From Phytohabitans rumicis (GTDB lineage Bacteria; Actinomycetota; Actinomycetes; Mycobacteriales; Micromonosporaceae): a stretch of DNA of 64,000 nucleotides. The translations under genes were made by a program, and so were the position numbers. The notes beneath the pieces were generated by a model. The model worked only from the letters and a program-made list of their open reading frames with translations, made no database searches and had not been told where the DNA came from. The stretch lies in contig NZ_BLPG01000001.1 of the NCBI RefSeq assembly GCF_011764445.1, positions 3,782,001 to 3,846,000 on the forward strand, given 5' to 3'. Of this stretch, positions 1 through 64,000 are shown one piece after another (within the stretch, counting starts at the first letter, position 1; each line of letters begins with the position of its first letter).

Positions 1-151
1 GGCGGTGCAGCAGCGTCGCGCCCAGGTCCTCTTCGAGCGCGGCGACGTGCTGCGAGACCGCCGACTGCGTGTAGCCGAGCTGACGGGCCGCGCCCGAGAA
101 GGAGCCGCAGCCGGCAACGGTCACGAACGTACGCAGGAGGTGCGGATCCAC
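1..151 (-). CDS. LysR-family transcriptional regulator, N-terminus only (runs off window)
   Basis: Read on the minus strand this encodes MDPHLLRTFVTVAGCGSFSG followed by ARQLGYTQSAVSQHVAALEE and DLGATLLHR, the classic winged helix-turn-helix start of LysR regulators. The rest, including the effector-binding domain, lies before position 1. I chose the GTG at 151 because family members usually start with MD-x-H-L-L. An in-frame ATG at 187 would add 12 residues and neither start has a strong ribosome site. It is divergent from the amidotransferase gene that begins about 75 bp away, so it may regulate it, which is inference from position only. Confidence 0.8.
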   Translation of the reverse strand, partial: MDPHLLRTFVTVAGCGSFSGAARQLGYTQSAVSQHVAALEEDLGATLLHR

Positions 152-226
152 TCCATCAGTATCGCTAATAGGAGAGCCATGAATCATCGTTGGCGCTGAA
201 CTACGTTCTCGGGTCTGATGGTTGTC

Positions 227-1078
227 ATGAACCGTCTCGCCCTGGTCGGAGACCGCTCCCCCGCCGTCCGCTCCCACGTACGCATCCCGCACCACCTCGA
301 CGCGCTCCGCCAGCGCGACCGGATCGACCTCGACGCGTACTGGATCCCCACCGAAGACATCACCTCCGCCGACGCCCTGGACGGCTTCGACGGCATCTGG
401 CTGCTGCCCGGCAGCCCGTACCGCAACGAGGACGGCGCCATCACCGCCGTACGGGCCGCCCGCGAGCGGGGCATCCCGTTCCTCGGCACCTGCGCCGGCT
501 TCCAGCACGCCCTCATCGAGTACGCCCGCAACGTCTGCGGCCTGACCGGCGCCCAGCACGGCGAAACCGCCCCGGACGGCGACGACCTGCTGATCGTGCC
601 GCTCGCCTGCTCCCTGGTCGGCCACGAGGCGGCCGTGCTGATCGAGCCCGGCTCCCTCGCCGAACGCCTGCTCGGTACCAACCGCACCATCGAGCGCTAC
701 CTCTGCGCGTACGGCCTGGACCCGCGCTACCTCGACGTCCTACGCGCCGGCGGCGTGCACTTCACCGGCTATGGCGAAGAAGGCGAACCCCGCATCGCCG
801 AACTCCCCGACCACCCGTTCTTCCTGGCCACCCTCTTCCAGCCCGAACTAGCCCCAGACCTGCACCCGCTGATCCGCGCCTTCGCCACCGCAGTCACCAC
901 CTCTTCATCCCCCACCACCACCGCCCCCGCCGCTCTCCCCACCGCCGCCCCCGCAGCCTCTCTCGCGGCCATCCCCGCGACTCTCCCCGCGACTCTCCCC
1001 GCGGCTCTCCCGGCCGCCGTCCCCGCGACTCTCCCCGCGGCCGTCCCCGCCGATCAAGGACAAAGGGTCGTGCTTTGA
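227..1078 (+). CDS. CTP synthase C-terminal-region-like class I glutamine amidotransferase domain protein
   Basis: A stand-alone class I amidotransferase-like protein of about 283 aa, close to the family annotated as CTP synthase C-terminal region-related (seleno)protein. The nucleophile elbow FLGTCAGFQHAL puts the cysteine near residue 88. At the position where CTP synthase carries the catalytic His-Pro-Glu motif this protein reads TLFQPEL, so the histidine is a glutamine and ordinary glutaminase activity is doubtful. Residues from about 225 on are a low-complexity Ala/Pro/Thr tail encoded by short repeats. I prefer the ATG at 227 (MNRLALVGDRSPAV), which matches the family start, over the ATG at 218. 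The gene ends inside a strong hairpin at 1050-1110. Substrate unknown. Confidence 0.75.
   Translation: MNRLALVGDRSPAVRSHVRIPHHLDALRQRDRIDLDAYWIPTEDITSADALDGFDGIWLLPGSPYRNEDGAITAVRAARERGIPFLGTCAGFQHALIEYARNVCGLTGAQHGETAPDGDDLLIVPLACSLVGHEAAVLIEPGSLAERLLGTNRTIERYLCAYGLDPRYLDVLRAGGVHFTGYGEEGEPRIAELPDHPFFLATLFQPELAPDLHPLIRAFATAVTTSSSPTTTAPAALPTAAPAASLAAIPATLPATLPAALPAAVPATLPAAVPADQGQRVVL
955..1047 (+). repeat. Short tandem repeats encoding a Pro/Ala/Thr/Leu tail
   Basis: Repeats of a roughly 12-base unit (CCCCGCGACTCT and variants ending in GCGG or GCCGT) run through the 3' end of the amidotransferase gene and encode repeated AxLPA units. They are in frame, so expansion or contraction changes tail length without breaking the gene. 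Confidence 0.7.
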
Positions 1079-1110
1079 TCTCCGATCCACGGCCCTTTGC
1101 CCTTGATCGG
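1050..1110 (+). terminator. Hairpin terminator, 23-bp stem
   Basis: Arms 1050-1072 and 1088-1110 are inverted repeats of 23 bases with two mismatches around a 15-base loop, overlapping the last codons and stop of the amidotransferase gene. No U-tract follows, as is common in high-GC actinobacteria. The symmetry would let it stop transcription from either side. Confidence 0.7.
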
Positions 1111-1146
1111 CGGAGAAATCCTTGATCGGCGGCCCCATCACGCCAC

Positions 1147-2060
1147 GACGGTGAGGAAGAACTTCTCCCACGCGCCGATCGCCTACGTCGAACGGTTGGC
1201 ATACAGCGGCTTCGCGCCGCCGCTCTCGGCGGTGATCGTGGACCAGTCCACCACGTCCAGGTTCTGGACCGTGCCGAACAACGGCATGCTCCCGTCGGGT
1301 TGCACCGCCCTCATCGCGATCGTCCAGCTGTGCCTTTCGCCGTCGACAAGGAGGGGCCGCGTACTGCTCAACTGGTTGTTGGGTTGTTCGGGCTGAGGCT
1401 GTTGTCAACGATGTCGAACCTCTCCCACAGGCCAACAGCCGTGCGATTCGCTATCAACGGCGACCGGCCGATGTTTTCCGCCGTGACGTACTTACCGTTG
1501 GCGTTGGCCCGGACGCTGACCGTGGGTCGGGAGCCACGTAGTCAACTTCTCCCACGCGCCAACCGCCGTACGATTCGCTATCAACGGCGACGGGCCGATG
1601 TTTCCGCCGTGACGTACTTGCCGTTGACCTTGGGCTTCAGCGCAATGTACCCCGCCGCCTGCATCCAACGGGTCAAACCGCTCCCACAGGCCAACCTCGC
1701 ACGGTTGGCGATCAGCGGCTTGGTCCCGCGACTCTCCGCCGCTACGTAGCTACCGTTGGCGTGCGCCTCGAAGCCGACGTTGGCGCGGCCGGCACCGATG
1801 GCGCCTGTGCAGAAGCCGGTTGGACGAACCCTGGGCATCCTTGACCGCGCCGGAGATGCCGCTGGTAACAATGGCGTCGCGCACCTGACCTGGCGACCAT
1901 CCCGGGTGAGTCGAGAGCACGAGCGCAGCCGCCCCGGCGACCTGCGCCGACGCCATCGAGGTGCCGCTCAGCGTCATCGTCCCCGTCGTACTGGCGCCGG
2001 GCGCAGGCATTTATTCGGCGCAGCCAACCGATGCCACCGCCACGCCCGGACCCCACCGGA
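1147..2060 (-). pseudogene. Remnant of a secreted subtilase (S8) with C-terminal fascin-like beta-trefoil repeats
   Basis: On the minus strand the catalytic-serine block of a subtilisin-like protease is clear: GPGVAVASVGCAE, then LSGTSMASAQVAGAAALVLS and HPGWSPGQVRDAIV. The Asp and His blocks, propeptide and signal peptide are missing. Downstream are at least four degenerate copies of a beta-trefoil/fascin-like motif of the form NGKYVTAEN..PLIANR.AVG.WERF, near 1690-1760, 1548-1626, 1424-1500 and 1147-1220. Frames change several times and there is an in-frame TAA at 2011-2013, so it cannot make an active enzyme. The intact relatives are secreted actinobacterial proteases. The fragment starts just downstream of the tRNA-Arg 3' end. 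Confidence 0.75.
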
Positions 2061-2126
2061 CAACCAACCAAGATCAGAAACCCGCGTCTGGCCTGCTTAG
2101 CGCGCCTGCTTCCGCGGCTCGCGGCG

Positions 2127-2202
2127 TGGTGCCCCCGGCAAGATTCGAACTTGCGACACACGGTTTAGGAAACCGTTGCTCTATCCCCTGAGCTACGAGG
2201 GC
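2127..2202 (-). tRNA. tRNA-Arg (anticodon CCT)
   Basis: The minus strand folds as a complete cloverleaf. The acceptor stem pairs GCCCTCG with CGGGGGC, followed by discriminator A and an encoded CCA. The anticodon stem ACGGT/ACCGT encloses the loop TTCCTAA, giving anticodon CCT, and a normal T-arm with GTTCGAATC is present. It decodes AGG arginine codons. tRNA genes of this kind are common integration sites for actinobacterial integrative elements, and accessory DNA starts immediately beside it. Confidence 0.95.
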
Positions 2203-2520
2203 GCGGCTCCCCAGGGTACCTGCCAGCGGTTGCTGACGAGCGCCGGGGAGCGCCGACGGCCGCCGACCGTCCCAACGCCGACCGGCGGAGCACGAACCGA
2301 TCGCACAGCCCGCCGTGATCCTGCTCTGCGCCGGTCGTCGCTGATCGTCACCGACGGCCGCCGGACGGCGCTGATCTCCATTGCTGCCACATCCGAGCAC
2401 ACATGGAAAACCGTTGCTCTTCGATATGGGCGGCGGTCGGCGGGGTGTCTTCGCTGGCTCCTGGTCCCGCCCGTCTTCCGGTTCTGACGGCCGGCCCGGC
2501 GAGGCGCCTGGGTCCACTCC
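2203..2520. other. Intergenic stretch, no gene recognised
   Basis: No convincing coding sequence. It holds a second copy (about 2405-2420) of the sequence covering the tRNA-Arg anticodon arm, GGAAACCGTTGCTCT with one extra A. This may be chance or an old recombination trace. Confidence 0.5.
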
Positions 2521-3171
2521 ATGGGTCGTTGCGTCAGGAAAGGCGTCGCCACGCTCGATGTAGTGCGGCAACCTGACGGGGTGGATCCCGTTGATGCCGC
2601 AAGGCGACTGGTCGACGAGCGCCTCCCGAACGCCGTCGGCGCGTTCCTGGCCGGCAGCGTGCTGACCGCGGCGCGCACGCCCAGGTCGGACCTGGACATC
2701 GTGGTCATCCGCGCCGACGACCAACCGGTGTTCCGCGAAACCCTGCGGTACGCGGACTGGCCGGTGGAACTGTTCGTGCAGACCCCGACCTCATACGAAC
2801 GATTCCTAACCAGGGAGATCGCGGCCCGCCGGTCACCGCTGCTGTCCATGATCAGCACCAGCGTGGTTCTGGTGGACCATGACGGCGTCGCCGCCTGCTT
2901 ACAGGCCGACGCCCGGCGAAGACGGGCACACGGCCCACCGGCTGTGACCGTCGTGGAGTTGGAGGACCTGCAGGACGGCCTGTCGGACCTGCTCGACGAC
3001 CTCGACGGTACCGCGGACCCGAACGAGATGTCGTTCGTCGCCGTCCAAGTCTTCGCCGACACCGCCCGGCTCGCCCTCACCCTCGCCGGGACGTGGCTGG
3101 GCGGCGGGAAAATGGCTCGGCCGCCGCCTGCACGCCAGCAACCCCAACCTGCACACCCAGCTCACCGCGGC
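2521..3171 (+). pseudogene. Nucleotidyltransferase-domain protein, frameshifted and cut by an IS element
   Basis: The sequence FLAGSV...RSDLDIVVI is the G-S-x(n)-DxD signature of the DNA polymerase beta-like (minimal) nucleotidyltransferases, and the surrounding helices fit predicted NTP transferases of 220-260 aa. After WLGGGK the frame fails. Removing one A from the AAAA run at 3109-3112 restores K-W-L-G-R-R-L-H-A-S-N-P-N-L-H, which fits better. The reading frame then runs into the IS1380-family element at 3172. Downstream of the element, reading from 4861, the restored frame stays open to a TGA at 4976-4978, a possible original 3' end. The start is uncertain: the ATG at 2521 or the GTG at 2581. 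Substrate unknown. Confidence 0.65.
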
Positions 3172-4854
3172 CCTAGCCTTGGTGATTCGCGGTGATCGTC
3201 AAGATGGGTCGTTGGTCGGCGTGTAGATAAGCGAAAGTGCCTCTCCTGCAAGGGAAACTTGTGATTGCGACATCTACAGGTTTCTCTACGAGGGAGGCAC
3301 TTCCGAAGTGCAGTTTACGGCCTGGTCGAAAGATCTGCGGGTCACCGCGGACGGTTCGGGTGTGGTGTCGCATGTCGGCGCAGCGCTGTTGCGGATGCTG
3401 GCCGATCAGGCCGGCCTGACACAGGCGCTATCGGCCGGGTTGGCCCGGCGGAGTTGGTGGCCGGCCCACGATCGGGGTCGGGTGCTGGTCGACCTGGCGG
3501 TGATGATCGCCGACGGTGGCGAGGCGATCTGCGATATCGATGTGCTGCGACACCAGGGCGAGGTGTTCGGCCCGGTCGCCTCACCGGCGACCTGCTGGCG
3601 GGCCCTGGACGAGATCGGCGACGGCCAGTTGCGGCGGATCGGCAAGGCCCGCGCGCAGGTCCGCGCCCGCGTCTGGGCGCTGCTCGGCCAGCTACCGGCC
3701 GCGCGGGCGGCAGGCCGGGACATTGGTGAGGGTGTGGTCGTGCTCGATGTCGACTCGACGATCGTGCTGGCGCACAGCGACAAGGACGGCGCGGCACCGA
3801 CCTACAAGCACAGCTTCGGGTTCCATCCGATCCTGGTCACCTGCGACAACACCGGCGAACTGCTCGCCGTCAAGCTGCGGCCAGGCAACGCCGGCGCGAA
3901 CACCGCCACTGATCACCTTGAGGTCTTGGCGGAGGCGTTCGCGCAGATCCCGCCCGCCCATCGGCGGCGTCTGTTGGTCCGCGGCGATTCGGCCGCCGCC
4001 AGCCACGCCGTGTTGGACTGGCTGAGCGAGCAAGGCACCAAGCGGGGCCGCAGCGTCCAGTACTCGATCGGCTGGGCGATCGGCGAGCCGGAGCGGGCCG
4101 CCATCGCCGGCATCCCCACCTCCGGGTGGGCGCCAGCGATCAACGCCGACGGCGGCGTCCGGGACGGCGCGCAGGTCGCCGAACTGACCGGCCTCCTGGC
4201 CTTGACGGGCTGGCCGGACGGGATGCGAGTGATCGTGCGCCGCGAACGCCCGCACCCCGGCGCCCAACTCTCCCTGTTCGAGGAACGCGACGGCTGGCGC
4301 TACACCGCGTTCATCACCGGCACGAAGGTCGGTGCGCTGCAGTGGCTGGAGGCCCGACACCGCGCCCACGCCCGCGTCGAAGACCGCATCCGCTGCGCGA
4401 AAGACACCGGCCTTCGCCGGCTGCCCTCCCGCGAGTTCGCGATCAACCAAGCCTGGTGCACCGCCGCCGCGGTCGCCGTCGACCTCATCTGCTGGCTCCA
4501 GCTCATCGGCCTGGACGGCGACTTGGCCGTCGCCGAGCCCAAACGGCTGCGCTACCGGATCCTGCACACCGCGGCCCGCCTCGTGCGCGGGCAACGCCGC
4601 CGCTGGCTACGCATCCCATCAACGTGGCCGTGGGCCACCCAGATCACCGCCGCGTTCAACCGGATCGCGGCGATCCCCGCACCCGGCTGACCAGCTCAGC
4701 CCCTGGCCCACCGACCGGAGGACCACAGGAGACCACGCCCGCCGACGCGATAGCCGGCCATTCAACCTGCCCGCCAGCAAACCCCATCGACCAGCAGCGA
4801 TGAAATCAGACGGGCAGACCCGAGGCGTCAGACGCGCGAATGATCGAGGCTAGG
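3172..4854 (+). mobile_element. IS1380-family insertion sequence, complete, 1683 bp
   Basis: The ends carry 20-base inverted repeats with 17 matches: CCTAGCCTTGGTGATTCGCG at the left and CCTAGCCTCGATCATTCGCG read inward from the right. CGCGGC flanks both sides (3166-3171 and 4855-4860), a clean 6-bp target duplication. The family usually makes 4-5 bp, so part of the match may be chance. One transposase gene fills the element. It interrupts the nucleotidyltransferase gene, and the intact repeats suggest recent insertion. Confidence 0.88.
3308..4690 (+). CDS. IS1380-family DDE transposase
   Basis: A 460-aa transposase. VVVLDVDSTIVLAHSDKDGA carries the first catalytic aspartate, followed by the family-typical YKHSFGFHPILV, a second block LLVRGDSAAASHAVLDWL, and a C-terminal region with RLPSREFAINQAWCTAAA. 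Length and order agree with full-length IS1380-type enzymes, so it is probably active. It catalyses cut-and-paste movement of its own element by binding the 20-bp ends. The codon usage matches the surrounding high-GC genome. Confidence 0.9.
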   Translation: MQFTAWSKDLRVTADGSGVVSHVGAALLRMLADQAGLTQALSAGLARRSWWPAHDRGRVLVDLAVMIADGGEAICDIDVLRHQGEVFGPVASPATCWRALDEIGDGQLRRIGKARAQVRARVWALLGQLPAARAAGRDIGEGVVVLDVDSTIVLAHSDKDGAAPTYKHSFGFHPILVTCDNTGELLAVKLRPGNAGANTATDHLEVLAEAFAQIPPAHRRRLLVRGDSAAASHAVLDWLSEQGTKRGRSVQYSIGWAIGEPERAAIAGIPTSGWAPAINADGGVRDGAQVAELTGLLALTGWPDGMRVIVRRERPHPGAQLSLFEERDGWRYTAFITGTKVGALQWLEARHRAHARVEDRIRCAKDTGLRRLPSREFAINQAWCTAAAVAVDLICWLQLIGLDGDLAVAEPKRLRYRILHTAARLVRGQRRRWLRIPSTWPWATQITAAFNRIAAIPAPG

Positions 4855-4978
4855 CGCGGCCGCGACCGGTAACGCCCGCGGGAAGAACACCAGGAGAAGC
4901 TCCACTATGGACACGAGCCATGATCTGCTATCAACAGTTCGCGATCACCGAGACCGTGCCAGAGCCATTTCGTCCTGA

Positions 4979-5902
4979 CCGTTGACAGAGGAGACGACCG
5001 ACGGCAGATCGGAACCCCGACGCACCCACCAATCGGCCGCTCGCTGCGTTGTCCCGTGGAAACCCGCACGGCCGTCGTCGGCCTTGCGACCCGTAGGGTA
5101 CGGTCCGGGCTGCGCTGGCACTTCAGATGGAGCTACCGGGTGTCGGCTACTGGACAAGGCGGGTCTTGACGGCGGACCTTGCGGTTACATAGACCATTGT
5201 TAAGCAGTGGTCCTGTGCTCTGGCCGGCAGCCTCCCCGGCCGCCTCACTCGCAGGCCGGCGTCACTACATAGACAGTACACGGTGGGGCGTCGTGTGCTG
5301 TCGGCTGGATGGGGATCGGACTCACCTCGGCAGCAACCTGGCAACTGCAACTGCGGTTGCTCTCGGATTGCTTACAAGCAGCCGGTCCAGCGTAGAAGAC
5401 TAGACGAAGGCAATCGCGGACCACCGGAACGAGATCGCCAGCCAATTCCTCAAGGTCGCGGCCTAACCTCCCAAAGCAGGGTCGTCCACGGGAGGACGGG
5501 GCGAGGCCCTTTTGGCGGTCAGTGCGACTCCAGCCGAGCCGAGAAGAGCGCACGGCGCGTGGATCCATCAGGCACGTCGACGGGTATCGTGAACGCACGT
5601 CGGCGAGATCCCGTGCGGAGCGCCGTTGGGGATGTCGTTAGCCATACTCGCCTAGCTGACCAGCTCATGGTCGGGCCGGCTGGCACAGCCGGAGCAAATC
5701 CCCTCCACCGGCATGCCCTACAGCCACGCTAGGCTCCGCGCCAACGTGAAACGATGCCGCTCGTGCGGGCAACGAAGCACGGGTTGTGTCTCGCCCGCCC
5801 GCCTTGTCTGTCCTCCTCTGCCCGCGTCCAGCGTAGGCATCTTCACGCAGCGCAACAGGTACACTACGCGGGAGCTAGACGTAGGTCGATGTTGGAGGCC
5901 AA
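4979..5902. other. Intergenic stretch of about 920 bp, no gene recognised
   Basis: Open frames here have no recognisable motif or ribosome site and the base composition is more even than in the flanking genes. It separates the IS-damaged gene from the dehydrogenase operon and may contain that operon's promoter. A Shine-Dalgarno sequence TTGGAGG lies at its right edge just before the dehydrogenase ATG. Confidence 0.5.
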
Positions 5903-6661
5903 ATGGCGCACCCCTCGCCCGATGGGGCTTCGTCAGGCGTTCGTGTCCTGATAACCGGCGGCACAGGATCGCTGGGAGAGGCGATGGTAGCCGCCTTCGC
6001 CAAGGCCGGCTATCAGGTCTTCTTTCAGTACAACCAAAACGAGCCGGTCGCACAGCGGCTGCGTTCGACCTATTCAGCAACCGGGCTGCGCATCGATCTT
6101 GCTTCACAGTTCGCGCTTCCCTCCGATGACTTCGATGTCCTGATCAACAACGCCGGCATAAATGAGTCGGAAGAGCTGACAGACCGAGTGGACCCGATGA
6201 TCTGGGAGAAGATGCTACGGGTCAACCTCACGGTACCGTTTCTTCTCATCCGGGCGGTGCTGCCAGGCATGATCCATCGAGGCTGGGGGCGCATCGTCAA
6301 CATCGGCTCGATTTACAGCCTGCGTGCGGCTACACATCGGGCACCCTACGTCGCCACGAAGCACGGGCTCAGCGGCCTAACCAAAACCGTCGCCCGGGAA
6401 TACGCAGCCCACGGCATCACTTGCAATGAGATCTGCCCGAGTGCGGTCGAGTCTCGAATGATGAACCGTATCGCAGGGGACAAGGCGCAGCGTCAGGGAA
6501 ACACGATTACCGAGATCTTGGATGGATACCGGGCACTCATCCCCGCTAAGCGGATGGCAACACCCGAGGAGGTAGCTTCGACGTCACTGCATCTTTGCAG
6601 CCCCGCCGCCGGATTCATCAACGGCGCCTCCGTGCCGGTAGACGGCGGACTGCTTACTTGA
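5903..6661 (+). CDS. Short-chain dehydrogenase/reductase (SDR)
   Basis: A classical SDR of 252 aa. The dinucleotide-binding motif VLITGGTGSLGEAM is at about residue 15, the NNAG motif at about 87, the catalytic serine in NIGSIY, and the YVATKHG active-site Tyr-x-x-x-Lys at about 150. The C-terminus (AAGFINGASVPVDGGLLT) is typical of FabG-like enzymes. It should be a soluble NAD(P)H-dependent oxidoreductase; the substrate cannot be read from sequence. The start has a good GGAGG site six bases upstream. It is 81 bp upstream of the NTPase gene in the same direction. GC content is visibly below the window average, suggesting horizontal acquisition together with the next three genes. Confidence 0.85.
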   Translation: MAHPSPDGASSGVRVLITGGTGSLGEAMVAAFAKAGYQVFFQYNQNEPVAQRLRSTYSATGLRIDLASQFALPSDDFDVLINNAGINESEELTDRVDPMIWEKMLRVNLTVPFLLIRAVLPGMIHRGWGRIVNIGSIYSLRAATHRAPYVATKHGLSGLTKTVAREYAAHGITCNEICPSAVESRMMNRIAGDKAQRQGNTITEILDGYRALIPAKRMATPEEVASTSLHLCSPAAGFINGASVPVDGGLLT

Positions 6662-6742
6662 CATACACAACTGCGGTCGGTATGGATGGCCGCTCACGGA
6701 GGGCCAACACGGGGATCCAAGCCAGATAGAAAGGGTACGACC

Positions 6743-9700
6743 GTGGCTGAGTCGCCCGACGTGTTACTCAGCATGGGCCCGGAAACGGTCCGGTTCGCAG
6801 TGTGGAGCGATAGCCTCCTGGCTGCCGACGAACTCATTGCCCGATTGAACGAGTCCGGACAGACCGCAATAGCGGTCACAGCGGAGAGCGAGCCGTCTGG
6901 GGAATGTCTGGTTCTCCTAACTCACAAGCCTCAGCCGTCGCCAACGGAGCTAGCCACCTGGATCCGGCTGGCAAACAAATCTCAATTTCACATCATTGTG
7001 CGTTCCGTCCATCGCAGCATACGCCCGCCTCAGTCTTGGCCGAGCGGCCTTACCGTCTCCTGGAGCGGTGAACTACGCGACATGAGAGCCCTCGCCAGGT
7101 CGCTCGGTGAGCTGCTTCGGCCGGCTGTCTCGAGCTTCGCTCGCCTACCAACCATGTATCCAATTGACCTAGTACTGCCCGGTGTGCGTATCGCCGATAG
7201 CCGACACGCACTCGTCGAACAGCTCGCCGCCACCGATTTGCCGCGCATCGTCCCGGTCTCGAGAGGGCTGTTCGACGATCTTCGCCGTCCAATTCCAGCA
7301 GTCAGTCGACAAGACTACGACCTGTCACGACTTGTCCGATGGAGTATGAGCCGGTACAGTCGCGCCTTCATCAGGCCAAGGATCGGCCGCCTGAATGAAC
7401 TCTCAAGCCCGCCTACCGCACCACGATCCTTGGACGATGTGGTCTCCGACGCTCGCACCAGGCGGCTAGTTCTACTGCTCGGCGAACCGGGGTCAGGAAA
7501 AACCCAGCAACTGCACTACTTCGATGCACATGCGGCGCTTCGATCGATCCGCGCCGGGGACTCATGGATGGCAAATTCGTTCTACGTCGGGCTATCGGAG
7601 CAACCAGCACAGCCAAATATTAGCCTCGACTGGCTATCCCAGCGCTGGCAGAAGAAGGTAGACGTGCACCGCTGGTGTACGTTCGACCAATTTCTCGCCG
7701 ATGGCGGCACCGTTCTGGTTGACGGCCTGAACGATGTCGGTATCCGAGCGATGCCACTAGAGCAGTGGATGTTCCATTGGCGCGACGTCATCGAGGAGGC
7801 CTTCGAAAGCGGTGCGGGACGCGTCGTGGTCGCCTGCCGCACTCGAGATCAGCTCATCCCCCTGCGAGGACCGCGAGGCGATCGACCGACGGCGGTCAGC
7901 ATGCTTCCGCTATCGAAACAGTACGTCGTAGCGATCGCTACTCAGCAAGACCCGGAGGCGGCGCGCCGGCTTGACGACGCCATGACTGCTGATCCGGGAC
8001 TTGCTGAACTTTACTCGAACCCGTTCCGCTTGGTCGTCTACCTAGAGTCCGGAGTACCGGGCGTAGTTACTACTGGAGCTAAGCTCTTCGGATTCCATAT
8101 CTCGGCAGCCATTCTCCGTGAACGCGACAATTTGAACTTCCACAGGGACCTCATACCGGCGACGGCCGCAGCGCGTCTAGCAGATATTCGGGAATCGGGA
8201 ACTGGCGACCCGTGGCCGATCCTAGCCACCATTCCACTGATCCGTAGCCTTGGCGCCCTAGCAAAGGTTCTCACCTTCCCCATCGAGCCACGTGGGCGGG
8301 CACGGTTGACCATACCGCGTGACGACGCGGACCAGGTACTAGCCGAGGCGCTTCATGAGATCAAGCATCCCGTACTGGACTCAGACCGCGTACTGGACAC
8401 CGTTCGGGATCTTCACATACTGGTCGAGGAGGACTCCAAGATTAGGTTCGTGCACCCCTCGTTACAGCATCTATTTGCGGCATCGGGCAGCGGCGTCAAC
8501 GAAATTGTCACCCTGGCACAAGATGAGCGAGGGCTCCGCAGAAGTCGCACTCAGATGTCCGCCGAGGCCGCAGTTCCGCCACAGACCATTACGCCACCAA
8601 CCTACGTAGACTATCGCTACGACGAGGTATTCCATTTCGCGGCGCAGCTTCGCGGCGTCGAGCTTCCGAACCGGCTGGTCGACGTAGATCCGGTTCTCGC
8701 GGCCAGGCTATATCTGTCCACACGCCAAGAGGCAGACACCCAGGTGGCCGCGAACATTATAGCCACTCTCCGTTCTGAGCTTGATCGCGTGCGGGAACAC
8801 GGCGAACGCAGCGCAATCATCGCTGCCCTGGGTGATCTCGGTTGGCGCCTACCAGATCCACGAGACGATAGCCTGCGTGCCCTCGCGGTGGTCCCGGCCG
8901 GCGAATGGCGTCTGGGGATGCGCTCAAGCGACGATCGCCTGCGGCGTGGCAGCGCAAGCGAGTTCCGGATCATCGAGCTGCCGTCGTTCCGCGCGTCGCG
9001 CTTTCCGGTGTCCAACGCAGAGTTCCTCGCATTCATCGAGGACGGCGGGTACCACGAAAAGGCGTTTTGGACCCCTGAGGGTTGGGAATGGCGCATGCGG
9101 AGCCGTACGGTCGAGCAGTTTGTAACAGACTGGAGGCGCCGCCGCGATGTTCTCCGTCGCCATCCTAAGCGCATCGTCGAGCTCCTGCGTTCCGGGCGCG
9201 CAACTCCAGCTGGGGCTGCCGCCTTGGTGCGCTTCGCTGGCTTGGAGGATGCTGACATAGCGGAGCATGCGCGTAGAGTGCAAAGTCGCCGAGCGATTAC
9301 GCCAAAGTACTGGGACAGAGCAGAGTTGACGAATCCACTCCAGCCTGTTGTGGGGGTGTCATGGTTCGAGGCCAACGCTTTCTGCAAGTGGCTGGGCAGC
9401 GCTCTCGATGCTGTGGTGCGCTTACCTAGCGAACACGAATGGGAGGCCGCGTGCCTCTATTCACTCGACCTGAGCGATACCGCCGAGGTAGGCCGCATTG
9501 CTGGCAACACACGCGATCTCGCCTACCCTGCAACTACGCCAATCGGCACATTCGCCACGCCACGTCAGACTGAGCTTAACTTGCCAGTCGAACTCCTGGG
9601 AAACGTCTTCGAGTGGGCATTCGACTACTATGCACCGGGCGACCACAATCGGCGAATCGTCAAGGGTGGATCATGGCGGCAGGAAAGCTGGCGTGCGCAC

Positions 9701-9784
9701 CCAGCGTACCGTGGTCGTGGCGACGTCGACGCACAGAACGAAGACATGGGGTTCCGATACGTGATCACGGAAGGACGCGCATGA
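6743..9784 (+). CDS. Large P-loop NTPase (NACHT/STAND-like) with C-terminal FGE-sulfatase/C-lectin-like domain
   Basis: A 1013-aa multidomain protein. Residues 1-125 show an alternating beta/alpha pattern that may be a TIR- or flavodoxin-like fold (inference). The P-loop GEPGSGKT is near residue 250 and a Walker B-like TVLVDGLNDVG near 322, followed by an all-helical region as in STAND/NACHT ATPases. From about 716 to the end is a formylglycine-generating-enzyme (SUMF1) fold: VVPAGEWRLGM, FPVSNAEFLAFI, VVGVSWFEANAFCKWL, LPSEHEWEAA, LLGNVFEWAFDYY and RIVKGGSWRQ. The final segment reads SWRAHPAYRGRG, where active enzymes carry catalytic cysteines, so this domain probably binds a ligand rather than modifying proteins. 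I chose GTG at 6743 because AGAAAGGG precedes it; an ATG at 6686 is in frame. Likely a sensor/switch in a conflict or signalling system. Confidence 0.75.
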   Translation: MAESPDVLLSMGPETVRFAVWSDSLLAADELIARLNESGQTAIAVTAESEPSGECLVLLTHKPQPSPTELATWIRLANKSQFHIIVRSVHRSIRPPQSWPSGLTVSWSGELRDMRALARSLGELLRPAVSSFARLPTMYPIDLVLPGVRIADSRHALVEQLAATDLPRIVPVSRGLFDDLRRPIPAVSRQDYDLSRLVRWSMSRYSRAFIRPRIGRLNELSSPPTAPRSLDDVVSDARTRRLVLLLGEPGSGKTQQLHYFDAHAALRSIRAGDSWMANSFYVGLSEQPAQPNISLDWLSQRWQKKVDVHRWCTFDQFLADGGTVLVDGLNDVGIRAMPLEQWMFHWRDVIEEAFESGAGRVVVACRTRDQLIPLRGPRGDRPTAVSMLPLSKQYVVAIATQQDPEAARRLDDAMTADPGLAELYSNPFRLVVYLESGVPGVVTTGAKLFGFHISAAILRERDNLNFHRDLIPATAAARLADIRESGTGDPWPILATIPLIRSLGALAKVLTFPIEPRGRARLTIPRDDADQVLAEALHEIKHPVLDSDRVLDTVRDLHILVEEDSKIRFVHPSLQHLFAASGSGVNEIVTLAQDERGLRRSRTQMSAEAAVPPQTITPPTYVDYRYDEVFHFAAQLRGVELPNRLVDVDPVLAARLYLSTRQEADTQVAANIIATLRSELDRVREHGERSAIIAALGDLGWRLPDPRDDSLRALAVVPAGEWRLGMRSSDDRLRRGSASEFRIIELPSFRASRFPVSNAEFLAFIEDGGYHEKAFWTPEGWEWRMRSRTVEQFVTDWRRRRDVLRRHPKRIVELLRSGRATPAGAAALVRFAGLEDADIAEHARRVQSRRAITPKYWDRAELTNPLQPVVGVSWFEANAFCKWLGSALDAVVRLPSEHEWEAACLYSLDLSDTAEVGRIAGNTRDLAYPATTPIGTFATPRQTELNLPVELLGNVFEWAFDYYAPGDHNRRIVKGGSWRQESWRAHPAYRGRGDVDAQNEDMGFRYVITEGRA

Positions 9785-10086
9785 CCTCCCAGGAGCCGGA
9801 CAACACCGGCAGAAGCAAGCCCGAGGAAGATCAGATGCACGCGGCGCAGCCAGGCGCCGAGGACCTAGTGGGCGAGGTCGCGACGCTCGCTGCCGACCCC
9901 GATAGCGACGACGCGGAGATCATCCGAAGGCTGGCGGTCCTGGCCGACCAGTTCTCGGTTGACGAGGTCTTCGCCGTCATGGTCCGCTACGACACCCCGA
10001 CATCCTCGGCTAGCCGAGTCACCCGGCGTCTCCCGCCACACGATCTGCCCAATCGTCGGAGTGTCACGGCCGCCGCCGCGGCGTAG
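9781..10086 (+). CDS. Small acidic protein of unknown function, coupled to the NTPase gene
   Basis: A 101-aa protein whose ATG overlaps the TGA of the NTPase gene (ATGA), so translation is probably coupled. The first 30 residues are polar and acidic. Residues 30-70 (LVGEVATLAADPDSDDAEII and RRLAVLADQFSVDEVFAVMV) look like two amphipathic helices and could be a protein-protein contact module. There is no transmembrane segment or signal peptide. I do not recognise a family. Its position between the NTPase and the aldolase suggests an adaptor or regulator of the NTPase, by inference only. Confidence 0.6.
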   Translation: MTSQEPDNTGRSKPEEDQMHAAQPGAEDLVGEVATLAADPDSDDAEIIRRLAVLADQFSVDEVFAVMVRYDTPTSSASRVTRRLPPHDLPNRRSVTAAAAA

Positions 10087-10181
10087 CCTGCGCGAGTCTG
10101 CCGCACGGAGACGCTTCGCCGTGGCAAGATCAGTGTCGTACCGCCAATAGGTTGCGGCGGGGAGTGCATGCGGAGGTCCAC

Positions 10182-11051
10182 GTGCTAGCTCAGATGGGGA
10201 TGACCAGACGGCTGCAGCAGCTACTGCCACCCACGAGGGCTGCACTCTGGCTGCCGCTCGACGATTCTCTTATCTCCGGCCCAGAGGCCGGCTTGCGTCA
10301 CCCGAACGCCCTGCTGGAGCAGGAGATTGTCGACCACCTGACCGGCGTCCTTGGCTTCCGCGGAACGTTCACTGCCTGCCAGAAGGAACTCCGCAATACG
10401 CCCATAATTATGAATCTAAGCGCGAGTACGGTCCGTAACGAGCACACCCACAAGGTGCTGGTGGGCACAGTGGTGGACGCGATCCGGGCCGGTGCACAGG
10501 CAATCGCCTACCACATCAACCACTCGTCGCCCTTTGAGGCTGCAGGACTGCGCGAGCTTGGAAGGCTCGCCCACGAGGCAGACGATCTAGGCATCCCCGT
10601 GGTGGTGATCGCCTATCCGCGTGGCCGCAAAGCCGACGGGACGGACGAGAATTACCTGACCATCCGTGAAAACGACCAGGAGGCCTTCACACGGCTTGTC
10701 CGACACTGCGTACGTCTCGCAGTCGACTTGGGTGCATCAGCCGTCAAGACCATCTACACGGGCTCGGTGGAATCGTTCGAGACCGTGCTGTCCGCAGCAA
10801 TGGGCGTACCGGTGGTCATAGCCGGAGAACGACTGGCGGACGTCCCAGAAGCGCTTGCCAAGGCCCAAGCCGCAATCCAGGCCGGCGCAGCTGGCGTAGC
10901 ATACGGACGCCAAGTGTTCGAGCGCGACGATCCAGTAGCATTCGTCCAGAAGCTGCGTTCGGTTCTGGACGACGAATGGACCGCAAGAGCCCGTCGTCAA
11001 CGCAGTCTCCACGAAGCGACAATTGATCAAACATCAGTCAAGGTCAACTGA
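10182..11051 (+). CDS. DhnA/FbaB-type class I (Schiff-base) aldolase
   Basis: A 289-aa TIM-barrel enzyme related to class I fructose-bisphosphate aldolase of the DhnA/FbaB type and to 2-amino-3,7-dideoxy-D-threo-hept-6-ulosonate synthase. Visible landmarks are WLPLDDSLISGPEAGL near the N-terminus (MDHGxxxGPxxGL in relatives), the Schiff-base lysine in ASAVKTIYTG at about residue 188, and the phosphate-binding C-terminal part VPVVIAGERL...GAAGVAYGRQVF. It should condense or cleave a phosphorylated sugar; the exact donor is unknown. The GTG at 10182 has CGGAGG six bases upstream. It ends the SDR-NTPase operon, and its last 25 bases overlap the convergent gene at 11027. An SDR plus an aldolase could build a small molecule linked to the NTPase sensor (inference). 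Confidence 0.78.
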   Translation: MLAQMGMTRRLQQLLPPTRAALWLPLDDSLISGPEAGLRHPNALLEQEIVDHLTGVLGFRGTFTACQKELRNTPIIMNLSASTVRNEHTHKVLVGTVVDAIRAGAQAIAYHINHSSPFEAAGLRELGRLAHEADDLGIPVVVIAYPRGRKADGTDENYLTIRENDQEAFTRLVRHCVRLAVDLGASAVKTIYTGSVESFETVLSAAMGVPVVIAGERLADVPEALAKAQAAIQAGAAGVAYGRQVFERDDPVAFVQKLRSVLDDEWTARARRQRSLHEATIDQTSVKVN

Positions 11052-11539
11052 ACCGTTGTTGCGGCGAGTCTACGCTCCAATGCCGTGCGCCCATCTGAAG
11101 TCAGAGCTTCCAGACCGCCCTGACCAGTGCGTAACCAACTTCGTCCCGAAGAGTCGACGATCACTAAAGCCGGGATGAGGGCAAGTCGCCCGGAACGGTC
11201 CGCCAGCCGCTCATAGTCGTGCGGAAGGCGTAGTATGCGTGTCTGCCCAGGTGCGAAAGAGACCTGATCCGCTGCGGCCAAGAGGCTGCCCTCCGAGAAG
11301 AACGCTTGGATCACAACGGCCACATCGTTGCCGTTCCGGATTTGCGCCTGTCGGCTGTTGACCACCCATGCGCTCACCTTCGCGGCCTGTGCCCGTTCAC
11401 GATCCCTCTGCTCCCGGGCTCGCTCGGCCACGCTACGCCGGTATGTGAATGCCGCGATCATCAGCGACGACCCGGTCATGACCGACCCAACCCAGGCAGG
11501 AACGTTCCCCCAGTCCAAGCCAAGCCAGCCATCCGCCAC
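11027..11539 (-). CDS. Hypothetical protein with one N-terminal membrane segment
   Basis: A 170-aa protein. Residues 12-35 (VPAWVGSVMTGSSLMIAAFT) form a single transmembrane helix followed by YRRS and an Arg/Glu-rich coiled region, so the remaining soluble part probably faces the cytoplasm. The C-terminal half is beta-rich (VAVVIQAFFSEGSLL, TRILRLPHDYERL, LALIPALVIVDSSGRSWLR). Such proteins are common in actinobacteria without known function. It is convergent with, and overlaps, the aldolase gene by 25 bases. Confidence 0.65.
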   Translation of the reverse strand: MADGWLGLDWGNVPAWVGSVMTGSSLMIAAFTYRRSVAERAREQRDRERAQAAKVSAWVVNSRQAQIRNGNDVAVVIQAFFSEGSLLAAADQVSFAPGQTRILRLPHDYERLADRSGRLALIPALVIVDSSGRSWLRTGQGGLEALTSDGRTALERRLAATTVQLTLTDV

Positions 11540-11744
11540 GAGTCCAGCGTACGGCGACCGACACGGACGACTCGGGTAACCGCTTCTAGTCTCCAGTGCG
11601 GGTAGCCCTCCCTGCTGACAAGGGCGACGTCAGGGCGTCGATATGGGCCTGGAGGGGTTTAGCCGATCAGGAAGGCACGGCCAAGCGTTTGTTCGTCCTG
11701 TAACGACGGTCATCGCGATGTGCCTCCACTCTGGCGTCGAGGGA

Positions 11745-11857
11745 GAACTTCCCAGGGCGCAGTGGATCTTGCTGCCGAGATTGCCGCGGTCGACCGGATT
11801 TGTCCTATGAGGTTCCATTTTCTCGACTCGGACCGCGATCGAGTCGACTACCGCCAC
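11745..11857 (-). pseudogene. IS5-family transposase fragment
   Basis: The minus strand encodes AVVDSIAVRVEK followed by NPVDRGNLGSKIH, the highly conserved segment around the first catalytic aspartate of IS5-type transposases. Similarity ends within a few codons on both sides, so only about 110 bp remain. It marks an old insertion site between the aldolase operon and the HKD/SNF2 operon. Confidence 0.7.
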
Positions 11858-12119
11858 CTCGGCCGGCCCCGCGCTGAAGGATGTTTACCTGATAGTCAGG
11901 CAACTCCCAGACCTTGGTGCGTCGATGCGACCGGATGAGCGGGAGATAATACCGACGCTTGGTGTACCACACTAATAGCAAGGTAACGACTATGGCAGCA
12001 AGTATTCGGATGCTCCAGACTGCCCATACGCCTATCTGTGGCGGCGGTCCCGACGAAAGCGTCAGTATCTGTTCTCCGAGTGCCTGACTGCGAGTCCTCC
12101 ACATGGTGGGAGATTCCGT
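11805..12119 (-). CDS. Possible small membrane protein, C-terminus replaced by IS debris
   Basis: An open frame beginning MWRTRSQALGEQIL contains a strong hydrophobic segment (VWAVWSIRILAAIVVTLLLV) followed by a basic stretch WYTKRRYYLPLIRSHRR, as in single-pass proteins. The last 25 residues overlap the IS5 remnant in another frame, so the original end has probably been lost. No family recognised and no good ribosome site seen. Confidence 0.3.
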   Translation of the reverse strand, partial: TESPTMWRTRSQALGEQILTLSSGPPPQIGVWAVWSIRILAAIVVTLLLVWYTKRRYYLPLIRSHRRTKVWELPDYQVNILQRGAGRGGGSRLDRGPSRENGTS

Positions 12120-12584
12120 GCGCCAATTTGGCCTGCCGAAGGCAGCAAGCCACCGACACGCTTGAGGGGGAGCCAATCCCGATCAGGTGATCAGTCTGCG
12201 GAACTGGCATGGCGTTGGAGTTCGTGTCGGAGGCTGATCGATACCCGTGACCCCAACCGTCGCTACGCCTTGAACCCGAGATCATCTTTGGCCAGCGGAC
12301 CGAAGAGCTTCGATCTAGCGCCCCGAGAGCGACGGACCGTCGCCAAGCGCAAGGCACCGATGAGCCCGGCGGCGCTAGCCGGACGGTCTGCCACCCTGCT
12401 CCGCCCACGCTCGGTCCGAAGCGACGCCGTATCCGCAAACAAATCCAGCGGTCGCCAGCGTCGTGACACATCAACGTCTGGGGGTACCTCAGTGCCCGAA
12501 AGGTAGTTAGCGATGGGTGATGGGTGGTCGCGGCCGGTCCGGTGAACGTGGTTGGCTCGACGCCTCTGCTATTCATGGAGGGTC
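12120..12584. other. Intergenic stretch, no gene recognised
   Basis: No frame here has a motif, a ribosome site or convincing codon bias. It should contain the promoter of the four-gene HKD/SNF2 operon that begins at 12585 behind a GGAGGG site. Confidence 0.45.
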
Positions 12585-13903
12585 ATGGCTACGGCCGTTA
12601 CGAAGCGTGCGACCAGAGGCACCGGCGGGATGACGTTCTTCCTGTCCGCGATGGATCCTCGTGCGAAGGTCAAGGGCTCGCGGGACGGGCTCGGCGCGCA
12701 GGGCGTGTGGGCCGCGGCAGGGCGCCCGCTGATTGGCAACCTGACCACGGTCACATCGTCGCTGCGCGGCTTCACCACGCTGCTCGTTGGGCTGCGACTA
12801 GCCGCGCAGACCGCGGCCGATGACGCGGCGGACTCCGCAGCCAACGCGTTCCTGGTCTGGGAGCAGATGGTCGGGTACGCCCGACACGTGGTGCATGAGC
12901 ATCGCGGCTTCTTCGGGTACCAGCGTGTCGCGGCCCGAACGGCGGCTGCGAAGGCCGACGGCGGAAGGGTGCGGCTATCGGCCCATTCCGGGGAGCAAAT
13001 CCTGGGCAACCAGCGCACGGACGGCCTGTTGGGCAACTACACCGCGCCGGCGCGGGTGTCCGGCCTGGTGCGACCGGGATTCCCAGTCCGGCTCACGCCT
13101 GAGGCAGCTGCGTTCGTCGACGATGTCTACATGCCTCGGTTGGCGCAGGCGTGGGGGCGGGAGGCACGGGACCTGGTCCGGGCGTTGGGGCAGGACTCAG
13201 TGTCGTTCGATGTCCGGCCCAATCAGCGACTCGCGGCGGTGGCATCGCTGTTCGACGCTGGGCTCGGTGCCGCCGAAGCGAGGTTCTACCAGCGTCACCT
13301 GGTGCAGGGAGGACCGTCCGATCCCACTTCCGGCCGGCAGGTGCGCTTCGCCGCGATTCTTGGCGCGCGGCTTGCCGAGTCGGAGCAGCTGTCGCAGGCG
13401 GTGATCGCACAACTGGCCGCCGACGCGGATGAGGGAGGCTGGGGGACGTAGCCGGGCTTCTGCGGAACATCGGAGCCTGCGAGTCGGTACTCGCGCCGGC
13501 CACCACGCTGTTCTCCTATCTGCTGGGCCGGGACGGCGATCGGGTCGAGGCGATCGCGGCCGACGTACGGAAAGCGTGGGGAGGTCGGCTGGACTCGGTG
13601 CACCCCGAGGCGCTATCGGTGCTGCCGGCCGGGGATTGGCGTGCAATCGCCACCTCCCTTGATCACGGTGACTATGCGGGTGCGGTGACGGCGTTGGTCG
13701 GGCGCAATGCTGCGGTGATGAGCGCCCGCGGTGGCGCCGCGCCCTGGCTCGACATCAGCAATGGCAGGGTGCGCGTACAGTTCCGTGGCGACGAGGCCGG
13801 CTCCCTTCTCGACGCCGACGAAGTACGCCAATTGTGGTGGTATCCGTATTTCATTCCTTCGCTGCGTTCGATCCTGACGACCCTGCAGAAGGGGCGACCG
13901 TGA
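12585..13903 (+). CDS. Unknown protein, first gene of HKD-nuclease/SNF2 operon (frameshift at a G run)
   Basis: Two adjacent frames (12585-13451 and about 13442-13903) join into one protein of about 439 aa if one G is added to the GGGGG run at 13441-13445, giving DEGGW-G-D-V-A-G-L-L-R-N. The N-terminus (TFFLSAMDPRAKVKGSRDGL, then NLTTVTSSLRGFTTLLVGLR) is distinctive, and the middle is helical. There are no membrane helices and no catalytic motif I can name. The C-terminus (VRVQFRGDEAGSLL and LWWYPYFIPSLRSI) is unusually aromatic. The start at 12585 follows GGAGGG. Its stop overlaps the HKD gene start by four bases (GTGA), so it is a fixed partner of the nuclease and helicase. A substrate-recognition or assembly role is inference. 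Confidence 0.6.
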
Positions 13904-15903
13904 GCGAGACGATCCCGAACGCGGTGCTGAGCGAGGCGCTGCGGGAAAGGTTGAACCGGCGGACGGTGCTAGCCGCGGTGTTCTGCACGTTCCGCTTCGA
14001 TCCCGGCTTCTTCGAGCAGGAGGTCCTTCCGCTCCTGTTCGACCTGCAACTCCACCAGGTCGCTAGCGTCCGCAAGCTGCAGTTGGAGGACGCACTGCGG
14101 CCCCTGGCCGGCCGCGTGGCGGTCTACTACGACCCGGGCGGTCTCGAGGAGGGCGGCCGCGGACCGGCGTCCCTGGATGTGCGGCGCATCCCGGTACGGC
14201 CGCGCACGGGCTACTTCCATTCGAAGAACCTGTTTTTGCTGGTGGAGGATCCCGACACGGCGGTGCGATCGCTGCTTGTCATGACGGCGTCAGCGAATCT
14301 CACGCAGGCCGGCTGGTGGGAGAATGTGGAGTGCGCCCACGTCGAGGAGATCGCGGATGGCGGCCGGTCGCGGCTGCGCGAGGGTCTACTCGACTTCCTG
14401 GACCGCCTTCGAGCATCGTCGCGGACGATCGCGGAGCACGGCCCGCTCGACACGATCCGTCAATTCGTCCGACAACTCCAACCCGTGCCGCACCGCTCGG
14501 CGCAGGGCCGACTGCACATGCACTTCATGGCGAATGGCCGCCGTGGTGGCTGGTCGTTCGCTGAGCTGCTGCGTGACCTGCTACCCGATGACATCGCCGG
14601 AGCCAACCTGGAGATCATCTCACCGTACCTTGACGACGCGGACAGTTCCGAGCCCCTCGCCGCGCTGCTCGACCTGGTGCGGCCCCGCAGGTGGCGGATC
14701 CTTCTACCCGAGGACGGTGGCGCGGCGCGCTGCCGAGAGTCGCTGTTCGACTGGGTCCGCCAAGAGGGTGGCCAATGGGGGCGGCTGCCGGGAACACTGA
14801 CCTCGGCAGGCGACAGGAGTGCGGCTCCGCGCCGGGTGCACGCCAAGATGTACCGGTTGTTCACCACCGACCGCGAGGTCGTCGTCCTCGGGTCCTTCAA
14901 CCTGACCCGACCGGCGCACCAGGCCGCCGGCAACGTCGAGACCGCGGTCTTGGTCGAGGGACCGGCCGGTACGCGCCGCCGGTTCTGGCTCCAGCCTGTC
15001 GAGGAACGGCCGCTGTTTGCCGACGTTGCAGCCGAAGACGACGGTGTGGACACTGCCGTCATCCCGCTGGTCGTGCGATACCACTGGGACAGCGGCCAAG
15101 CCGAGGCCATGTGGGACGGCAGAAACCCAAGCCCAAAGATCGACGTGTACGCCAACGGCGTGCAGATCTTCACCGTGGCGGACCTGCCGGCCGGGGCCCG
15201 GACAGAGCTGCCGGTTGCCGCCAGCGAGGCGCTGCGTGATCGGCTGCGATCCACCAGCTTCCTGACGCTACGGACTGGAGAGCGGTGGGGCATCATCCTC
15301 GTCATGGAGGAGGGTATGGCCTATCGACCCTCTCTGCTCCTGGACCTCAGTCCGGCCGACATCCTGCGGTATTGGTCGCTGCTCACGCCGGCGCAGCGGG
15401 CGGCGGTCCTCGCCGCGCACGGCGAGCGGCTGGCCGACTTCGAAGGGGTCGAGAGGCTCAGCAGCCCCCTCACGGAAGACGTCACCGCCGACTCAATCTT
15501 CGACCGGCACGCCGGCATGTTCCACGCGTTCGGATCGCTGGCCCGCACCGTGCTCGGCGCCTTGGCGGACGGCGGCGCGGAGCTGGCCCGGTTCAGGATG
15601 TTCGGCGCCAAGTACGACTCGCTACCCGTACTGGTGGAACGGCTCGCCGATGACGCGGCGGGTGACCCGCTGGACCGCTACCTGATGCTGCTATGCGCGC
15701 AGCAACTCGCCGATCGCGTCCGGCGTGACCGGCCGGAGTTCTGGGCCGGTGAGCCAGGCGGTGTCGCGCGGCTGGAAACCGCGCTCGCCGTACGCGCCCG
15801 CCTCCGTGCCGAGATCACTGCCCGGAACGACGAGCAGATGGCCTCATTCCTCGACTGGTACGAGGTGCGGTTCCTGCGCGAGGCCGAGGCGGTGCCTGCG
15901 TGA
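13900..15903 (+). CDS. HKD (phospholipase D superfamily) nuclease-like protein
   Basis: A 667-aa protein with two PLD-type half sites. FHSKNLFLLVED...SANLTQAGWWENVE has its histidine near residue 106, and VHAKMYRLFTTD...LGSFNLTRPAHQ has its histidine near residue 313. Pairs of HxK motifs with downstream Asn, as here, form the single active site of PLD-fold nucleases and also occur in DISARM DrmC and other defence effectors. Residues 400-667 are helical and lack motifs. I start it at the GTG at 13900, which overlaps the previous stop (GTGA), rather than at the upstream ATG 13834. It couples by another GTGA to the SNF2 helicase. Expected role: cutting foreign DNA loaded by the helicase. Confidence 0.82.
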   Translation: MSETIPNAVLSEALRERLNRRTVLAAVFCTFRFDPGFFEQEVLPLLFDLQLHQVASVRKLQLEDALRPLAGRVAVYYDPGGLEEGGRGPASLDVRRIPVRPRTGYFHSKNLFLLVEDPDTAVRSLLVMTASANLTQAGWWENVECAHVEEIADGGRSRLREGLLDFLDRLRASSRTIAEHGPLDTIRQFVRQLQPVPHRSAQGRLHMHFMANGRRGGWSFAELLRDLLPDDIAGANLEIISPYLDDADSSEPLAALLDLVRPRRWRILLPEDGGAARCRESLFDWVRQEGGQWGRLPGTLTSAGDRSAAPRRVHAKMYRLFTTDREVVVLGSFNLTRPAHQAAGNVETAVLVEGPAGTRRRFWLQPVEERPLFADVAAEDDGVDTAVIPLVVRYHWDSGQAEAMWDGRNPSPKIDVYANGVQIFTVADLPAGARTELPVAASEALRDRLRSTSFLTLRTGERWGIILVMEEGMAYRPSLLLDLSPADILRYWSLLTPAQRAAVLAAHGERLADFEGVERLSSPLTEDVTADSIFDRHAGMFHAFGSLARTVLGALADGGAELARFRMFGAKYDSLPVLVERLADDAAGDPLDRYLMLLCAQQLADRVRRDRPEFWAGEPGGVARLETALAVRARLRAEITARNDEQMASFLDWYEVRFLREAEAVPA

Positions 15904-18900
15904 TCAGCGTCGGGACGGCGGAACGCCTGCTGGACCTCAACGGAGTGATAGACAACCCGCGGCGCGCGGCCGACCAGCTCGAGGGCGCGGTCGCCGTACA
16001 CAACATCCTGCACCGGCATGGCATCGCCTACCTGGCCGACGAGGTCGGGATGGGCAAGACCTATGTGGCACTCAGCGTCGTCGCCTTGCTGCGCCACTAC
16101 CAGCCGGACCTGCGGGTGCTCGTCATCGCCCCACGAGAGAACATCCAATCCAAGTGGCAGCGGGAGCAGCGGGTCTTCACCAAGAACAACGTGCGTATCG
16201 ACGACCTGCGCACTCGGATGCCGAGCGGCGAGCCGGCTCGGCCACTCGTGCACTGCCCAGACCTCTTCACACTCGTCCGGGAGACCGCCGTGGACCCGGA
16301 CCGCGATTTCTTCGTCCGGCTGCCCAGCTTCAGCTTGCCAATGCGCAGTGATCCCCAGCAGCGCCGCAAGCTCCGCGACCGCCTCCGTGCTGAGCTTCCG
16401 TGGCTGCCCGATCAGGTCCTGGACCTGCGGGCCAACACCGAGGACCTCAAGAACCGGATCGCGCAGGCCATCAACACCGTCTTGCCGCGGTTCGACCTCG
16501 TGATCGTGGACGAGGCACACAATCTCAAACACGGCTGGGGCGAGCACGTCTCGTCTCGCAACCGGGTCCTTGCCACCGTGCTCGGTCGGCCCGGGGCGCA
16601 ACCCGCGAACCCGCTGCGGGCGCGCTACGGCCCACGCGCCGACAAGGTCCTGTTGATTTCAGCCACGCCCGTTGACGACGACTATCGCCAACTGTGGAAC
16701 CAGCTTGATGTCTTCGGCCGCGCAGACCCGTTCCCGGCGCTGAAGGACCGGGCTGCGGGCGACGAGGACCGGCGAGCCGCGGTCGCCGAGTTCCTCATCC
16801 GGCGGGTCACCTCCCTGGAGGTGGCCGGAGATCGGCTGACCAAGAATCTCTACCGGCGCGAGTGGCGCCAGGGCGGGGTCCTCACCTATGACGAGCCGAT
16901 CAGGATCACCGACGACCGGCAGCGGCTTACGGTCGCGCTCGTCCAGAAGAAGGTCAGCGAACTGCTGGGGCACGAGCGCTTCGGCTCCAGATTCCAGATC
17001 GGCATGCTCGCGTCGTTCGAGTCGTTCCTGCAAACAACCAAGATCCGGCTGGACCCGGACGATGACACCGCCGACGAATTCGCCTTCGACGCCGCCGACC
17101 AAACCGCCGACGCGACGGAGCGGCAAGGCCTCGACGTCGGGATGCTAAATGGCCTCGCCAGGGCCTATTCGCGACGCTTCGGCGCCGAGTTGCCGCACCC
17201 CAAGATGGACGCGCTCGCGCAAAGCCTCGCGTCGTCGTGGCGTGGGGTAGGAAAGGTCTTGTCTTCGTACGCCGGATCGCATCGGTCGACGAACTGCGAC
17301 AGAAGCTGAACCGCTCGTACGACGATTGGCTCATAGCGCGTCTACGCGCACGGCTCGCCGAACGGCACAGCGCCACCCTTGCCGCGGCGGTCGATGACTA
17401 CCGGAGCCAGTCGCTGCGCCACCGCTCACCGTCCACGATGGACGCACCGGACGGTGAGGACGACGACACGGGCGGCACAGACACGTTCTTCGCCTGGTTC
17501 TTTCGCGGGCGCGGGCCGGCCAGCATCGTCAGCGGCGCCACCATCCAGGAGCGGTTCCGCAACCGTGCCGGGCCGCTCGGGACGTTCTTCGACGACAACC
17601 ACGTCATGGCCGTACTCGGCGCCGCAGCCGGCGGTGTTAGCGCCGCCTTGGCCACCGCGCTCGGCCGCCCGGACCGCACGCTACAGGCTGAGCTGCGGCA
17701 ACTGTCGCGCTACTACCTCACCCGGGCGAAGCAACCGACCCGCGGTGCCCGTTTCGACGCCGCGCAGGCCGCCGCGCTGGAACTGCTGGCCCACCATAAC
17801 GGACCTCATCAGGCGATGGCCGAGACAATCTGGCGACAGCTGTACAGGACGTACCGCCTCAGTACGCCGGTAACCGCCGAGGCCGAACCAGAGTTGCTGG
17901 AGACCACTACCTTCTTCACCCTGCTGCGGCAGCGCAAGGAACTCCGCGACGCGATCTGGCCCCCACCGCGCGGTGGAACCGCCACGGAGCCCGCCGATGC
18001 GTTCCGCGAGCAGCACGTCCGCGCGCAACTGCTCTCCGCCGCCGCCCGGCTGGGCCACGCCTTCATCGACCTCTACGCTACGGTCGCCGATCACCTGCCC
18101 ACGCTCGACGCTGCCACCGCTATCGACCCCGACAGCGCCGTCGCCACCAGCTACCTCGACGACCTGCAACGACAGATGAACCGGTCACTGTACGACCGGG
18201 ACTGGGCTGCGTACGACGAGCTAGCCGCCCTCGCCGAAAACCACGACCTCGTGTTGGACACCACCTTGCCGGACGTGCGGCAGGCACCGCTGCACGAAAT
18301 CCCACCCTAGTCGGGCGACTGTTCGGCGCCCAGCAGCCGGTCGGCGGTATGACGGGCAAGGTCAACCACCGGCTGGTCCACCAGTTCCGCCTGCCCGGCT
18401 ACCCCTTCGTGCTGATCTCCACCGATCTGCTCCAAGAAGGCGAGGACCTGCACACCTTCTGCTCCCGGGTCTACCACTACGGCCTGGCCTGGACGCCCTC
18501 GGCCACCGAGCAACGCACCGGCCGTATCGACCGAGTGCGATCACAGACCGAGCGTAGGCTCAACAAACTCCACGACACGCCGAATGGGGAGGACCTCCTT
18601 CAGGTCTACTACCCGCACCTCGCGGACACCGTCGAACGGCTCCAGGTCCGCCGGGTGATGCGGCGCATGAACGACTTCACCCGGCTCATGCACCACAGTC
18701 TCGCAGCCCCCCATGGCGGCGACAGCCATCTGGACATATCCCAGGAGGTGTTGGTCGACGACGAGATCCCAGCCCCACCGACTGCGCTCCTTACCACGTC
18801 CTTCCCTGTACGCGAAGATCACCTGGCCGGAGACGACCGGCCGCTGGCGGTCGACAAAGAACGCGCCCGGCGGCAAATCTCCCGATTCCACTCGTTGAGC

Positions 18901-19350
18901 GACCACACACTGGCCGGTGTGACAGTGATGTGGGAACGGATTCAGCCACCCGGCTGTCTGTTGCTCGGCACCACCAGGCTCAACAGCGGCCGCCACCAGC
19001 CGTTCAGCCTCCAACTCGGCTGGGAGGACGAGCATCTCGCGGTACGGTGCATCAGCCCGGTCGGCCTGATCGACCAACGCCAGAACTGGCGCGATCTCTT
19101 CGAATCAACCGCCGGCACGCCCATCCGGGTCGGCGTCGTCAAGGTCCGCGGCAAGGCAACCTACGATGTCACCGTCGAAGAGGATGTCATCCTCACCGAC
19201 CCCGGATCCGACGCGGCCCGCGTCGGCGCTCTGGTCCGCCGGGTCACCATCCAAGCCGACGCCCTGGAGCAGCAGCACCTTCCCGACCGCGACGCGCTGC
19301 TCGCGGAATTCCGGACAGAGTTGGAGCGAGATGTTCGACACGCGGGATGA
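15900..19350 (+). CDS. SNF2-family helicase, split by two single-base frameshifts
   Basis: Three successive frames join into one Swi2/Snf2 ATPase of about 1150 aa. 15900-17250 holds the P-loop LADEVGMGKTYVAL near residue 48, the DEAH box LVIVDEAHNLKH and LLISATPVDDD. About 17250-18300 is a helical insertion. About 18270-19350 holds VLISTDLLQEGEDLHTF and ATEQRTGRIDRVRSQ (motifs V and VI). The breaks are repaired by adding one G to the run at 17244-17247 and one base near the CCC runs at 18299-18307. All helicase motifs survive, so I think the gene is intact and the sequence is in error. The start GTG overlaps the HKD stop. It probably translocates on DNA and feeds or controls the nuclease. Confidence 0.75.
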
Positions 19351-19714
19351 CTGGCAGCGGCTCTGCGAAAGCGCCGACCTGACCGTCAAGCGCAGGCGGA
19401 TCCGGGTCGCCTTTGCCGGAGGACGCTCGCATGAGGTACAGGTCCATGTGACAGACGACATCTACCTCCTCACCGCCGAGATCGCCGACTCCGCCACCGC
19501 GCACCAACTGGACGATCCATACCAGGACGTCTGGCTGCGCAACCGCCGCTCGCGACTGGTGGGCTTCCGGATCGACAACCACGGCAGCCTGGTGGCGCAC
19601 GGATGGACACCCAAAGAAGGGCTCACCGCCGAGGCGTTCCAACTGCTGGTCCGTGCCGTAGCCCGGGAGGCCGACCGGTACGAGTTCCGCCTAACCGGAC
19701 TCGACAAGAGGTAG
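19331..19714 (+). CDS. Small protein, last gene of HKD/SNF2 operon
   Basis: A 127-aa protein starting MFDTRDDWQRLCE, overlapping the end of the helicase gene by 20 bases. A beta-rich middle (RIRVAFAGGRSHEVQVHV, DIYLLTAEIAD) is followed by LVGFRIDNHGSLVAHGWTPK and a C-terminal helix. The fold pattern recalls YbjN or secretion-chaperone-like small domains (inference). No catalytic motif. Because it is translationally tied to the helicase it is probably a subunit of the same system. Confidence 0.6.
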   Translation: MFDTRDDWQRLCESADLTVKRRRIRVAFAGGRSHEVQVHVTDDIYLLTAEIADSATAHQLDDPYQDVWLRNRRSRLVGFRIDNHGSLVAHGWTPKEGLTAEAFQLLVRAVAREADRYEFRLTGLDKR

Positions 19715-19874
19715 CCGGTCGCAGCGGGACTGAGGTTTGAGTTGTCGCTCAGGAGACGCGAACCTGCAAACACGGAAAGGGCCCGCCCAGCGTGACCTGG
19801 ACGTGAAGTTCCCCCGGTTTCCGGACAACCCAGGTGTGAGGGCAGCAGTTGTCCTCACTGAGAGGAGTCCGGAC

Positions 19875-20165
19875 ATGCCCGCACCACATCCTGCGGAGTT
19901 CCGCCGTCGTGCGGTGGAACTGGCGCGCCGGCGTGAGAAGCCGGTGGCCGAGCTGGCCAAGAGTTTGGGGATCTCCGAGTCGTGCCTGCGGAACTGGATG
20001 TCCCAGGCCGACGTCGAGGAAGGGCACCGTGAGGGCCTGACCGGCGCTGAACGCGAGGAGCTTCGTGTGCTGCGCCGTCAGGTTCGGGTGCTGGAGATGG
20101 AAAAGGAGATCTTGGTAAAAGCCGCGGCCTTCTTCGCCCAACAGAACGTTCTGCCACCCCGATGA
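19875..20165 (+). CDS. IS3-family transposase OrfA (HTH subunit)
   Basis: A 96-aa protein with the IS3 OrfA pattern: EFRRRAVELARRR, a helix-turn-helix in VAELAKSLGISESCLRNW, and a C-terminal leucine zipper (LRVLRRQVRVLEMEKEILVK). It binds the element ends and, after frame change, forms the N-terminal part of OrfAB. Its stop overlaps the start of orfB by four bases in the -1 frame. Confidence 0.9.
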   Translation: MPAPHPAEFRRRAVELARRREKPVAELAKSLGISESCLRNWMSQADVEEGHREGLTGAEREELRVLRRQVRVLEMEKEILVKAAAFFAQQNVLPPR

Positions 20166-21046
20166 TCTACCGGTTCATCGAGGTGGAGAAGGCCACCTAC
20201 CCGATCACCCTGCTGTGCCGCACCCTGGGCGTGTCCCGTTCCGGGTTCCACGAGTGGCGCACCAACGGCCCCTCCGGCCGCGATCTGGACGACGCCTATC
20301 TGACCAATGCGATCATCGACATCCACGCCGACTCTCGCGGCAGCTACGGCTCGCCGCGGGTACACGCCGAACTACGGCTCGGCCACAAAATCCACTGTGG
20401 ACGTAAACGGGTCGAGCGGCTAATGAGAGACGCTGGCCTGCAAGGCATCCACCGCCGCCGGCTCCACGGCTGCACCGTCCGCGACCCCGAGGCGGCACCC
20501 GCCGACGACCTGGTCGCACGCAAGTTCACCGCCGAGCAACCCAACCAGCTCTGGGTCGCCGACATCACCCAGCAGATGACCTGGCAGGGCTGGCTTTACC
20601 TCGCCGTCGTCCTGGACGTGTACTCCCGCCGCGTGGTGGGCTGGGCCATCGGCGACCACATGCGAGCCGAATTGGTCTGCGACGCCCTGGACATGGCCAC
20701 CTGGACCCGCCGACCCACCGACGGCACCGTGATCCACCACAGCGACCACGGCGCCCAGTACACCTCCTACATCTTCGGCAAACGGCTCCGCGACGCCGGG
20801 ATCCTCGCCTCCATGGGCAGCATCGGCGACTGCTACGACAACGCCATGGCCGAAGCGTTCTTCGCCAGCCTGCAAACCGAACTGTTGGACCGGCACACCT
20901 GGCGCACCCGCGACGACCTCGCCAACGCCATCTTCGAGTGGATCAACGCCTGGTACAACCCGACCCGGCGACACTCCGCCCTGGGCTACCTCAGCCCCGT
21001 ACAGTACGAACAAACCCACCACACGCCCGCTCAACGAGCAGCGTGA
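20162..21046 (+). CDS. IS3-family transposase OrfB (DDE integrase-core subunit)
   Basis: A 294-aa protein with the HTH_21 region (DAYLTNAIIDIHADSRGSYG) and an rve catalytic core. The DDE residues are in WVADITQQM, VIHHSDHGAQYTS and DNAMAEAFFASLQTEL, and the C-terminus is WYNPTRRHSALGYLSP. Full length and in the -1 frame relative to orfA, so it can be made alone or as an OrfAB fusion. Probably active. Confidence 0.92.
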   Translation: MIYRFIEVEKATYPITLLCRTLGVSRSGFHEWRTNGPSGRDLDDAYLTNAIIDIHADSRGSYGSPRVHAELRLGHKIHCGRKRVERLMRDAGLQGIHRRRLHGCTVRDPEAAPADDLVARKFTAEQPNQLWVADITQQMTWQGWLYLAVVLDVYSRRVVGWAIGDHMRAELVCDALDMATWTRRPTDGTVIHHSDHGAQYTSYIFGKRLRDAGILASMGSIGDCYDNAMAEAFFASLQTELLDRHTWRTRDDLANAIFEWINAWYNPTRRHSALGYLSPVQYEQTHHTPAQRAA

Positions 21047-21126
21047 TCACCACACGTCCCCGTCCGGAAAACCGGGGGAACTTCAACGGGCCTTCTCCTC
21101 TCGTCGCTCGAGTGCTGCGACGTACG

Positions 21127-22589
21127 TCAGGCGGTCTTGCGTCGCCGCTGTTTGATCTTGTTGGCGACCGCGTCGGCGGCTTCGTGGTGGAGGCGTTTGA
21201 CGACGCTGGTGTAGGTGTCGCGGGTGAGTGTGGTGGTGGTGTGGCCGAGTTGTTCGGAGACGACCTTGATGTCGATGCCGGCGTCGAGGGCCATGGTGGC
21301 GGCGCCGTGGCGCAGGTCGTGCGGCCGGATGGGTGGCAGCCCGGCCTTGCGCAGCAGTCGGCGGAAGCGTTGGGTTACCAGGTTGGGGTGCCATGCCCGG
21401 CCGTCGGGGCGGACGAAGAACAGGCCGGTGTCGGGCCAGTCGGTGCCGGCGGCGAGTTTCCAGGCGGCGCGGCGGGCCTTGTACGCGGTGAGGACCTTGA
21501 CGGTGTCGTCGTCGAGGACGAGGTCCCGGTTCCCGGCGTCGCTCTTCGGGGTTTCTGTTGGGTGGTCCGGCCGTGGGTGGCGATCTGGTTGTTGATCGTC
21601 ACCTCTTTCTTGGCCAGCCGGACTTCGGCGTCGAGCAGGCCGCACGCTTCGCCGCGGCGGGGTCCGCGGTAGGCCATGAAGTGGTACATCGGGTGCAGGT
21701 CCGGATCATGTTCGGCGGCGTACTCCAGGAACTGGACGAGCAGGTCGTCGGTCCAGACCATGACCGGCCCGGGTACCTGGCCGGTCTGCTGCCATCGGGC
21801 GACGCGTTCGGGCTCCCACACGATCGGCCGGGTCCGCCCGCTCGGGGTTTTGACGAGGGTGGCCGGGTTGGTGATCCCGGCGATGAGCTCCTCGGCGAGG
21901 GCGTCGTTGATGGCCTTGCGCAGGGTGGCGCGGATGCCATGGCGGGTGGCCGGCCCGGTCAGGCGTACCCCGCGCACGCTGTCGCGGACGTGTAGGTCGT
22001 CGCTGGCCTTCGCGGCGCGGATCTCGGCGTTGCGGGCTTCGATCGCGGTGAACATGGCCTTGATGTGGCGGGCCTTGAGCTTGTCCAGACGGATGTCGCC
22101 GAGGTGCGGGATGAGGTGGAACCGCACATGCGACTCGTACCCGCGAATCGTGTTCTCGTCGATCTTCAGGCCGGCGAGCCATTCGGTGAGGTAGCCGGCC
22201 ACGGTCGGCGCCTCGGCCAGGGCGACGTTGGCGCGTAGCCGGGTCCGGATGCTGTCCAGGTCGGGCAGCGGCTGCCGGGCCTTGACGGCGGCCTGCATCA
22301 GGTCGGCCACCTCGGTGCGGCGGTCCCGGTCGCGGCCGGCTAGGGCCAACAGTTGGCGGGCGTGGTCGAGTTCGTCGGCGGCGGCGCGGTAGCTGTCGAA
22401 GCTGCCGCGGCGTAGCTGCCGCCGAGCGCCGGTGGCGGTGACGGGAAGTTCGAGCTGGTACTGCCACAGGCCGTGGTCGGGGCTCCACGTGCCGTTCGGG
22501 CGGCGGAGCTTGGGGCAGGTGTTGCCCGACAGTTTGCGGCTGCTCGGGTCGCGGCAGCCGCAGCGTTTGGAGATGGATCCTTCCGACAA
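21127..22589 (-). CDS. Tyrosine-family site-specific integrase (frameshift at a C run)
   Basis: Two minus-strand frames (22589 to about 21550 and about 21560 to 21127) form one integrase of about 487 aa if one base is added to the four-C run (+ strand 21548-21551), giving QQK-P-P-K-S-D-A-G. The N-terminal half has an arm-binding domain and a SAM-like core-binding domain (VAGYLTEWLAGLKIDENTIR). Catalytic landmarks are YRGPRRGEACGL (first Arg), RPHDLRHGAATMA (His-x-x-Arg) and GHTTTTLTRDTYTS (nucleophile Tyr). It matches integrases of pSAM2-like actinobacterial integrative elements, which recombine into tRNA genes. The excisionase-like gene lies 163 bp upstream. No tRNA is seen at its 3' side, where the IS3 element now sits. 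Confidence 0.85.
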
Positions 22590-22752
22590 CGGGTTTTCTC
22601 CTGGTCAAGATGGGGTTTGGCGCCGTCCCGGGTGGGGCAGCGGATTTGTCGATGAACATGAACGCGTGCCTTGCCGAGACCACCAAGTCGCGGTTCACGA
22701 CGCGTGCGGGTGAGCGGGTCGTTTTGGGGTAGGTCGGCGCGCACCGGGCCGA

Positions 22753-23031
22753 TTACGGAGGTTGGTCGGGTCCGGACTCGAGGCGCAGGGCGGCGATGAT
22801 GGGCTGGACGGGTACCCGGTACTGGGCGCCCACGCGGATGACCGGGACGGGGAACTGGCCGCGTTTGACCAGTAGGTAGGCGGTGCTCATCGCGAGGCCG
22901 AAGATCTGCGCCGCGGTGTGCAGGTTGGTGGACGCGCCGAGGGCACAGATCGCGTCCGGCGTCCAGGTCACCTCGCCGCCCGGTTCGGGACGAGCGGGTC
23001 GGCTGGTCCGGCTTCGTCGGTTGTTACTCAA
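22753..23031 (-). CDS. Excisionase-like helix-turn-helix protein
   Basis: A 92-aa protein with a MerR/excisionase-type DNA-binding domain at its C-terminus: LHTAAQIFGLAMSTAYLLVK followed by RGQFPVPVIRVGAQYRVPV, typical of Xis partners encoded next to actinobacterial integrases. It is immediately upstream of the integrase and co-oriented. It should bend attachment-site DNA and bias recombination toward excision. Confidence 0.8.
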   Translation of the reverse strand: MSNNRRSRTSRPARPEPGGEVTWTPDAICALGASTNLHTAAQIFGLAMSTAYLLVKRGQFPVPVIRVGAQYRVPVQPIIAALRLESGPDQPP

Positions 23032-23347
23032 CGTGGCTCCTTGCGGTTCTGGTCGATGTTGGTGTCGTCTGGGCGGCGCCGTCGAAGGCGCAGCGGTCGG
23101 GCGCCGATGCCGCGGCTGCGGTTCGCGGGGCTTGGCCTCGCGACGCGCGCCGGATGCGCGGGCTCCGGCCCGGCGTGCGTGTGAGGTGCTGCCGGCGTGT
23201 CATAGCGGCCGGCGAGCGCCCGAGGCCGCCTCGTCCGGCTCGCTGCCGCCCGGTAGGGCGAGAGGCCGGTACGGCGGGACAACAGGTCATGCCCGTACGG
23301 CTCGGGCCTGTCCGCGTTGATGGCGGACAGGCCCGAGCGGGTGGGTG
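23032..23347. other. Intergenic stretch with terminator, no gene recognised
   Basis: Between the excisionase-like and first replication-relaxation genes. It contains the strong hairpin at 23300-23338 and otherwise only G+C-rich sequence without a supported frame. Confidence 0.5.
23300..23338 (-). terminator. Perfect 16-bp hairpin downstream of replication-relaxation gene 1
   Basis: GCTCGGGCCTGTCCGC pairs exactly with GCGGACAGGCCCGAGC around a seven-base loop (GTTGATG). It lies 10 bases beyond the stop of the minus-strand gene at 23348. Confidence 0.85.
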
Positions 23348-24325
23348 TTACGGCTGCCGGGTGTAGGAGTATTCGCCGTCGACGATGGATTCGTCGCCGG
23401 GGCGGTTCGGGTCGTGGATGGGGTGTACGGCGAGGTTCGCCGCGTCGAGGAACAGCGCCTGGTCGTTGGGGTGTTCCAACTGCTCTGTGCGCGGGAACTG
23501 GTGCAACGCCACCCGGCCGGTCGCCCCGACCGGCCGCCACGCCTTGTCGGCGGGGTGACCGGCGTCGGGGTGGGTGGTGGCGACGGTCAGCTGGTGCAGG
23601 TTGAGCCGCGCCAACTGCCGGTGCAGGGCGGCTTCTCGGTCCGGGTCGGTTGCCCGGTACAGCAGCGTGGCCAGGCCGGTCCGCTCGGCTTTGGGCGGGT
23701 AGCGGTGGACCCGGTTCGCCAGGGCCGGGATGGGGGTGTCGCCGGGGTCGGGTTCGAGCCAGAACCCGTGCCGCCCGCCGTGGTGGATGTACTCGCCGTG
23801 CCAGGCGGGGTTCCGGTCCGGGGCGAGTACGCCGTGGCAGGTGCGCGGTGACCACCAGGCCCGCAGATCCGTCGCGTCGGTTCTGCGGGCGTGGGTGGCG
23901 AGGTCGACGAAGAACTGGTTGAGATCCCACAGCTCGGCAAGGTGCGGATTCGCCCACAGCCGCTGCTGCTGCCGGTAGGTGCGGGCCGGGCTGGGGATCG
24001 GATCGGCCGGTGGTGTGGCCATGACCGCGCCGAGCGGGCCGAGGCACCACACCGTCTCGATGGTGTTGGTGCGGGTCGGGCCGATCGAGAAGCGGTCCAG
24101 CCAGCCACGGCGGGCAAGGATCCGCAGCCGGCGTTCGGTCCCGGCCGGGTCGGGGTGGAAGCCCAACGCGGTGAGCTGGGCCGTGGTCAGGATCCGGTGC
24201 TCGGCGATCATCAGGATCGCCCAGCGATCCCGGCCGGTGGTCCGCCGGAGTTCGTAGAGCGACAGGTCGGCAGGGATCGGTTTGGGTGAGGGGACGGTGA
24301 ACGGATTCGGGTGGGTGGTCGTCAC
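23348..24325 (-). CDS. Replication-relaxation family protein 1
   Basis: A 325-aa protein of the Replic_Relax family found in actinobacterial plasmids and integrative elements. The N-terminal winged helix (RDRWAILMIAEHRILTTAQL, then RRLRILARRGWLDRF) is followed by the family's nuclease-like part (FFVDLATHAR, LRAWWSPRTC, GEYIHHGGRHGFWLEPD). In these elements such proteins are thought to nick or process DNA at a replication origin. It has a second paralogue upstream (24487-25371) in the same direction. A strong terminator follows it. Confidence 0.8.
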   Translation of the reverse strand: MTTTHPNPFTVPSPKPIPADLSLYELRRTTGRDRWAILMIAEHRILTTAQLTALGFHPDPAGTERRLRILARRGWLDRFSIGPTRTNTIETVWCLGPLGAVMATPPADPIPSPARTYRQQQRLWANPHLAELWDLNQFFVDLATHARRTDATDLRAWWSPRTCHGVLAPDRNPAWHGEYIHHGGRHGFWLEPDPGDTPIPALANRVHRYPPKAERTGLATLLYRATDPDREAALHRQLARLNLHQLTVATTHPDAGHPADKAWRPVGATGRVALHQFPRTEQLEHPNDQALFLDAANLAVHPIHDPNRPGDESIVDGEYSYTRQP

Positions 24326-24375
24326 GACCGGTACCTCCAGATTTGACGCCGCGCTCGCGGCGTAAGGGGTGAAGT

Positions 24376-24408
24376 GCCGCCCGGCGGCGTCGAATGCCGC
24401 CGGGCGGC
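24376..24408 (-). terminator. Perfect 13-bp hairpin
   Basis: GCCGCCCGGCGGC pairs with GCCGCCGGGCGGC around GTCGAAT. It is the second of two hairpins between the two replication-relaxation genes and may act as a tandem terminator. Confidence 0.7.
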
Positions 24409-24423
24409 CGGCGCCCAGACAGG

Positions 24424-24460
24424 CGCTGCCGCCGCCCGACGTTGCGGGGCGGCGGCAGCG
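24424..24460 (-). terminator. 14-bp hairpin downstream of replication-relaxation gene 2
   Basis: CGCTGCCGCCGCCC pairs perfectly with GGGCGGCGGCAGCG around a nine-base loop, 27 bases beyond the stop of the minus-strand gene at 24487. Confidence 0.8.
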
Positions 24461-24486
24461 GTTGGCGTGCTGACCTCAGAGGCGGG

Positions 24487-25371
24487 TCAGCCGGTTTCGG
24501 GTTCTTCGTCTTCCAGACCGGGGATGACGGCGAACATCTCGGCGAGGGTGAGCAGGCCGCGGTGCCCGTGCAGCCACCACACCCGGTCAGCCGGGTCCAG
24601 CCCGTAAGCGGTGGCGTGGTCGCGGGTGCCGGTGGCCACCGGCAGGTCCGGCAGGTTCAGTTCGGCGATTTCCTGGTGCAGGTGAAGGGCGCGGTCGGTG
24701 GCGTGCAGCCAGAACAGCACCGGCCAGGCCGGCCCGCCGCGCACCATCAACGTGTAGTAGCCGGCGAGTTTGCGGGCCAGTTCGGTGATCGGCTCGGTGC
24801 CGGTGTCGTACTCCAGGAAGAACGGCAGCTGTTGGCCGTTGGTCTGCCAGATGCCGTGCCCGTCGGGGTGCACCTGGGTCGGCCGGGCCTTCAGGTCGAT
24901 CGGGTCGTCGCGGCGGGTGAACGCGCCCGGCTGCGCGCATCGGGACTCCGGCCACCACCGCACCAGCGCGTGGCCGGGGTGGGAGCGGGCATAGCCGGCG
25001 AGGTCGGTGAAGAACCCGTTGACCCCGAGCCGGTGCTCGATCGTGCGGGTGGAGGTCCACCGCCGGCGGCGGGCGCGGCCGTAGCCGGGCCGGGGTGGCG
25101 GTTCGTCGCGTTGCGCGGCAACGATCTCCGCGCCCAACTGGTCGATCACATAGTGGTAGGGAAACGAGCCACCGTCGAGTTTGAACGGCCGGAACCGGTC
25201 CACCACACCAATGCTGGTCAGGCGGGTGAGGCGGCGTTGGGCGAAATCCAGAGACGGGAACAGGGCATGCGTGATCTGGAACGTGGTCAGCACACCGTGG
25301 TCGTGCAGCCATTCCAGCAGGAGGTGGTCGCGGGCGGTCAGCACGGACTGCGCGCGGAGAACGCGGTCAGG
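24487..25371 (-). CDS. Replication-relaxation family protein 2
   Basis: A second Replic_Relax-like protein, about 294 aa from the GTG at 25371. Its winged helix reads LTARDHLLLEWLHDHGVLTT and RRLTRLTSIGVVDRF. A nuclease-like part follows with FFTDLAGYARSHPGHALVRW, PDGHGIWQTNGQQLPFFLEY and ELARKLAGYY, where the Glu in FFLEYDTG recalls the catalytic region of this family. An open frame extends back to 25614, but that part is low-complexity and overlaps repeats, so I do not include it. It is probably an element-encoded replication or transfer function, working with its paralogue. Confidence 0.72.
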   Translation of the reverse strand, partial: PDRVLRAQSVLTARDHLLLEWLHDHGVLTTFQITHALFPSLDFAQRRLTRLTSIGVVDRFRPFKLDGGSFPYHYVIDQLGAEIVAAQRDEPPPRPGYGRARRRRWTSTRTIEHRLGVNGFFTDLAGYARSHPGHALVRWWPESRCAQPGAFTRRDDPIDLKARPTQVHPDGHGIWQTNGQQLPFFLEYDTGTEPITELARKLAGYYTLMVRGGPAWPVLFWLHATDRALHLHQEIAELNLPDLPVATGTRDHATAYGLDPADRVWWLHGHRGLLTLAEMFAVIPGLEDEEPETG

Positions 25372-25904
25372 CACAGCGGAGTTCTCAATTCTTTTCGATA
25401 CGGAAGTTGATGGTGAACATGGAATGCAGGCCCCTATGAGAGAAGACCCGAGAGGTCTTTCTGAGCAGGACGGGAATCTGTCGCAGCCGCCTTGTCCTGC
25501 ATTGACAGAAGGCAACGAGGTCCGTGTCGGGGGCAGTCTCAAGACCGACCCGGAAAGGGACCACAGCACTGCCGGCCGCACCGCCCCCAACCCGACCGCC
25601 ACCAGCCGGCACAACCAGCAGTCCGCGGGCTATGCCCGGGGCAACTCCGCGGCAGTGCCGGCGCGCCACCGGTACGGCACACGCTCGCGACGAACCTCGG
25701 CAGCCTCGGCACTGCCGCCCACGGCCGCGACAGTGCCGTAAGCGGCGGCATGGTCGTCCGGGACCGCCGGCACTGCACCTGGTACGGACTGGCGCCGCAC
25801 ACGACTGCCGAGCGCCGACGCTGCCGGCGGGCACCTACCTTGCCGCCGACCGTGCCGCGCTGTCGATCGCCGGCCCGCGACCGGTACACCTACCAACCGG
25901 GCTT
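25372..25904. repeat. Gene-free leader with GGCACTGCC/GGCAGTGCC motifs, left of the Tn7-like end
   Basis: No supported gene. Five copies of a short near-palindrome (GGCACTGCC or its complement) occur between 25560 and 25780. The same motif recurs at 31430-31570 and much more densely at 32230-32520. Frames here are open only because the sequence is G+C-rich. Confidence 0.5.
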
Positions 25905-26030
25905 TGTCAGACGTGGCGAACACCCCCCGATCTGACAGGGCTCTGACAACACCGCCAGGGATCTGACAAGGCAGGTGTCCCGTCTCAGTGAATCTGTCCG
26001 CGTCCCATTGGGTTTGTCCTCGCTGTCAGA
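25892..26030 (+). repeat. Left end of the Tn7-like transposon with TnsB-type repeats
   Basis: The terminal repeat is followed by TCTGACAG/TCTGACAA at 25931, 25942 and 25972 and the inverted form CTGTCAGA at 26023. Two more copies, at 26138 and 26170, lie inside the start of tnsA. Such multiple short sites are how TnsB-type transposases recognise their ends. Confidence 0.7.
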
Positions 26031-26086
26031 TACGTTTCGAGTGATCTGGGCCGGATATTCGGCTTTGGGCGATTTCGGGTGGGGCG

Positions 26087-26836
26087 ATGACGGCTGCGGT
26101 TCGGGTTCCTCGGCAGGCGGAGTTCCTGGTCGAGTTTTCTGACAGTGCTGGTCAGCGGCTGTCGGGAGATCTGACAGAGCTGTGGAACGCCCGGTTCGAG
26201 GACGCCGCGCCGGTGAGGTCGTTCCCGTCGTTCAAGAAGCAGCGCAACTTCCCGGGCTGGTGGTGGTCGGCGACGGTGGACCGGCTGGTCGGGTTCGAGT
26301 CGTGGCTGGAACGCGACCAGCTGATGCAGTTGGACTTCGACGCGGACGTGGTGGGGATGGCATCGCAGCCGATGTGGTTGCGATGGCGGCAGAACAACCG
26401 GTGGCGGCGACATGCTCCGGACTACTTCGTCCGGCTGGCCGACGGCGGCGGCGTCGTGATCGATGTCCGCCCGGACGACCGGATCCCGCCGCGTGATGCC
26501 GAGGCGTTCACCGCGGCGGCACGGGCGTGTGAGCTGGTCGGCTGGCAGTATCGGCGGGTCGGTGCGCTCGATCTGGTCTGGTCACGCAACCTGCGCTGGC
26601 TGTCGAGATACCGGCATCCACGGCATCGCGGCGATGACGACGTCCGGTCAGCGCTGCTGGACGGCTTCCGCGATGGCTTGCCGCTGCGGACCGGCGCGAG
26701 TGCCGTCGCGGATCCGCTGGTCAGTCTGCCGGTGCTGTTCCACCTGCTCTGGCGACAGGTCCTGGTCACAGATCTGAACGCGGCCGTTCTGAACTCGGCG
26801 ACGATCGTGCGACCGGGGCCTGGTGGGCAGCGGTGA
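26087..26836 (+). CDS. tnsA: TnsA-like endonuclease subunit of Tn7-like transposase
   Basis: A 249-aa protein with the TnsA-type nuclease core. VGFESWLERDQLMQLDFD provides the catalytic Glu, HAPDYFVRLADGGGVVIDVR the Asp and the usual (E/Q)xK-like strand, here ending V-I-D-V-R. The N-terminus FPSFKKQRNFPGWWWS is characteristic of the actinobacterial TnsA-like heteromeric transposase subunit. It would cut the 5' ends of the element, allowing full excision together with TnsB. Its stop overlaps the tnsB start (GTGA). Two TnsB-type repeats lie in its first 30 codons. Confidence 0.85.
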   Translation: MTAAVRVPRQAEFLVEFSDSAGQRLSGDLTELWNARFEDAAPVRSFPSFKKQRNFPGWWWSATVDRLVGFESWLERDQLMQLDFDADVVGMASQPMWLRWRQNNRWRRHAPDYFVRLADGGGVVIDVRPDDRIPPRDAEAFTAAARACELVGWQYRRVGALDLVWSRNLRWLSRYRHPRHRGDDDVRSALLDGFRDGLPLRTGASAVADPLVSLPVLFHLLWRQVLVTDLNAAVLNSATIVRPGPGGQR

Positions 26837-28890
26837 CCGGCGCGCGTCGGGGCGGGTTCCTGGGATGCGGTGATCGAGTTCGGTTCCGCGGCGACTACTT
26901 CACGGTGCTGCGAGTGTCAGGAACGCTGGTGGTGCTCGGCGACGACTCGATGCGGACACCGGAGCAGGCGGTGCGGCTGAGCGAACTGCAGTCGGATCCC
27001 GACTTCACGGTGCTGGGCGCCGCGACCTCGGCGCGAGTGCCGGCGTCGTCCTGGCTGGTCGGCCTGCCGAAGGACGTGATGCAGCAGGCCCGCTGGTGGG
27101 AACGGCACGTGCTGGAGGTGATACGCGGCGTCGCGGACGACCCGGTGGACGCCGGTCCGAAGCCGCAGTACGACGTGGCGTTGACGACGATGGTGGCCAG
27201 GGAGCGGGCTAAGGCCGATGAGTTGACCGCGTCGGGCTATCTGACGTCGGCGCGCACGGTCCGTCGTCAGCGGCAGCGTTACGAGGCGCAAGGGCTGGCC
27301 GGTCTGGTCGATGGCCGGCACCGGGCACGGCACCCGTCCACGGCTTCTCGCGCTGATCAGAAGGTGATCGCCGCGCTGCGCGCGGCGATCGACGAGACCG
27401 TTGATGCGTCCACGCGGACGGTCAGCTATCTGATCTGGCGCGCCGGGCAGCTGCTGGTCCAGGAACACGGCGATCAGGCGCCGCCGATGCCACCGAGGTC
27501 GACGTGCTACCGGCTGGTCGCGCAGTTGTCGGACAAGCACACCACCGGCTCGGCGCGCACCCGGCGATCGTTGGCCGGTCAGCCGGACAAGCCGTTCTCG
27601 CATCTGCCGGTCGACGCGCCGGGCGAGGTGGTGCAGATCGACACCACACCGTTGGACGTGTTGGTGCTGCTGCCTAACGGGATCGTCGGCCGGGTGGAAC
27701 TGACCGGCATGATCGACGTCGCCACGAGGACGGTCACCGCGGCGGTGCTGACACCGACGACCAAAGCGGTCGACGCGTCGGTGTTGCTGGCCAGGTCCGT
27801 GACGCCGGAGCCGATGCGGCCGGGCTGGGTCGACGCGCTGCGGATGGCCTACTCGGTGCTGCCGCACCGGCGGCTGCTGGCCGTCGACGAGCGCCTTGAG
27901 CACGCGGCGGCCCGGCCGGTGATCATCCCGGACACGATCGTCTGCGACCAGGGCAAGGTGTTCATCTCGAACAATTTCCGCTCGTCCTGCCGGTTCCTGG
28001 GCATCAGCTTCCAGCCGACCCATCCCGCGTCCGGGGCGAACAAGCCACACGTCGAGCGGTTGTTCGCCTCTGTCGGCACCCTGTTCGCTCAGTTCGTGTC
28101 CGGGTTCGTCGGCCGGTCGGCGGAGCACCGCGGTTTCCGCGTCGATCAGCAGCCGCTCTGGACGATGCTCGAGTTGCAAGCCTTGCTGGACGAGTGGCTC
28201 ATCGCCGGATGGCAGAACCGGCCGCACGACGGACTGCGTGATCCGCAGACCCCGGGCCGGGCGTTCACCCCGAACGAGAAGTACGCGGCCCTGGTCGAGG
28301 CCGCCGGCTACGTCCCGGTCGCCATGACCGCCGACGACTACATCGAGCTGCTCCCGGCGACCTGGCGGCGAGTCAGCGCCGGCGGCCTGAAGATCAACAA
28401 CCGGACCTACGACTCGGCCGTGCTCAATCCGATCCGCCGCCAGCCGTCCGGGATCGCCAGCCGCCGCGACCTCTGGGAGATCCACTACGACCCTTACGAC
28501 GTCGCTCACGTCTGGGTCCGTGATCACCGGCCGAACAGTGCGAGCCGATGGCTGCAGGCCACCTGGAAGCACCTGTCCAGGGCCCCGATCCCGTTCGGGG
28601 AACTCGCCTGGAACCACGTCCGCGCAGGTCTGGGACCGAAACCCGACGAGACCGCCGTCGCCGACGCCGTCCATCGGCTGCTGGCCAAAGCCAACAACGG
28701 TCCGCCACAGCCCGCCCTGTCGGCCCGAGACCGGCGGGTCGCCGCCCGCACCGCGGCCACCAGCGAGAACCGGCCGGTCCCGCGGCAACATCCACCCGCC
28801 CCGGAGCCGGACACCGACGAGCCGCAACCGGGCAAGGTGATCCCGCTGCGTGTCTTCGACCCCGCTGAGGAGGCCCGCCGCCCATGGTGA
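26833..28890 (+). CDS. tnsB: TnsB-like DDE transposase (Mu transposase C-terminal type)
   Basis: A 685-aa protein. Residues 110-200 carry HTH repeats (GYLTSARTVRRQRQRYEAQG). The rve core has Asp in VVQIDTTPLDVLVLL, Asp in PDTIVCDQGKVFISNNF, and Glu in SGANKPHVERLFASVG. The Mu-type beta-barrel (LKINNRTYDSAVLNPIRR) and a long C-terminal tail for TnsC contact follow. It joins 3' ends to target DNA and recognises the TCTGACA repeats. Coupled by GTGA to tnsA and overlapping tnsC by 7 bases. Confidence 0.92.
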   Translation: MTGARRGGFLGCGDRVRFRGDYFTVLRVSGTLVVLGDDSMRTPEQAVRLSELQSDPDFTVLGAATSARVPASSWLVGLPKDVMQQARWWERHVLEVIRGVADDPVDAGPKPQYDVALTTMVARERAKADELTASGYLTSARTVRRQRQRYEAQGLAGLVDGRHRARHPSTASRADQKVIAALRAAIDETVDASTRTVSYLIWRAGQLLVQEHGDQAPPMPPRSTCYRLVAQLSDKHTTGSARTRRSLAGQPDKPFSHLPVDAPGEVVQIDTTPLDVLVLLPNGIVGRVELTGMIDVATRTVTAAVLTPTTKAVDASVLLARSVTPEPMRPGWVDALRMAYSVLPHRRLLAVDERLEHAAARPVIIPDTIVCDQGKVFISNNFRSSCRFLGISFQPTHPASGANKPHVERLFASVGTLFAQFVSGFVGRSAEHRGFRVDQQPLWTMLELQALLDEWLIAGWQNRPHDGLRDPQTPGRAFTPNEKYAALVEAAGYVPVAMTADDYIELLPATWRRVSAGGLKINNRTYDSAVLNPIRRQPSGIASRRDLWEIHYDPYDVAHVWVRDHRPNSASRWLQATWKHLSRAPIPFGELAWNHVRAGLGPKPDETAVADAVHRLLAKANNGPPQPALSARDRRVAARTAATSENRPVPRQHPPAPEPDTDEPQPGKVIPLRVFDPAEEARRPW

Positions 28891-29918
28891 CCAACCGCAG
28901 AACCCTCGATCCCTGGCGGCGCTGGGCCGCCGACACCGCCGACGAGACCGGCGTCCGTCAGCTGACCACACTCAGCGGCTGGCGCCGGTTCGTTCTCGAC
29001 GACGCGGTCCCGCCCGACTTACCTGCCGCACCACCGGCGGACGCCACCGGCCGCCGAACCTACGATGAGGCCCGGCTGGCCCACCATTCCCGCCTGGTGG
29101 TGATCACGACCTCGGCGATCCGGCAGGTCATCACCCAGGGCCGGCGACTGACCTATATCAACCGGTTCGCCGACTTCGGCCGCGGCGGGCTGATCATCTC
29201 CGGACCCGCTCGCACTGGCAAGACCACGGCCCTGACCCAGCTCGGCAAGACCATCGAGCTCGTCCATCACCAGCGGTTCCCGCACGGCCACACCGACATC
29301 CCGGCGCTCTACATCACCACACCGCCAGCCGCGACCCATCGCATGATCGCCGTCGAGTTCGCCCGTTTCCTCGGCCTGCCCGTCTTCGGCAAATCCAACA
29401 TGACCGACATCGTCGAGGCGGTCTGCGGGGTCTGCGTCGATGCCCGCACCAGCCTGGTCTGCGTCGACGAGATCCACAACATCAGCCTCAGCACCCGCTA
29501 CGGCGCCGAGGCCTCCGACACGCTGAAATACTTCGCCGAACGCATCCCCGCCACGTTCGTTTACGCCGGCATCGACGTCGAACGCGCCGGACTGCTCTCC
29601 GGTCCCCGCGGCGAACAGATCGCCGGACGCTTCGGCATGATCCGCACCAGCGCGTTCCCACCCGGCCAGGAGTGGACCGCCCTGCTCGCAGCAGTCGACG
29701 ACAGCCTCCGCCTGCACCAGCACACCCCAGGAACACTGCCGGGCCTGAACAAATACCTGCACCAACGCACCGGCGGCATGATCGGCAGCCTGCTCCGGCT
29801 GATCCGCAGCGCCGCCATCCAAGCCATCCTCGACGGCAGCGAGCAACTCACCAGGCAAAGCCTGCACGACATCAACATCGACACCGCCGCCGACTACGTT
29901 CCGGCGCCGAGCTCATGA
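28884..29918 (+). CDS. tnsC: TnsC-like AAA+ ATPase transposition regulator
   Basis: A 344-aa AAA+ protein with P-loop ISGPARTGKTTALTQLGK near residue 110, Walker B SLVCVDEIHNIS near 195, and sensor-like AERIPATFVYAGIDV. It shows the TniB/TnsC pattern of an ATPase that polymerises on target DNA and activates TnsAB. Its TGA overlaps the tniQ ATG (ATGA). Confidence 0.9.
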   Translation: MVTNRRTLDPWRRWAADTADETGVRQLTTLSGWRRFVLDDAVPPDLPAAPPADATGRRTYDEARLAHHSRLVVITTSAIRQVITQGRRLTYINRFADFGRGGLIISGPARTGKTTALTQLGKTIELVHHQRFPHGHTDIPALYITTPPAATHRMIAVEFARFLGLPVFGKSNMTDIVEAVCGVCVDARTSLVCVDEIHNISLSTRYGAEASDTLKYFAERIPATFVYAGIDVERAGLLSGPRGEQIAGRFGMIRTSAFPPGQEWTALLAAVDDSLRLHQHTPGTLPGLNKYLHQRTGGMIGSLLRLIRSAAIQAILDGSEQLTRQSLHDINIDTAADYVPAPSS

Positions 29919-30541
29919 CCAGCCTGCTCGACCCGCCATCCCCGCTGCCGGCGCCACTGCCAATCCCCGTCCGGCCTCGACCACCCGAAACGGTCAACGC
30001 CTACATTCGTCGTCTCGCCCGAGCCAACCACCTGCGCCCCAGCCAGCTACGCAGCTACCTATGTCAGCCGCCGCAATACACCGGCTCCGTCCGGGCTCCA
30101 CGCCTCGCGGCCGCCACTGGACGCACCGTCGAAGCACTCCTGCACACCTTCCCCGACCTCCAAGCCGCACCCCGCCCACGACAGGTCCGCGCCCGCCGGC
30201 TGACCCGCGACGCCGCACAGGAGAAGCTGTTCGAAGCCATCCGAGCCGAAGCCCGCACCACCTTCAGCATCCGAACCCTCAGAAAGACGTTCGGCGTCAC
30301 CAGCCGCACGATCATCAAGGCGCTCGCCCGCGTCGAACAGCCGAGGGCCACCTCGAAGAGCTTCCCCAGCCTCCAACCGTTCCGTCACCACATCGATCCC
30401 CTGATCAACAACCCGTCCGTCACCATCTGGTCGATCTGGATGACCCTCGTTGACGAGCACGACGCCGAAGTCTCCTACGGCACCGTCCGCGACTACGTCA
30501 CCAGACAACGCCGACGCGCGGAATGGGACCAACAACGCTGA
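29915..30541 (+). CDS. tniQ: TniQ-family target-selection protein
   Basis: A 208-aa protein whose N-terminal half is the TniQ domain (LPIPVRPRPPETVNAYIRRL, ARANHLRPSQLRSYL). A C-terminal helix-turn-helix part follows (RTLRKTFGVTSRTIIKALAR). It is short compared with TnsD proteins of 450-600 aa, closer to TniQ of Tn5053-type or CRISPR-associated elements, so it may read a simple or flexible target. It finishes the tnsABC-tniQ operon. No CRISPR array or Cas gene is present in the element. Confidence 0.85.
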   Translation: MTSLLDPPSPLPAPLPIPVRPRPPETVNAYIRRLARANHLRPSQLRSYLCQPPQYTGSVRAPRLAAATGRTVEALLHTFPDLQAAPRPRQVRARRLTRDAAQEKLFEAIRAEARTTFSIRTLRKTFGVTSRTIIKALARVEQPRATSKSFPSLQPFRHHIDPLINNPSVTIWSIWMTLVDEHDAEVSYGTVRDYVTRQRRRAEWDQQR

Positions 30542-30839
30542 GACGAGAAAACAGCAGCCCCACGAGCCAGATCCGATGAGACAACCGCACCACCCATCTC
30601 ACCGGACCCGTCAGCCGCCGCTCTCCACCTGACCAGCGCGAACCAGATCCGATGAGACGGGACAGCAGGTCAGAGCGGGTGTCGGGCGGACGGCCGCACG
30701 GCGTGCGGGGGTACGACGGTCGGCCGCTGTCAGATCCGTTGTCAGATCCCGCGCGTTTGCCAGCGGCTGCGCCCGCATCAGCGGCTGTTTCTGCCAGCAG
30801 TTTTCGTGGTGCGGGCGACACGGTGTGGTGATGGCATGG

Positions 30840-30875
30840 CTCGGGCCCGGCGCGATGGTCCGCGCCGGGCCCGAG
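30840..30875 (-). terminator. Perfect 15-bp hairpin downstream of the transposon cargo gene
   Basis: CTCGGGCCCGGCGCG pairs exactly with CGCGCCGGGCCCGAG around ATGGTC, 21 bases past the stop of the minus-strand cargo gene. Being symmetrical it may also stop read-through from tniQ. Confidence 0.85.
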
Positions 30876-30896
30876 GAGGGGAAGGATGCGGGTCGG

Positions 30897-31694
30897 TCAG
30901 GCCGCCGCAGCGGCGGGGCTCACGCGGTGGCACGGCGAGTTGCGGCGGCCTTGCCGGTCCCGGTTCTTGGCGCGCAGGTCGGGGTGCTTGGCCAGCTCGT
31001 CGGCGACGGCGTGCTCGATGTCGTCCACGATCAGGTACTCCTGCTGGGCCAGGCTCATCTCCAGGCCGGTCCGCCAAGCGGCGTAACACAGGCTGGCGTG
31101 CGGGGCGTCCCGGTCTGGGTCCACGCCGCTGCGCAGACCCTCCAGGAACCCGGTGAGGATCTCCGCGTCGATGTCGGCCGCCTCGCCGCGGTACCCGGCG
31201 GCGAGGGTGCCGGCCATGGCGACCAGTGCCGGCACGGCCATCCCGACGGCGGCGATCACCCACTCGGGCTTGCCCTGCCGGGCACGGCGGATCAACTCCC
31301 GCCACACAGCGTCACGGGCGGCGTAGGCGCTCGGATGCGCCAGCAGCCAGTCCCGCAGCGCCGGCAACGGCACCTCGCCGCGCAGCACACCAAGATCAAC
31401 GCCGGAAGATGTCGACGCGCCGGAACTGCCGGCGATTGTGCCGCCATCTGCGGTCCCGGCAGTGCCGGACCCAGAAGTGCCGGCATCGCCGGACCCGGCA
31501 ATGCCGGGAGTGCCGGACGCGGGAGTGCCGGCGTCTGCCGATACGGCAGTGCCGGGTCCGGTGATGCCGACGGCGGTCAGGGCGGCGCAGTCGAGGGTCA
31601 GCGGTGCCGGGTCGACGGTCAGCGCCGCGAACGCCTTGTCGGCGGCCTGCAGCGCGGACGCCGGCCAGTCGTCGCGAAGGTCGGACTCGCTCAT
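30897..31694 (-). CDS. Cargo protein of the Tn7-like element, unknown function
   Basis: A 265-aa protein from the ATG at 31694, preceded by GGAG nine bases upstream. An N-terminal helical part (WPASALQAADKAFAALTVD) is joined by a long Gly/Thr/Ser/Ala linker (about residues 40-95, repeats of GTAG, SGDAG and similar) to a helical C-terminal domain (LRGEVPLPALRDWLLAHPSA, RRARQGKPEWVIAAVGMAVP, AADIDAEILTGFLEGLRSG, EYLIVDDIEHAVADELAKHP). No motif I can name. The linker is encoded by variants of the GGCAGTGCC repeat. It may regulate the transposon or be a passenger; nothing in the sequence decides. Confidence 0.6.
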   Translation of the reverse strand: MSESDLRDDWPASALQAADKAFAALTVDPAPLTLDCAALTAVGITGPGTAVSADAGTPASGTPGIAGSGDAGTSGSGTAGTADGGTIAGSSGASTSSGVDLGVLRGEVPLPALRDWLLAHPSAYAARDAVWRELIRRARQGKPEWVIAAVGMAVPALVAMAGTLAAGYRGEAADIDAEILTGFLEGLRSGVDPDRDAPHASLCYAAWRTGLEMSLAQQEYLIVDDIEHAVADELAKHPDLRAKNRDRQGRRNSPCHRVSPAAAAA

Positions 31695-31766
31695 GGGGAT
31701 GGGCTCCAAACCGAAGGGTGGGATGTGCCGCAAGCGCAGCGGTCGGCACCCAGTGCGCCACAGCCG

Positions 31767-31888
31767 TCTGACAGCGGTCTGACAGAGCAGGTCAACGGCG
31801 GTTTTCGCCGTCTGCGCGGGACGCCCGACGAATCTGACAAGACATCGACTGTCAGAAGTGGATATCTGACAGGATATCGACTGTCAGA
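31767..31888. promoter_or_regulatory. Paired palindromes TCTGACA-N10-TGTCAGA upstream of the cargo gene
   Basis: Two units, 31833-31856 and 31865-31888, each carry TCTGACA and its inverse ten bases apart, spaced one 32-bp period. Single TCTGACAG copies occur at 31767 and 31778. They may be internal TnsB-binding sites or an operator for the cargo gene that starts at 31694. Confidence 0.55.
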
Positions 31889-31894
31889 AATATC

Positions 31895-32640
31895 ATGACT
31901 GCGGGAAACCGGCCGTGAGCTGCACTGTCAGACACTCCGCACCCGGCGCAGCGTCCGCCGCGGAGGTGAATGTGGCAGTCGCTACCGAATGGACGCGGCG
32001 AATCTGACCGGGCTTCGGGAAGCCCAAGCCGGCCTCACGCGCGACCTGACAACGCGCCCCCGTCAGAGCCACGCACCCAGTGCCCCGGCGATCCGCTGCA
32101 CCCGGCGCCCGCCGAGCGCCTGGCGCGTCGCCGCTGCCGCCGGACCGAGCGGCGCAGCGACCGGCCCGACCTCCAACGCCACCGGCGTCAGTGTCGGTAC
32201 AGAGGTGCTCCAACCCGGCGGTATGGGCCGGACTGCCGAACTGCCGGGACAGCGCCGAACTGCCGAAACCGCCACGGCACTGCCGAACTCCACGGCACTG
32301 CCGAACTGCCGAAAGTGCCGCGGCGCTGCCAAAGTGCCGAACTGCCGCGGCAGTGCCGAACTGCCGAACGTGCCACGGCACTGCCAAAGTGCCGAACTGC
32401 CGCACCGTCCGGCACCATCCCGCCGGCGCATGTCGGCACTGCCGTGGCGCGAGCCGCCACACCCCGTTGGACGCGAACTGCCGAATCCGCCGACACACAT
32501 CCTCTCCGTACTGCCGGATACGCAGCGTGACCGCCGATCGATGCCGTGAGGGAGCGACCGGCGAGTCTGACAGCGGGACTCGGCGAGGTGCCTGCCGCCG
32601 TGCCGCCCGTTCTCGAGGCAGAGATCAGCTTGTCAGACGG
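31895..32640. repeat. Right-end non-coding region with dense GAACTGCCG/GGCACTGCC repeats
   Basis: About 290 bp (32230-32520) consist of more than a dozen degenerate copies of units such as GCCGAACTGCCG and CACGGCACTGCC in mixed order. Several frames stay open through it, but they encode only repeats rich in Cys, Arg, Thr and Ala with no start site, so I treat it as non-coding. Further TCTGACA-type sites follow at 32566 and 32630. Confidence 0.6.
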
Positions 32641-32687
32641 CTGTCAGATTGGGAGGTGTTCGCCACGTCTGACAAACCCCGGTTGGT
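32641..32687 (-). repeat. Right terminal inverted repeat of the Tn7-like transposon
   Basis: Read in reverse this is ACCAACCGGGGTTTGTCAG, then ACGTGGCGAACACCTCCCA and ATCTGACAG, matching the left end (25892-25938) with only four differences. Confidence 0.85.
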
Positions 32688-32900
32688 GGATGGAAGGCGA
32701 AGCCGCAGAACGGCGGCTACATTCAGCTCGCCCGCTGCCCGATAAAGGCAGAGTGGGCCGCTGCGAACAAAAATCGGTGCGGCCGATCGGCATCGGGCAG
32801 GCTGCGGCCGCAGGGCGGTGTCGCCGCAGATCGCGTTCGGTTCGCCGCCACCGATGGGGCTGTTCCACAGATCCTGCCCGAAAGGGCTCGAACCCGGAAG

Positions 32901-33107
32901 TCAGAAGTCGAACTCTCCGTCCTTCGCGCCGACGATGAACGCGGCCCACTCGTGGCGAGGGAACAGCAGCACGTCGCCGTGGGGGTTCTTGCTGTCGCGG
33001 ACGGCGATGTCTTCGCCGAGGTCGGCCACCTCAACGCATGCTCCACCGTTACTGTCGCTGCGGCTGGACTTGCGCCACATCGCGCGGGAAGGGTCCAAGG
33101 TGGACAT
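32901..33107 (-). CDS. DUF397 protein
   Basis: A 68-aa protein with the complete DUF397 pattern: WRKSSRSDSNGGACVEVADL, then IAVRDSKNPHGDVLLFPRHE and WAAFI. DUF397 proteins are small actinobacterial partners of XRE/DUF5753 (Scr1-like) regulators and are thought to form toxin-antitoxin-like or signalling pairs with them. It lies 11 bases downstream of such a regulator and is surely co-transcribed with it. Confidence 0.92.
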   Translation of the reverse strand: MSTLDPSRAMWRKSSRSDSNGGACVEVADLGEDIAVRDSKNPHGDVLLFPRHEWAAFIVGAKDGEFDF

Positions 33108-33118
33108 GCTCCACTCCG

Positions 33119-33979
33119 TCAGGTCTCGTGCCGCTCGATCTCCTCAGCGACCCGCAGGATCAGATGCCGGGACTCGACCGGCCCCAAGGCGGCTGCTTGA
33201 AGCCGGCTCCATAGCCGAGTGTAGGCCCGCACCGCGTCTGGTCGGTCGAGGTAGACGGCGTCGGTGTAGTCCTCCAGGTAGATCACGTCCGAGGTTGTGT
33301 CGTGGCCGAACCGCAGGGTGATGAAGCCGAAGGATGCCGTCTCGTAGGTCTGGGCGTCGAATGGCAGGACCTGTAGGCCGATGTGGGGGCGCTCGCTGAT
33401 CTCGGCGAGGTGGGTGAGCTGGTCCCGCATTGTGGCTGGGCCGCCGATGTGCCGGCGCAGCGCTGACTCGCTCAGGATGAAGCCGAGTTCGGGCGCATCG
33501 GATCGTTCCAGGATCGCCTGGCGTTCCAGGCGGACCCTGACATGGCGGTCCACCTCCTCCACTGCGGATGACGGGGGCGAGGAGGTGATCATGGTTCGGG
33601 CGTACGGCTCGATCTGGAGGATGCCGGGTACGACTTCCGGCTGGTACCAGCGGATCTCCGTGGCGTCCGCCTCCAGGTCGACGTACTGGCGAAACCAGTC
33701 CGGTACGACGTTGCGGTAGCCGCTCCACCGGCCGCGCTGGCGACCGGTGCGAGCCAGCTCCCGCATCGACTCGGCCTGCTCGCTCGGCACGCCGTAGAAG
33801 TCCAGCAACAGGGTGAGGTCGGTGAGCTTGATCCCGCTCTGCCCCAACTCCAGGCGGCTGACCTTGCTCGCGGCCGCGTCGATCCTTTCGGCTGCCTCCT
33901 CCTGCGTCTTGCCTGCCTGCTCGCGGGCGTGTTTCAAGGCGATGCCGAGCCGGCGCCGCTGGATCGTCGGGTTAGCCAT
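33119..33979 (-). CDS. XRE-family regulator with DUF5753 (Scr1-like), paired with DUF397
   Basis: A 286-aa protein. The N-terminal helix-turn-helix (RRLGIALKHAREQAGKTQEE to SKVSRLELGQSGI) is followed by DUF5753 (WYQPEVVPGILQIEPYARTM, FILSESALRRHIGGPATMRD, HIGLQVLPFD). I start it at ATG 33979, which has GGAGG eight bases upstream; an upstream ATG at 34042 is unlikely. Divergent from another XRE gene at 34132. The shared 150-bp gap contains the candidate operator at 34060-34077. Confidence 0.9.
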   Translation of the reverse strand: MANPTIQRRRLGIALKHAREQAGKTQEEAAERIDAAASKVSRLELGQSGIKLTDLTLLLDFYGVPSEQAESMRELARTGRQRGRWSGYRNVVPDWFRQYVDLEADATEIRWYQPEVVPGILQIEPYARTMITSSPPSSAVEEVDRHVRVRLERQAILERSDAPELGFILSESALRRHIGGPATMRDQLTHLAEISERPHIGLQVLPFDAQTYETASFGFITLRFGHDTTSDVIYLEDYTDAVYLDRPDAVRAYTRLWSRLQAAALGPVESRHLILRVAEEIERHET

Positions 33980-34059
33980 CGATCGCCTCCATATCGTGCG
34001 CCCCGCCCCGCTCAGAGCCGCGGTTGGGGAATGGGTTCCCAATGTAGGAGTCCATGTGT

Positions 34060-34077
34060 AACCTCATGCATAAGGTT
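34060..34077. promoter_or_regulatory. Candidate operator AACCTCATGCATAAGGTT
   Basis: A near-perfect 18-base palindrome centred on ATGCAT between the divergent XRE genes. A close copy, TTGCCTAATGCATAAGGTTG, occurs at 36893-36912 about 90 bp upstream of the GntR gene. GntR regulators typically bind short palindromes of this kind, so one regulator may control both sites (inference). Confidence 0.55.
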
Positions 34078-34131
34078 GTACCAGGCCAAGTCGCCGTCCA
34101 CACCAAGCCGTTGGGGGAGGTGAGCGCCGCA

Positions 34132-35001
34132 ATGCCAGCGAGGAACAGTGGCGCCGTCGTCTCGTTGCGGTCGCGCTTGCTGGGCGAGCGGTTGCGTCGG
34201 TTGCGCCAGGAGCGGGGGCTGTCGCTGCGGCACGCAGCGACGCTGGCCGACACCGACCTCGTGCGAGTGCAACGCCATGAGAACGGGCGGCGGGTGTTCA
34301 CCGTGGGACAGGTCGCTGTGCTGCTGGACGTCTACCAGGTGCACGACCAGACCGTGCGGGACGATCTCATGCGATTGGCCCGGGCCGCAGGCGGGATCTT
34401 CGACGGTGAGGGTGCCGACCATCGCGACAGCACGCTCGCGACAGTGTCCATGGCGGACTGCTGGTGGTTGGAGACGCGGGCGGCGCGGATCCGGTGCTAC
34501 GGCGGCATGCTGCTGCCGGAACCGCTGCAAACACCGGAGTACGCCGCGACGGCGATGGCCGGCCAACGGGCAGTGACCAACTTGGAGGCGGCGCACGCGA
34601 GATGGCTGTGCCAGCGTCGGCAGCAGGTCCTCGATGGCCTGTCGGGCGGGCTCCACGCGGTCGTGAGTGAGCAGGCGCTGTACAACCCGGTCGGCGGCCC
34701 GGAGGTGCTGCGGCAGCAGGTGAGCCATCTGGCGCAGGTATGCCGATCCCCTCACGTGCAGGTGCAGGTCCTCCCAGGCGAGCCCGGTCACCTGGAAGGC
34801 GCGGGCGAACCATTCACCCTGTTCCACCTGCGCCCGCCGTACCCGGATCTGGTTGCCGCCGCCCACCACAGCGACGGTCCGCAACTACATCAGGGCCGGC
34901 CGGCCCGGCGGCACGCGGCGATGTTCGACCAGCTCGGGAGCACGGCGTTGAGCCCAGCCGCCTCCATCGAGCTGATCACCATCGCAGCGGACGACATGTA
35001 G
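34132..35001 (+). CDS. XRE-family regulator with DUF5753 (Scr1-like)
   Basis: A 289-aa protein. The helix-turn-helix is in LLGERLRRLRQERGLSLRHA to VRVQRHENGRRVF, and the DUF5753 part has IRCYGGMLLPEPLQTPEYAA, VVSEQALYNPVGGPEVLRQQ and HVQVQVLPGE. No DUF397 gene directly follows. ATG 34132 is about 13 bases after GGGGGAGG, and a GTG at 34120 is also in frame. Followed after 33 bp by a third member of the family. Confidence 0.85.
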   Translation: MPARNSGAVVSLRSRLLGERLRRLRQERGLSLRHAATLADTDLVRVQRHENGRRVFTVGQVAVLLDVYQVHDQTVRDDLMRLARAAGGIFDGEGADHRDSTLATVSMADCWWLETRAARIRCYGGMLLPEPLQTPEYAATAMAGQRAVTNLEAAHARWLCQRRQQVLDGLSGGLHAVVSEQALYNPVGGPEVLRQQVSHLAQVCRSPHVQVQVLPGEPGHLEGAGEPFTLFHLRPPYPDLVAAAHHSDGPQLHQGRPARRHAAMFDQLGSTALSPAASIELITIAADDM

Positions 35002-35034
35002 ACCATCGATCGATCAGAAGGGACGCGCAGTCTC

Positions 35035-35963
35035 ATGCCGACCAAACGAGAACAGTTCGTGCAGACGATCCGGTCTCAGCTTCTGGGGTCACGCATGCGT
35101 CACCTGCGGGAGGAACGCGGGCAGACGCTCAAGTACATCGCCGCCTACCTCGGGGTGGAGTTCAGCACGCTGGCGAGGTACGAACGGGCCGAGTGGCCGT
35201 TCCGCAAGGACCACGTGGAGGCGCTGCTGGATGTCTACGGCGTGTACGACGAGCGGGAACGGGAGGAACTGCTCGGCCTGGCCCGCAACGCGTGGCGAGT
35301 CAATCAGTGGGAGCAGGACGAGGGCCACAACAGCGCGACCGCGGCGGTCAACGACCGGGTGTTCATTGACCACTGGTGGGCGCAGAAGCGCGCCCAAGAA
35401 CTGTGCGTCTACCAGAACATGCTCATCCCCGGCCTGCTCGCGACCCGCGACTACGCCGAGGCCGTCATCCGCCACCACCAAGGCCCCGCGTCCTCCACGC
35501 AGTGGATCAATCAGCAGGTACGCCAGGTGATCCAACGCCAGCAGGTTCTGGACGACAAGCCCCGAAACGGCTGACCGTCCTCGTCGAGGAGGCCGCGCTT
35601 CGCCGCCCTGTCGGCGGCCGGGCCGTGCTGGTCCAGCAACTGGAACACCTGGTGCGAGAGGTGGAGAGGCCCCACGTCAACATCCGCATCCTGCCCGCGA
35701 CGACCGGCTGGCATGAAGGCGTCTACGGCCCGTTCACCGTGTGTGTGATGGACCGGCTGTACCCACCGCTGGTGCTGCTGGAACACCTCGGCGGCCGGAT
35801 GGTCGTCGAGGACAAGCTGGCCGAGCGGTACAGCAACGCCTTCGAGCGCCTCAGCGAGCACGCGCTGGGCGCTACCGCGTCGATGGCACTGATCACCGAC
35901 CTCGCCAAGCGGCTCGACGCCGGCGAAGACCCCGCCGAACACCAGATCGAGGCGTCGGGTTAA
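35035..35963 (+). CDS. XRE-family regulator with DUF5753 (frameshift at a C run)
   Basis: Two frames (35035-35574 and about 35563-35963) give a normal 309-aa protein if one C is added to the CCCC run at 35560-35563, reading DDK-P-P-K-R-L-T-V-L-V-E-E-A. The HTH is LLGSRMRHLREERGQTLKYI to FSTLARYERAEW, and DUF5753 has ELCVYQNMLIPGLLATRDYA, AALRRPVGGRAVLVQQLEHL and HVNIRILPAT. Followed by a small gene at 36006. Confidence 0.75.
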
Positions 35964-36005
35964 TGGACCTCCGCCCGCAGCGACCTCGATCGTGTGGGGG
36001 AACAG

Positions 36006-36278
36006 ATGACGACCACATACCTGGCAGGCGCGGCGCTGGAACAGCTGGACCACGCACAAACCGAGGTGGAGCGGCACGTCGCAACCGGCCCCGACGGCCG
36101 CTGCCTGGAGTGCACCGAGGAGCAGCCTTGCTCGGCGCTGCGCCGGGCCCACGCCACCTTCAACAGGTACGGGCTGCTGCCGGCGCGCCGGCCCGGTCTG
36201 GCAAGCCGCGGCGTAGCCGACCGTGGCGGCTTCAACTGGCTCGATCCCGCAACACCGAGGACGCCAGATGGCCGATAG
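36006..36278 (+). CDS. Small conserved-type actinobacterial protein with CxxC
   Basis: A 90-aa protein, MTTTYLAGAALEQLDHAQTE then VERHVATGPDGRCLECTEEQ and PCSALRRAHATF. The Cys-x-x-Cys plus a third Cys could bind metal. GGGGGAACAG precedes the ATG. Small proteins like this often follow XRE/DUF5753 regulators in actinobacteria; function unknown. Confidence 0.6.
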   Translation: MTTTYLAGAALEQLDHAQTEVERHVATGPDGRCLECTEEQPCSALRRAHATFNRYGLLPARRPGLASRGVADRGGFNWLDPATPRTPDGR

Positions 36279-36571
36279 AGCCTGCACGCCGTGCCAGCCA
36301 AGGACGTCAGAACGACAGAGCAGCGCTACCACGTCGCCGTCAATAACCTGGCGACGGTGTTGTGGTCGCAGGGCGCTAGCGCAGAGGGCGCTCAGGGTAC
36401 TGACCGACTTGGTCGCGGCCGGGATGGAGGGTGCGGGAGACGGCGTACCAAACGAGGAACTGGATGGTCGACCCCTCTCTGCCGGGCGACCTTGGCTGCG
36501 CGGATCGCAATCCCTTTGATTGGGAGGCCGCCCCCGGCCATGCCCTGGATGCTCCCAAGCCGGGTAGCGAG

Positions 36572-36805
36572 TCAGCCCTTCGTCGTGTTCTCACCTTCGA
36601 CGACGAACACGCCTACGCCGGAGAGGCCTTCGACAAGCCCTTTCGCCTTCAGCCACTGCACCGCATTCCGAACGACCGTAATCGACACGCCGTACTGCGC
36701 ACGCAGCTCGGCGGTGCTGGGCAGCCGGTCACCCGGCTTGAGCTGCCCAGAAGCGATCTGGGCGCTGATGTCGTCGATGACTTGCTGCGTTTTGGATCTC
36801 GCCAC
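36572..36805 (-). CDS. Short GntR-family regulator (DNA-binding domain only)
   Basis: A 77-aa protein consisting of just the winged-helix domain of GntR regulators: QQVIDDISAQIASGQLKPGD, RLPSTAELRAQYGVSITVVR, NAVQWLKAKGLVEGLSGVGV and FVVEG. There is no effector domain, as in KorSA-like or short GntR proteins on actinobacterial mobile elements. The GTG at 36805 follows GGGAGCAG. A palindrome matching the 34060 site lies about 90 bp upstream. Confidence 0.85.
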   Translation of the reverse strand: MARSKTQQVIDDISAQIASGQLKPGDRLPSTAELRAQYGVSITVVRNAVQWLKAKGLVEGLSGVGVFVVEGENTTKG

Positions 36806-36892
36806 GTTTCTGCTCCCTGGTCCGCAACCACAGTGGACCATGTTTCCGAGTTCACCCGCAAGCAAAAGGGCACATCTCGCTGCACCTAGAGG

Positions 36893-36912
36893 TTGCCTAA
36901 TGCATAAGGTTG
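36893..36912. promoter_or_regulatory. Second copy of the ATGCATAAGGTT palindrome
   Basis: TTGCCTAATGCATAAGGTTG, upstream of the GntR gene, shares the ATGCATAAGGTTG core with 34066-34078. Likely autoregulatory operator, by position and symmetry. Confidence 0.5.
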
Positions 36913-37068
36913 GGCTAGGTTGAACGCGTCGCTCCCTGGTCCGCAGCCCGGGACGACAGGTCGCTGGGCAGCAAACTGTCCATGGCCATGTGAGACCCCG
37001 GTCGGCCACGACCCTGTCGGCTGGCCGGGCGTCCACACGCAACGGAGCATGGGCGCCTGCCGCACGAT

Positions 37069-37746
37069 CTACGCGGGCCGGCCGCGGCCTGCGATCGACC
37101 GCGCGAGCAAGGTACTCATGCGCGTATGAAACTGGCTGGCCGCGATCAGGAGCACCCAGCCCAGAGGCATGCCGATGAAACAGATCAAGCCACCCAAGCG
37201 CGCGTTGGCCGGATAGCGGCCACCCACTCGTGGCTGCCCAGCAAGGGTGATGGTCAAGTAGCCGGCGAAGAACGCCATGGCAGGCAGGCCGCACAGCGAC
37301 CACACCGCCACCCCGACCGAGGTCTCCGGGGCGAAAGCGAAAAGCGCGGCCTGAGCCAGCAAGCCGACAAAACCTCAAGCGATGTAGACCAACGCGCTTC
37401 GCCCGGTCGGCGACATGCCCGGCAGCAGCACCGGCTGTCCAGCGAGTTCCTCAGCACGCCGGGCCTCCGCGTCGGCGGCGTTCGTCGCGTCCGCCGCGCG
37501 CTGAAGTGCCTCGCCAACGTCGACGATGCCCGATTGGCCGGCTGCGCCGAAACGCGGCTCGGGCAGCCGCAGCTGGGCGGCGAGGTTCACCAACCGTCCC
37601 CGCTGCAGGTCAAGATGCTTGGTGAGCCGGTCGATAACGGCGTGCGCGGCCGCCGTCCGCTCACCCGAGCGCGCCCGGAACTCGACCTCTGCCCGTCGTA
37701 CGTCCGCCAGTTGGCGCGCCAACGAGGTGTACTCCGGCCAGTTCAC
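37069..37746 (-). pseudogene. Membrane protein with coiled coil, interrupted by an in-frame TGA
   Basis: A single frame of about 225 codons has one stop. The N-terminal 123 residues form a charged, coiled-coil-like region (YTSLARQLADVRRAEVEFRA, DRLTKHLDLQRGRLVNLAAQ, ATNAADAEARRAEELAGQ) ending SALVYIA-TGA. The same frame continues GFVGLLAQAALFAF with three or four transmembrane segments (VAVWSLCGLPAMAFFAGYLT, LGGLICFIGMPLGWVLLIAA). TGG to TGA would be the simplest change. Either a nonsense pseudogene or a sequencing error. The GTG start at 37746 overlaps the previous stop. Membrane proteins like this accompany GntR regulators on integrative elements. Confidence 0.6.
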
Positions 37747-38114
37747 GGAAGCCCTCGCTCAACCACTGGCGCGATGGCGGGGCGGACAGCTCGGGCCTGG
37801 TACTTCAACTCGATGCCCACGACGCAGGTTTTCTCCATGTACGGCGCATGCCGGCTCGGGTCGACATCTGTCGGCATACGGGCTGAAATGCCCACCCGCG
37901 TAGAGTGACCGTGCACAGTTCCCCGTACAGGCTGGGAGGCGGTGCGTCTCCCTCCCGATTGGCCGTCAACGCGTTCCCGCCGTGGGTCTGCCGCCGGTGT
38001 CGGTCGCCGCCGCCGATCACGGGCGTCGCGCTTCGCTCGAGATGTGCCACCACTCTTGGCCTTGTTAACATCCCCGCGCGTTAACAAAGATTCCTTCTTG
38101 GATCGGCTCACCAC
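37743..38114 (-). CDS. Basic hypothetical protein upstream of the membrane protein
   Basis: A 123-aa frame. The first half is very basic (SRAKRDARDRRRRPTPAADP), and the second half (VDPSRHAPYMEKTCVVGIEL, KYQARAVRPAIAPVVERG) reads like a real globular protein. Its TGA overlaps the GTG of the membrane protein, suggesting coupling. Only the C-terminal half, from an internal ATG near 37879, may be the true gene. No family recognised. Confidence 0.4.
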   Translation of the reverse strand: MVSRSKKESLLTRGDVNKAKSGGTSRAKRDARDRRRRPTPAADPRRERVDGQSGGRRTASQPVRGTVHGHSTRVGISARMPTDVDPSRHAPYMEKTCVVGIELKYQARAVRPAIAPVVERGLP

Positions 38115-38249
38115 GTTTTTCTACCGCAAATGCCCTGCCCGAAACCAATGCGGGCGAGGGCACGCGCTGCGAGCACTGGAAGTGCTCGGCTTTGACGGAG
38201 GGGCTACGCACCCCTAACCTCAGAAAGGTCCACAGGCGAGGCGGGGCAG

Positions 38250-38540
38250 ATGAATCAACCGAGCGACCGAACGCTGAAGCAATCGGAGATCGCCAAGCTG
38301 GCCGGCGTGAGCCGCGCCGCGGTGACCCAATGGGTCAAGCGCCACCGGGACTTTCCGCGCGCCGATGGCAACGGTCGCTTCCCGTTCCGCGACGTGATGA
38401 TCTGGCTGGGGTCTCGGCGCGTACATGGCTCGATACGCGATACCCACGACCACGCCGGCACCAGCTACGCCGACCGCGTCCATCGAGCCCTCGGCCCGGC
38501 GACCACCGGGGCGGCCACGCCCGCGGCCCCCTCCCGATGA
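38250..38540 (+). CDS. Small helix-turn-helix protein coupled to the methyltransferase
   Basis: A 96-aa protein with a MerR/AlpA-like DNA-binding region: LKQSEIAKLAGVSRAAVTQW, VKRHRDFPRADGNGRFPFRD and VMIWLGSRRV. A disordered Ala/Thr/Pro tail follows. Its TGA overlaps the methyltransferase ATG (ATGA). Probably a regulator or specificity partner of that enzyme. Confidence 0.75.
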   Translation: MNQPSDRTLKQSEIAKLAGVSRAAVTQWVKRHRDFPRADGNGRFPFRDVMIWLGSRRVHGSIRDTHDHAGTSYADRVHRALGPATTGAATPAAPSR

Positions 38541-40465
38541 CCGAAACCGCCGCGCCGCCCGCCCAGGAAATGCCGACCCTCGGCGGCTCATCCCCAGCCG
38601 AGAACCTCGCCCTTTTGCTGGCCCTGACGTTCCTCCACACCCGGTACCCGGACTCCTGGGCGGCGCTGTTCGAGCAGGATCCGCCCGACTTCGGCGCCCG
38701 CGGCGCCAAATGGCTCATCGAACGCATCGCCGCAGCCGCAGACGAGGCGTCGCGCCAATGCGGCGCGCACTCCGACGTCATCGGCGTACTGCGAGGGCTG
38801 ACACCGAACAGCGTCTCCGAGGTTCGGCGGACGATGACGCAGTGCGCCGCATTCGCCCCAGCGGACGTGCAGCGGATCGTCGACTCGTACGAGACTGCGC
38901 TGTCCCCCGAGGCATTTTTCACTCCCCGCGCCGTCGCGACGTTGATGGCGACGGCCCTGCGCGACAGCCCGGTGGAATCCGTCTACGACCCGTACGTCCG
39001 CGGCGGCGAACTTCTCACCGCCGCGGTAGACACGGCAGGCAAGTCTGCACGCCTGCGGCTGCATGGGGCGACCCCAAAAGCCCAGGCGCTCAGTATCGCC
39101 GGGCTGAACCTCCTGGCTCGGGGCGAGAACGTAAATCTTCGCGGCCCTTTCGACCAAGCGGGGCCCGAGCCGCGCACGTCGGGCACCTTCGTCTTGGCCA
39201 ATCCACCCTTCAACATCGAATCGTGGCCCGATCGGGACAGCGATGCTGACTGGCACCCGTTCCCGGCCCCGCCGGCCCGTTCCACCTTCAGGTGGCTGCT
39301 GCATTGCGTCGAGCGGCTGGGCGAGAACGGCCGAGCCGCGATCATCATGCCGAACTCCGCTGCCGCTTCCGGTAACCGGCGGGAACGCGAGATCCGCCGC
39401 TGCCTTGTCGCACTGTCAGTAGTAGAGGCCGTGATCGCTCTCCCGCCTGGCCTGTTCGCCGATACCGACGCCGCGACCAGTCTGTGGTTCCTGCGCCGGC
39501 CACGCAGCTCGGATCAACCCATCCTGTTCGTTGACGCCGCAAACCGCGGTACCTACCCCCACGGTCAGCCCATTCTCGACGACGGTGCCGCGGCTGACAT
39601 CGGGCGAGCCTGGCAGTTGTTTCTGGCCGACCGCGATGCCGGACAGCCGCACCGCGGTGTTCCTGGGCTGAGCGTCGCCGTCGCCAAGGAAGACATCCAG
39701 CCGGAGCACCACTCCCTCAACCCGGCCGAGTATCTCCCGAGCCAGGGGTGGCAGCCATCGACCCAGGGCGACGACCGACGAGCAAAGCTCCAGCTGCCCT
39801 ACCTACGATCCTTCGACCGTCGCCGCGCGGCCGACATAGCGTCGGCCGCATTGTCGAAGCCGCCCCGTGGAGGCACGGTACGCATCGGATCCGTGTGCGA
39901 GGTCAAGGCCGGCTATTCGTACTCGAGACTGCCAGCCAAGAAGCGGTCGAGCGAGCCCGGAATACCCATCGTGCTGCCCCGGCACCTGCGACACGGGCGG
40001 ATCGTGGTCGACGAACCGTCGACGGCCCCACCCGCCGTCGCCGCCGCCTTGCATCAGTACCAGCTACGTGCCGGCGACATTCTGTGTGTGCGGACCGGCG
40101 CGCTCACGCCGCCTGCTCTGATCGGACCGAACGAGACGGGATGGCTGGCGAGCACGAACCTGCTGCGCATCCGGGTCCTCGACCCCGATGCGATCGACCC
40201 CTATTACCTGTATGCCTACCTGCGTTCGTCCGCCGGAACCGAGCGGATGAAGACACTTGCCCGCTCCACCGCGGCCTCGTACGTGACCGCCGAGAACATC
40301 GCAGGGCTGGTGATTCCCTTTCCTCCGCCGGACCAGCTCCGGTCCTTGGCCGAGGCGCTGCGAACCCTCGACCAGGAGGTCACGGCGGCCCAGGATCTGG
40401 CCATCGAGGTCACGAAGGCACGCGACGCGGCGGCGGACCTTCTCTTCGCCCGAGGTACGCAATGA
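38537..40465 (+). CDS. N6-adenine DNA methyltransferase fused to a type I specificity domain
   Basis: A 642-aa protein. The N-terminal HsdM-like part has SVYDPYVRGGELLTAAVD (degenerate SAM motif I, typical of the actinobacterial branch) near residue 150 and the catalytic motif VLANPPFNIE near 220. From about residue 445 follows an HsdS-like target-recognition domain with the usual ending: DILCVRTGALT, NLLRIRVLDPDAIDPYYLYA and IAGLVIPFPPPDQLRSLAEA, then a coiled coil. I chose ATG 38537, which overlaps the HTH gene stop, over the long upstream extension. No HsdR restriction subunit is nearby, so it may be a solitary modification enzyme or serve the defence locus. Confidence 0.85.
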   Translation: MTETAAPPAQEMPTLGGSSPAENLALLLALTFLHTRYPDSWAALFEQDPPDFGARGAKWLIERIAAAADEASRQCGAHSDVIGVLRGLTPNSVSEVRRTMTQCAAFAPADVQRIVDSYETALSPEAFFTPRAVATLMATALRDSPVESVYDPYVRGGELLTAAVDTAGKSARLRLHGATPKAQALSIAGLNLLARGENVNLRGPFDQAGPEPRTSGTFVLANPPFNIESWPDRDSDADWHPFPAPPARSTFRWLLHCVERLGENGRAAIIMPNSAAASGNRREREIRRCLVALSVVEAVIALPPGLFADTDAATSLWFLRRPRSSDQPILFVDAANRGTYPHGQPILDDGAAADIGRAWQLFLADRDAGQPHRGVPGLSVAVAKEDIQPEHHSLNPAEYLPSQGWQPSTQGDDRRAKLQLPYLRSFDRRRAADIASAALSKPPRGGTVRIGSVCEVKAGYSYSRLPAKKRSSEPGIPIVLPRHLRHGRIVVDEPSTAPPAVAAALHQYQLRAGDILCVRTGALTPPALIGPNETGWLASTNLLRIRVLDPDAIDPYYLYAYLRSSAGTERMKTLARSTAASYVTAENIAGLVIPFPPPDQLRSLAEALRTLDQEVTAAQDLAIEVTKARDAAADLLFARGTQ

Positions 40466-40723
40466 GAACGTCCCGACCTCCACACGCGTCCCGATTTGTC
40501 TTGGCCACACGAACCATGTCCGGCCGCGTCGAGATCGCCACCGTACCTGATCCGCAACGCCGGAGCCGATCTACCGGCGACGACGATCACGGGTGGCGAA
40601 CGCAACTCGGACAGCGCCCGGCCAAACGGTCGGAGGCTCACCTTCTCGAAGAGCGCCTTGTCGTCACGCGCCTCGCGCACCAAGCGGGCGAGCGGGTTGT
40701 CGTTCTCCGCCCCGGACGAAGCC

Positions 40724-40945
40724 ATGGCGCTTGACCTTCTCTCCCAGGTCAACCCCTGGATCGCAGTCGCCGCGTTGATCTCTCCCCTCCTGCTGCGCGT
40801 GGCCGGGCACGCACTCCCCCGGCTCATCGTCGCGGTAGTGGCAATTTTCAAGATTCCGGCCGACAAGCTGCCCGACGTTCTCAAAGCTCTGGCCGAGCTC
40901 TTCCGAGGCGACTCCCGCTCTCACCGGCGTGGCGGAAGACGATGA
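40724..40945 (+). CDS. Small membrane protein downstream of the methyltransferase
   Basis: A 73-aa protein from ATG 40724: MALDLLSQVNPWIAVAALIS, then PLLLRVAGHALPRLIVAVVA, IFKIPADKLPDVLKALAELF and a basic tail. One or two hydrophobic helices, then an amphipathic helix. No family recognised. About 260 bp separate it from the methyltransferase. Confidence 0.4.
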   Translation: MALDLLSQVNPWIAVAALISPLLLRVAGHALPRLIVAVVAIFKIPADKLPDVLKALAELFRGDSRSHRRGGRR

Positions 40946-42029
40946 CCGCCTTCCCGACCACGCGTATCGTCGTCAGCTGACGTTGGTCCAGGTGACAGAG
41001 GCATCGGCCATTCCGTCGTCCGCCCACTGTCAACGGCGAGATGGTCGCCCTCCCAGCCACGGGCACGGCAAAGTCGGCCGGCTCGGCGTTTAGGCTGGTA
41101 GGAGCTCCAGGAGTTTGAGGATCTGGCGGTTCTTGCGGGCGTTGTATCGCAGCGCGGCTGTGATGTTGACGGTGCCGCTTGGAGCAAATGCATGAGGACA
41201 GCTCCGCCCACGTGACCGCCAGCTTGTGGCTGCACTACCGCGAGCAGGAGCCGCGGGTGAGCGCCAGCAAGAACGGTGCCACGGTGTCGACCTGACTCTC
41301 ACCGAGCTTGACGCACTCGTCGGCGGTTTCCAACGCCTTGCGGATCAGGGTCGCGGCCGGTCCGAGCAGCCGGCGTCAGATCCTCGGCCGGTTGCTTGAC
41401 CAAACCCGGGTGGACTGATTCGCCGCGCCGTGGTTGGTGAAGGCACCATGGCGGGGCGCGCGGCTGATGGTCACCGGGTCGGCACGCGCGCCCTCGGACG
41501 GGGTGAACTCAGTCGGCGGACCGGCGTCGCAGAATCGTCCGCGATCCCGCCGGTACCGCAGGGCCATGGCCCGCCTTGGCGGCGAGCATGTCCGCGTCGA
41601 TGGCGATGACCCCACCGAATTGGATCAGGAATGCCTCCATGCCTCCGCGACCGTGCCGCGCCGACGTCCAGGTCATGGACATGCCCAGCGGCGGCAGCAA
41701 GATCTGCGGCTACGCACGCCTTGTATCCGAGGAGCCCGTGTACTGGGGAGCTCGACCGCATTCACCGGCCAGGCCACACAGAGGACGAGAGGTCACTGCC
41801 GGGGCTTGCCCGGCGAGCTCGTCCGCCAATCCTGGTGTGTCTCGACGATCTCGCTTCCTCCCGCCCAGGTCATGCCGCAGACCGGGCACTTCCCCTACCA
41901 GTCGTCCCCGCCCTTCTGGAACTCAAGTTTTCCGCGATGGCCAGAGCCGGGGCAGTCCTGCTCAGCTTCATCCATCTCAAACTCCCATTCGTGTTCCGGC
42001 TGTGGGCTTGGGGGAAGTCCTTGGCTACG
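40946..42029. other. Decayed sequence without intact genes
   Basis: Short protein-like stretches occur on the minus strand in changing frames, for example TLIRKALETADECVKLGESQ around 41300 and NITAALRYNARKNRQILKLL ending at 41093, but no frame is continuous. I read it as the remains of one or more old genes, perhaps mobile-element genes, that cannot be identified. Confidence 0.5.
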
Positions 42030-42320
42030 GGGCCTCGCGGCCATCTGCCGGAAGGCATCGGAGCGGCGATCCGCTCCACGTGACATCGAGCGCCTCCTGA
42101 GCCCTGTTGCAGGCCACGAACAGCAGGCAACGCTCCCGGAGAGGGTCACTATCGTGCTGGAGCCGGTTGACGTCGGCCGCCTCCAGTTTCTGGCGAAGGG
42201 AACCACTCGGTAGTTCACCCCTGCCACGGCGACCCACCGGAACTCCAGCCCCATGATCACGTGCATGCTCGCCAGGCGTACACCTTCCTCCCCAGGATCA
42301 GGATGATCCTTGACCCGCAC
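42030..42320 (-). pseudogene. UvrD/Rep-type helicase C-terminal remnant
   Basis: In one minus frame EGVRLASMHVIMGLEFRWVA and VAGVNYRVVPFA are the motif IV-V region of a superfamily 1 helicase. After a frame change RLQHDSDPLRERCLLFVACN and RAQEALDVTWSG match motif VI. The ATPase half is absent. It is unrelated in detail to the intact UvrD-like gene at 44104-46233 and shows that another helicase gene once stood here. Confidence 0.65.
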
Positions 42321-42459
42321 CGTGGCGATGTCGGCCGCGGCGAGTCGAGATCGGAGCGGTCGACCTCTCTTGTCGCCCCCACGGTTCTGACAACGTCGCG
42401 TATCGTCCTCTTAGCGCAGAGCGATCGGGACCGACGGTGTAGAGCGGCGAAGGCGGCGC

Positions 42460-42972
42460 ATGCGGTACGGGCGTTACAACTGGCAGGGTTACTTCGGCGA
42501 GTCGTTTGTGCGCGTCCTAGCCAGTGCCGCGGGCCTGGTGGCAGGCAAGCAGGACATCGACGTGACCGGCGTGGACTTCTCGATCGACTTCCCCGGTAGC
42601 CGGGGCACCACTCGCTACCCGAAGATCGAAGTCCAGGTCAAGTCATGGTCCAACCCAGCCGGGTCGGCGGACGCGTGGCATTACCAAATGACCGCCGACC
42701 ACTTCAACGACCTGGCTGGGCCTGGCTTCCAGGTGCCCCGGTACCTGTTCCTCGTAATCGTCCCGGCCGATGCGGCGACGTATGCCGACGCCGACCAGCG
42801 GGAACTGCGGTTACGCCACTGTGGATACTGGGCGTCGCTGGCCGACCATACGCCGGTCGACGCGGCCCAACGGCACAGGGTCGCGGTGCACGTCCCGCGA
42901 CGCAACCGCCTCACGGTGCGCGCGCTGCGTTCCTTGATGGGTGCCGTTCCCGCGCAGCGGAGCGCGACATGA
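42460..42972 (+). CDS. DUF4365-type protein (predicted PD-(D/E)XK-like fold)
   Basis: A 170-aa protein. WQGYFGESFVRVLASAAGL, then DVTGVDFSIDFPGSRGTTRY and PKIEVQVKSW give the Glu...Asp...(E-x-Q-x-K) arrangement of DUF4365, a nuclease-like family often in defence loci. A beta-rich C-terminal part follows (YLFLVIVPADAAT, LRHCGYWASLAD). Its TGA overlaps the ATG of the next gene. Role inferred: DNA cleavage or binding within the island. Confidence 0.75.
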   Translation: MRYGRYNWQGYFGESFVRVLASAAGLVAGKQDIDVTGVDFSIDFPGSRGTTRYPKIEVQVKSWSNPAGSADAWHYQMTADHFNDLAGPGFQVPRYLFLVIVPADAATYADADQRELRLRHCGYWASLADHTPVDAAQRHRVAVHVPRRNRLTVRALRSLMGAVPAQRSAT

Positions 42973-44084
42973 GTCCCACCTCCGATGAGCTGCGCGCAGC
43001 CAACGCGCTTTCGCCTGAGGCCGTCGGTGCCTACCTGGCCAGCGCCGGGTGGCTACCGCGAGAGGCGGTGACGGGCGCCGCATTGTGGACGATGACGGAG
43101 GACGACGACGATTTCGAGGTCCTGCTGCCCACCCACCGCGGGCTGCGCGACTTCGGACTGCGGATGTTCGACCTGCTGAACACAATCGCGGTTGTCGAGG
43201 ACCGGCCGGTGTCGAGCGTCCTGGCCGACCTGGCGAACACCAACGCCGACACCCTCACGTTTCGGCTGCTGCCGGAGGGGCCGCCGGGTACGATCCCGCT
43301 GCTGCACGGCGCCGACGCCGTACACGGTGTTCGAGAGTTACTGTTGACCGCCACGTACGCGAGCACCTTACCCAGACCGCTGCTCGTGCAGGGGCGCCGG
43401 CCGACCAACGTCTGGAGCTTCGCACGGCAGGTCCGGCTCGGCGCACCGCAGACCGGTAGTTGGATCGTCGCCGCGCACCTCACCATCCCCGAGGCGGAGC
43501 TTGACCCGAGGGCCGCAGGTGACGGTCCGTTTGCCCGTCAGGTGTCCCTTTACGCGCACCGTGGCGTGCGTGCGGCGCTGACCGCCGCCGGGGAGGCGCT
43601 GGGCGGCGACCCGGTGGAGCCGTTCCTGCGCCGCGTTGACGACGGTGTCTCGGCCAACCTTTGCGAAGCGTTGGCCCGGCTGGGACGCGACGACACCCCC
43701 TTCGAGGTGAGTTTCTCTTGGGCACAGCGGCTGCCGGCCCAGGCCGGTGCCGGGCGGTTCCGCTTCGACCGCAACACCATCAGGGTGATCCGCAACGCCG
43801 GTGAGGCGATGCGCGCCTCTACTCTGGACGGACGTGTCCAGGTGATCGGCGCGGTGTCCCAGCTGAGTCAGGGCAACACTGGTGTCGGCACCGCAGTGAT
43901 CGACGGGATCGTTCATTCCCGTCACGGCGAAGCTGAGCAGAAGGTCACGGTGCGGCTGCGCGACACAGCCCACCAGACCGCGATCGAGGCTTACCGCACC
44001 CGGCAGTTCGTGCGGCTGACCGCCGAGGCCCGCCGCGGCCACATCGAGACAGTGCTCGACGTGGCCATCGTCCCGCCGACGTAG
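42969..44084 (+). CDS. Unknown protein coupled to the DUF4365 gene
   Basis: A 371-aa protein from the ATG overlapping the DUF4365 stop. The N-terminus SPEAVGAYLASAGWLPREAV and ATLWTMTEDDDDFEVLLPTH-like region is followed by helical and beta stretches (LTFRLLPEGPPGTIPLLHGA, VRLGAPQTGSWIVAAHLTIP, FSWAQRLPAQAGAGRFRFDR). The C-terminus (RVQVIGAVSQLSQGNTGVGT, VTVRLRDTAHQTAIEAYRTR) looks like an OB- or barrel-like domain. No name. It runs convergently toward the UvrD-like helicase, 20 bp away. Confidence 0.65.
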   Translation: MSPTSDELRAANALSPEAVGAYLASAGWLPREAVTGAALWTMTEDDDDFEVLLPTHRGLRDFGLRMFDLLNTIAVVEDRPVSSVLADLANTNADTLTFRLLPEGPPGTIPLLHGADAVHGVRELLLTATYASTLPRPLLVQGRRPTNVWSFARQVRLGAPQTGSWIVAAHLTIPEAELDPRAAGDGPFARQVSLYAHRGVRAALTAAGEALGGDPVEPFLRRVDDGVSANLCEALARLGRDDTPFEVSFSWAQRLPAQAGAGRFRFDRNTIRVIRNAGEAMRASTLDGRVQVIGAVSQLSQGNTGVGTAVIDGIVHSRHGEAEQKVTVRLRDTAHQTAIEAYRTRQFVRLTAEARRGHIETVLDVAIVPPT

Positions 44085-44103
44085 CGGGCCGCCGGCAGTT
44101 ACA

Positions 44104-46233
44104 TCACCGTCGATCGACGACTACCAGCTCGTCCCTGGCGCGCGTCGCGGCCACGTACCGCAGCGACCGAGCCCGCAACTCGGCGTCGGCCCGCTCCGAG
44201 GGGTCCAGCGTCTCCAGGCGTGCCATCTCCGCGGGCGATGGGCGGCCGGCCGCGAGCACGACCTTGGAGAACTCTGTGCCCTTGGCGCGGTGCATGGTCA
44301 GCACGGGTACCCGACCTGCGGGGGGCCGTTCACGGTCGACCGCGCGGGCGTCGACGCTTTGTTCGGTGAGCGCGGTGACGACGCGGTCGCGGTGGAACCG
44401 GTCCTGGACGAGGACGGCGACGGTGTCGGGGGCGTCTCCGGCGTCGAGCCAAGCGCGGACGTGGCGGGCGATGGCTTGTAGCTCCCCGGCGAGGGAGTCG
44501 ACGACCAAGACCGTCGGGGCGGGGCCGGACCTGGCGGATCGGTAGCCAGTGGCCTCGGGTTGCTCCTCGAGGTCGACGTACTGGGCGCCCTCCAGCATGG
44601 TCATGGCGTACTGGAGGTTCTGGGCAGTGGTCCGGTAGTTGAGGGTGAGGCGCTGGGAGCGACCCACGATAGCGATGCCGTGGCGGCCCAGGACGACGCG
44701 GCTGCCGTAGATCCGCTGGTGGGCGTCGTCGGCGATGAACAGGTCGTCCGGCCCTTCGGCGACGAGAGCGCGGAGCAGCTGCCAATGGGCGGGCGACAGG
44801 TCCTGGCCCTCGTCGACCAGCACGTGATCGGCGGGCCGATCGGTCTGCTTCGTGAGGTGTTCCGCGGCGACGGCGGCGGCCTCGGTGAAGTCGAGACTCC
44901 CGTCGATGCGGCCCTGCGCCCGGTACGCGGCGACCAACGCCCACACAGCGGAGCGCTTCGCGCGGTCCAGGGCGACGCCGCGGCCGGGACGGCGTACCCG
45001 TAAATAGCCGGCCTCGTCTTGGATCTTGTTGGGCAGGACGACGTGGGTGTACTCGGTGCCGAGGAAGGTCTCGTTGGCCAGTTCGTGCGGCAGGGTCGTA
45101 CTGGTGGACTCGATGGTCTCGCGCCAACGCGTGCTGGGTGTGCGGGCGAGGGGCGCGGAGCGGACTTCACCGAGGACGTCGCGTATCGCAGCGGTGAGGC
45201 CGTTGCCCGCGCCACGCAGCACCGCGCTGGCGAGGGCGTCGACGCCGGTCACGTAGACGCCGGGTTCGCCGAGTGCCTTGGCCTGCGGCGCGCGCGGGTC
45301 GAGTTGGGCCAGACTCTCGCCGAGGGCGTCGGCGAGGTTGGTGGTGAACGTGGTCAGCACGATCCGCGCCGCGGGCTTGCGGCGAGCAAGCGCACGTGCG
45401 CGGTGGACGAGCACGACGGTCTTGCCGGTGCCGGCACCGCCGGAGAGGCGGAACGGACCGTTGTAGCTGCGGTCGACATAGCGGCGCTGCTCGGGATGCA
45501 GGAAGACTCGCCAGGCGCCGAAGTCGCCCTGCTCGATGACCCGGCGCAGTTCGTCCTGGTCGTCGATGAAGGCGTATTGGAGCGCGGCGGCGGGCCGCTT
45601 GAGGGAATGCAGGACGTCGGCGTCGGCGTCGCCGGACGGCTCCGTCTTCTGGAGCTGCATGCGGGCGGCGATCGCCTCGACGGTATCGCCGGCGGCCAGG
45701 TCGACCAGGATGGTGCCGATCCAGCCCTCGTGACGCTGAGCGAGATCGAGTACGGCGTCCTCGTCGGCGGCGGTCAGGGCCTGCTCGACGACGTCGTCAG
45801 GTAGGCCGAGGGTATTGGCTATAGCCGTTTCGTCGTGCCCGAGGCGGACGAACAGCGGTACGACGGATGGCGGCGTGGGTTCGGGTGGGACGACGGGCGT
45901 CGGATGAATCTCTTCGATCTGCGGAAGCCCGTTGATGGGATTGACCTTCAGCCGTACCCGCTTGGCGACGGAGATCGCGTCGTCGTGGGGCCAGATGCCG
46001 TGGATGACGTAGTGGGTCTCGCCGTCGCCGTCGAGGCGGAACATGACGGCTCGCCAGAACTCGTCGACCCGGCCGGTGCGTACCCGCGGGTCGGCGCAGT
46101 GCTGGATCGGCTCGATGTGCAGGCCGGAGGTGGTGTCGTCCGCACCGAGTCGCTGCAGGAACGTCATCGCCTTTCCGCGGATGGAGCCGTCGATCTTGCT
46201 GGCAAGCTTGCCCATGATGATCGTTGGCATCAT
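44104..46233 (-). CDS. UvrD-like superfamily 1 helicase with N-terminal RelE-like domain
   Basis: A 709-aa protein. The first 110 residues (MGKLASKIDGSIRGKAMTFL, VDEFWRAVMFRLDGDGETHY) resemble a RelE/ParE-type fold seen fused to such helicases. ATPase motifs: GGAGTGKTVVLVHRARALAR near residue 264, the DEGQDLSPAHWQLLRAL Walker B near 473, and LTMHRAKGTEFSKVVLAAGR and RYVAATRARDELVVVD at the end. The start ATG overlaps the stop of the giant helicase (ATGA), so it is the last gene of the DISARM-like operon. Probably unwinds or clears DNA ends. Confidence 0.82.
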   Translation of the reverse strand: MMPTIIMGKLASKIDGSIRGKAMTFLQRLGADDTTSGLHIEPIQHCADPRVRTGRVDEFWRAVMFRLDGDGETHYVIHGIWPHDDAISVAKRVRLKVNPINGLPQIEEIHPTPVVPPEPTPPSVVPLFVRLGHDETAIANTLGLPDDVVEQALTAADEDAVLDLAQRHEGWIGTILVDLAAGDTVEAIAARMQLQKTEPSGDADADVLHSLKRPAAALQYAFIDDQDELRRVIEQGDFGAWRVFLHPEQRRYVDRSYNGPFRLSGGAGTGKTVVLVHRARALARRKPAARIVLTTFTTNLADALGESLAQLDPRAPQAKALGEPGVYVTGVDALASAVLRGAGNGLTAAIRDVLGEVRSAPLARTPSTRWRETIESTSTTLPHELANETFLGTEYTHVVLPNKIQDEAGYLRVRRPGRGVALDRAKRSAVWALVAAYRAQGRIDGSLDFTEAAAVAAEHLTKQTDRPADHVLVDEGQDLSPAHWQLLRALVAEGPDDLFIADDAHQRIYGSRVVLGRHGIAIVGRSQRLTLNYRTTAQNLQYAMTMLEGAQYVDLEEQPEATGYRSARSGPAPTVLVVDSLAGELQAIARHVRAWLDAGDAPDTVAVLVQDRFHRDRVVTALTEQSVDARAVDRERPPAGRVPVLTMHRAKGTEFSKVVLAAGRPSPAEMARLETLDPSERADAELRARSLRYVAATRARDELVVVDRR

Positions 46234-49200
46234 CGCTCCCGGTGCGTGTAGGTGCTGGCCTCGGCCAGCGCGGCGACGACGAGGTCGGGCGACGGCTCGA
46301 CGATCCGCCAGCCCGCGGCGGACAGGTCCGCCCTGTCCTGCGGCGGCATGTGTTCGAACGCGACGACGACCCGCAGGTCGGGCCAGGACAGGTCGAGCGG
46401 GATGCCGTCCGGGCCTTCGACTCCGACGGCCGGAGGCGTTAGCCCGTCGTAACCGGCGAGCGCCGCGACGAGCTTGCGCTCCTCACCGGGAGCGGCGATG
46501 TCGTAGACGTCGGCCCAGGCACCGACGGGGCGGCCCGGCCCGGGTGTCTCGTCGACTGGGGCGGGCCCCGACGGTGCGACGAGGCTGGTCGTCGTCACCG
46601 TGGTCGGCCAGTCGCGCAGGGCGAGGGCGTTGGACAGCCGCAGCCATGCCCGCCACGCCTCGGCGTGGGCCTCTGCGAGCATGGCGTCGCGGTCGTCGAG
46701 TACGGCGGCCACCCGTACGACGTTGGCACCGGTCATCTCCACGACGGCGGCGAAGGCACCCGCGCGGTACAGGTGCACCCGGCGCGTACCGGTGGGCAGA
46801 TGCTCATCGAGCAGGACCGCGCGGGCAACCTCCTCGAGGCTCGCCGTATCGGAAGCCAGGATGGGCTGCGCCCCCATCGACAGGAACATCGGGACGGCCC
46901 GCGCGACATTGCGTACGGCATCGGGGCTGGGGTTGGACACCCACTCCGCCAGCCAGTCGACGGGTGTCCGGCCCAGGCTCCGGTACGCCTCCGGCGGTGC
47001 CTGGAACGGCGGGACGTTCATGAGGTTGCCCGCCATGTCTGGGTTGTACCACTGCGGCACGGTGCCGGTGCCGTCCTCGGCAGCGAGGTCGCGGATCGTG
47101 ACGGCGAGCACGACCAGGCCGGCGTCACGGAGGTTTGCGCGCTTGGCGGCGTCGTCCGCCAGCCGGTTGACGGCGGCCGTGGCGTGGTAGGCCCGCCCGT
47201 CCGTGAAGATCGCGACGTCCGGGACGTTCATATCGTTGGTTTCAAGGAGGAAGTCGGGCCGCGAGTCCCCGATGTTGGGCTGCGGCGTGAGGGTCCACTG
47301 CCGGTGTGCGCCCGGCAGGGTGAAACGAACGACGTTGCCGGTCGGACCGGGTACCTCAGTGACGGCTGCGCCGGTCCTGCGCAGGCGGCCGACGAACAAC
47401 CGGTGGAAGGCACGCTCTAGGTGCGACTCTGGCTCCTCGTGCGGCGGCACCTCGGTCACGGCCCATGTCGTCCCTTCGGCGGCCTCGGCTTCGGGGGTCA
47501 ATCCGAGCAGCGTACGCAGGTGGCGGTCGGCGGATGCCCGCGACACTCGCCGGACGGCCTTGGGGCTGACGAACGGAAGCAGGCAGCGATGGCAGGCGAG
47601 GCGATCCTCGTGCCGGCACTCGCAGCCGCGGACCCGATTCCATGCGAGGACGAGCAGCTCTCGTAGGCGTTCGGGCGTCGCGGTCTCGGCCAGATACCCG
47701 GTGCCGCCAGGCACCGCGTCGTGCAGCAAGATCGCGTCGTGGTTGTCGGTGCCGTCGGACAGCGTAGGGTCCACGACGTGCTCGACGAGGATGTGGTCCG
47801 GATGTCCACCCATCTGCTCACGCAGGCCAAGCAGCAGCGCCGCCGCGAGGCTGGGTAAGGCGAAGTCGTCCCCCAGGCTCACCGCGCGCGGCAGACGGAT
47901 GAGCAACCCCTGGGTGCGTAGCGTCCGGGACAGGGCGACCGTGCTGGTCGTCTCGGTGGCGGAGGTCCGGTGTGGACACCACGGGCGGTGCTCGTGTGGA
48001 CGGTTCCGTCCTGTGTCGGTGTCCTTCTTGCCGCAGCCGGAGCAGACCCGAAACAGCGTGCCCTGGCGTTCGCTGCCCGCGATGGTGCGTGTCGCGCCGT
48101 GCCCGGGCTGCCCCAGGTTGATCCACCGCAGGTCCACCACCCGCAAGTACGTGCACCCGAGGCCGGTGTCTTCGACGAACCAGCGGCGGACGACATGGGC
48201 GGGGTCTACGTCGGCGACTGCGGCGATCTGGAAACTCGCGCTACCGCGATCGTCCTTACGATCGGAGATCGCCACCTCGTCGCGGCGTACCTCCGCGGAG
48301 ACGCGGGTCAGCTCGACCAGGTCGATGCGCTGCCCGGTGTCGTGGATGCCGCTGCTGCCGCAGCGAGGACATGACGGTACTGGGAGCTCCTGCCCGGACT
48401 CCATGACATCGGCTGCATACCCGCAGGCGGGACACAAGGTCCACGTCCGGACGGAGGCGCCGTCCAGGCCGAGGTCGATCGCGTCGACCTCGATCTCCCA
48501 CCCGTGGGCGTAGAAGGTCGCGCCGGGGGCGAATTCGCGCAATGCGTGCGCGGAGCCGCGCCGGAACTGGGCGCTGCCGTACTCGTGCACCCCGCTGTCG
48601 GGGTCGGTCCAGGACAGCCCGACGTCGAGAGTGACCGTGTCGTCCAGGAGGGTGTAGTTGGGCAGCAGCCCGTACTCCTCCAGGACGCTGATCCAGTAGG
48701 TGCTGCGCAGGTGGGCGAGCTGGCCGGCCGTGAGCTTGCGGGTGGCCTCCGCTGACCGCAGCGCCTGTTTGTCGTCGTCGGTCGCCGCCGGCGAGGCGAC
48801 GCGCGCCTCCAGGTCGGGCAACAGCTCGCTGATCTTCTTTTGCCGTTGCTCCAGTGTCGTGACCGTGTCCTGCCAGCGACGGCTGGCCGCCTGCACATGG
48901 ACGGCGAACCCGCTGGTGCGTGGCCCGCCGGTGGGGCGCAACCAGTCGCCTAGGCCGCCTGTCACCTCGGCGGGCAGGTCTTCGAAGGTGTCCAGGAATC
49001 GGGGCAGGTGCTCGTCGGCGCCCTGCTCGGCGTGCAGGACCAGGTCGCCGAGGAAGGTGCCCGGCAACACGGACCGGATGGCTCCGCCCGCCGTCCGCGG
49101 GTGGCGGCGGCCAGGAGCACGCGCGAAGCCGTCCATCAGGTACGCGGTGTACTGCCGGCGCAGGATCTCCTCCGCCGCCAGATATGTCGCCGGCGGCCGC

Positions 49201-52200
49201 ACCTCGCCGTCGATGACCGACAGCGGGTCGCCGAGCTTGGGCAGGTGCTCGCCGCGCCCGGTGACGAAGGCAAGGTTGAGCGCGTTGCCGGTGAGCCGCC
49301 CGGCACGCCCGACGCGCTGCAGGTAGGAGGCGACGGTACGGGGCAGCGACGCGAGGAACACCGCCGACAAGTCGCCGATGTCGATACCCATCTCCAGGGT
49401 GGGCGTGGCCACCAGGACATTGGGCGCCTGCGGGCTGGTGGCAGCGTCCCGGAATCCATCCTCGTACGCCAGGCGGGTCTCGTCGTCGAGCAGGCTCGTG
49501 TGTTCCCGGGCCACGACGCGGCGCATGTCCGGCGAGGCGTACAGGCGACGGTAGAAGTTGTCCGGTAGCGCCTCGGGCCCGAGGCGGCCGCGGCAGCGTA
49601 CGTGCAGGCATGGTGCGCCAGTGAGCTGCCTGATGGCCGCCGCTGAGCCCGGTGTCGCGGCCCTGCACGTGTCACAGATCAGCAGGTGATGGCCCGCGAG
49701 GAGATCCGCCTCATCGGTGGGGGCGACGACGATCCCCGACGCGGGAATGGCGTAAACGGTGCCGCCGGACTCGCTGGTCGTCGTGGTCAGCACGCCGTCA
49801 CGGGCCAGACGGTCGAACAGCAGGCGGGCAAGGCGCCCGCCGTCGGGCGGCGACACATCGAGTACGCGGGAGGTCCAGCGGGCGTACCAGGACTGGGCGG
49901 AGGTGACGGCGTCGAGGCTGTCGTAGCTGGTCGGCTGGGCGGAGCCGCCGACCTTCGGGTACCCGGGCCGGGGCCGGTCCCTCGGAAACGCGGGCATGCC
50001 CTGGCCGCGGGGCCGGCCACCCCAGATGGACCAGTCACGGCCGTCATCGGCGCGATACTGGCTAAACCACGGGTGGTCGATGGCGCCCTTGGCGCGCATT
50101 CGGTCCAGCACCCCACGGACCCACTGCACCAGCGTCGCGTCGTCTGGGCCGGTCGAGCCGAGGGTGGCCTGCCACGAGGTGTTTTGAAGTGCCGCCCGCG
50201 CGATATATGCCATCCGCGTCGGTTGGCCCGCCTCGACCTCCACGGCGACTGAGCCGGTGAGTTCCAGGGTGCGGCCCGTGCGTGAGTTGAGCCCGAACTC
50301 CAGCGCCGCGTCGAGCGCCAGCCGGTTGCGGACTCGCGCCCGCACCGGGGCCCGCACCGACCGCCGCGTCTTGGCCCGCCAGAACTCCACGAAGGACTCT
50401 CGGTCCGCGCAGTCGGGTGCGAGGATGCGGTATCGGGCGAACGGGTCGTCGCCCGCCTGCCGGATCACCTCGTCGACGAGTGCGTCGAGCGTCAACGCGC
50501 CCTCCGCCACCGCCTCGCGTAACACCGACCGCAGGGTGAGCGTGTGCGACCGCGCCTGCACGAACCCGGCCCGGTGCGCCGCGTCCTGGACGGAGTCGGT
50601 GAAGACCAGAGCCTTCTTCTCGCGGGAGTCGAGTGTCGGCGAGCCGAACAGCGTCGACAGCGACACCGACAGCAGCGTGGCGACCGCGCTACCGAGGAAC
50701 CGGATCCCGTCCTGCTGCCCGCACGACGGGCAGGTGTCCTTGCGGCTCTGCTCGTCGGCGTCCAGGCCCACGAGGGTGAGCACCGGCAGCACCCAGCCGT
50801 CGCGCAGGTCCGCGTCGTCCTCGGCGACAGTGGACGTCAGCTCGCGGTTGCGGACGGAGAACCACACCAACCCGTCGATCCGCTCACCGTCCTCCAGACG
50901 CGTCGCGGCCTCGGCCGGCGCGTACAACAGTGGCCGGAACCGGCCCTCCTTGACCGCGTGGTTACGGCGAATGTCGTCGTCGTTGACGGCGAGGCTGTCG
51001 CCGACCGGTGCCAGCCCGACCCCCCAACCGGAGCGGCCACAGTGCCGGCAGAAGATGGCCGGGAACGACGGGCGTACCTCCTCGGCGTCGCCGCCGGCGA
51101 CCGGCGGCCCGTCGTCGCCCCACCGAAACTGCGCGGTCGCCGCGGCGGCGCGGTCGATCCGGGTCAGCTCGCGGACCCACAGGTGGGCATCCACGGACAG
51201 CGCGCCGCGCCCCACGACCGCGCGAACGTGGCCGAGCATCCCGAGTACGTGCGACAACAAAGTCTCCGCCCGGACCGCGCCGCTACCAGGCCCGAGGACC
51301 CGCGCGGCAAGTGAGTCGAGCGCAACGGCGTGCTCGGCCTCCTTGGCAAGGTCGTGGACGAGCGGGTGCGCCCGGCACAGCGCCGACAGCAACTCCGGGT
51401 CCGCGCTGGCGATCCGGTCTTCCTCGGTCCCGTATAGCGCGGCGAGGACGGTGTGGGCGACCTGCTTGCCCGTCGGGTTGTGGCTGAGCCCGGTGACCGC
51501 CTCGACGGCAGCCGCCACGTCCAGCGACTCGACCTCGACCGGCGCGAAGCCCGCTGCCGCGACAGCCTCGGCCGCTCCTGCATTCCACTCGTCCAGCCCG
51601 AGCCGCGTCTCGGTGATCACCGCGTCGGCGTCGAAGGCCTCTCCGAAGACGACACGGGCGAAGTCGAGCATCACCGTCGGGTCGCCCTTGTCGCCGAGCG
51701 TCGCGGATGTCGCCACCGGTGTGACGAGCCCGAGCGGCCGGGCGCGGGCGGCGTCGTCGATCCGCGGGTCGTCGCCCGGCCAGTGGCTCTTGAGCGCCAG
51801 CCCGAGGCGGCGCAACAGCATCGCGACGTCGGTGCCTTGCGCGCCGTCGTAGGTGTGGAACTCATCGAGTACGAGGTAGCGCAGGCTGGTCGCGGACTGC
51901 TGCCACAACGCCTGGTCGTCGTCGCGGAGCAGTAACTGGTCGAGCATCTTGTAGTTGGTGAGCAGGATGTCCGGCGCGGTGTCCCGGATGATCCCCCGAT
52001 CGGTGATCAGTCCGTCGGCGGTCACTGCGGTGCGGGTTGGCCCTGACTGTCCGGTGTAGAGAGCGGCAGTCACGCCGGCCAAAGCGGCGTGCGTGGTGAG
52101 CAGCTTCGTCAGACGCGCGGCCTGGTCGTTGGCGAGCGCGTTCATCGGGTACAGGATGAGCGCCTTCATACCCGCCTCGCCGTCGCGGCGAGCGCGCAGC

Positions 52201-52574
52201 ACGTGGTCGAGGATCGGGTACAGGAACGCCTCGGTCTTACCCGAGCCGGTACCGGTCGTGACCAGAGTCGGGAGTGGCCGGCGTGACTGGCCGTTCACCG
52301 CCGAGGCAAGGCGTGCGAACGCCGCCGCCTGATGACCATAGGGCGGGAAACCCTCGTACCACTCCAGCGTGTCCCGCCAACCCTCGTCGGCTGGGCGATA
52401 CGGCAGGCGCAGCCGCACATACGGGCCTTTGAACATGCCGGAGTCGGGATCGGACAGGAACCGATCCAGCCCGTCGCGGGCGTCCCCGTCGGTCAGCCCG
52501 AACGTCGTCGTCAGGTAGTCGACGAGACTGTGCCGGACGTTGCTGGCCTGAAGGGTGGGGAGCAGTTCGCTCAC
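46230..52574 (-). CDS. Giant DEAD/DEAH-type helicase with DUF1998 and C-terminal nuclease-like region
   Basis: A 2114-aa protein. Motif I LVTTGTGSGKTEAF is near residue 106, DEFHTYDGAQGTDVAMLLRR near 235, and the helicase C-terminal motifs VATPTLEMGIDIGDLSAV and SYLQRVGRAGRLTGNALN near 1060-1090. Zinc-type CxxC pairs are in CPACGYAADV and CPRCGSSG. DUF1998 (LHDAVPGGTGYLAETATPER, CECRHEDRLACHRCLLPF) is near 1600-1665. After about 1700, NIGDSRPDFLLET, then VAIFTDGRAYHA and KRANLRDAGLVVLAVTI, fit a PD-(D/E)XK/Vsr-like domain (inference). I start at GTG 52574, which overlaps the methylase stop (GTGA), not the long upstream frame. It is an extra helicase beyond standard DISARM genes. Confidence 0.8.
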   Translation of the reverse strand: MSELLPTLQASNVRHSLVDYLTTTFGLTDGDARDGLDRFLSDPDSGMFKGPYVRLRLPYRPADEGWRDTLEWYEGFPPYGHQAAAFARLASAVNGQSRRPLPTLVTTGTGSGKTEAFLYPILDHVLRARRDGEAGMKALILYPMNALANDQAARLTKLLTTHAALAGVTAALYTGQSGPTRTAVTADGLITDRGIIRDTAPDILLTNYKMLDQLLLRDDDQALWQQSATSLRYLVLDEFHTYDGAQGTDVAMLLRRLGLALKSHWPGDDPRIDDAARARPLGLVTPVATSATLGDKGDPTVMLDFARVVFGEAFDADAVITETRLGLDEWNAGAAEAVAAAGFAPVEVESLDVAAAVEAVTGLSHNPTGKQVAHTVLAALYGTEEDRIASADPELLSALCRAHPLVHDLAKEAEHAVALDSLAARVLGPGSGAVRAETLLSHVLGMLGHVRAVVGRGALSVDAHLWVRELTRIDRAAAATAQFRWGDDGPPVAGGDAEEVRPSFPAIFCRHCGRSGWGVGLAPVGDSLAVNDDDIRRNHAVKEGRFRPLLYAPAEAATRLEDGERIDGLVWFSVRNRELTSTVAEDDADLRDGWVLPVLTLVGLDADEQSRKDTCPSCGQQDGIRFLGSAVATLLSVSLSTLFGSPTLDSREKKALVFTDSVQDAAHRAGFVQARSHTLTLRSVLREAVAEGALTLDALVDEVIRQAGDDPFARYRILAPDCADRESFVEFWRAKTRRSVRAPVRARVRNRLALDAALEFGLNSRTGRTLELTGSVAVEVEAGQPTRMAYIARAALQNTSWQATLGSTGPDDATLVQWVRGVLDRMRAKGAIDHPWFSQYRADDGRDWSIWGGRPRGQGMPAFPRDRPRPGYPKVGGSAQPTSYDSLDAVTSAQSWYARWTSRVLDVSPPDGGRLARLLFDRLARDGVLTTTTSESGGTVYAIPASGIVVAPTDEADLLAGHHLLICDTCRAATPGSAAAIRQLTGAPCLHVRCRGRLGPEALPDNFYRRLYASPDMRRVVAREHTSLLDDETRLAYEDGFRDAATSPQAPNVLVATPTLEMGIDIGDLSAVFLASLPRTVASYLQRVGRAGRLTGNALNLAFVTGRGEHLPKLGDPLSVIDGEVRPPATYLAAEEILRRQYTAYLMDGFARAPGRRHPRTAGGAIRSVLPGTFLGDLVLHAEQGADEHLPRFLDTFEDLPAEVTGGLGDWLRPTGGPRTSGFAVHVQAASRRWQDTVTTLEQRQKKISELLPDLEARVASPAATDDDKQALRSAEATRKLTAGQLAHLRSTYWISVLEEYGLLPNYTLLDDTVTLDVGLSWTDPDSGVHEYGSAQFRRGSAHALREFAPGATFYAHGWEIEVDAIDLGLDGASVRTWTLCPACGYAADVMESGQELPVPSCPRCGSSGIHDTGQRIDLVELTRVSAEVRRDEVAISDRKDDRGSASFQIAAVADVDPAHVVRRWFVEDTGLGCTYLRVVDLRWINLGQPGHGATRTIAGSERQGTLFRVCSGCGKKDTDTGRNRPHEHRPWCPHRTSATETTSTVALSRTLRTQGLLIRLPRAVSLGDDFALPSLAAALLLGLREQMGGHPDHILVEHVVDPTLSDGTDNHDAILLHDAVPGGTGYLAETATPERLRELLVLAWNRVRGCECRHEDRLACHRCLLPFVSPKAVRRVSRASADRHLRTLLGLTPEAEAAEGTTWAVTEVPPHEEPESHLERAFHRLFVGRLRRTGAAVTEVPGPTGNVVRFTLPGAHRQWTLTPQPNIGDSRPDFLLETNDMNVPDVAIFTDGRAYHATAAVNRLADDAAKRANLRDAGLVVLAVTIRDLAAEDGTGTVPQWYNPDMAGNLMNVPPFQAPPEAYRSLGRTPVDWLAEWVSNPSPDAVRNVARAVPMFLSMGAQPILASDTASLEEVARAVLLDEHLPTGTRRVHLYRAGAFAAVVEMTGANVVRVAAVLDDRDAMLAEAHAEAWRAWLRLSNALALRDWPTTVTTTSLVAPSGPAPVDETPGPGRPVGAWADVYDIAAPGEERKLVAALAGYDGLTPPAVGVEGPDGIPLDLSWPDLRVVVAFEHMPPQDRADLSAAGWRIVEPSPDLVVAALAEASTYTHRER

Positions 52575-55500
52575 GAACGCTCCTGAAGGAGCCGCTCGAA
52601 GTGGGCGTACGCATGCCGCATGTCCGCCTCCCGATCCAGTGTCACGAACGGCATCTCGTAGGTGTACGTGTTGCCCGCCTGGTTGCTCGCGGTCCGCTCC
52701 TCCGCCGTGATCCGCTCCCCCTTCTTCCGCCACACGCTCAACACCGAATTAGGTACGAGCCGCCCGTTCGCGTCGTAGTAGTACACATTCCGGTCGTACC
52801 CGTAGAGGACAGCGAACTGCGTGCGATAAATCGTGCACAGCTCATCGGCGGTCAGCCCAAGCATGAGCGCCACGAGCGCATCGATTTCCACAAGGGCTTG
52901 TCGCCGATCCGCAGCGATCCGCAATGGCGTATCTGCGTTCCATCCCGGCTCGACCTCACCGAGCGGCCTGCGACGCAGATGCTCTAAACCACCGACCCAA
53001 GTATCATCTCGAAAGGACGATACATAACAGTCTTGCCAGAGTTCTGCGTACGCACCTGTGACACAATTCAGCCTCAGTACGCGCAACGCAATGACATCCT
53101 TTAGTGCGAGCGGCGGAGGAGCCCAGGGTAACCTATTGACCGTCTTTAGAAGTATGTCGTCCTTAGGAACACAACGGATCACGAAGTCCGCAACAAGCGA
53201 GCCCATAATTGCCTGTATGGCTGGAAGGAGATCGTGTTCTCCATCCAGCCGACCCAGCGAGTAGACGTTGTGCACATGTGCTGCTCCGGGAGGCAACACC
53301 GCGGACATGAGCGTCCGCTCGCCGGTATTCGCTGCTCTGCGACGCCACGCAATACGGTACGACGCCCGAGCGGCGCGGCGAGTGTCTCTGTCACCCCAGT
53401 GGGTGTAGTCGCGATCGTAACGGTGTCGGTCATCACACGGCTTGTAAATGGTGACAGGCATCGAGTCTGGATGTAGATCCTCAAGATCCACTACGGACCA
53501 ATCATCCTTGTTTTTCATCGTCGGGTTTGGGGTTTTAAAGAAGGGCCTCGCAATAGAAATGTGGGAGCCGTGGATGATGACATCCTCCCACGCCTCTGGC
53601 GCACCCCATCGCGTTTCGAAGTAGCCCTTTCTCCAATCGCCGGTTTCGTGCCATCCATCGGATGAGCGCAAGTCTAGCTCTCCGATACGACGCGATCTCG
53701 ACAATTTGTCGAGGACCGATGCAGTTGAATGATTGATGACAAAGACTGCTTTTGTATGCAAGAGGTCATCTGATGACTCCAGAAGAGTACGCCACGTTTC
53801 GATGGTCTCATTCGTCACCTTGGTCAAGCGTCCCTTGTGCGGGCTAAGATCCCACGCCGCCGAGTCATCTTTCATCCCGGGCTCGGGACCGCTGCCGTCG
53901 TGAGTTAGTGACCTCTGGGCAGTGTCCGGATGGTAGAGCCAGCATGCTTGTACGAAGTCAGCGTTACTCGTGCGTGCCCCGTGGACTGTAACCCCGAACT
54001 GCTTTTCGTCCTTGATCTCGAAGAGTCTAAGCTTATTTTGGAAATGCCAATGCCGGCGTAGCCTTAGGTACAGCTCCGAACGGAGAGCACCAGCGCGCTC
54101 GTCGGTGAAGTGCGTGTCATAATGAATCATTCCAACAATCCCGGACGATGACAGATGCCGCCACATCTGCTGCATGAAGCAACGGTATAAGTCCGGCTGC
54201 AGCCCTTGCAGATGCGGGTACTGGGCCCTCGAGCCGACGAACTCGGCGAGACAGGCAACGTCTGTCGCGCCATCGATGACAAGGTTCCGGATGCCGGGCA
54301 GTTCCAGCGTCGCCTCCCGATGAGCCTGCGCCTCCGTCTGCGCCTGCTTTAGCCCGAGTTGCCACGACGGGTCGCCCTCCGCCAGCAGCGCGTCCATGTC
54401 GGTGATCGGTCGGACCCAGGGCGGATTACCAACCTGGAGGTCGAAGCCACCGCGGGCGAACACCGTGGCCAAGTCTAAATTCCAATGAAAGAAGCCCTGC
54501 TGGCCGGCCACTCGCTCACACACGACGAGCCACCGGTGGTCCCGCAGCACGTCAACCAGCGGCAACGCGTGGGCGAAGGTGAGTTCGAGTTGCTCGGCTT
54601 CGTTCAACTCGTCCCATCTCGCCCCTGCGGCGAGCGTGTCGCGGGGTAGGGTCTTCCTGCGCAGCTCGGGACTGCGGCCGAGCAGCGTCTGCAGCCCTGC
54701 GATCCACTGCGCCATCGTGGGCGGCTCCACTCGTACACCGTCTACAGTGGTGAGTTCTTCGGTGAGCGGCCAGAACCACAGCGCGGTCCAGGCGTCCATC
54801 ACGCGGCGCAGGCGCCGGTAGGCACCGTTCTCGTCGGCGAGCGCCGCCTCGATCTGCTCGCGCTGCACGGCACCGCCGATGGGTAGGTCTCCAGCACCCC
54901 ACAGCGGGATTGCGCGGCGGATCTCCTGCTCGGCGATGCGCAGCCGCCGGTACGCGATCTGCCACAGCACCTCGACCCGGTGTGCCAGCTCGGCGAGCGC
55001 GTTGACCTGCTGCTGGTTCGGCTTCGACTTGACGCTGCTGCGCCATGCCTTGAGGCGTTTGGCCGCGTCGGGCACGAGTGCAGCGGCCTCCTTGGCGTCG
55101 GCGGCTGCACCCCAGCCGTTGGCGGGCAGCAGGAAGTGGTGGACGCCGTCGCTGGCGACACGTCCGGCGTCGATGTCCTCCACCAGCGACGTCAGCGGTA
55201 CGTCGGTCGGCACCGCGCCGAGCCAGGACTTGTCGCTGACCTGGCTACGCCGGTAGACCGCGCGCCGGGCACCGACGAGGGAGTTGCCGCGCCGCAGGTG
55301 CAGACCGAACCACGGGGCGGACAGCCCTTCCACCATGGTGTCGAGCCACAGAGAGATCTCGGCCAGCTCGACGGCGGTGGCGTTGAGGTCCACGCCGTAC
55401 ACGTTGTGCAGCGCCAGGTATGCCTTGACCTCCTGGAGGCGGCGCGGGTACTCGTCGGGGTCGATCCGTTCGCCGAGCTCGTCCTGGCGGCGCTTGAGGT

Positions 55501-57277
55501 ACTGCTCGGCGAGCTGCCGCACGGCCTCGATGGCGAACGCGCCCGAGCCGAGCGCTGGCTCGCAGACGGTCATTTCGAGGATCTCTTCGGCCTTGGTGGT
55601 GCGGCCGTCCTGGTCGAGTAGCTCTTCCAGCGCCTGGCCGACGGTGAAACGGGTGAGCACCTCGGGGGTGTAGTACGACGCGGACTGCTGGCGCTCCCGC
55701 CCGGCGAGGCGGAACACGAACGACCCCCGCTCGTGCAACACCGGCCGTAGTTCACCAGTCGATGAGTCGGGGGCCTTGATGAAGTCGGTGGCCGCGATGC
55801 CGTCCGCCCGTTCGACGGGGACGACCCACGAGCCCTTGGAACCGTCGCCGTTCTTGGCCACCTCGTACAGGTCGGTCTCGGCGAAGAAGCCCGTGTACGA
55901 CATCAGGCCCTCGTAGACCGCGCCGAGCTGGTTGATGCCCAATTCGGCGTACGAGATGAAGCCTCTGTCCTTGCCCCGTGCTTCCTTGCTGAGCAGCAGG
56001 TGCGCGAGCACCTGCTGTAGGGCGGCGTTGCCGAGGCCGACCGCATCGATGTGCGCGGTCGCCTCCGGGCGGAACAGGTCGGCACGCAGGGCGTTGAAGG
56101 TCAGCCCTTCCCCGAACACGTCGCCGTCGTCGCTGGTGGCGGGCGCGTGGCCGCGATCCACGAGCCGGAAAAGGACCATCAGCGAGTCGTACAGGTGCGT
56201 GCCGTTGCGGCCGTGCGGCGTGGCGAGCTCTACCTGGACCAGCTCTCGCAGCCGGTCGAGGCTGTACCCCTGGTCGTACTCCTGCGCACCGACCGGCAGC
56301 ACGCCGAGCTCGGGTGACGCTTCGGCATACAGCAGGAACAGGATGCGGTAGAGGAACCGCAGCGACTGCTTGGCCAGCGGCTGGGCCTCACTGGCCGGCA
56401 GCGGGTCGAGTCCCTTGTCGCGGCGGCGCCGGACCACCTCGTTCGCGATGATTTCGATGGACAGGCGGACGCCGTCGCGCAGGTCCTTGGAGACGCCGAC
56501 GGTGTGCTTGACGGAGGCTTCGAGGATGCCGTGCCACCACAGCTTGCCGTCCGCGTCGGGGCCGATCGACTGAGCGCACAGGCAGGTCAGGGCGCGGTCG
56601 ATCTCACCGCCCTTCTTGGTGTCGTTGCGCTCGCAGACGAGCTGTACGTCGACGGCGAGGTAGCGACCCTCGGCCCAGCGTTCCCGCTCGGCGAGCAGTG
56701 CCCAGCGCCCGGCGAGCACGAGAATCAGGTCCGGGGCGTCGTCCGCAACGAACAGCGCCGACAGCAGCCGGGCGGCGGACTTCACCTCGTCGGCGTCCTC
56801 GGTGAGTTGCACCGGTTCGCGCAGCGACACCGTGTCGCGGGCGAGTAGATCCTCGACGGCGGCGACCGGCCGCGCGGACACGACGACCAGCGGCGCCCGG
56901 TCGGTGGCGCCGGGCGCCGACACACGCAGCAGCGGACCCTGACGGTCGAGGAGCAGTCCATGTTGGTTCAGTTCGAGTACGTCGAGCAGGCGCTCGTGGA
57001 CCGCCGTGGCGAGTTCGTCGGGGTTCTTCGCGTCGCGCAGGTCGGTGGCGGTCGCCGGGTCGAGCAGCTCGGTCAGCGTCGCGAGGTCGGTTTCGAGGCT
57101 ATGCCGCGCGTCGGTAAACCGGGACCGCGGCGTCGGTCGGCCCTCCTTGGCCTCGGCGTCCCACGCGTCCCGGCGTTTCTTGACCTCCGAACGGAACGAT
57201 TCGCCCTTGGCCTCGGTCGTGAAGTAGTGCTCCGAGATCCAGCCCTCACCGACGAGGACCGCGTCCGAGCCGCTCAC
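52571..57277 (-). CDS. drmMI: DISARM class 1 N6-adenine methyltransferase DrmMI-like
   Basis: A 1568-aa Eco57I/PglX-type methyltransferase. SAM motif VCEPALGSGAFAIEAVRQLA is near residue 570, and catalytic motif NPPWVRPITDMDAL near 950. The N-terminal 500 residues are helical and nuclease-like in layout, and the C-terminal third is a target-recognition region. The GTG at 57277 overlaps the drmD stop (GTGA). Between about 53000 and 54400, the target-recognition part, G+C drops well below that of the rest of the gene, a sign of domain exchange. In DISARM the methylase marks host DNA as self. It is longer than typical family members of about 1200 aa. Confidence 0.82.
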   Translation of the reverse strand: MSGSDAVLVGEGWISEHYFTTEAKGESFRSEVKKRRDAWDAEAKEGRPTPRSRFTDARHSLETDLATLTELLDPATATDLRDAKNPDELATAVHERLLDVLELNQHGLLLDRQGPLLRVSAPGATDRAPLVVVSARPVAAVEDLLARDTVSLREPVQLTEDADEVKSAARLLSALFVADDAPDLILVLAGRWALLAERERWAEGRYLAVDVQLVCERNDTKKGGEIDRALTCLCAQSIGPDADGKLWWHGILEASVKHTVGVSKDLRDGVRLSIEIIANEVVRRRRDKGLDPLPASEAQPLAKQSLRFLYRILFLLYAEASPELGVLPVGAQEYDQGYSLDRLRELVQVELATPHGRNGTHLYDSLMVLFRLVDRGHAPATSDDGDVFGEGLTFNALRADLFRPEATAHIDAVGLGNAALQQVLAHLLLSKEARGKDRGFISYAELGINQLGAVYEGLMSYTGFFAETDLYEVAKNGDGSKGSWVVPVERADGIAATDFIKAPDSSTGELRPVLHERGSFVFRLAGRERQQSASYYTPEVLTRFTVGQALEELLDQDGRTTKAEEILEMTVCEPALGSGAFAIEAVRQLAEQYLKRRQDELGERIDPDEYPRRLQEVKAYLALHNVYGVDLNATAVELAEISLWLDTMVEGLSAPWFGLHLRRGNSLVGARRAVYRRSQVSDKSWLGAVPTDVPLTSLVEDIDAGRVASDGVHHFLLPANGWGAAADAKEAAALVPDAAKRLKAWRSSVKSKPNQQQVNALAELAHRVEVLWQIAYRRLRIAEQEIRRAIPLWGAGDLPIGGAVQREQIEAALADENGAYRRLRRVMDAWTALWFWPLTEELTTVDGVRVEPPTMAQWIAGLQTLLGRSPELRRKTLPRDTLAAGARWDELNEAEQLELTFAHALPLVDVLRDHRWLVVCERVAGQQGFFHWNLDLATVFARGGFDLQVGNPPWVRPITDMDALLAEGDPSWQLGLKQAQTEAQAHREATLELPGIRNLVIDGATDVACLAEFVGSRAQYPHLQGLQPDLYRCFMQQMWRHLSSSGIVGMIHYDTHFTDERAGALRSELYLRLRRHWHFQNKLRLFEIKDEKQFGVTVHGARTSNADFVQACWLYHPDTAQRSLTHDGSGPEPGMKDDSAAWDLSPHKGRLTKVTNETIETWRTLLESSDDLLHTKAVFVINHSTASVLDKLSRSRRIGELDLRSSDGWHETGDWRKGYFETRWGAPEAWEDVIIHGSHISIARPFFKTPNPTMKNKDDWSVVDLEDLHPDSMPVTIYKPCDDRHRYDRDYTHWGDRDTRRAARASYRIAWRRRAANTGERTLMSAVLPPGAAHVHNVYSLGRLDGEHDLLPAIQAIMGSLVADFVIRCVPKDDILLKTVNRLPWAPPPLALKDVIALRVLRLNCVTGAYAELWQDCYVSSFRDDTWVGGLEHLRRRPLGEVEPGWNADTPLRIAADRRQALVEIDALVALMLGLTADELCTIYRTQFAVLYGYDRNVYYYDANGRLVPNSVLSVWRKKGERITAEERTASNQAGNTYTYEMPFVTLDREADMRHAYAHFERLLQERS

Positions 57278-60159
57278 CGCTTGCTTCCCTCCGTGTCCGG
57301 CACGACCACCAGCAGCGGCCGCACGAGCTGCCGGTCGGGCGCCATCGCCTGGACCAGCACCCGTTCCTGCTCCACGCTTGCTCTGCGTTGTTTGACCTCG
57401 CTGCGCTGGATCAGCGCCTCCGCCTCGTCGTCCCAGTGGTCGAGTCGCCGGGACCACTCATCGACCCGGCGCGCCACGTCCTGCCCGGCGGCCTCGAACA
57501 CGGTCATCAGGTGCTTCTCGGCCTCGTGCACTGCCGGCGCCACGAGTCGTTGGAGCATGTCGATGTCCGCGACCGGTCCTGGGTTCGTGCGGGCGCTGTC
57601 CCAGCCCAGTGCGTGCAGCGCCTCCCGGGCGGAGCCGTGCGGGGCTATCAGCGCGAACGAGGGGGCGCCCGGTGTCGGGAACTCCGCCGTCAGCCAGGCC
57701 GCCGACACGACCTGGCCGCGCCGGTTGGTCAGCGTGCCCAGCAGCAGAACCGTCGGGGCGTCGACGACTCCGCGGACCGCGAACACCTCGTTGCGGCCCA
57801 GGGCGGCCAGCGCCCGATCCGCCGCCCAGTCGAGGACCGGATGCAGCGGCGCCAGGTAGTGGGCGTCCGGCCAGGACAGCTTGGCCTCGTCGCGCAGCGC
57901 CGCAGCGAGCCGTTCCTTGCCGCGTGCCTGGGTCGTGGCGAGCACCAGCCGTTCGGTGACACGGCGCTGCGCGAGGTACGCCTGCGGCAGCACTTCCAGG
58001 CGCTGCGCCAGGTCACGCGGCGGGGTCAACTCGATGGTGCCGAAGGCCGGGTCGCGCCGCCATCCGACGCCGCCGCGCGCAGGCGGCGCGGTCGGGTCGA
58101 TGAACGCCTCCCGCAGAGCGTCTTCGAGGTACGAGACATCGTCGTCATAGAGGCCCGCCCCGTGGTCGATGGCGAACTCCTGCGCCGCCGGTGCCTGGTG
58201 GTCGGTGGCCGGCTCGGTCGGTGCGTCGAAGAGCTGCGTGAACAGGGCGGCGAGGTCGTTGCCGGCGGCCACCTCGGCGACCGGGCGTACGACATCGTCG
58301 AACTGCTTGCTCCCGGCGAGGACCGCGCGGATCTCGTCTTCCTCGCCCTTGATGTCGAATCGGCCCATGAGCGAGGCGACGTCCCCGAGCGTGCTGTGGG
58401 CCTCGTCCTCCTTCTCCATGAGCTTCGCCAGGATTCGCACGTCGCCGGCGAACCGTTCACTCGACGGGTCGAGCAGCAGAGCGGTCATCCGTGGCGGGCG
58501 TTTCTGCCCGTACCGGTCGATGCGGCCGTTGCGCTGCTCGATCCGGATCAGGCTCCACGGAATGTCGTAGTGGATGAGCTCGTGGCACTGCGGGTGGAAG
58601 TTGACGCCTTCGGAGGCGACGTCCCCGGTAACGAGGACCCGTACCGGAGCCTGTTCCTGCTTGAACTGGTCCACGATGCGTTGCCGTTCGTCGTCGGTCA
58701 GGCCACCGTGCATCAACTCCACCGCGTCAGCGGGGAGCCCGAGATCCTTCGGCAGGCTGCGGTGCAGCCAGCGCAGGGTCTCTAGGCGCTCGGCGAAGAC
58801 CACCGCCCGCGTGGGCGAGCCCTTACCCACGCCGAGGTCCTTGAGGTGCTGCACGAGGCAGGTGTACTTGGCCGAAGGTTGCCGCAGGGTCTTCTCGTTC
58901 AGTGCGGCCAGGCGTTGCAGTGCGTCCCGCTCGGTTTCGGCCCGTTCGTCGTGACCGAGCCGGCTCAGCCGTCCGTCGATGGTTTCCTTCAGCGCCGCGG
59001 GCGAGGACAGAAAAGCCTTGGCCAGCGTCCAGGGAAAAAGCGACGCGTTCTGCCCGGAGTACGGGCTGCCGCCCCGGCCGGGCCGCAGCCACGTCTGCTC
59101 CAACTCGCGAGCTACGGCGTCCTCGGCCGGGGTGGCGGGCACGAGCAGGTTGTTGGGCTCCTGGCGCTCCGCCCAGTCGGCGCCGACGACGCGCGCGACC
59201 TCCGGGCTGTGCCGGTGCCGCCGTACGACGAGCCGCCGTACCTCATCGGGGTGAAGCGTGTCGTCGGCTGGGACTGCCGACGGGTCCAGCAGCCGGACCA
59301 GCTCCGCGAACGATTCCTTGCGGCCGTTGTGCGGGGTGGCGGAGGCGAGGATCAACGCCTCGGTGTTGCGCGCGAGCAGTCGCGCCAGCCTGTTGTTCAG
59401 GGTCGTAACGTTGGAGAGGTTGTGCGACTCGTCGATGACGACGGCGTCCCAGCGCTGCTTGCGCAGGCTCGCGACATATCTATCGGACTTGAGCGTGTCG
59501 ATGGAGATGATCGCCCGCTTGTAGTACGTGAACGGATTCCGCGTCGCAGGTAGCTTCTGCCGTACCCGCTGGATGCCCGCAGAGTCCAGGCGGACGAACG
59601 GGAGCGCGAACCTCGTCCACAGCTCGTGTTGCATCTGCTCCAGCACCTGGCGTGGCGTCACCAGGAGGATGCGGTCGCCGCGGCCGCGGCGTACCAACTC
59701 GGACAGGATCATGCCGATCTCGATGCTCTTCCCGAGGCCGACCGCGTCAGCGAGCAAGATCCGCGGTCGCAGGTTCTCCGGATCCAGCGCCTTTCGCACT
59801 GCCGACTGCTGGTAGCTCAACGCGTCGGCGAGCCCGTGTGTGGCCACCGACAGAGCGCGCTCCCCAAGCGGCACGGCAGTCTTGCGGATCGTCGACTCCA
59901 GCCACAGCCGCGCTGTACGGTACCGAGGGCTGTGGTCGGCCACGACGGTGGCCTGCGCCGGCTCCAGCGGCCGCACGGCGTCGAGATGGGTGTAGAAGGA
60001 GGCGCTGGTGTCGCGGACGATTTCGCCGAGACCCTGGACGTGGATCAGGGTGCCGTCGGCGGTCACCTCGGTCGCACGGACGAGCCACTCCTCATCGCGA
60101 ACCTCGACAACCGATCCTGGCGCGAGGGCACCGCTGACCTCGGGCGGTGTTGCCGTCAC
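57274..60159 (-). CDS. drmD: DISARM class 1 SNF2-like helicase DrmD
   Basis: A 961-aa Swi2/Snf2 helicase. Motif I ILLADAVGLGKSIEIGMILS, DESH box WDAVVIDESHNLSNV, ASATPHNGRKESF, and the C-terminal LVTGDVASEGVNFHPQCHEL and SLIRIEQRNGRIDRYGQKR. Start taken at the GTG 60159; a TTG at 60162 with GGAG seven bases upstream is equally possible. Coupled by GTGA to drmMI. The family partner of DrmMI in class 1 DISARM. The promoter must lie in the short 80-bp gap shared with the divergent Vsr gene. Confidence 0.85.
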   Translation of the reverse strand: MTATPPEVSGALAPGSVVEVRDEEWLVRATEVTADGTLIHVQGLGEIVRDTSASFYTHLDAVRPLEPAQATVVADHSPRYRTARLWLESTIRKTAVPLGERALSVATHGLADALSYQQSAVRKALDPENLRPRILLADAVGLGKSIEIGMILSELVRRGRGDRILLVTPRQVLEQMQHELWTRFALPFVRLDSAGIQRVRQKLPATRNPFTYYKRAIISIDTLKSDRYVASLRKQRWDAVVIDESHNLSNVTTLNNRLARLLARNTEALILASATPHNGRKESFAELVRLLDPSAVPADDTLHPDEVRRLVVRRHRHSPEVARVVGADWAERQEPNNLLVPATPAEDAVARELEQTWLRPGRGGSPYSGQNASLFPWTLAKAFLSSPAALKETIDGRLSRLGHDERAETERDALQRLAALNEKTLRQPSAKYTCLVQHLKDLGVGKGSPTRAVVFAERLETLRWLHRSLPKDLGLPADAVELMHGGLTDDERQRIVDQFKQEQAPVRVLVTGDVASEGVNFHPQCHELIHYDIPWSLIRIEQRNGRIDRYGQKRPPRMTALLLDPSSERFAGDVRILAKLMEKEDEAHSTLGDVASLMGRFDIKGEEDEIRAVLAGSKQFDDVVRPVAEVAAGNDLAALFTQLFDAPTEPATDHQAPAAQEFAIDHGAGLYDDDVSYLEDALREAFIDPTAPPARGGVGWRRDPAFGTIELTPPRDLAQRLEVLPQAYLAQRRVTERLVLATTQARGKERLAAALRDEAKLSWPDAHYLAPLHPVLDWAADRALAALGRNEVFAVRGVVDAPTVLLLGTLTNRRGQVVSAAWLTAEFPTPGAPSFALIAPHGSAREALHALGWDSARTNPGPVADIDMLQRLVAPAVHEAEKHLMTVFEAAGQDVARRVDEWSRRLDHWDDEAEALIQRSEVKQRRASVEQERVLVQAMAPDRQLVRPLLVVVPDTEGSKR

Positions 60160-60239
60160 AAGCGCATTCTCCGTCCTGGGAACGTCACTACAGGTAAGAT
60201 TCTTGCCTCGCGAAGAGTAGCTTGGGTCCAAGATCCGTT

Positions 60240-60698
60240 ATGTCACCAGATAGGGTGGGACAGATAGCCCGAAAGTCGGCCACCGCAGTGCCGCTCGACG
60301 CCGCGACTTCGGCCAGACTGCGGCGGCAGCCTAGGTCCGCCACCAAGCCCGAAGTGTGGCTGCGTCGCGAGCTGCACCGGCGCGGCCTGCGGTTCCGAGT
60401 CAACCATCCAGGGCTTCCCGGTCGCCCAGACGTGGCGTTCACCCGGGCGAGGATCGCGGTCTTCGTCGACGGCTGTTTCTGGCACGCCTGCCCCGAGCAC
60501 GGCACCCTGCCCCGCAACAACCGCGAATGGTGGCAGGCGAAGCTGGACCGCAACGTCACCCGCGACCGGGCCAAGGACGCCGCCCTCGCCAGCCTGGGTT
60601 GGACCGTGCTGCACGTGTGGGAGCACGAGGCAGCCGAAGCCGCCGCCGACCGGGTCGAGGCCGAGTGGCGGCGCCGGCTGCCTGCCGTCACGAGCTGA
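60240..60698 (+). CDS. vsr: Very short patch repair (Vsr)-type endonuclease
   Basis: A 152-aa protein with all Vsr landmarks: RRQPRSATKPEVWLRRELHR, RPDVAFTRARIAVFVDGCFW, HACPEHGTLPRNNREWWQAK and LDRNVTRD. The catalytic Asp is in GRPDVAF and metal-binding His/Cys in CFWHACPEH. Vsr enzymes nick T:G mismatches from deaminated 5-methylcytosine. Relatives in defence loci may act as nickases. It is on the plus strand, nested between drmB and drmD, and its 3' end overlaps drmB by 11 bases. No cytosine methylase is seen nearby, so a repair role is not obvious here. Confidence 0.9.
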   Translation: MSPDRVGQIARKSATAVPLDAATSARLRRQPRSATKPEVWLRRELHRRGLRFRVNHPGLPGRPDVAFTRARIAVFVDGCFWHACPEHGTLPRNNREWWQAKLDRNVTRDRAKDAALASLGWTVLHVWEHEAAEAAADRVEAEWRRRLPAVTS

Positions 60699-62429
60699 CC
60701 GGCGTTCGCAGGTAGCCGCCCGCGCCGAACAGCGTGTCCCGGTTGAGGAAGCGGTTGAAGAACCGGCACGACGGCTCTCCCAGGTGTACGCAGGCGCTAC
60801 ACGCCCCGCTGCCGCGGCTGCATCCTGGATCGAGCGGACAGCGGTGCTCCGCGTCCACGAATGCGTCCAGCAGATCGTCGAGATTGGACTCGAACACCGC
60901 CTGCATGCCACCGAGGACGAAGTCGCCGCGTGCGGCGGCGTACACGAAGAACCCAGATGGGCAGGAACGAGGTACTCGCTCAGCGCGTCCCGTTCGATGC
61001 CTGAGAACACCGCGGCCTGCCGAATGAACCTGTGCGCGTACGTGTGGACGAGCTTCAGCACGTCGGTGCCCACCGATTCCACCGACGGGTCGTCACGTTT
61101 GGAGGGCACCACCGCGGATTGCAGGACCGCGACCCGTGCGGCGACCGGATCGCTGTCCCCGGACGTCCACCCGGGCACCTGGTGACCCCGCCCCAGCAAC
61201 CACGTCGCGACCCGCACCGGGTCGAGGCGGATCAGGAAGGCTTCCGTCTCGGCGAGGTTGCCGTAGAGCCGGTACCCACCGCGCTTTCGCCGGAACGGCA
61301 CCAGGCGGCTTTTCCTCGGGTCGTCATCGCCGCGGGTGTAGCCGTACATCGCGTTCAACAGTGGGAACCGGTCGACGAGATCCAGGCCGTCGATTCCAGC
61401 CCGGGCGAGCGCCGGCGGGTAGCTGTGCCTGTAACGCACGTCGAGGGCGTCACCTCGTGTAGTGCCGCGCAGCTCCGTCGTCGGCATCCGGCTCTCGGCG
61501 AGCGCCATCGCGATGTCGACTGCCTCCCGCTCGGCCTCCGCACGCCGCTCCGCCGACAGCCGGTCGACCGGGTGGTCGCCGGGCCCGGCGAGCTGCCCGC
61601 CCTGCTCAGCCATGTCCGCCATCGACTTGGCGAAGGTCGGGTCCATGCCGTCGGCGATCAACTTAGCGAGGAACTCCTCCTTCGTCTGCTTCGCCGTCAC
61701 GTCTGCGGGGCGTCCGGCGGTCAGACCTTCGACCAACCAGACCAACGCCTTGCGGGCTCCACCCGCGAGCTTGAGGCCTTCGCGGTGCTCGGGTCTCGGC
61801 GGGTTGATGAGAACCATGCCACGCGGTGTGTAGACAGCTCGAGCCTTGTGCACGTTCCACCGAACCGAGCCGTTGCCACACGCGCAGGGTCGGTTGAAGC
61901 CCAGGCCCGGCATCGTCTGTTTGTTGCAGGAGGGGCAGACGAAACTGATGTCCGCGGCCTTGGCGCTCTTGGGGATGACGAGCTTGACGTCGTCGTGTTC
62001 GGCGCAGCGTCGGATCCACGGCTCAGTGATCGCGCCGCAGTCGTGGATGCCGACGAAGTGCAGCTGACCCCATTTGCGTTGTCCACATTTGCACGGCCGT
62101 TCCAGGGACTTACCGATGCGTTTGCAGGCCCGGCACAGCCACACCTGCGGGTAGCGCTCGACCGTGACCCCGCGCCGCTCGTCGAGTTCGACGACCTCGA
62201 TGGGGGTGCTGCGAAGCAAGTCGTCGCCCATACCGCCGTCGGTGCCGTGGGCGATCCATGCTCCCACCTCGCGGAGCAGGTGTCGGCGTACGAGGTCGGT
62301 GTCGACCTCGATGGGACTCGGTGCCGACCATTCGGCGACCCGATAGATGTCGCCCCGCAGGTCGACCGTCTGGTCGGGCAAGAACGTACGCAGGATCTGA
62401 CTGCCGCTACGGCTTCCGAGAACCGTCAT
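60688..62429 (-). CDS. drmB: DISARM DrmB-like DUF1998 protein (frameshift at a G run)
   Basis: About 580 aa after repair of one frameshift: adding one base to the three-base run at 60952-60954 (GGG on the coding strand) joins EYLVPAHLG to F-F-V-Y-A-A-A-R-G-D. The N-terminal part has zinc-type pairs CRACKRIGKSLERPCKCGQR and VCPSCNKQTM...CACGN. The C-terminal DUF1998 has VLKLVHTYAHRFIRQAAVFS and CSACVHLGEPSCRFFNRFLN with NRDTLFG. DrmB is the DUF1998 partner of the DrmA helicase and the two form a complex. ATG at 62429 follows AGGCGG, 12 bases after the drmA stop. Confidence 0.8.
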
Positions 62430-62441
62430 GTCGTCCGCCTG

Positions 62442-64000
62442 TCAGTCGTGAATGGGAGCGCTTGCCTCGACGTCGCGGAGGCTCATCATTGGGGAACGTG
62501 GGCCGAGCTCGCTGACGTACTTTGCTTTGTTCGTGGGATCCTCAAGCTCGGCGAACCAGACCTGGACCCAGTCGGCGATTTGTTCGCGGTGCACCGTGTC
62601 CTCGGCCCCGTCTAGGCCGAGCACTGTGGCGACGGCCGCCGACTCCGCCGCGGGTGTCATGCCAGAGTTGCGGGCGTAGTCACGCAGCTTTGCTGGTGTG
62701 CTCAACCGCTGTCGGCTTGCTGGTTCACGGATCATCAACGTGCGCGCGCCAACCACGCCAGCGATCGTGAGCTCCAGGACGCGGCGGCTGCGGCGCGTGA
62801 TGGGAATCGCGTCGACGAACCGGTCGCCCTGACGCACGTACTGCTCGAAGTGCCGGAACGTCTGAGCGTCCCGCTCCCGACCGATCTTGTGCAGCACGTA
62901 CACCAACCCGGGATGTCTGCGTCCTACACGGGCAGTGGTCTGGATGAATTCCGCCGTCGTCAGCGGTAGGCCCAACATCACCATCGTGTTGAGCCGGTCG
63001 ACGTCGACGCCGTGGGAGAGCATCGAGCTGGCGGCGATGACGTGGATGCGCTCGGCGAAGTCGTCTTCCGGGTTCTCCAGCCGTTCGAGGATTGCACGGA
63101 CCTCGTCGAAGTCGGTCTGGCCGGTGAGCTGCTCGACGTTGATTCCCGCGACGGTGTTGTTGCTGCCGAGGCTGCGACCTGCAGCTTCCACGTCGTAAAG
63201 CGTCGTGCCGTAGACGACATCGGTGCCGTAGAGACTGATCAGCAGGTCCGCGTGCGTTTGGTCGATTCCCGCCTCGGCGCAAACCGTCGCCGGGTCGTCC
63301 ACCAGCTCCCGCACGCACCGCTGCAACGTGTCGAGGGTGCGGTCACTGACATGCTCCAGCGTCACGCCGCGGGGGCGACGGCCACGAAGCGGCGCAGTGG
63401 TGTGGTCGTCGGCGCGGTCCAAAACGACTCGCCAGCCCTCGGACCCGGCTGCGGGAACACACGCCCCTGCCGCTGGTAAAGCACATCGACCTGCCGGTCG
63501 TACCCAGTCAGCGTCGCGCTGCTCGCCACGATCTTCGCCCGCGTGCCGCACAGCTCGCGCTGCAGGTGGTCGAGCAGGCTTTCGTAGTGGGAATCGACCG
63601 CGCCTAGGCTGTCGCGCAGCAGGTGCAGCTCGTCCTGCAACCGCAGCGACGGCCCGAACCGCTTCGGATCGATCGGCAGCGGTTTGAGGAGGTTCCCACC
63701 CTGGCAGTTCGGCACCAGGCATCCGTTGGGTGTCGCCGACCGTTCGGCATAGGTGAAGCCGTGCCACGGCACCGGGCACACCTTCTGCGGCGGACCGACC
63801 AGACCCCGCATTGCCTGCTGTAGACCGATCGACGCCGCCTTGTCCAGGGTGCCGACCACCACTGTCGGCAGAAACCTGAACACCTCCTGGTCGACGACGT
63901 ACACCGGCAGGGCCTGCCCCTTCATGGGACAGGTCGGGCTGGTGCAGCGATGCTCGAGCTTCCACCGTTGGCGGTCGAACCGCATCTGGAGGTTTTCGTC
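62442..64000 (-). CDS. drmA: DISARM DrmA-like helicase, C-terminal part (runs off window, frameshift at a C run)
   Basis: The visible part, about 520 aa, spans two frames joined by adding one base to the run at 63371-63375 (CCCCC on the coding strand), giving FVAVA-P-R-G-V-T-L-E-H. It has FLPTVVVGTLDKAASIGLQQ, LRLQDELHLLRDSLGAVDSH, and the helicase C-terminal region HVIAASSMLSHGVDVDRLNT, TAEFIQTTARVGRRHPGLVY. Cysteine pairs are in CTSPTCPMK and CLVPNCQGGN. The P-loop half lies beyond position 64000. This is the first gene of the DISARM-like operon in the window. Confidence 0.8.
   Translation of the reverse strand, partial: RKPPDAVRPPTVEARASLHQPDLSHEGAGPAGVRRRPGGVQVSADSGGRHPGQGGVDRSTAGNAGSGRSAAEGVPGAVARLHLCRTVGDTQRMPGAELPGWEPPQTAADRSEAVRAVAAVAGRAAPAARQPRRGRFPLRKPARPPAARAVRHAGEDRGEQRDADWVRPAGRCALPAAGACVPAAGSEGWRVVLDRADDHTTAPLRGRRPRGVTLEHVSDRTLDTLQRCVRELVDDPATVCAEAGIDQTHADLLISLYGTDVVYGTTLYDVEAAGRSLGSNNTVAGINVEQLTGQTDFDEVRAILERLENPEDDFAERIHVIAASSMLSHGVDVDRLNTMVMLGLPLTTAEFIQTTARVGRRHPGLVYVLHKIGRERDAQTFRHFEQYVRQGDRFVDAIPITRRSRRVLELTIAGVVGARTLMIREPASRQRLSTPAKLRDYARNSGMTPAAESAAVATVLGLDGAEDTVHREQIADWVQVWFAELEDPTNKAKYVSELGPRSPMMSLRDVEASAPIHD

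Follow-up and report, generated by a model that had tools for sequence, protein, structure and literature searches.

A locus of Phytohabitans rumicis in which a signalling-type NTPase is placed amongst metabolic enzymes raises the question of what such a protein would sense or control. Bacterial STAND/NLR proteins are usually thought to sense invader proteins or nucleic acids. The locus lies at 5903-11051 of the 64,000-nucleotide stretch that we analysed as a whole (the window) and holds genes for an SDR, for a NACHT/STAND-type protein that ends in an FGE domain, for a small coupled protein and for a class I aldolase (Table 1), all four of the co-directional genes claimed in a preliminary description of this DNA being present. 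STAND NTPase-FGS conflict proteins have already been described and are proposed to be invader sensors (Kaur et al. 2021, PMC8195603).

Table 1. Features of the cassette and of the convergent gene in the window
Feature	Position	Strand	Basis
SDR oxidoreductase, 252 aa	5903..6661	+	adh_short_C2; YxxxK catalytic pair; GGAGG ahead of start
NACHT/STAND-type NTPase, 1013 aa	6743..9784	+	FGE-sulfatase, Walker A/B; start = GTG 6743
FGE-fold (C-lectin-like) domain of STAND protein	about 8882-9763	+	C-terminal; FGE-sulfatase match
Small coupled protein, 101 aa in window	9781..10086	+	ATGA overlap with STAND gene; family alignments
Class I aldolase, DhnA/ADHS-like, cassette-specific clade	10182..11051	+	insertion DGTDENY; conserved GGAGG and GTG start
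Convergent membrane-anchored protein, 170 aa	11027..11539	-	25-base overlap with the 3' end of the aldolase gene; also conserved in L035, L036 and L151

The dehydrogenase is an SDR, as had been proposed (Pfam adh_short_C2, 2.6e-42; catalytic YVATK), and at 126.7 bits it does not reach the 300-bit cut-off of the mycofactocin-coupled SDR model TIGR03971. The reading of the largest gene as a STAND-like NTPase with an FGE-fold end is borne out by an FGE-sulfatase match at 1.4e-32 and by Walker A (GEPGSGKT) and Walker B (VLVDGLND) motifs. The NACHT match of the window copy (0.14) is below the Pfam cut-off, which is passed only in a second subtype, B (3.5e-10 and 4.2e-09 in two homologues), and STAND membership for the window copy rests on the Walker motifs and 30% identity. 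Six full-length orthologues of the window copy were found at 50-53% identity, and the family alignment favours GTG 6743 over the ATG 6686 of the ORF list as its start. The small coupled protein was also correctly recognised, with ORF 9781-10086 overlapping the STAND stop by 4 bases. Its other type A members (the type of the window copy) are 67-73 aa long and end in DTP[DE][LV]LG, whilst the window protein departs from the family sequence at the final four residues and is extended to 101 aa; the aligned copies have no Cys. A search of 200 genomes gave 8 strong matches, every one of them at a cassette and itself a row of the model, and weak matches in G087 and G128 were rejected as lying inside a larger ORF of another protein.

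For the FGE part, the best-scoring solved structures are the sulfoxide synthases EgtB, OvoA and SenA. The cassette domain differs from these in being fused to NACHT, in falling far below the NCBIfam cut-offs and in the absence of any Pfam DinB match from the window protein, on which ground we rejected an EgtB-like synthase. We also rejected an active formylglycine enzyme, as the positions after the GGS motif that we take to hold the copper-binding Cys pair of the catalytic formylglycine-generating enzyme are occupied by Gln/His and Ala in 9/9 copies. The domain is without the residues for known FGE chemistry, and we propose that it reads a ligand. The N-terminal ~125 aa of the window protein have no Pfam or PDB match worth naming, and hhalign against the subtype B TIR domain gave a probability of 0.4. 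An AlphaFold model with a mean pLDDT of 38 for this domain, and 44 for the whole protein, is too poor to use; its predicted element order (E-H-E-E-H-E-H) would fit a domain of TIR-like or Rossmann-like type, though it counts for nothing at such a pLDDT.

The aldolase matches Pfam DeoC/LacD at 1.5e-22, with MJ0400 as the closest solved structure (4.5e-29). Taking D33, Y153 and K184 to be the catalytic residues of MJ0400, the Asp and Tyr are kept in 10/10 cassette rows and the Lys in the 9 full-length rows, in agreement with the Schiff-base aldolase proposed at the outset. In family and in these three residues the enzyme is like the DhnA/ADHS-type aldolases (MJ0400 ADH synthase, GriI/BagB/FevI), but several features set it apart. 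All 10 cassette aldolases, and none of 35 others, carry an insertion after the catalytic Tyr, beside the active site, which adds 12-13 residues to the commonest background length (DGTDENY in the window copy). Type A members have AGE where the DhnA/ADHS type has AGG; an SDR replaces the DHQS or GriH-type partner, the latter being absent from the listed cassette genes; and the NCBIfam cut-offs are not reached, either for ADH synthase (TIGR01949, 299.45 bits; window 168.8, L038 209.6, L151 177.6) or for the GriI/BagB/FevI aldolase (NF041223, 500 bits; window 113.9). In a tree of 40 rows the cassette aldolases form one clade (9 rows, support 100/97). In a first tree, of 46 rows, the cassette label took two changes instead of one, and the second tree differs from it by the joint removal of a wrongly extracted frame (L118), four long or odd sequences (L138, L142, L144, L149) and a fragment (G129). 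The start of the aldolase gene also departs from the ORF list: the GGAGG and start codon at the position of GTG 10182 are conserved in the other six type A loci, five with GTG and L151 with ATG.

It had been set beforehand that the association would be refuted if homologues of the NTPase usually lacked these neighbours. They do not: the aldolase is present at 9/9 intact copies and an SDR lies directly upstream at 7/9. These intact copies of the STAND-FGE clade came from 354 same-family genomes, in which second copies may have been missed, few candidates being scored per genome (2 in one survey, 7 in another). In every case an aldolase of one clade lies within 2 kb, the distance being 338-507 bases for type A and about 1.7 kb for type B. 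The SDR slot is filled at 7/9 copies, against 7/294 other called genes. Window SDR orthologues (59-62%) occupy this upstream slot in L035, L036 and L151, and the SDRs of types A and B belong to distinct lineages. Two cassettes (G084, G098) have no upstream SDR, nor a close SDR orthologue elsewhere in those genomes, and the SDR may therefore be dispensable or replaced. The cassette gene order is the same across different genera and surroundings, and a relic (G067) joins the N-half of the STAND protein to the last 27 aldolase residues. The linkage exceeds chance, and we show that the STAND-FGE protein, small protein and aldolase are one conserved, co-inherited unit, usually with an SDR. This supports the preliminary interpretation in part; its further idea, of a conflict system making or sensing a sugar-derived molecule, is a conjecture. 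No other strong aldolase was found in 396 phylum-wide or 394 class-wide genomes, and searches for full-length relatives in plasmids, viruses and named genomes (the last by exact short patterns) returned only two genomes already in the set. With so narrow a distribution the cassette copies may have a single origin, and the linkage counts are not independent.

Subtype B, whose STAND protein is 30% identical to the window type, has a TIR domain (TIR_2, 1.1e-17 and 1.2e-19), passes the cut-offs for NACHT and FGE, and comes with an SDR of its own, an EamA transporter (9.3e-31 and 2.2e-28) and a PNPOx-like protein. The cassette proteins are like the described STAND-FGS conflict proteins (PMC8195603) in joining a central NACHT-clade STAND to a C-terminal FGS/FGE C-lectin-like domain, and subtype B also in its N-terminal TIR; the cassette adds a dedicated aldolase, SDR and small protein, and has no reverse transcriptase near. 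Of the EAD or effector domain expected at the N-terminus of such proteins, subtype B has the TIR and the window N-terminus gives no match by Pfam. A diversity-generating retroelement is a frequent but not obligatory neighbour of such proteins; we rejected one beside the cassette, as the sole RVT_1 match in its own genome, from that model only, falls at position 10.6 kb on contig C1, some 3.8 Mb from the cassette. Among the literature matches listed, nothing joins STAND or NACHT with such an aldolase/SDR unit, and the word aldolase occurs nowhere in the main text of PMC7159879, PMC8195603 or PMC10907252. STAND-FGE conflict proteins are known; no paper among those matches describes the aldolase/SDR/small-protein module.

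This co-inherited gene set of soil actinobacteria, of which the papers searched gave no description, may serve in signalling or defence under the control of a small metabolite, and the reading that we favour from sequence, at a probability of roughly 40%, is a metabolite-coupled STAND switch. The conserved Lys of the aldolase would form a Schiff base through which a ketone donor, dihydroxyacetone-phosphate-like or other, is joined to an aldehyde. Reduction of the product, by the SDR or by some reductase of the cell, would yield a small polar compound of carbonyl or sugar-like type. The FGE domain would read a ligand; the simplest choice is this compound, or its disappearance or alteration when the cell is attacked or meets a competitor. 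The NACHT module would then oligomerise. The N-terminal TIR domain of subtype B would thereby be switched on to cleave NAD+, and the EamA-type transporter of that subtype suggests passage of the compound across the membrane. The window subtype has no detectable effector in its N-terminal domain, and here the signal would go to the small protein and, in four loci, also to a membrane-anchored protein. Metabolite, trigger and signalling direction are all inferred, and least certain is whether the compound is the ligand that sets the switch or the output of the fired switch. On this reading a STAND-FGE protein would have a dedicated small molecule as its ligand or output, in a system whose gene set is defined and whose strains can be cultured, and it would become possible to test what the lectin-like FGE sensors of STAND proteins bind. 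A narrower form, which we think rather improbable, is an NLR-like switch gated by its own operon's metabolite, in which a strain-specific aldolase product serves as a self-mark read by the FGE domain and a wrong or absent product fires the switch. Between two sister genomes with near-identical STAND proteins (dN 0.036) the aldolase has a dN of 0.24, and such fast change of the aldolase alone is as expected if the mark varies among kin.

The enzymes could instead be the effectors, an activated STAND protein turning on the aldolase and SDR, which would arrest growth by draining a central metabolite, be it a triose phosphate, NAD(P)H or some aldehyde, with the STAND protein as a guard sensing the invader through its FGE domain. 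This is possible but unlikely. It would suit the invader-sensing role proposed for STAND-FGS proteins (PMC8195603), and where subtype B has its TIR effector the window subtype has none detectable, so another gene may act. Against this, Pfam finds a single, ordinary enzyme domain in each of the two enzymes and no regulatory part fused to either, and the EamA gene of subtype B is left unexplained. The window cassette sits amid defence genes in a defence-island-like stretch, but 10 flanking proteins from five other loci gave no convincing defence-model match (two were weak). The defence context of the window is therefore not general, and a defence role rests on the STAND/TIR architecture plus that context. 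PADLOC (2023) models gave no system match to the cassette proteins, the best being 0.00018 for the STAND protein (mad8, P-loop part).

The same flanks, mostly not defence genes, would fit a STAND-FGE protein that does no more than regulate a cryptic natural-product locus, in the form of a small biosynthetic operon, and has no part in conflict. The surroundings of four non-cassette aldolases that we examined (L154-L157) are biosynthetic, with a 3-dehydroquinate synthase II gene close to three of them (Pfam DHQS, 4e-101 or better) and a carrier protein close to the fourth. Aldolases of the GriI/BagB kind function in antibiotic pathways, together with GriH-type partners (PMC6692506), and EamA may export a product. 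We nevertheless consider this reading unlikely, the TIR-NACHT of subtype B being an immune-type architecture and the STAND proteins having no DNA-binding domain by Pfam.

The aldolases and SDRs of these families have small molecules as their substrates, which counts against the small protein being the precursor of a modified peptide, a toxin or signal, with the two enzymes modifying it or making an attached group. By analogy, actinobacterial peptide-processing systems adjoining ternary conflict systems may offer a pattern for this: VMAP/FtsH modules (PMC7159879) likewise place by an NTPase a small protein whose C-terminus is conserved, as in FxSxx-COOH precursors, some NTPases bearing TIR, and the small protein of the cassette also keeps its C-terminal stretch well. 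Remote relatives of the cassette (L040, L041) also pair a CHAT-NACHT-FGE protein (CHAT being shown for L040) with two enzymes, one MNIO and one radical SAM, and with a small protein that contains Cys. The cassettes differ in having an aldolase and SDR, with no peptidase, radical SAM or MNIO gene seen among their genes (only part of the flanks being family-searched). The absence of Cys and the loss of the family C-terminus in the window copy also weigh against a precursor, and we judge it quite improbable. That the genes are chance neighbours carried on an island, as low GC, the transposase and other mobile genes nearby might hint, is scarcely credible beside the 9/9 STAND-aldolase linkage, the shared order in different genera and surroundings, the exclusive aldolase clade and the joint loss in G067.

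The lower GC reported for the operon holds for the window copy (61.3% against 67.5% for the whole window, and below every one of 195 non-overlapping 5149-base windows in 250-base steps), where the transposase lies at 3308-4690, but it is not a general cassette trait, being shared only with L035. A fifth element, absent from the preliminary description, is the membrane protein at 11027-11539. By our reading it is probably anchored by one N-terminal hydrophobic stretch followed by basic residues. Its HMM scores 3.5e-78 for the window copy, itself a row of the model, and 3.6e-12 for the next of 76 genomes. The protein is common to the window, L035, L036 and L151, and in each its gene is convergent with the aldolase gene and overlaps it.

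Across 354 genomes of the same family, nine intact genes for a STAND-FGE protein lie at the same nine loci as the nine strongest matches to the class I aldolase, and the cassette that joins them is a conserved unit. The STAND profile (A1, built from six copies, limit 1e-25) recovered 14 genomes: seven with a copy like that of the window, here type A (the window's own genome G000, with G006, G084, G098, G139, G185 and G222), two with the TIR-bearing type B (G068 and G325), one cut by contig ends (G129), two with relics (G067 and G340) and two with remote relatives (G031 and G173). The aldolase profile (A2, built from seven copies, limit 1e-35) recovered 65, with bimodal scores: nine at 5.6e-112 or better, a contig-end fragment in G129 at 2e-60, and then 1.7e-46 and weaker. 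G222 and G325 were absent from both models, yet were recovered by both, and in G129 the aldolase and STAND-FGE fragments each stand at a contig start. STAND and aldolase stand 338-507 bases apart in type A cassettes, against about 1.7 kb in those of type B. The preliminary description had asked whether homologues of its NTPase usually lack SDR and aldolase neighbours; they do not, as all nine intact copies have the aldolase and seven have an SDR directly upstream, compared with 7 SDR-like genes among 294 other called genes at the same BLAST limit, a rough background drawn from 19 loci chosen around cassettes and related genes. No further strong aldolase was found in 396 phylum-wide genomes (limit 1e-35) or 394 class-wide genomes (limit 1e-50), samples which both include a few family members, and among named genomes the full-length relatives were limited to Catenuloplanes japonicus (G006) and Actinoplanes palleronii (G185), two names which point to Micromonosporaceae as the family. 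Because these genome searches score only a handful of candidates in each genome, a second copy could escape.

The window lies at 3782001-3846000 of contig C1 in a host genome of 10.7 Mb and 3 contigs, and all four genes that had been proposed at 5903-11051 (an SDR, an NTPase with a C-lectin-like end, a small protein and an aldolase) are present there, separated by 81, -4 and 95 bases. The lower GC reported for them holds for this copy, at 61.3% against 67.5% for the window; it is the poorest 5.1 kb, and none of 195 non-overlapping windows is as low. It does not hold as a general trait, since among the other eight cassettes only one (locus L035, 64.9% vs 70.9%) is clearly poorer in GC than the DNA on either side, which speaks for late arrival of the window copy rather than a property of the system.

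Coordinates of the window features and of compared loci
Feature	Location	Remark
SDR	window 5903-6661	
STAND-FGE protein	window 6743-9784	
Small protein	window 9781-10086	its ATG overlaps the STAND stop
Class I aldolase	window 10182-11051	
Convergent membrane protein	window 11027-11539	minus strand
PLD protein and helicase resembling PDC-M27B/C	window 13834-19350	helicase split: ORFs 15900-17309, 18349-19350
TniA/TniB-like transposition genes	window 26929-29918	Mu-type transposase and AAA partner
Defence-gene run	window 38537-63422	type I methylase-specificity fusion, PDC-M02B, UvrD/NERD, DruE-like, type IIG enzyme, DrmD-like, weak DrmB, DrmA C-terminal piece
Neighbours of CHAT-NACHT-FGE gene	L040 4277-5341, 8932-9270, 9252-10628	
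Diverged sister aldolases	L033 11208-12014, L034 7213-8010	

Type A cassettes have the order [SDR]-STAND-small-aldolase. Four of the seven (window, G139, G185 and G222) carry the window-type SDR at 59-62% identity, a different SDR (25%; Pfam adh_short 8.3e-44) occupies the slot in G006, and there is none in the upstream slot at G084 and G098. Type B comprises a PNPOx-like gene, a small gene on the other strand, the aldolase, an EamA-type transporter (Pfam 9.3e-31 and 2.2e-28), an SDR and a TIR-NACHT-FGE protein whose STAND is about 30% identical to that of the window. In both type B genomes the window SDR is matched best (37-39%) by a gene other than the cassette SDR (about 27-28%), and the two types therefore use different SDR lineages beside homologous STAND and aldolase genes. 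At two loci (L036 10799-11461, minus strand; L151 4206-4868, plus strand) the gene directly upstream of the SDR, in the same direction, has a start that by eye is HAD-phosphatase-like, DLDGTLVDSADGILGSLR, and its protein could act on a phosphorylated product.

The window copy of the aldolase aligns with MJ0400 (4.5e-29) and with archaeal class I FBP aldolase, and the residues at MJ0400 D33, Y153 and K184, which we take to be catalytic (numbering from the alignment), are Asp, Tyr and Lys in each of the nine cassette aldolases of full length; the fragment in G129 includes the Asp and Tyr and stops before the Lys. From the Tyr to a fixed downstream point there are 31-32 residues with [DN]GxDxN[YH] in 10/10 cassette aldolases, compared with 16-21 (commonest 19) and the motif in none of 35 background rows, one more having been omitted as wrong frame. 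Where we would expect phosphate binding, type A has AGE (7/7), full-length type B has AGG (2/2) and the background has AGG, SGG or VGG (35/35). When the tree was built from 40 rows, a branch with support 100/97 set the nine full-length cassette aldolases apart from all others; an earlier 46-row tree, which included faulty and long rows, gave no such single branch. They score below the NCBIfam cut-offs with which they were compared.

Type A small proteins other than the window's have 67-73 residues and a C-terminal DTP[DE][LV]LG. Those of type B have a similar stretch, PADSLAxFANVDVPEID, with 27% overall identity to the first alignment row, and the two are likely homologous. A joint model run on 200 genomes gave eight strong matches, each of them at a cassette and already included in the model; two further matches were chance hits. 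The window protein no longer follows the family at the last four residues and runs to 101, whereas the copies in other loci are intact. Relatives of the membrane protein (45-51%) occur in L035, L036 and L151, where each runs towards the aldolase gene and overlaps its end, and the loci with this gene are the four with the window-type SDR. In a sample of 76 genomes that includes none of those three, the next match was 3.6e-12, with some relative in nine. Read by eye, the protein has a single hydrophobic stretch, near its N-terminus, with basic residues after it, and the rest would lie in the cytosol.

Walker A and Walker B are present in 9/9 STAND copies, the latter as VLVDGLND in the window, where DGLND is unique (DGLNE in the other eight), and the copper cysteines are missing from the FGE domain in 9/9. 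No match was found for the first 125 residues of the type A proteins, and the structure prediction that had been suggested for them gave pLDDT 38 (three sequences), with 44 for the whole protein, too low for a usable model.

Combinations of STAND and FGS with TIR and other effectors have already been described (PMC8195603, PMC7159879, PMC10907252), and the word aldolase is absent from the main text of these papers. A STAND or NACHT joined with such an aldolase/SDR unit was not found in the open-access literature searched, and the cassette is a real and conserved variant of the STAND-FGE systems, equipped with a metabolic module of its own and apparently undescribed. As to mechanism, we tentatively favour a metabolite-coupled switch, at a probability of roughly 40%. 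The remainder of the window, with the PLD/helicase pair, the tabulated defence run and several transposases, reads like a defence island, but this context is the window's and not the cassette's in general, since ten flanking proteins from five other cassettes (L035, L036, L038, L151 and L152) gave weak defence-model matches for two (a DarG-like macro domain at 2.4e-10 and an oxidoreductase model at 1.5e-11) and no match for the other eight. These flanks, together with the confirmed biosynthetic neighbours of related aldolases, slightly weaken the metabolite-coupled switch and strengthen the alternative that the STAND-FGE protein regulates a natural-product locus, which we nevertheless consider unlikely.

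Both STAND remnants that lack the aldolase are broken copies. G067 keeps residues 1-487 of a close relative and, 66 bases on, a match to the last 27 aldolase residues; a single deletion would explain this, if it took away the C-half of STAND together with the small gene and the greater part of the aldolase. G340 has an FGE piece only, without a cassette neighbour. The remote relatives at L040 and L041 are intact, 26-29% identical and without the SDR/aldolase cassette, and they are of a different kind, with a CHAT domain demonstrated at L040. There the CHAT-NACHT-FGE gene (5338-8883) adjoins genes for an MNIO enzyme (MbnB/TglH/ChrH), a small protein that contains Cys and a radical SAM enzyme, which puts a RiPP-type cassette next to a STAND-FGE protein; at L041 the relative (5544-9083) has neighbours homologous to these three.

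Between the sister genomes G084 and G098, DNA identity is about 91% for the STAND gene, about 87% for the next gene downstream and about 75-77% over most of the aldolase. By NG86, dN and dS are 0.036 and 0.29 for STAND, 0.064 and 0.55 for the small gene, and 0.24 and 0.49 for the aldolase, which is an outlier in dN and not in dS; in this one pair, the divergence fits rapid protein change or allele exchange.
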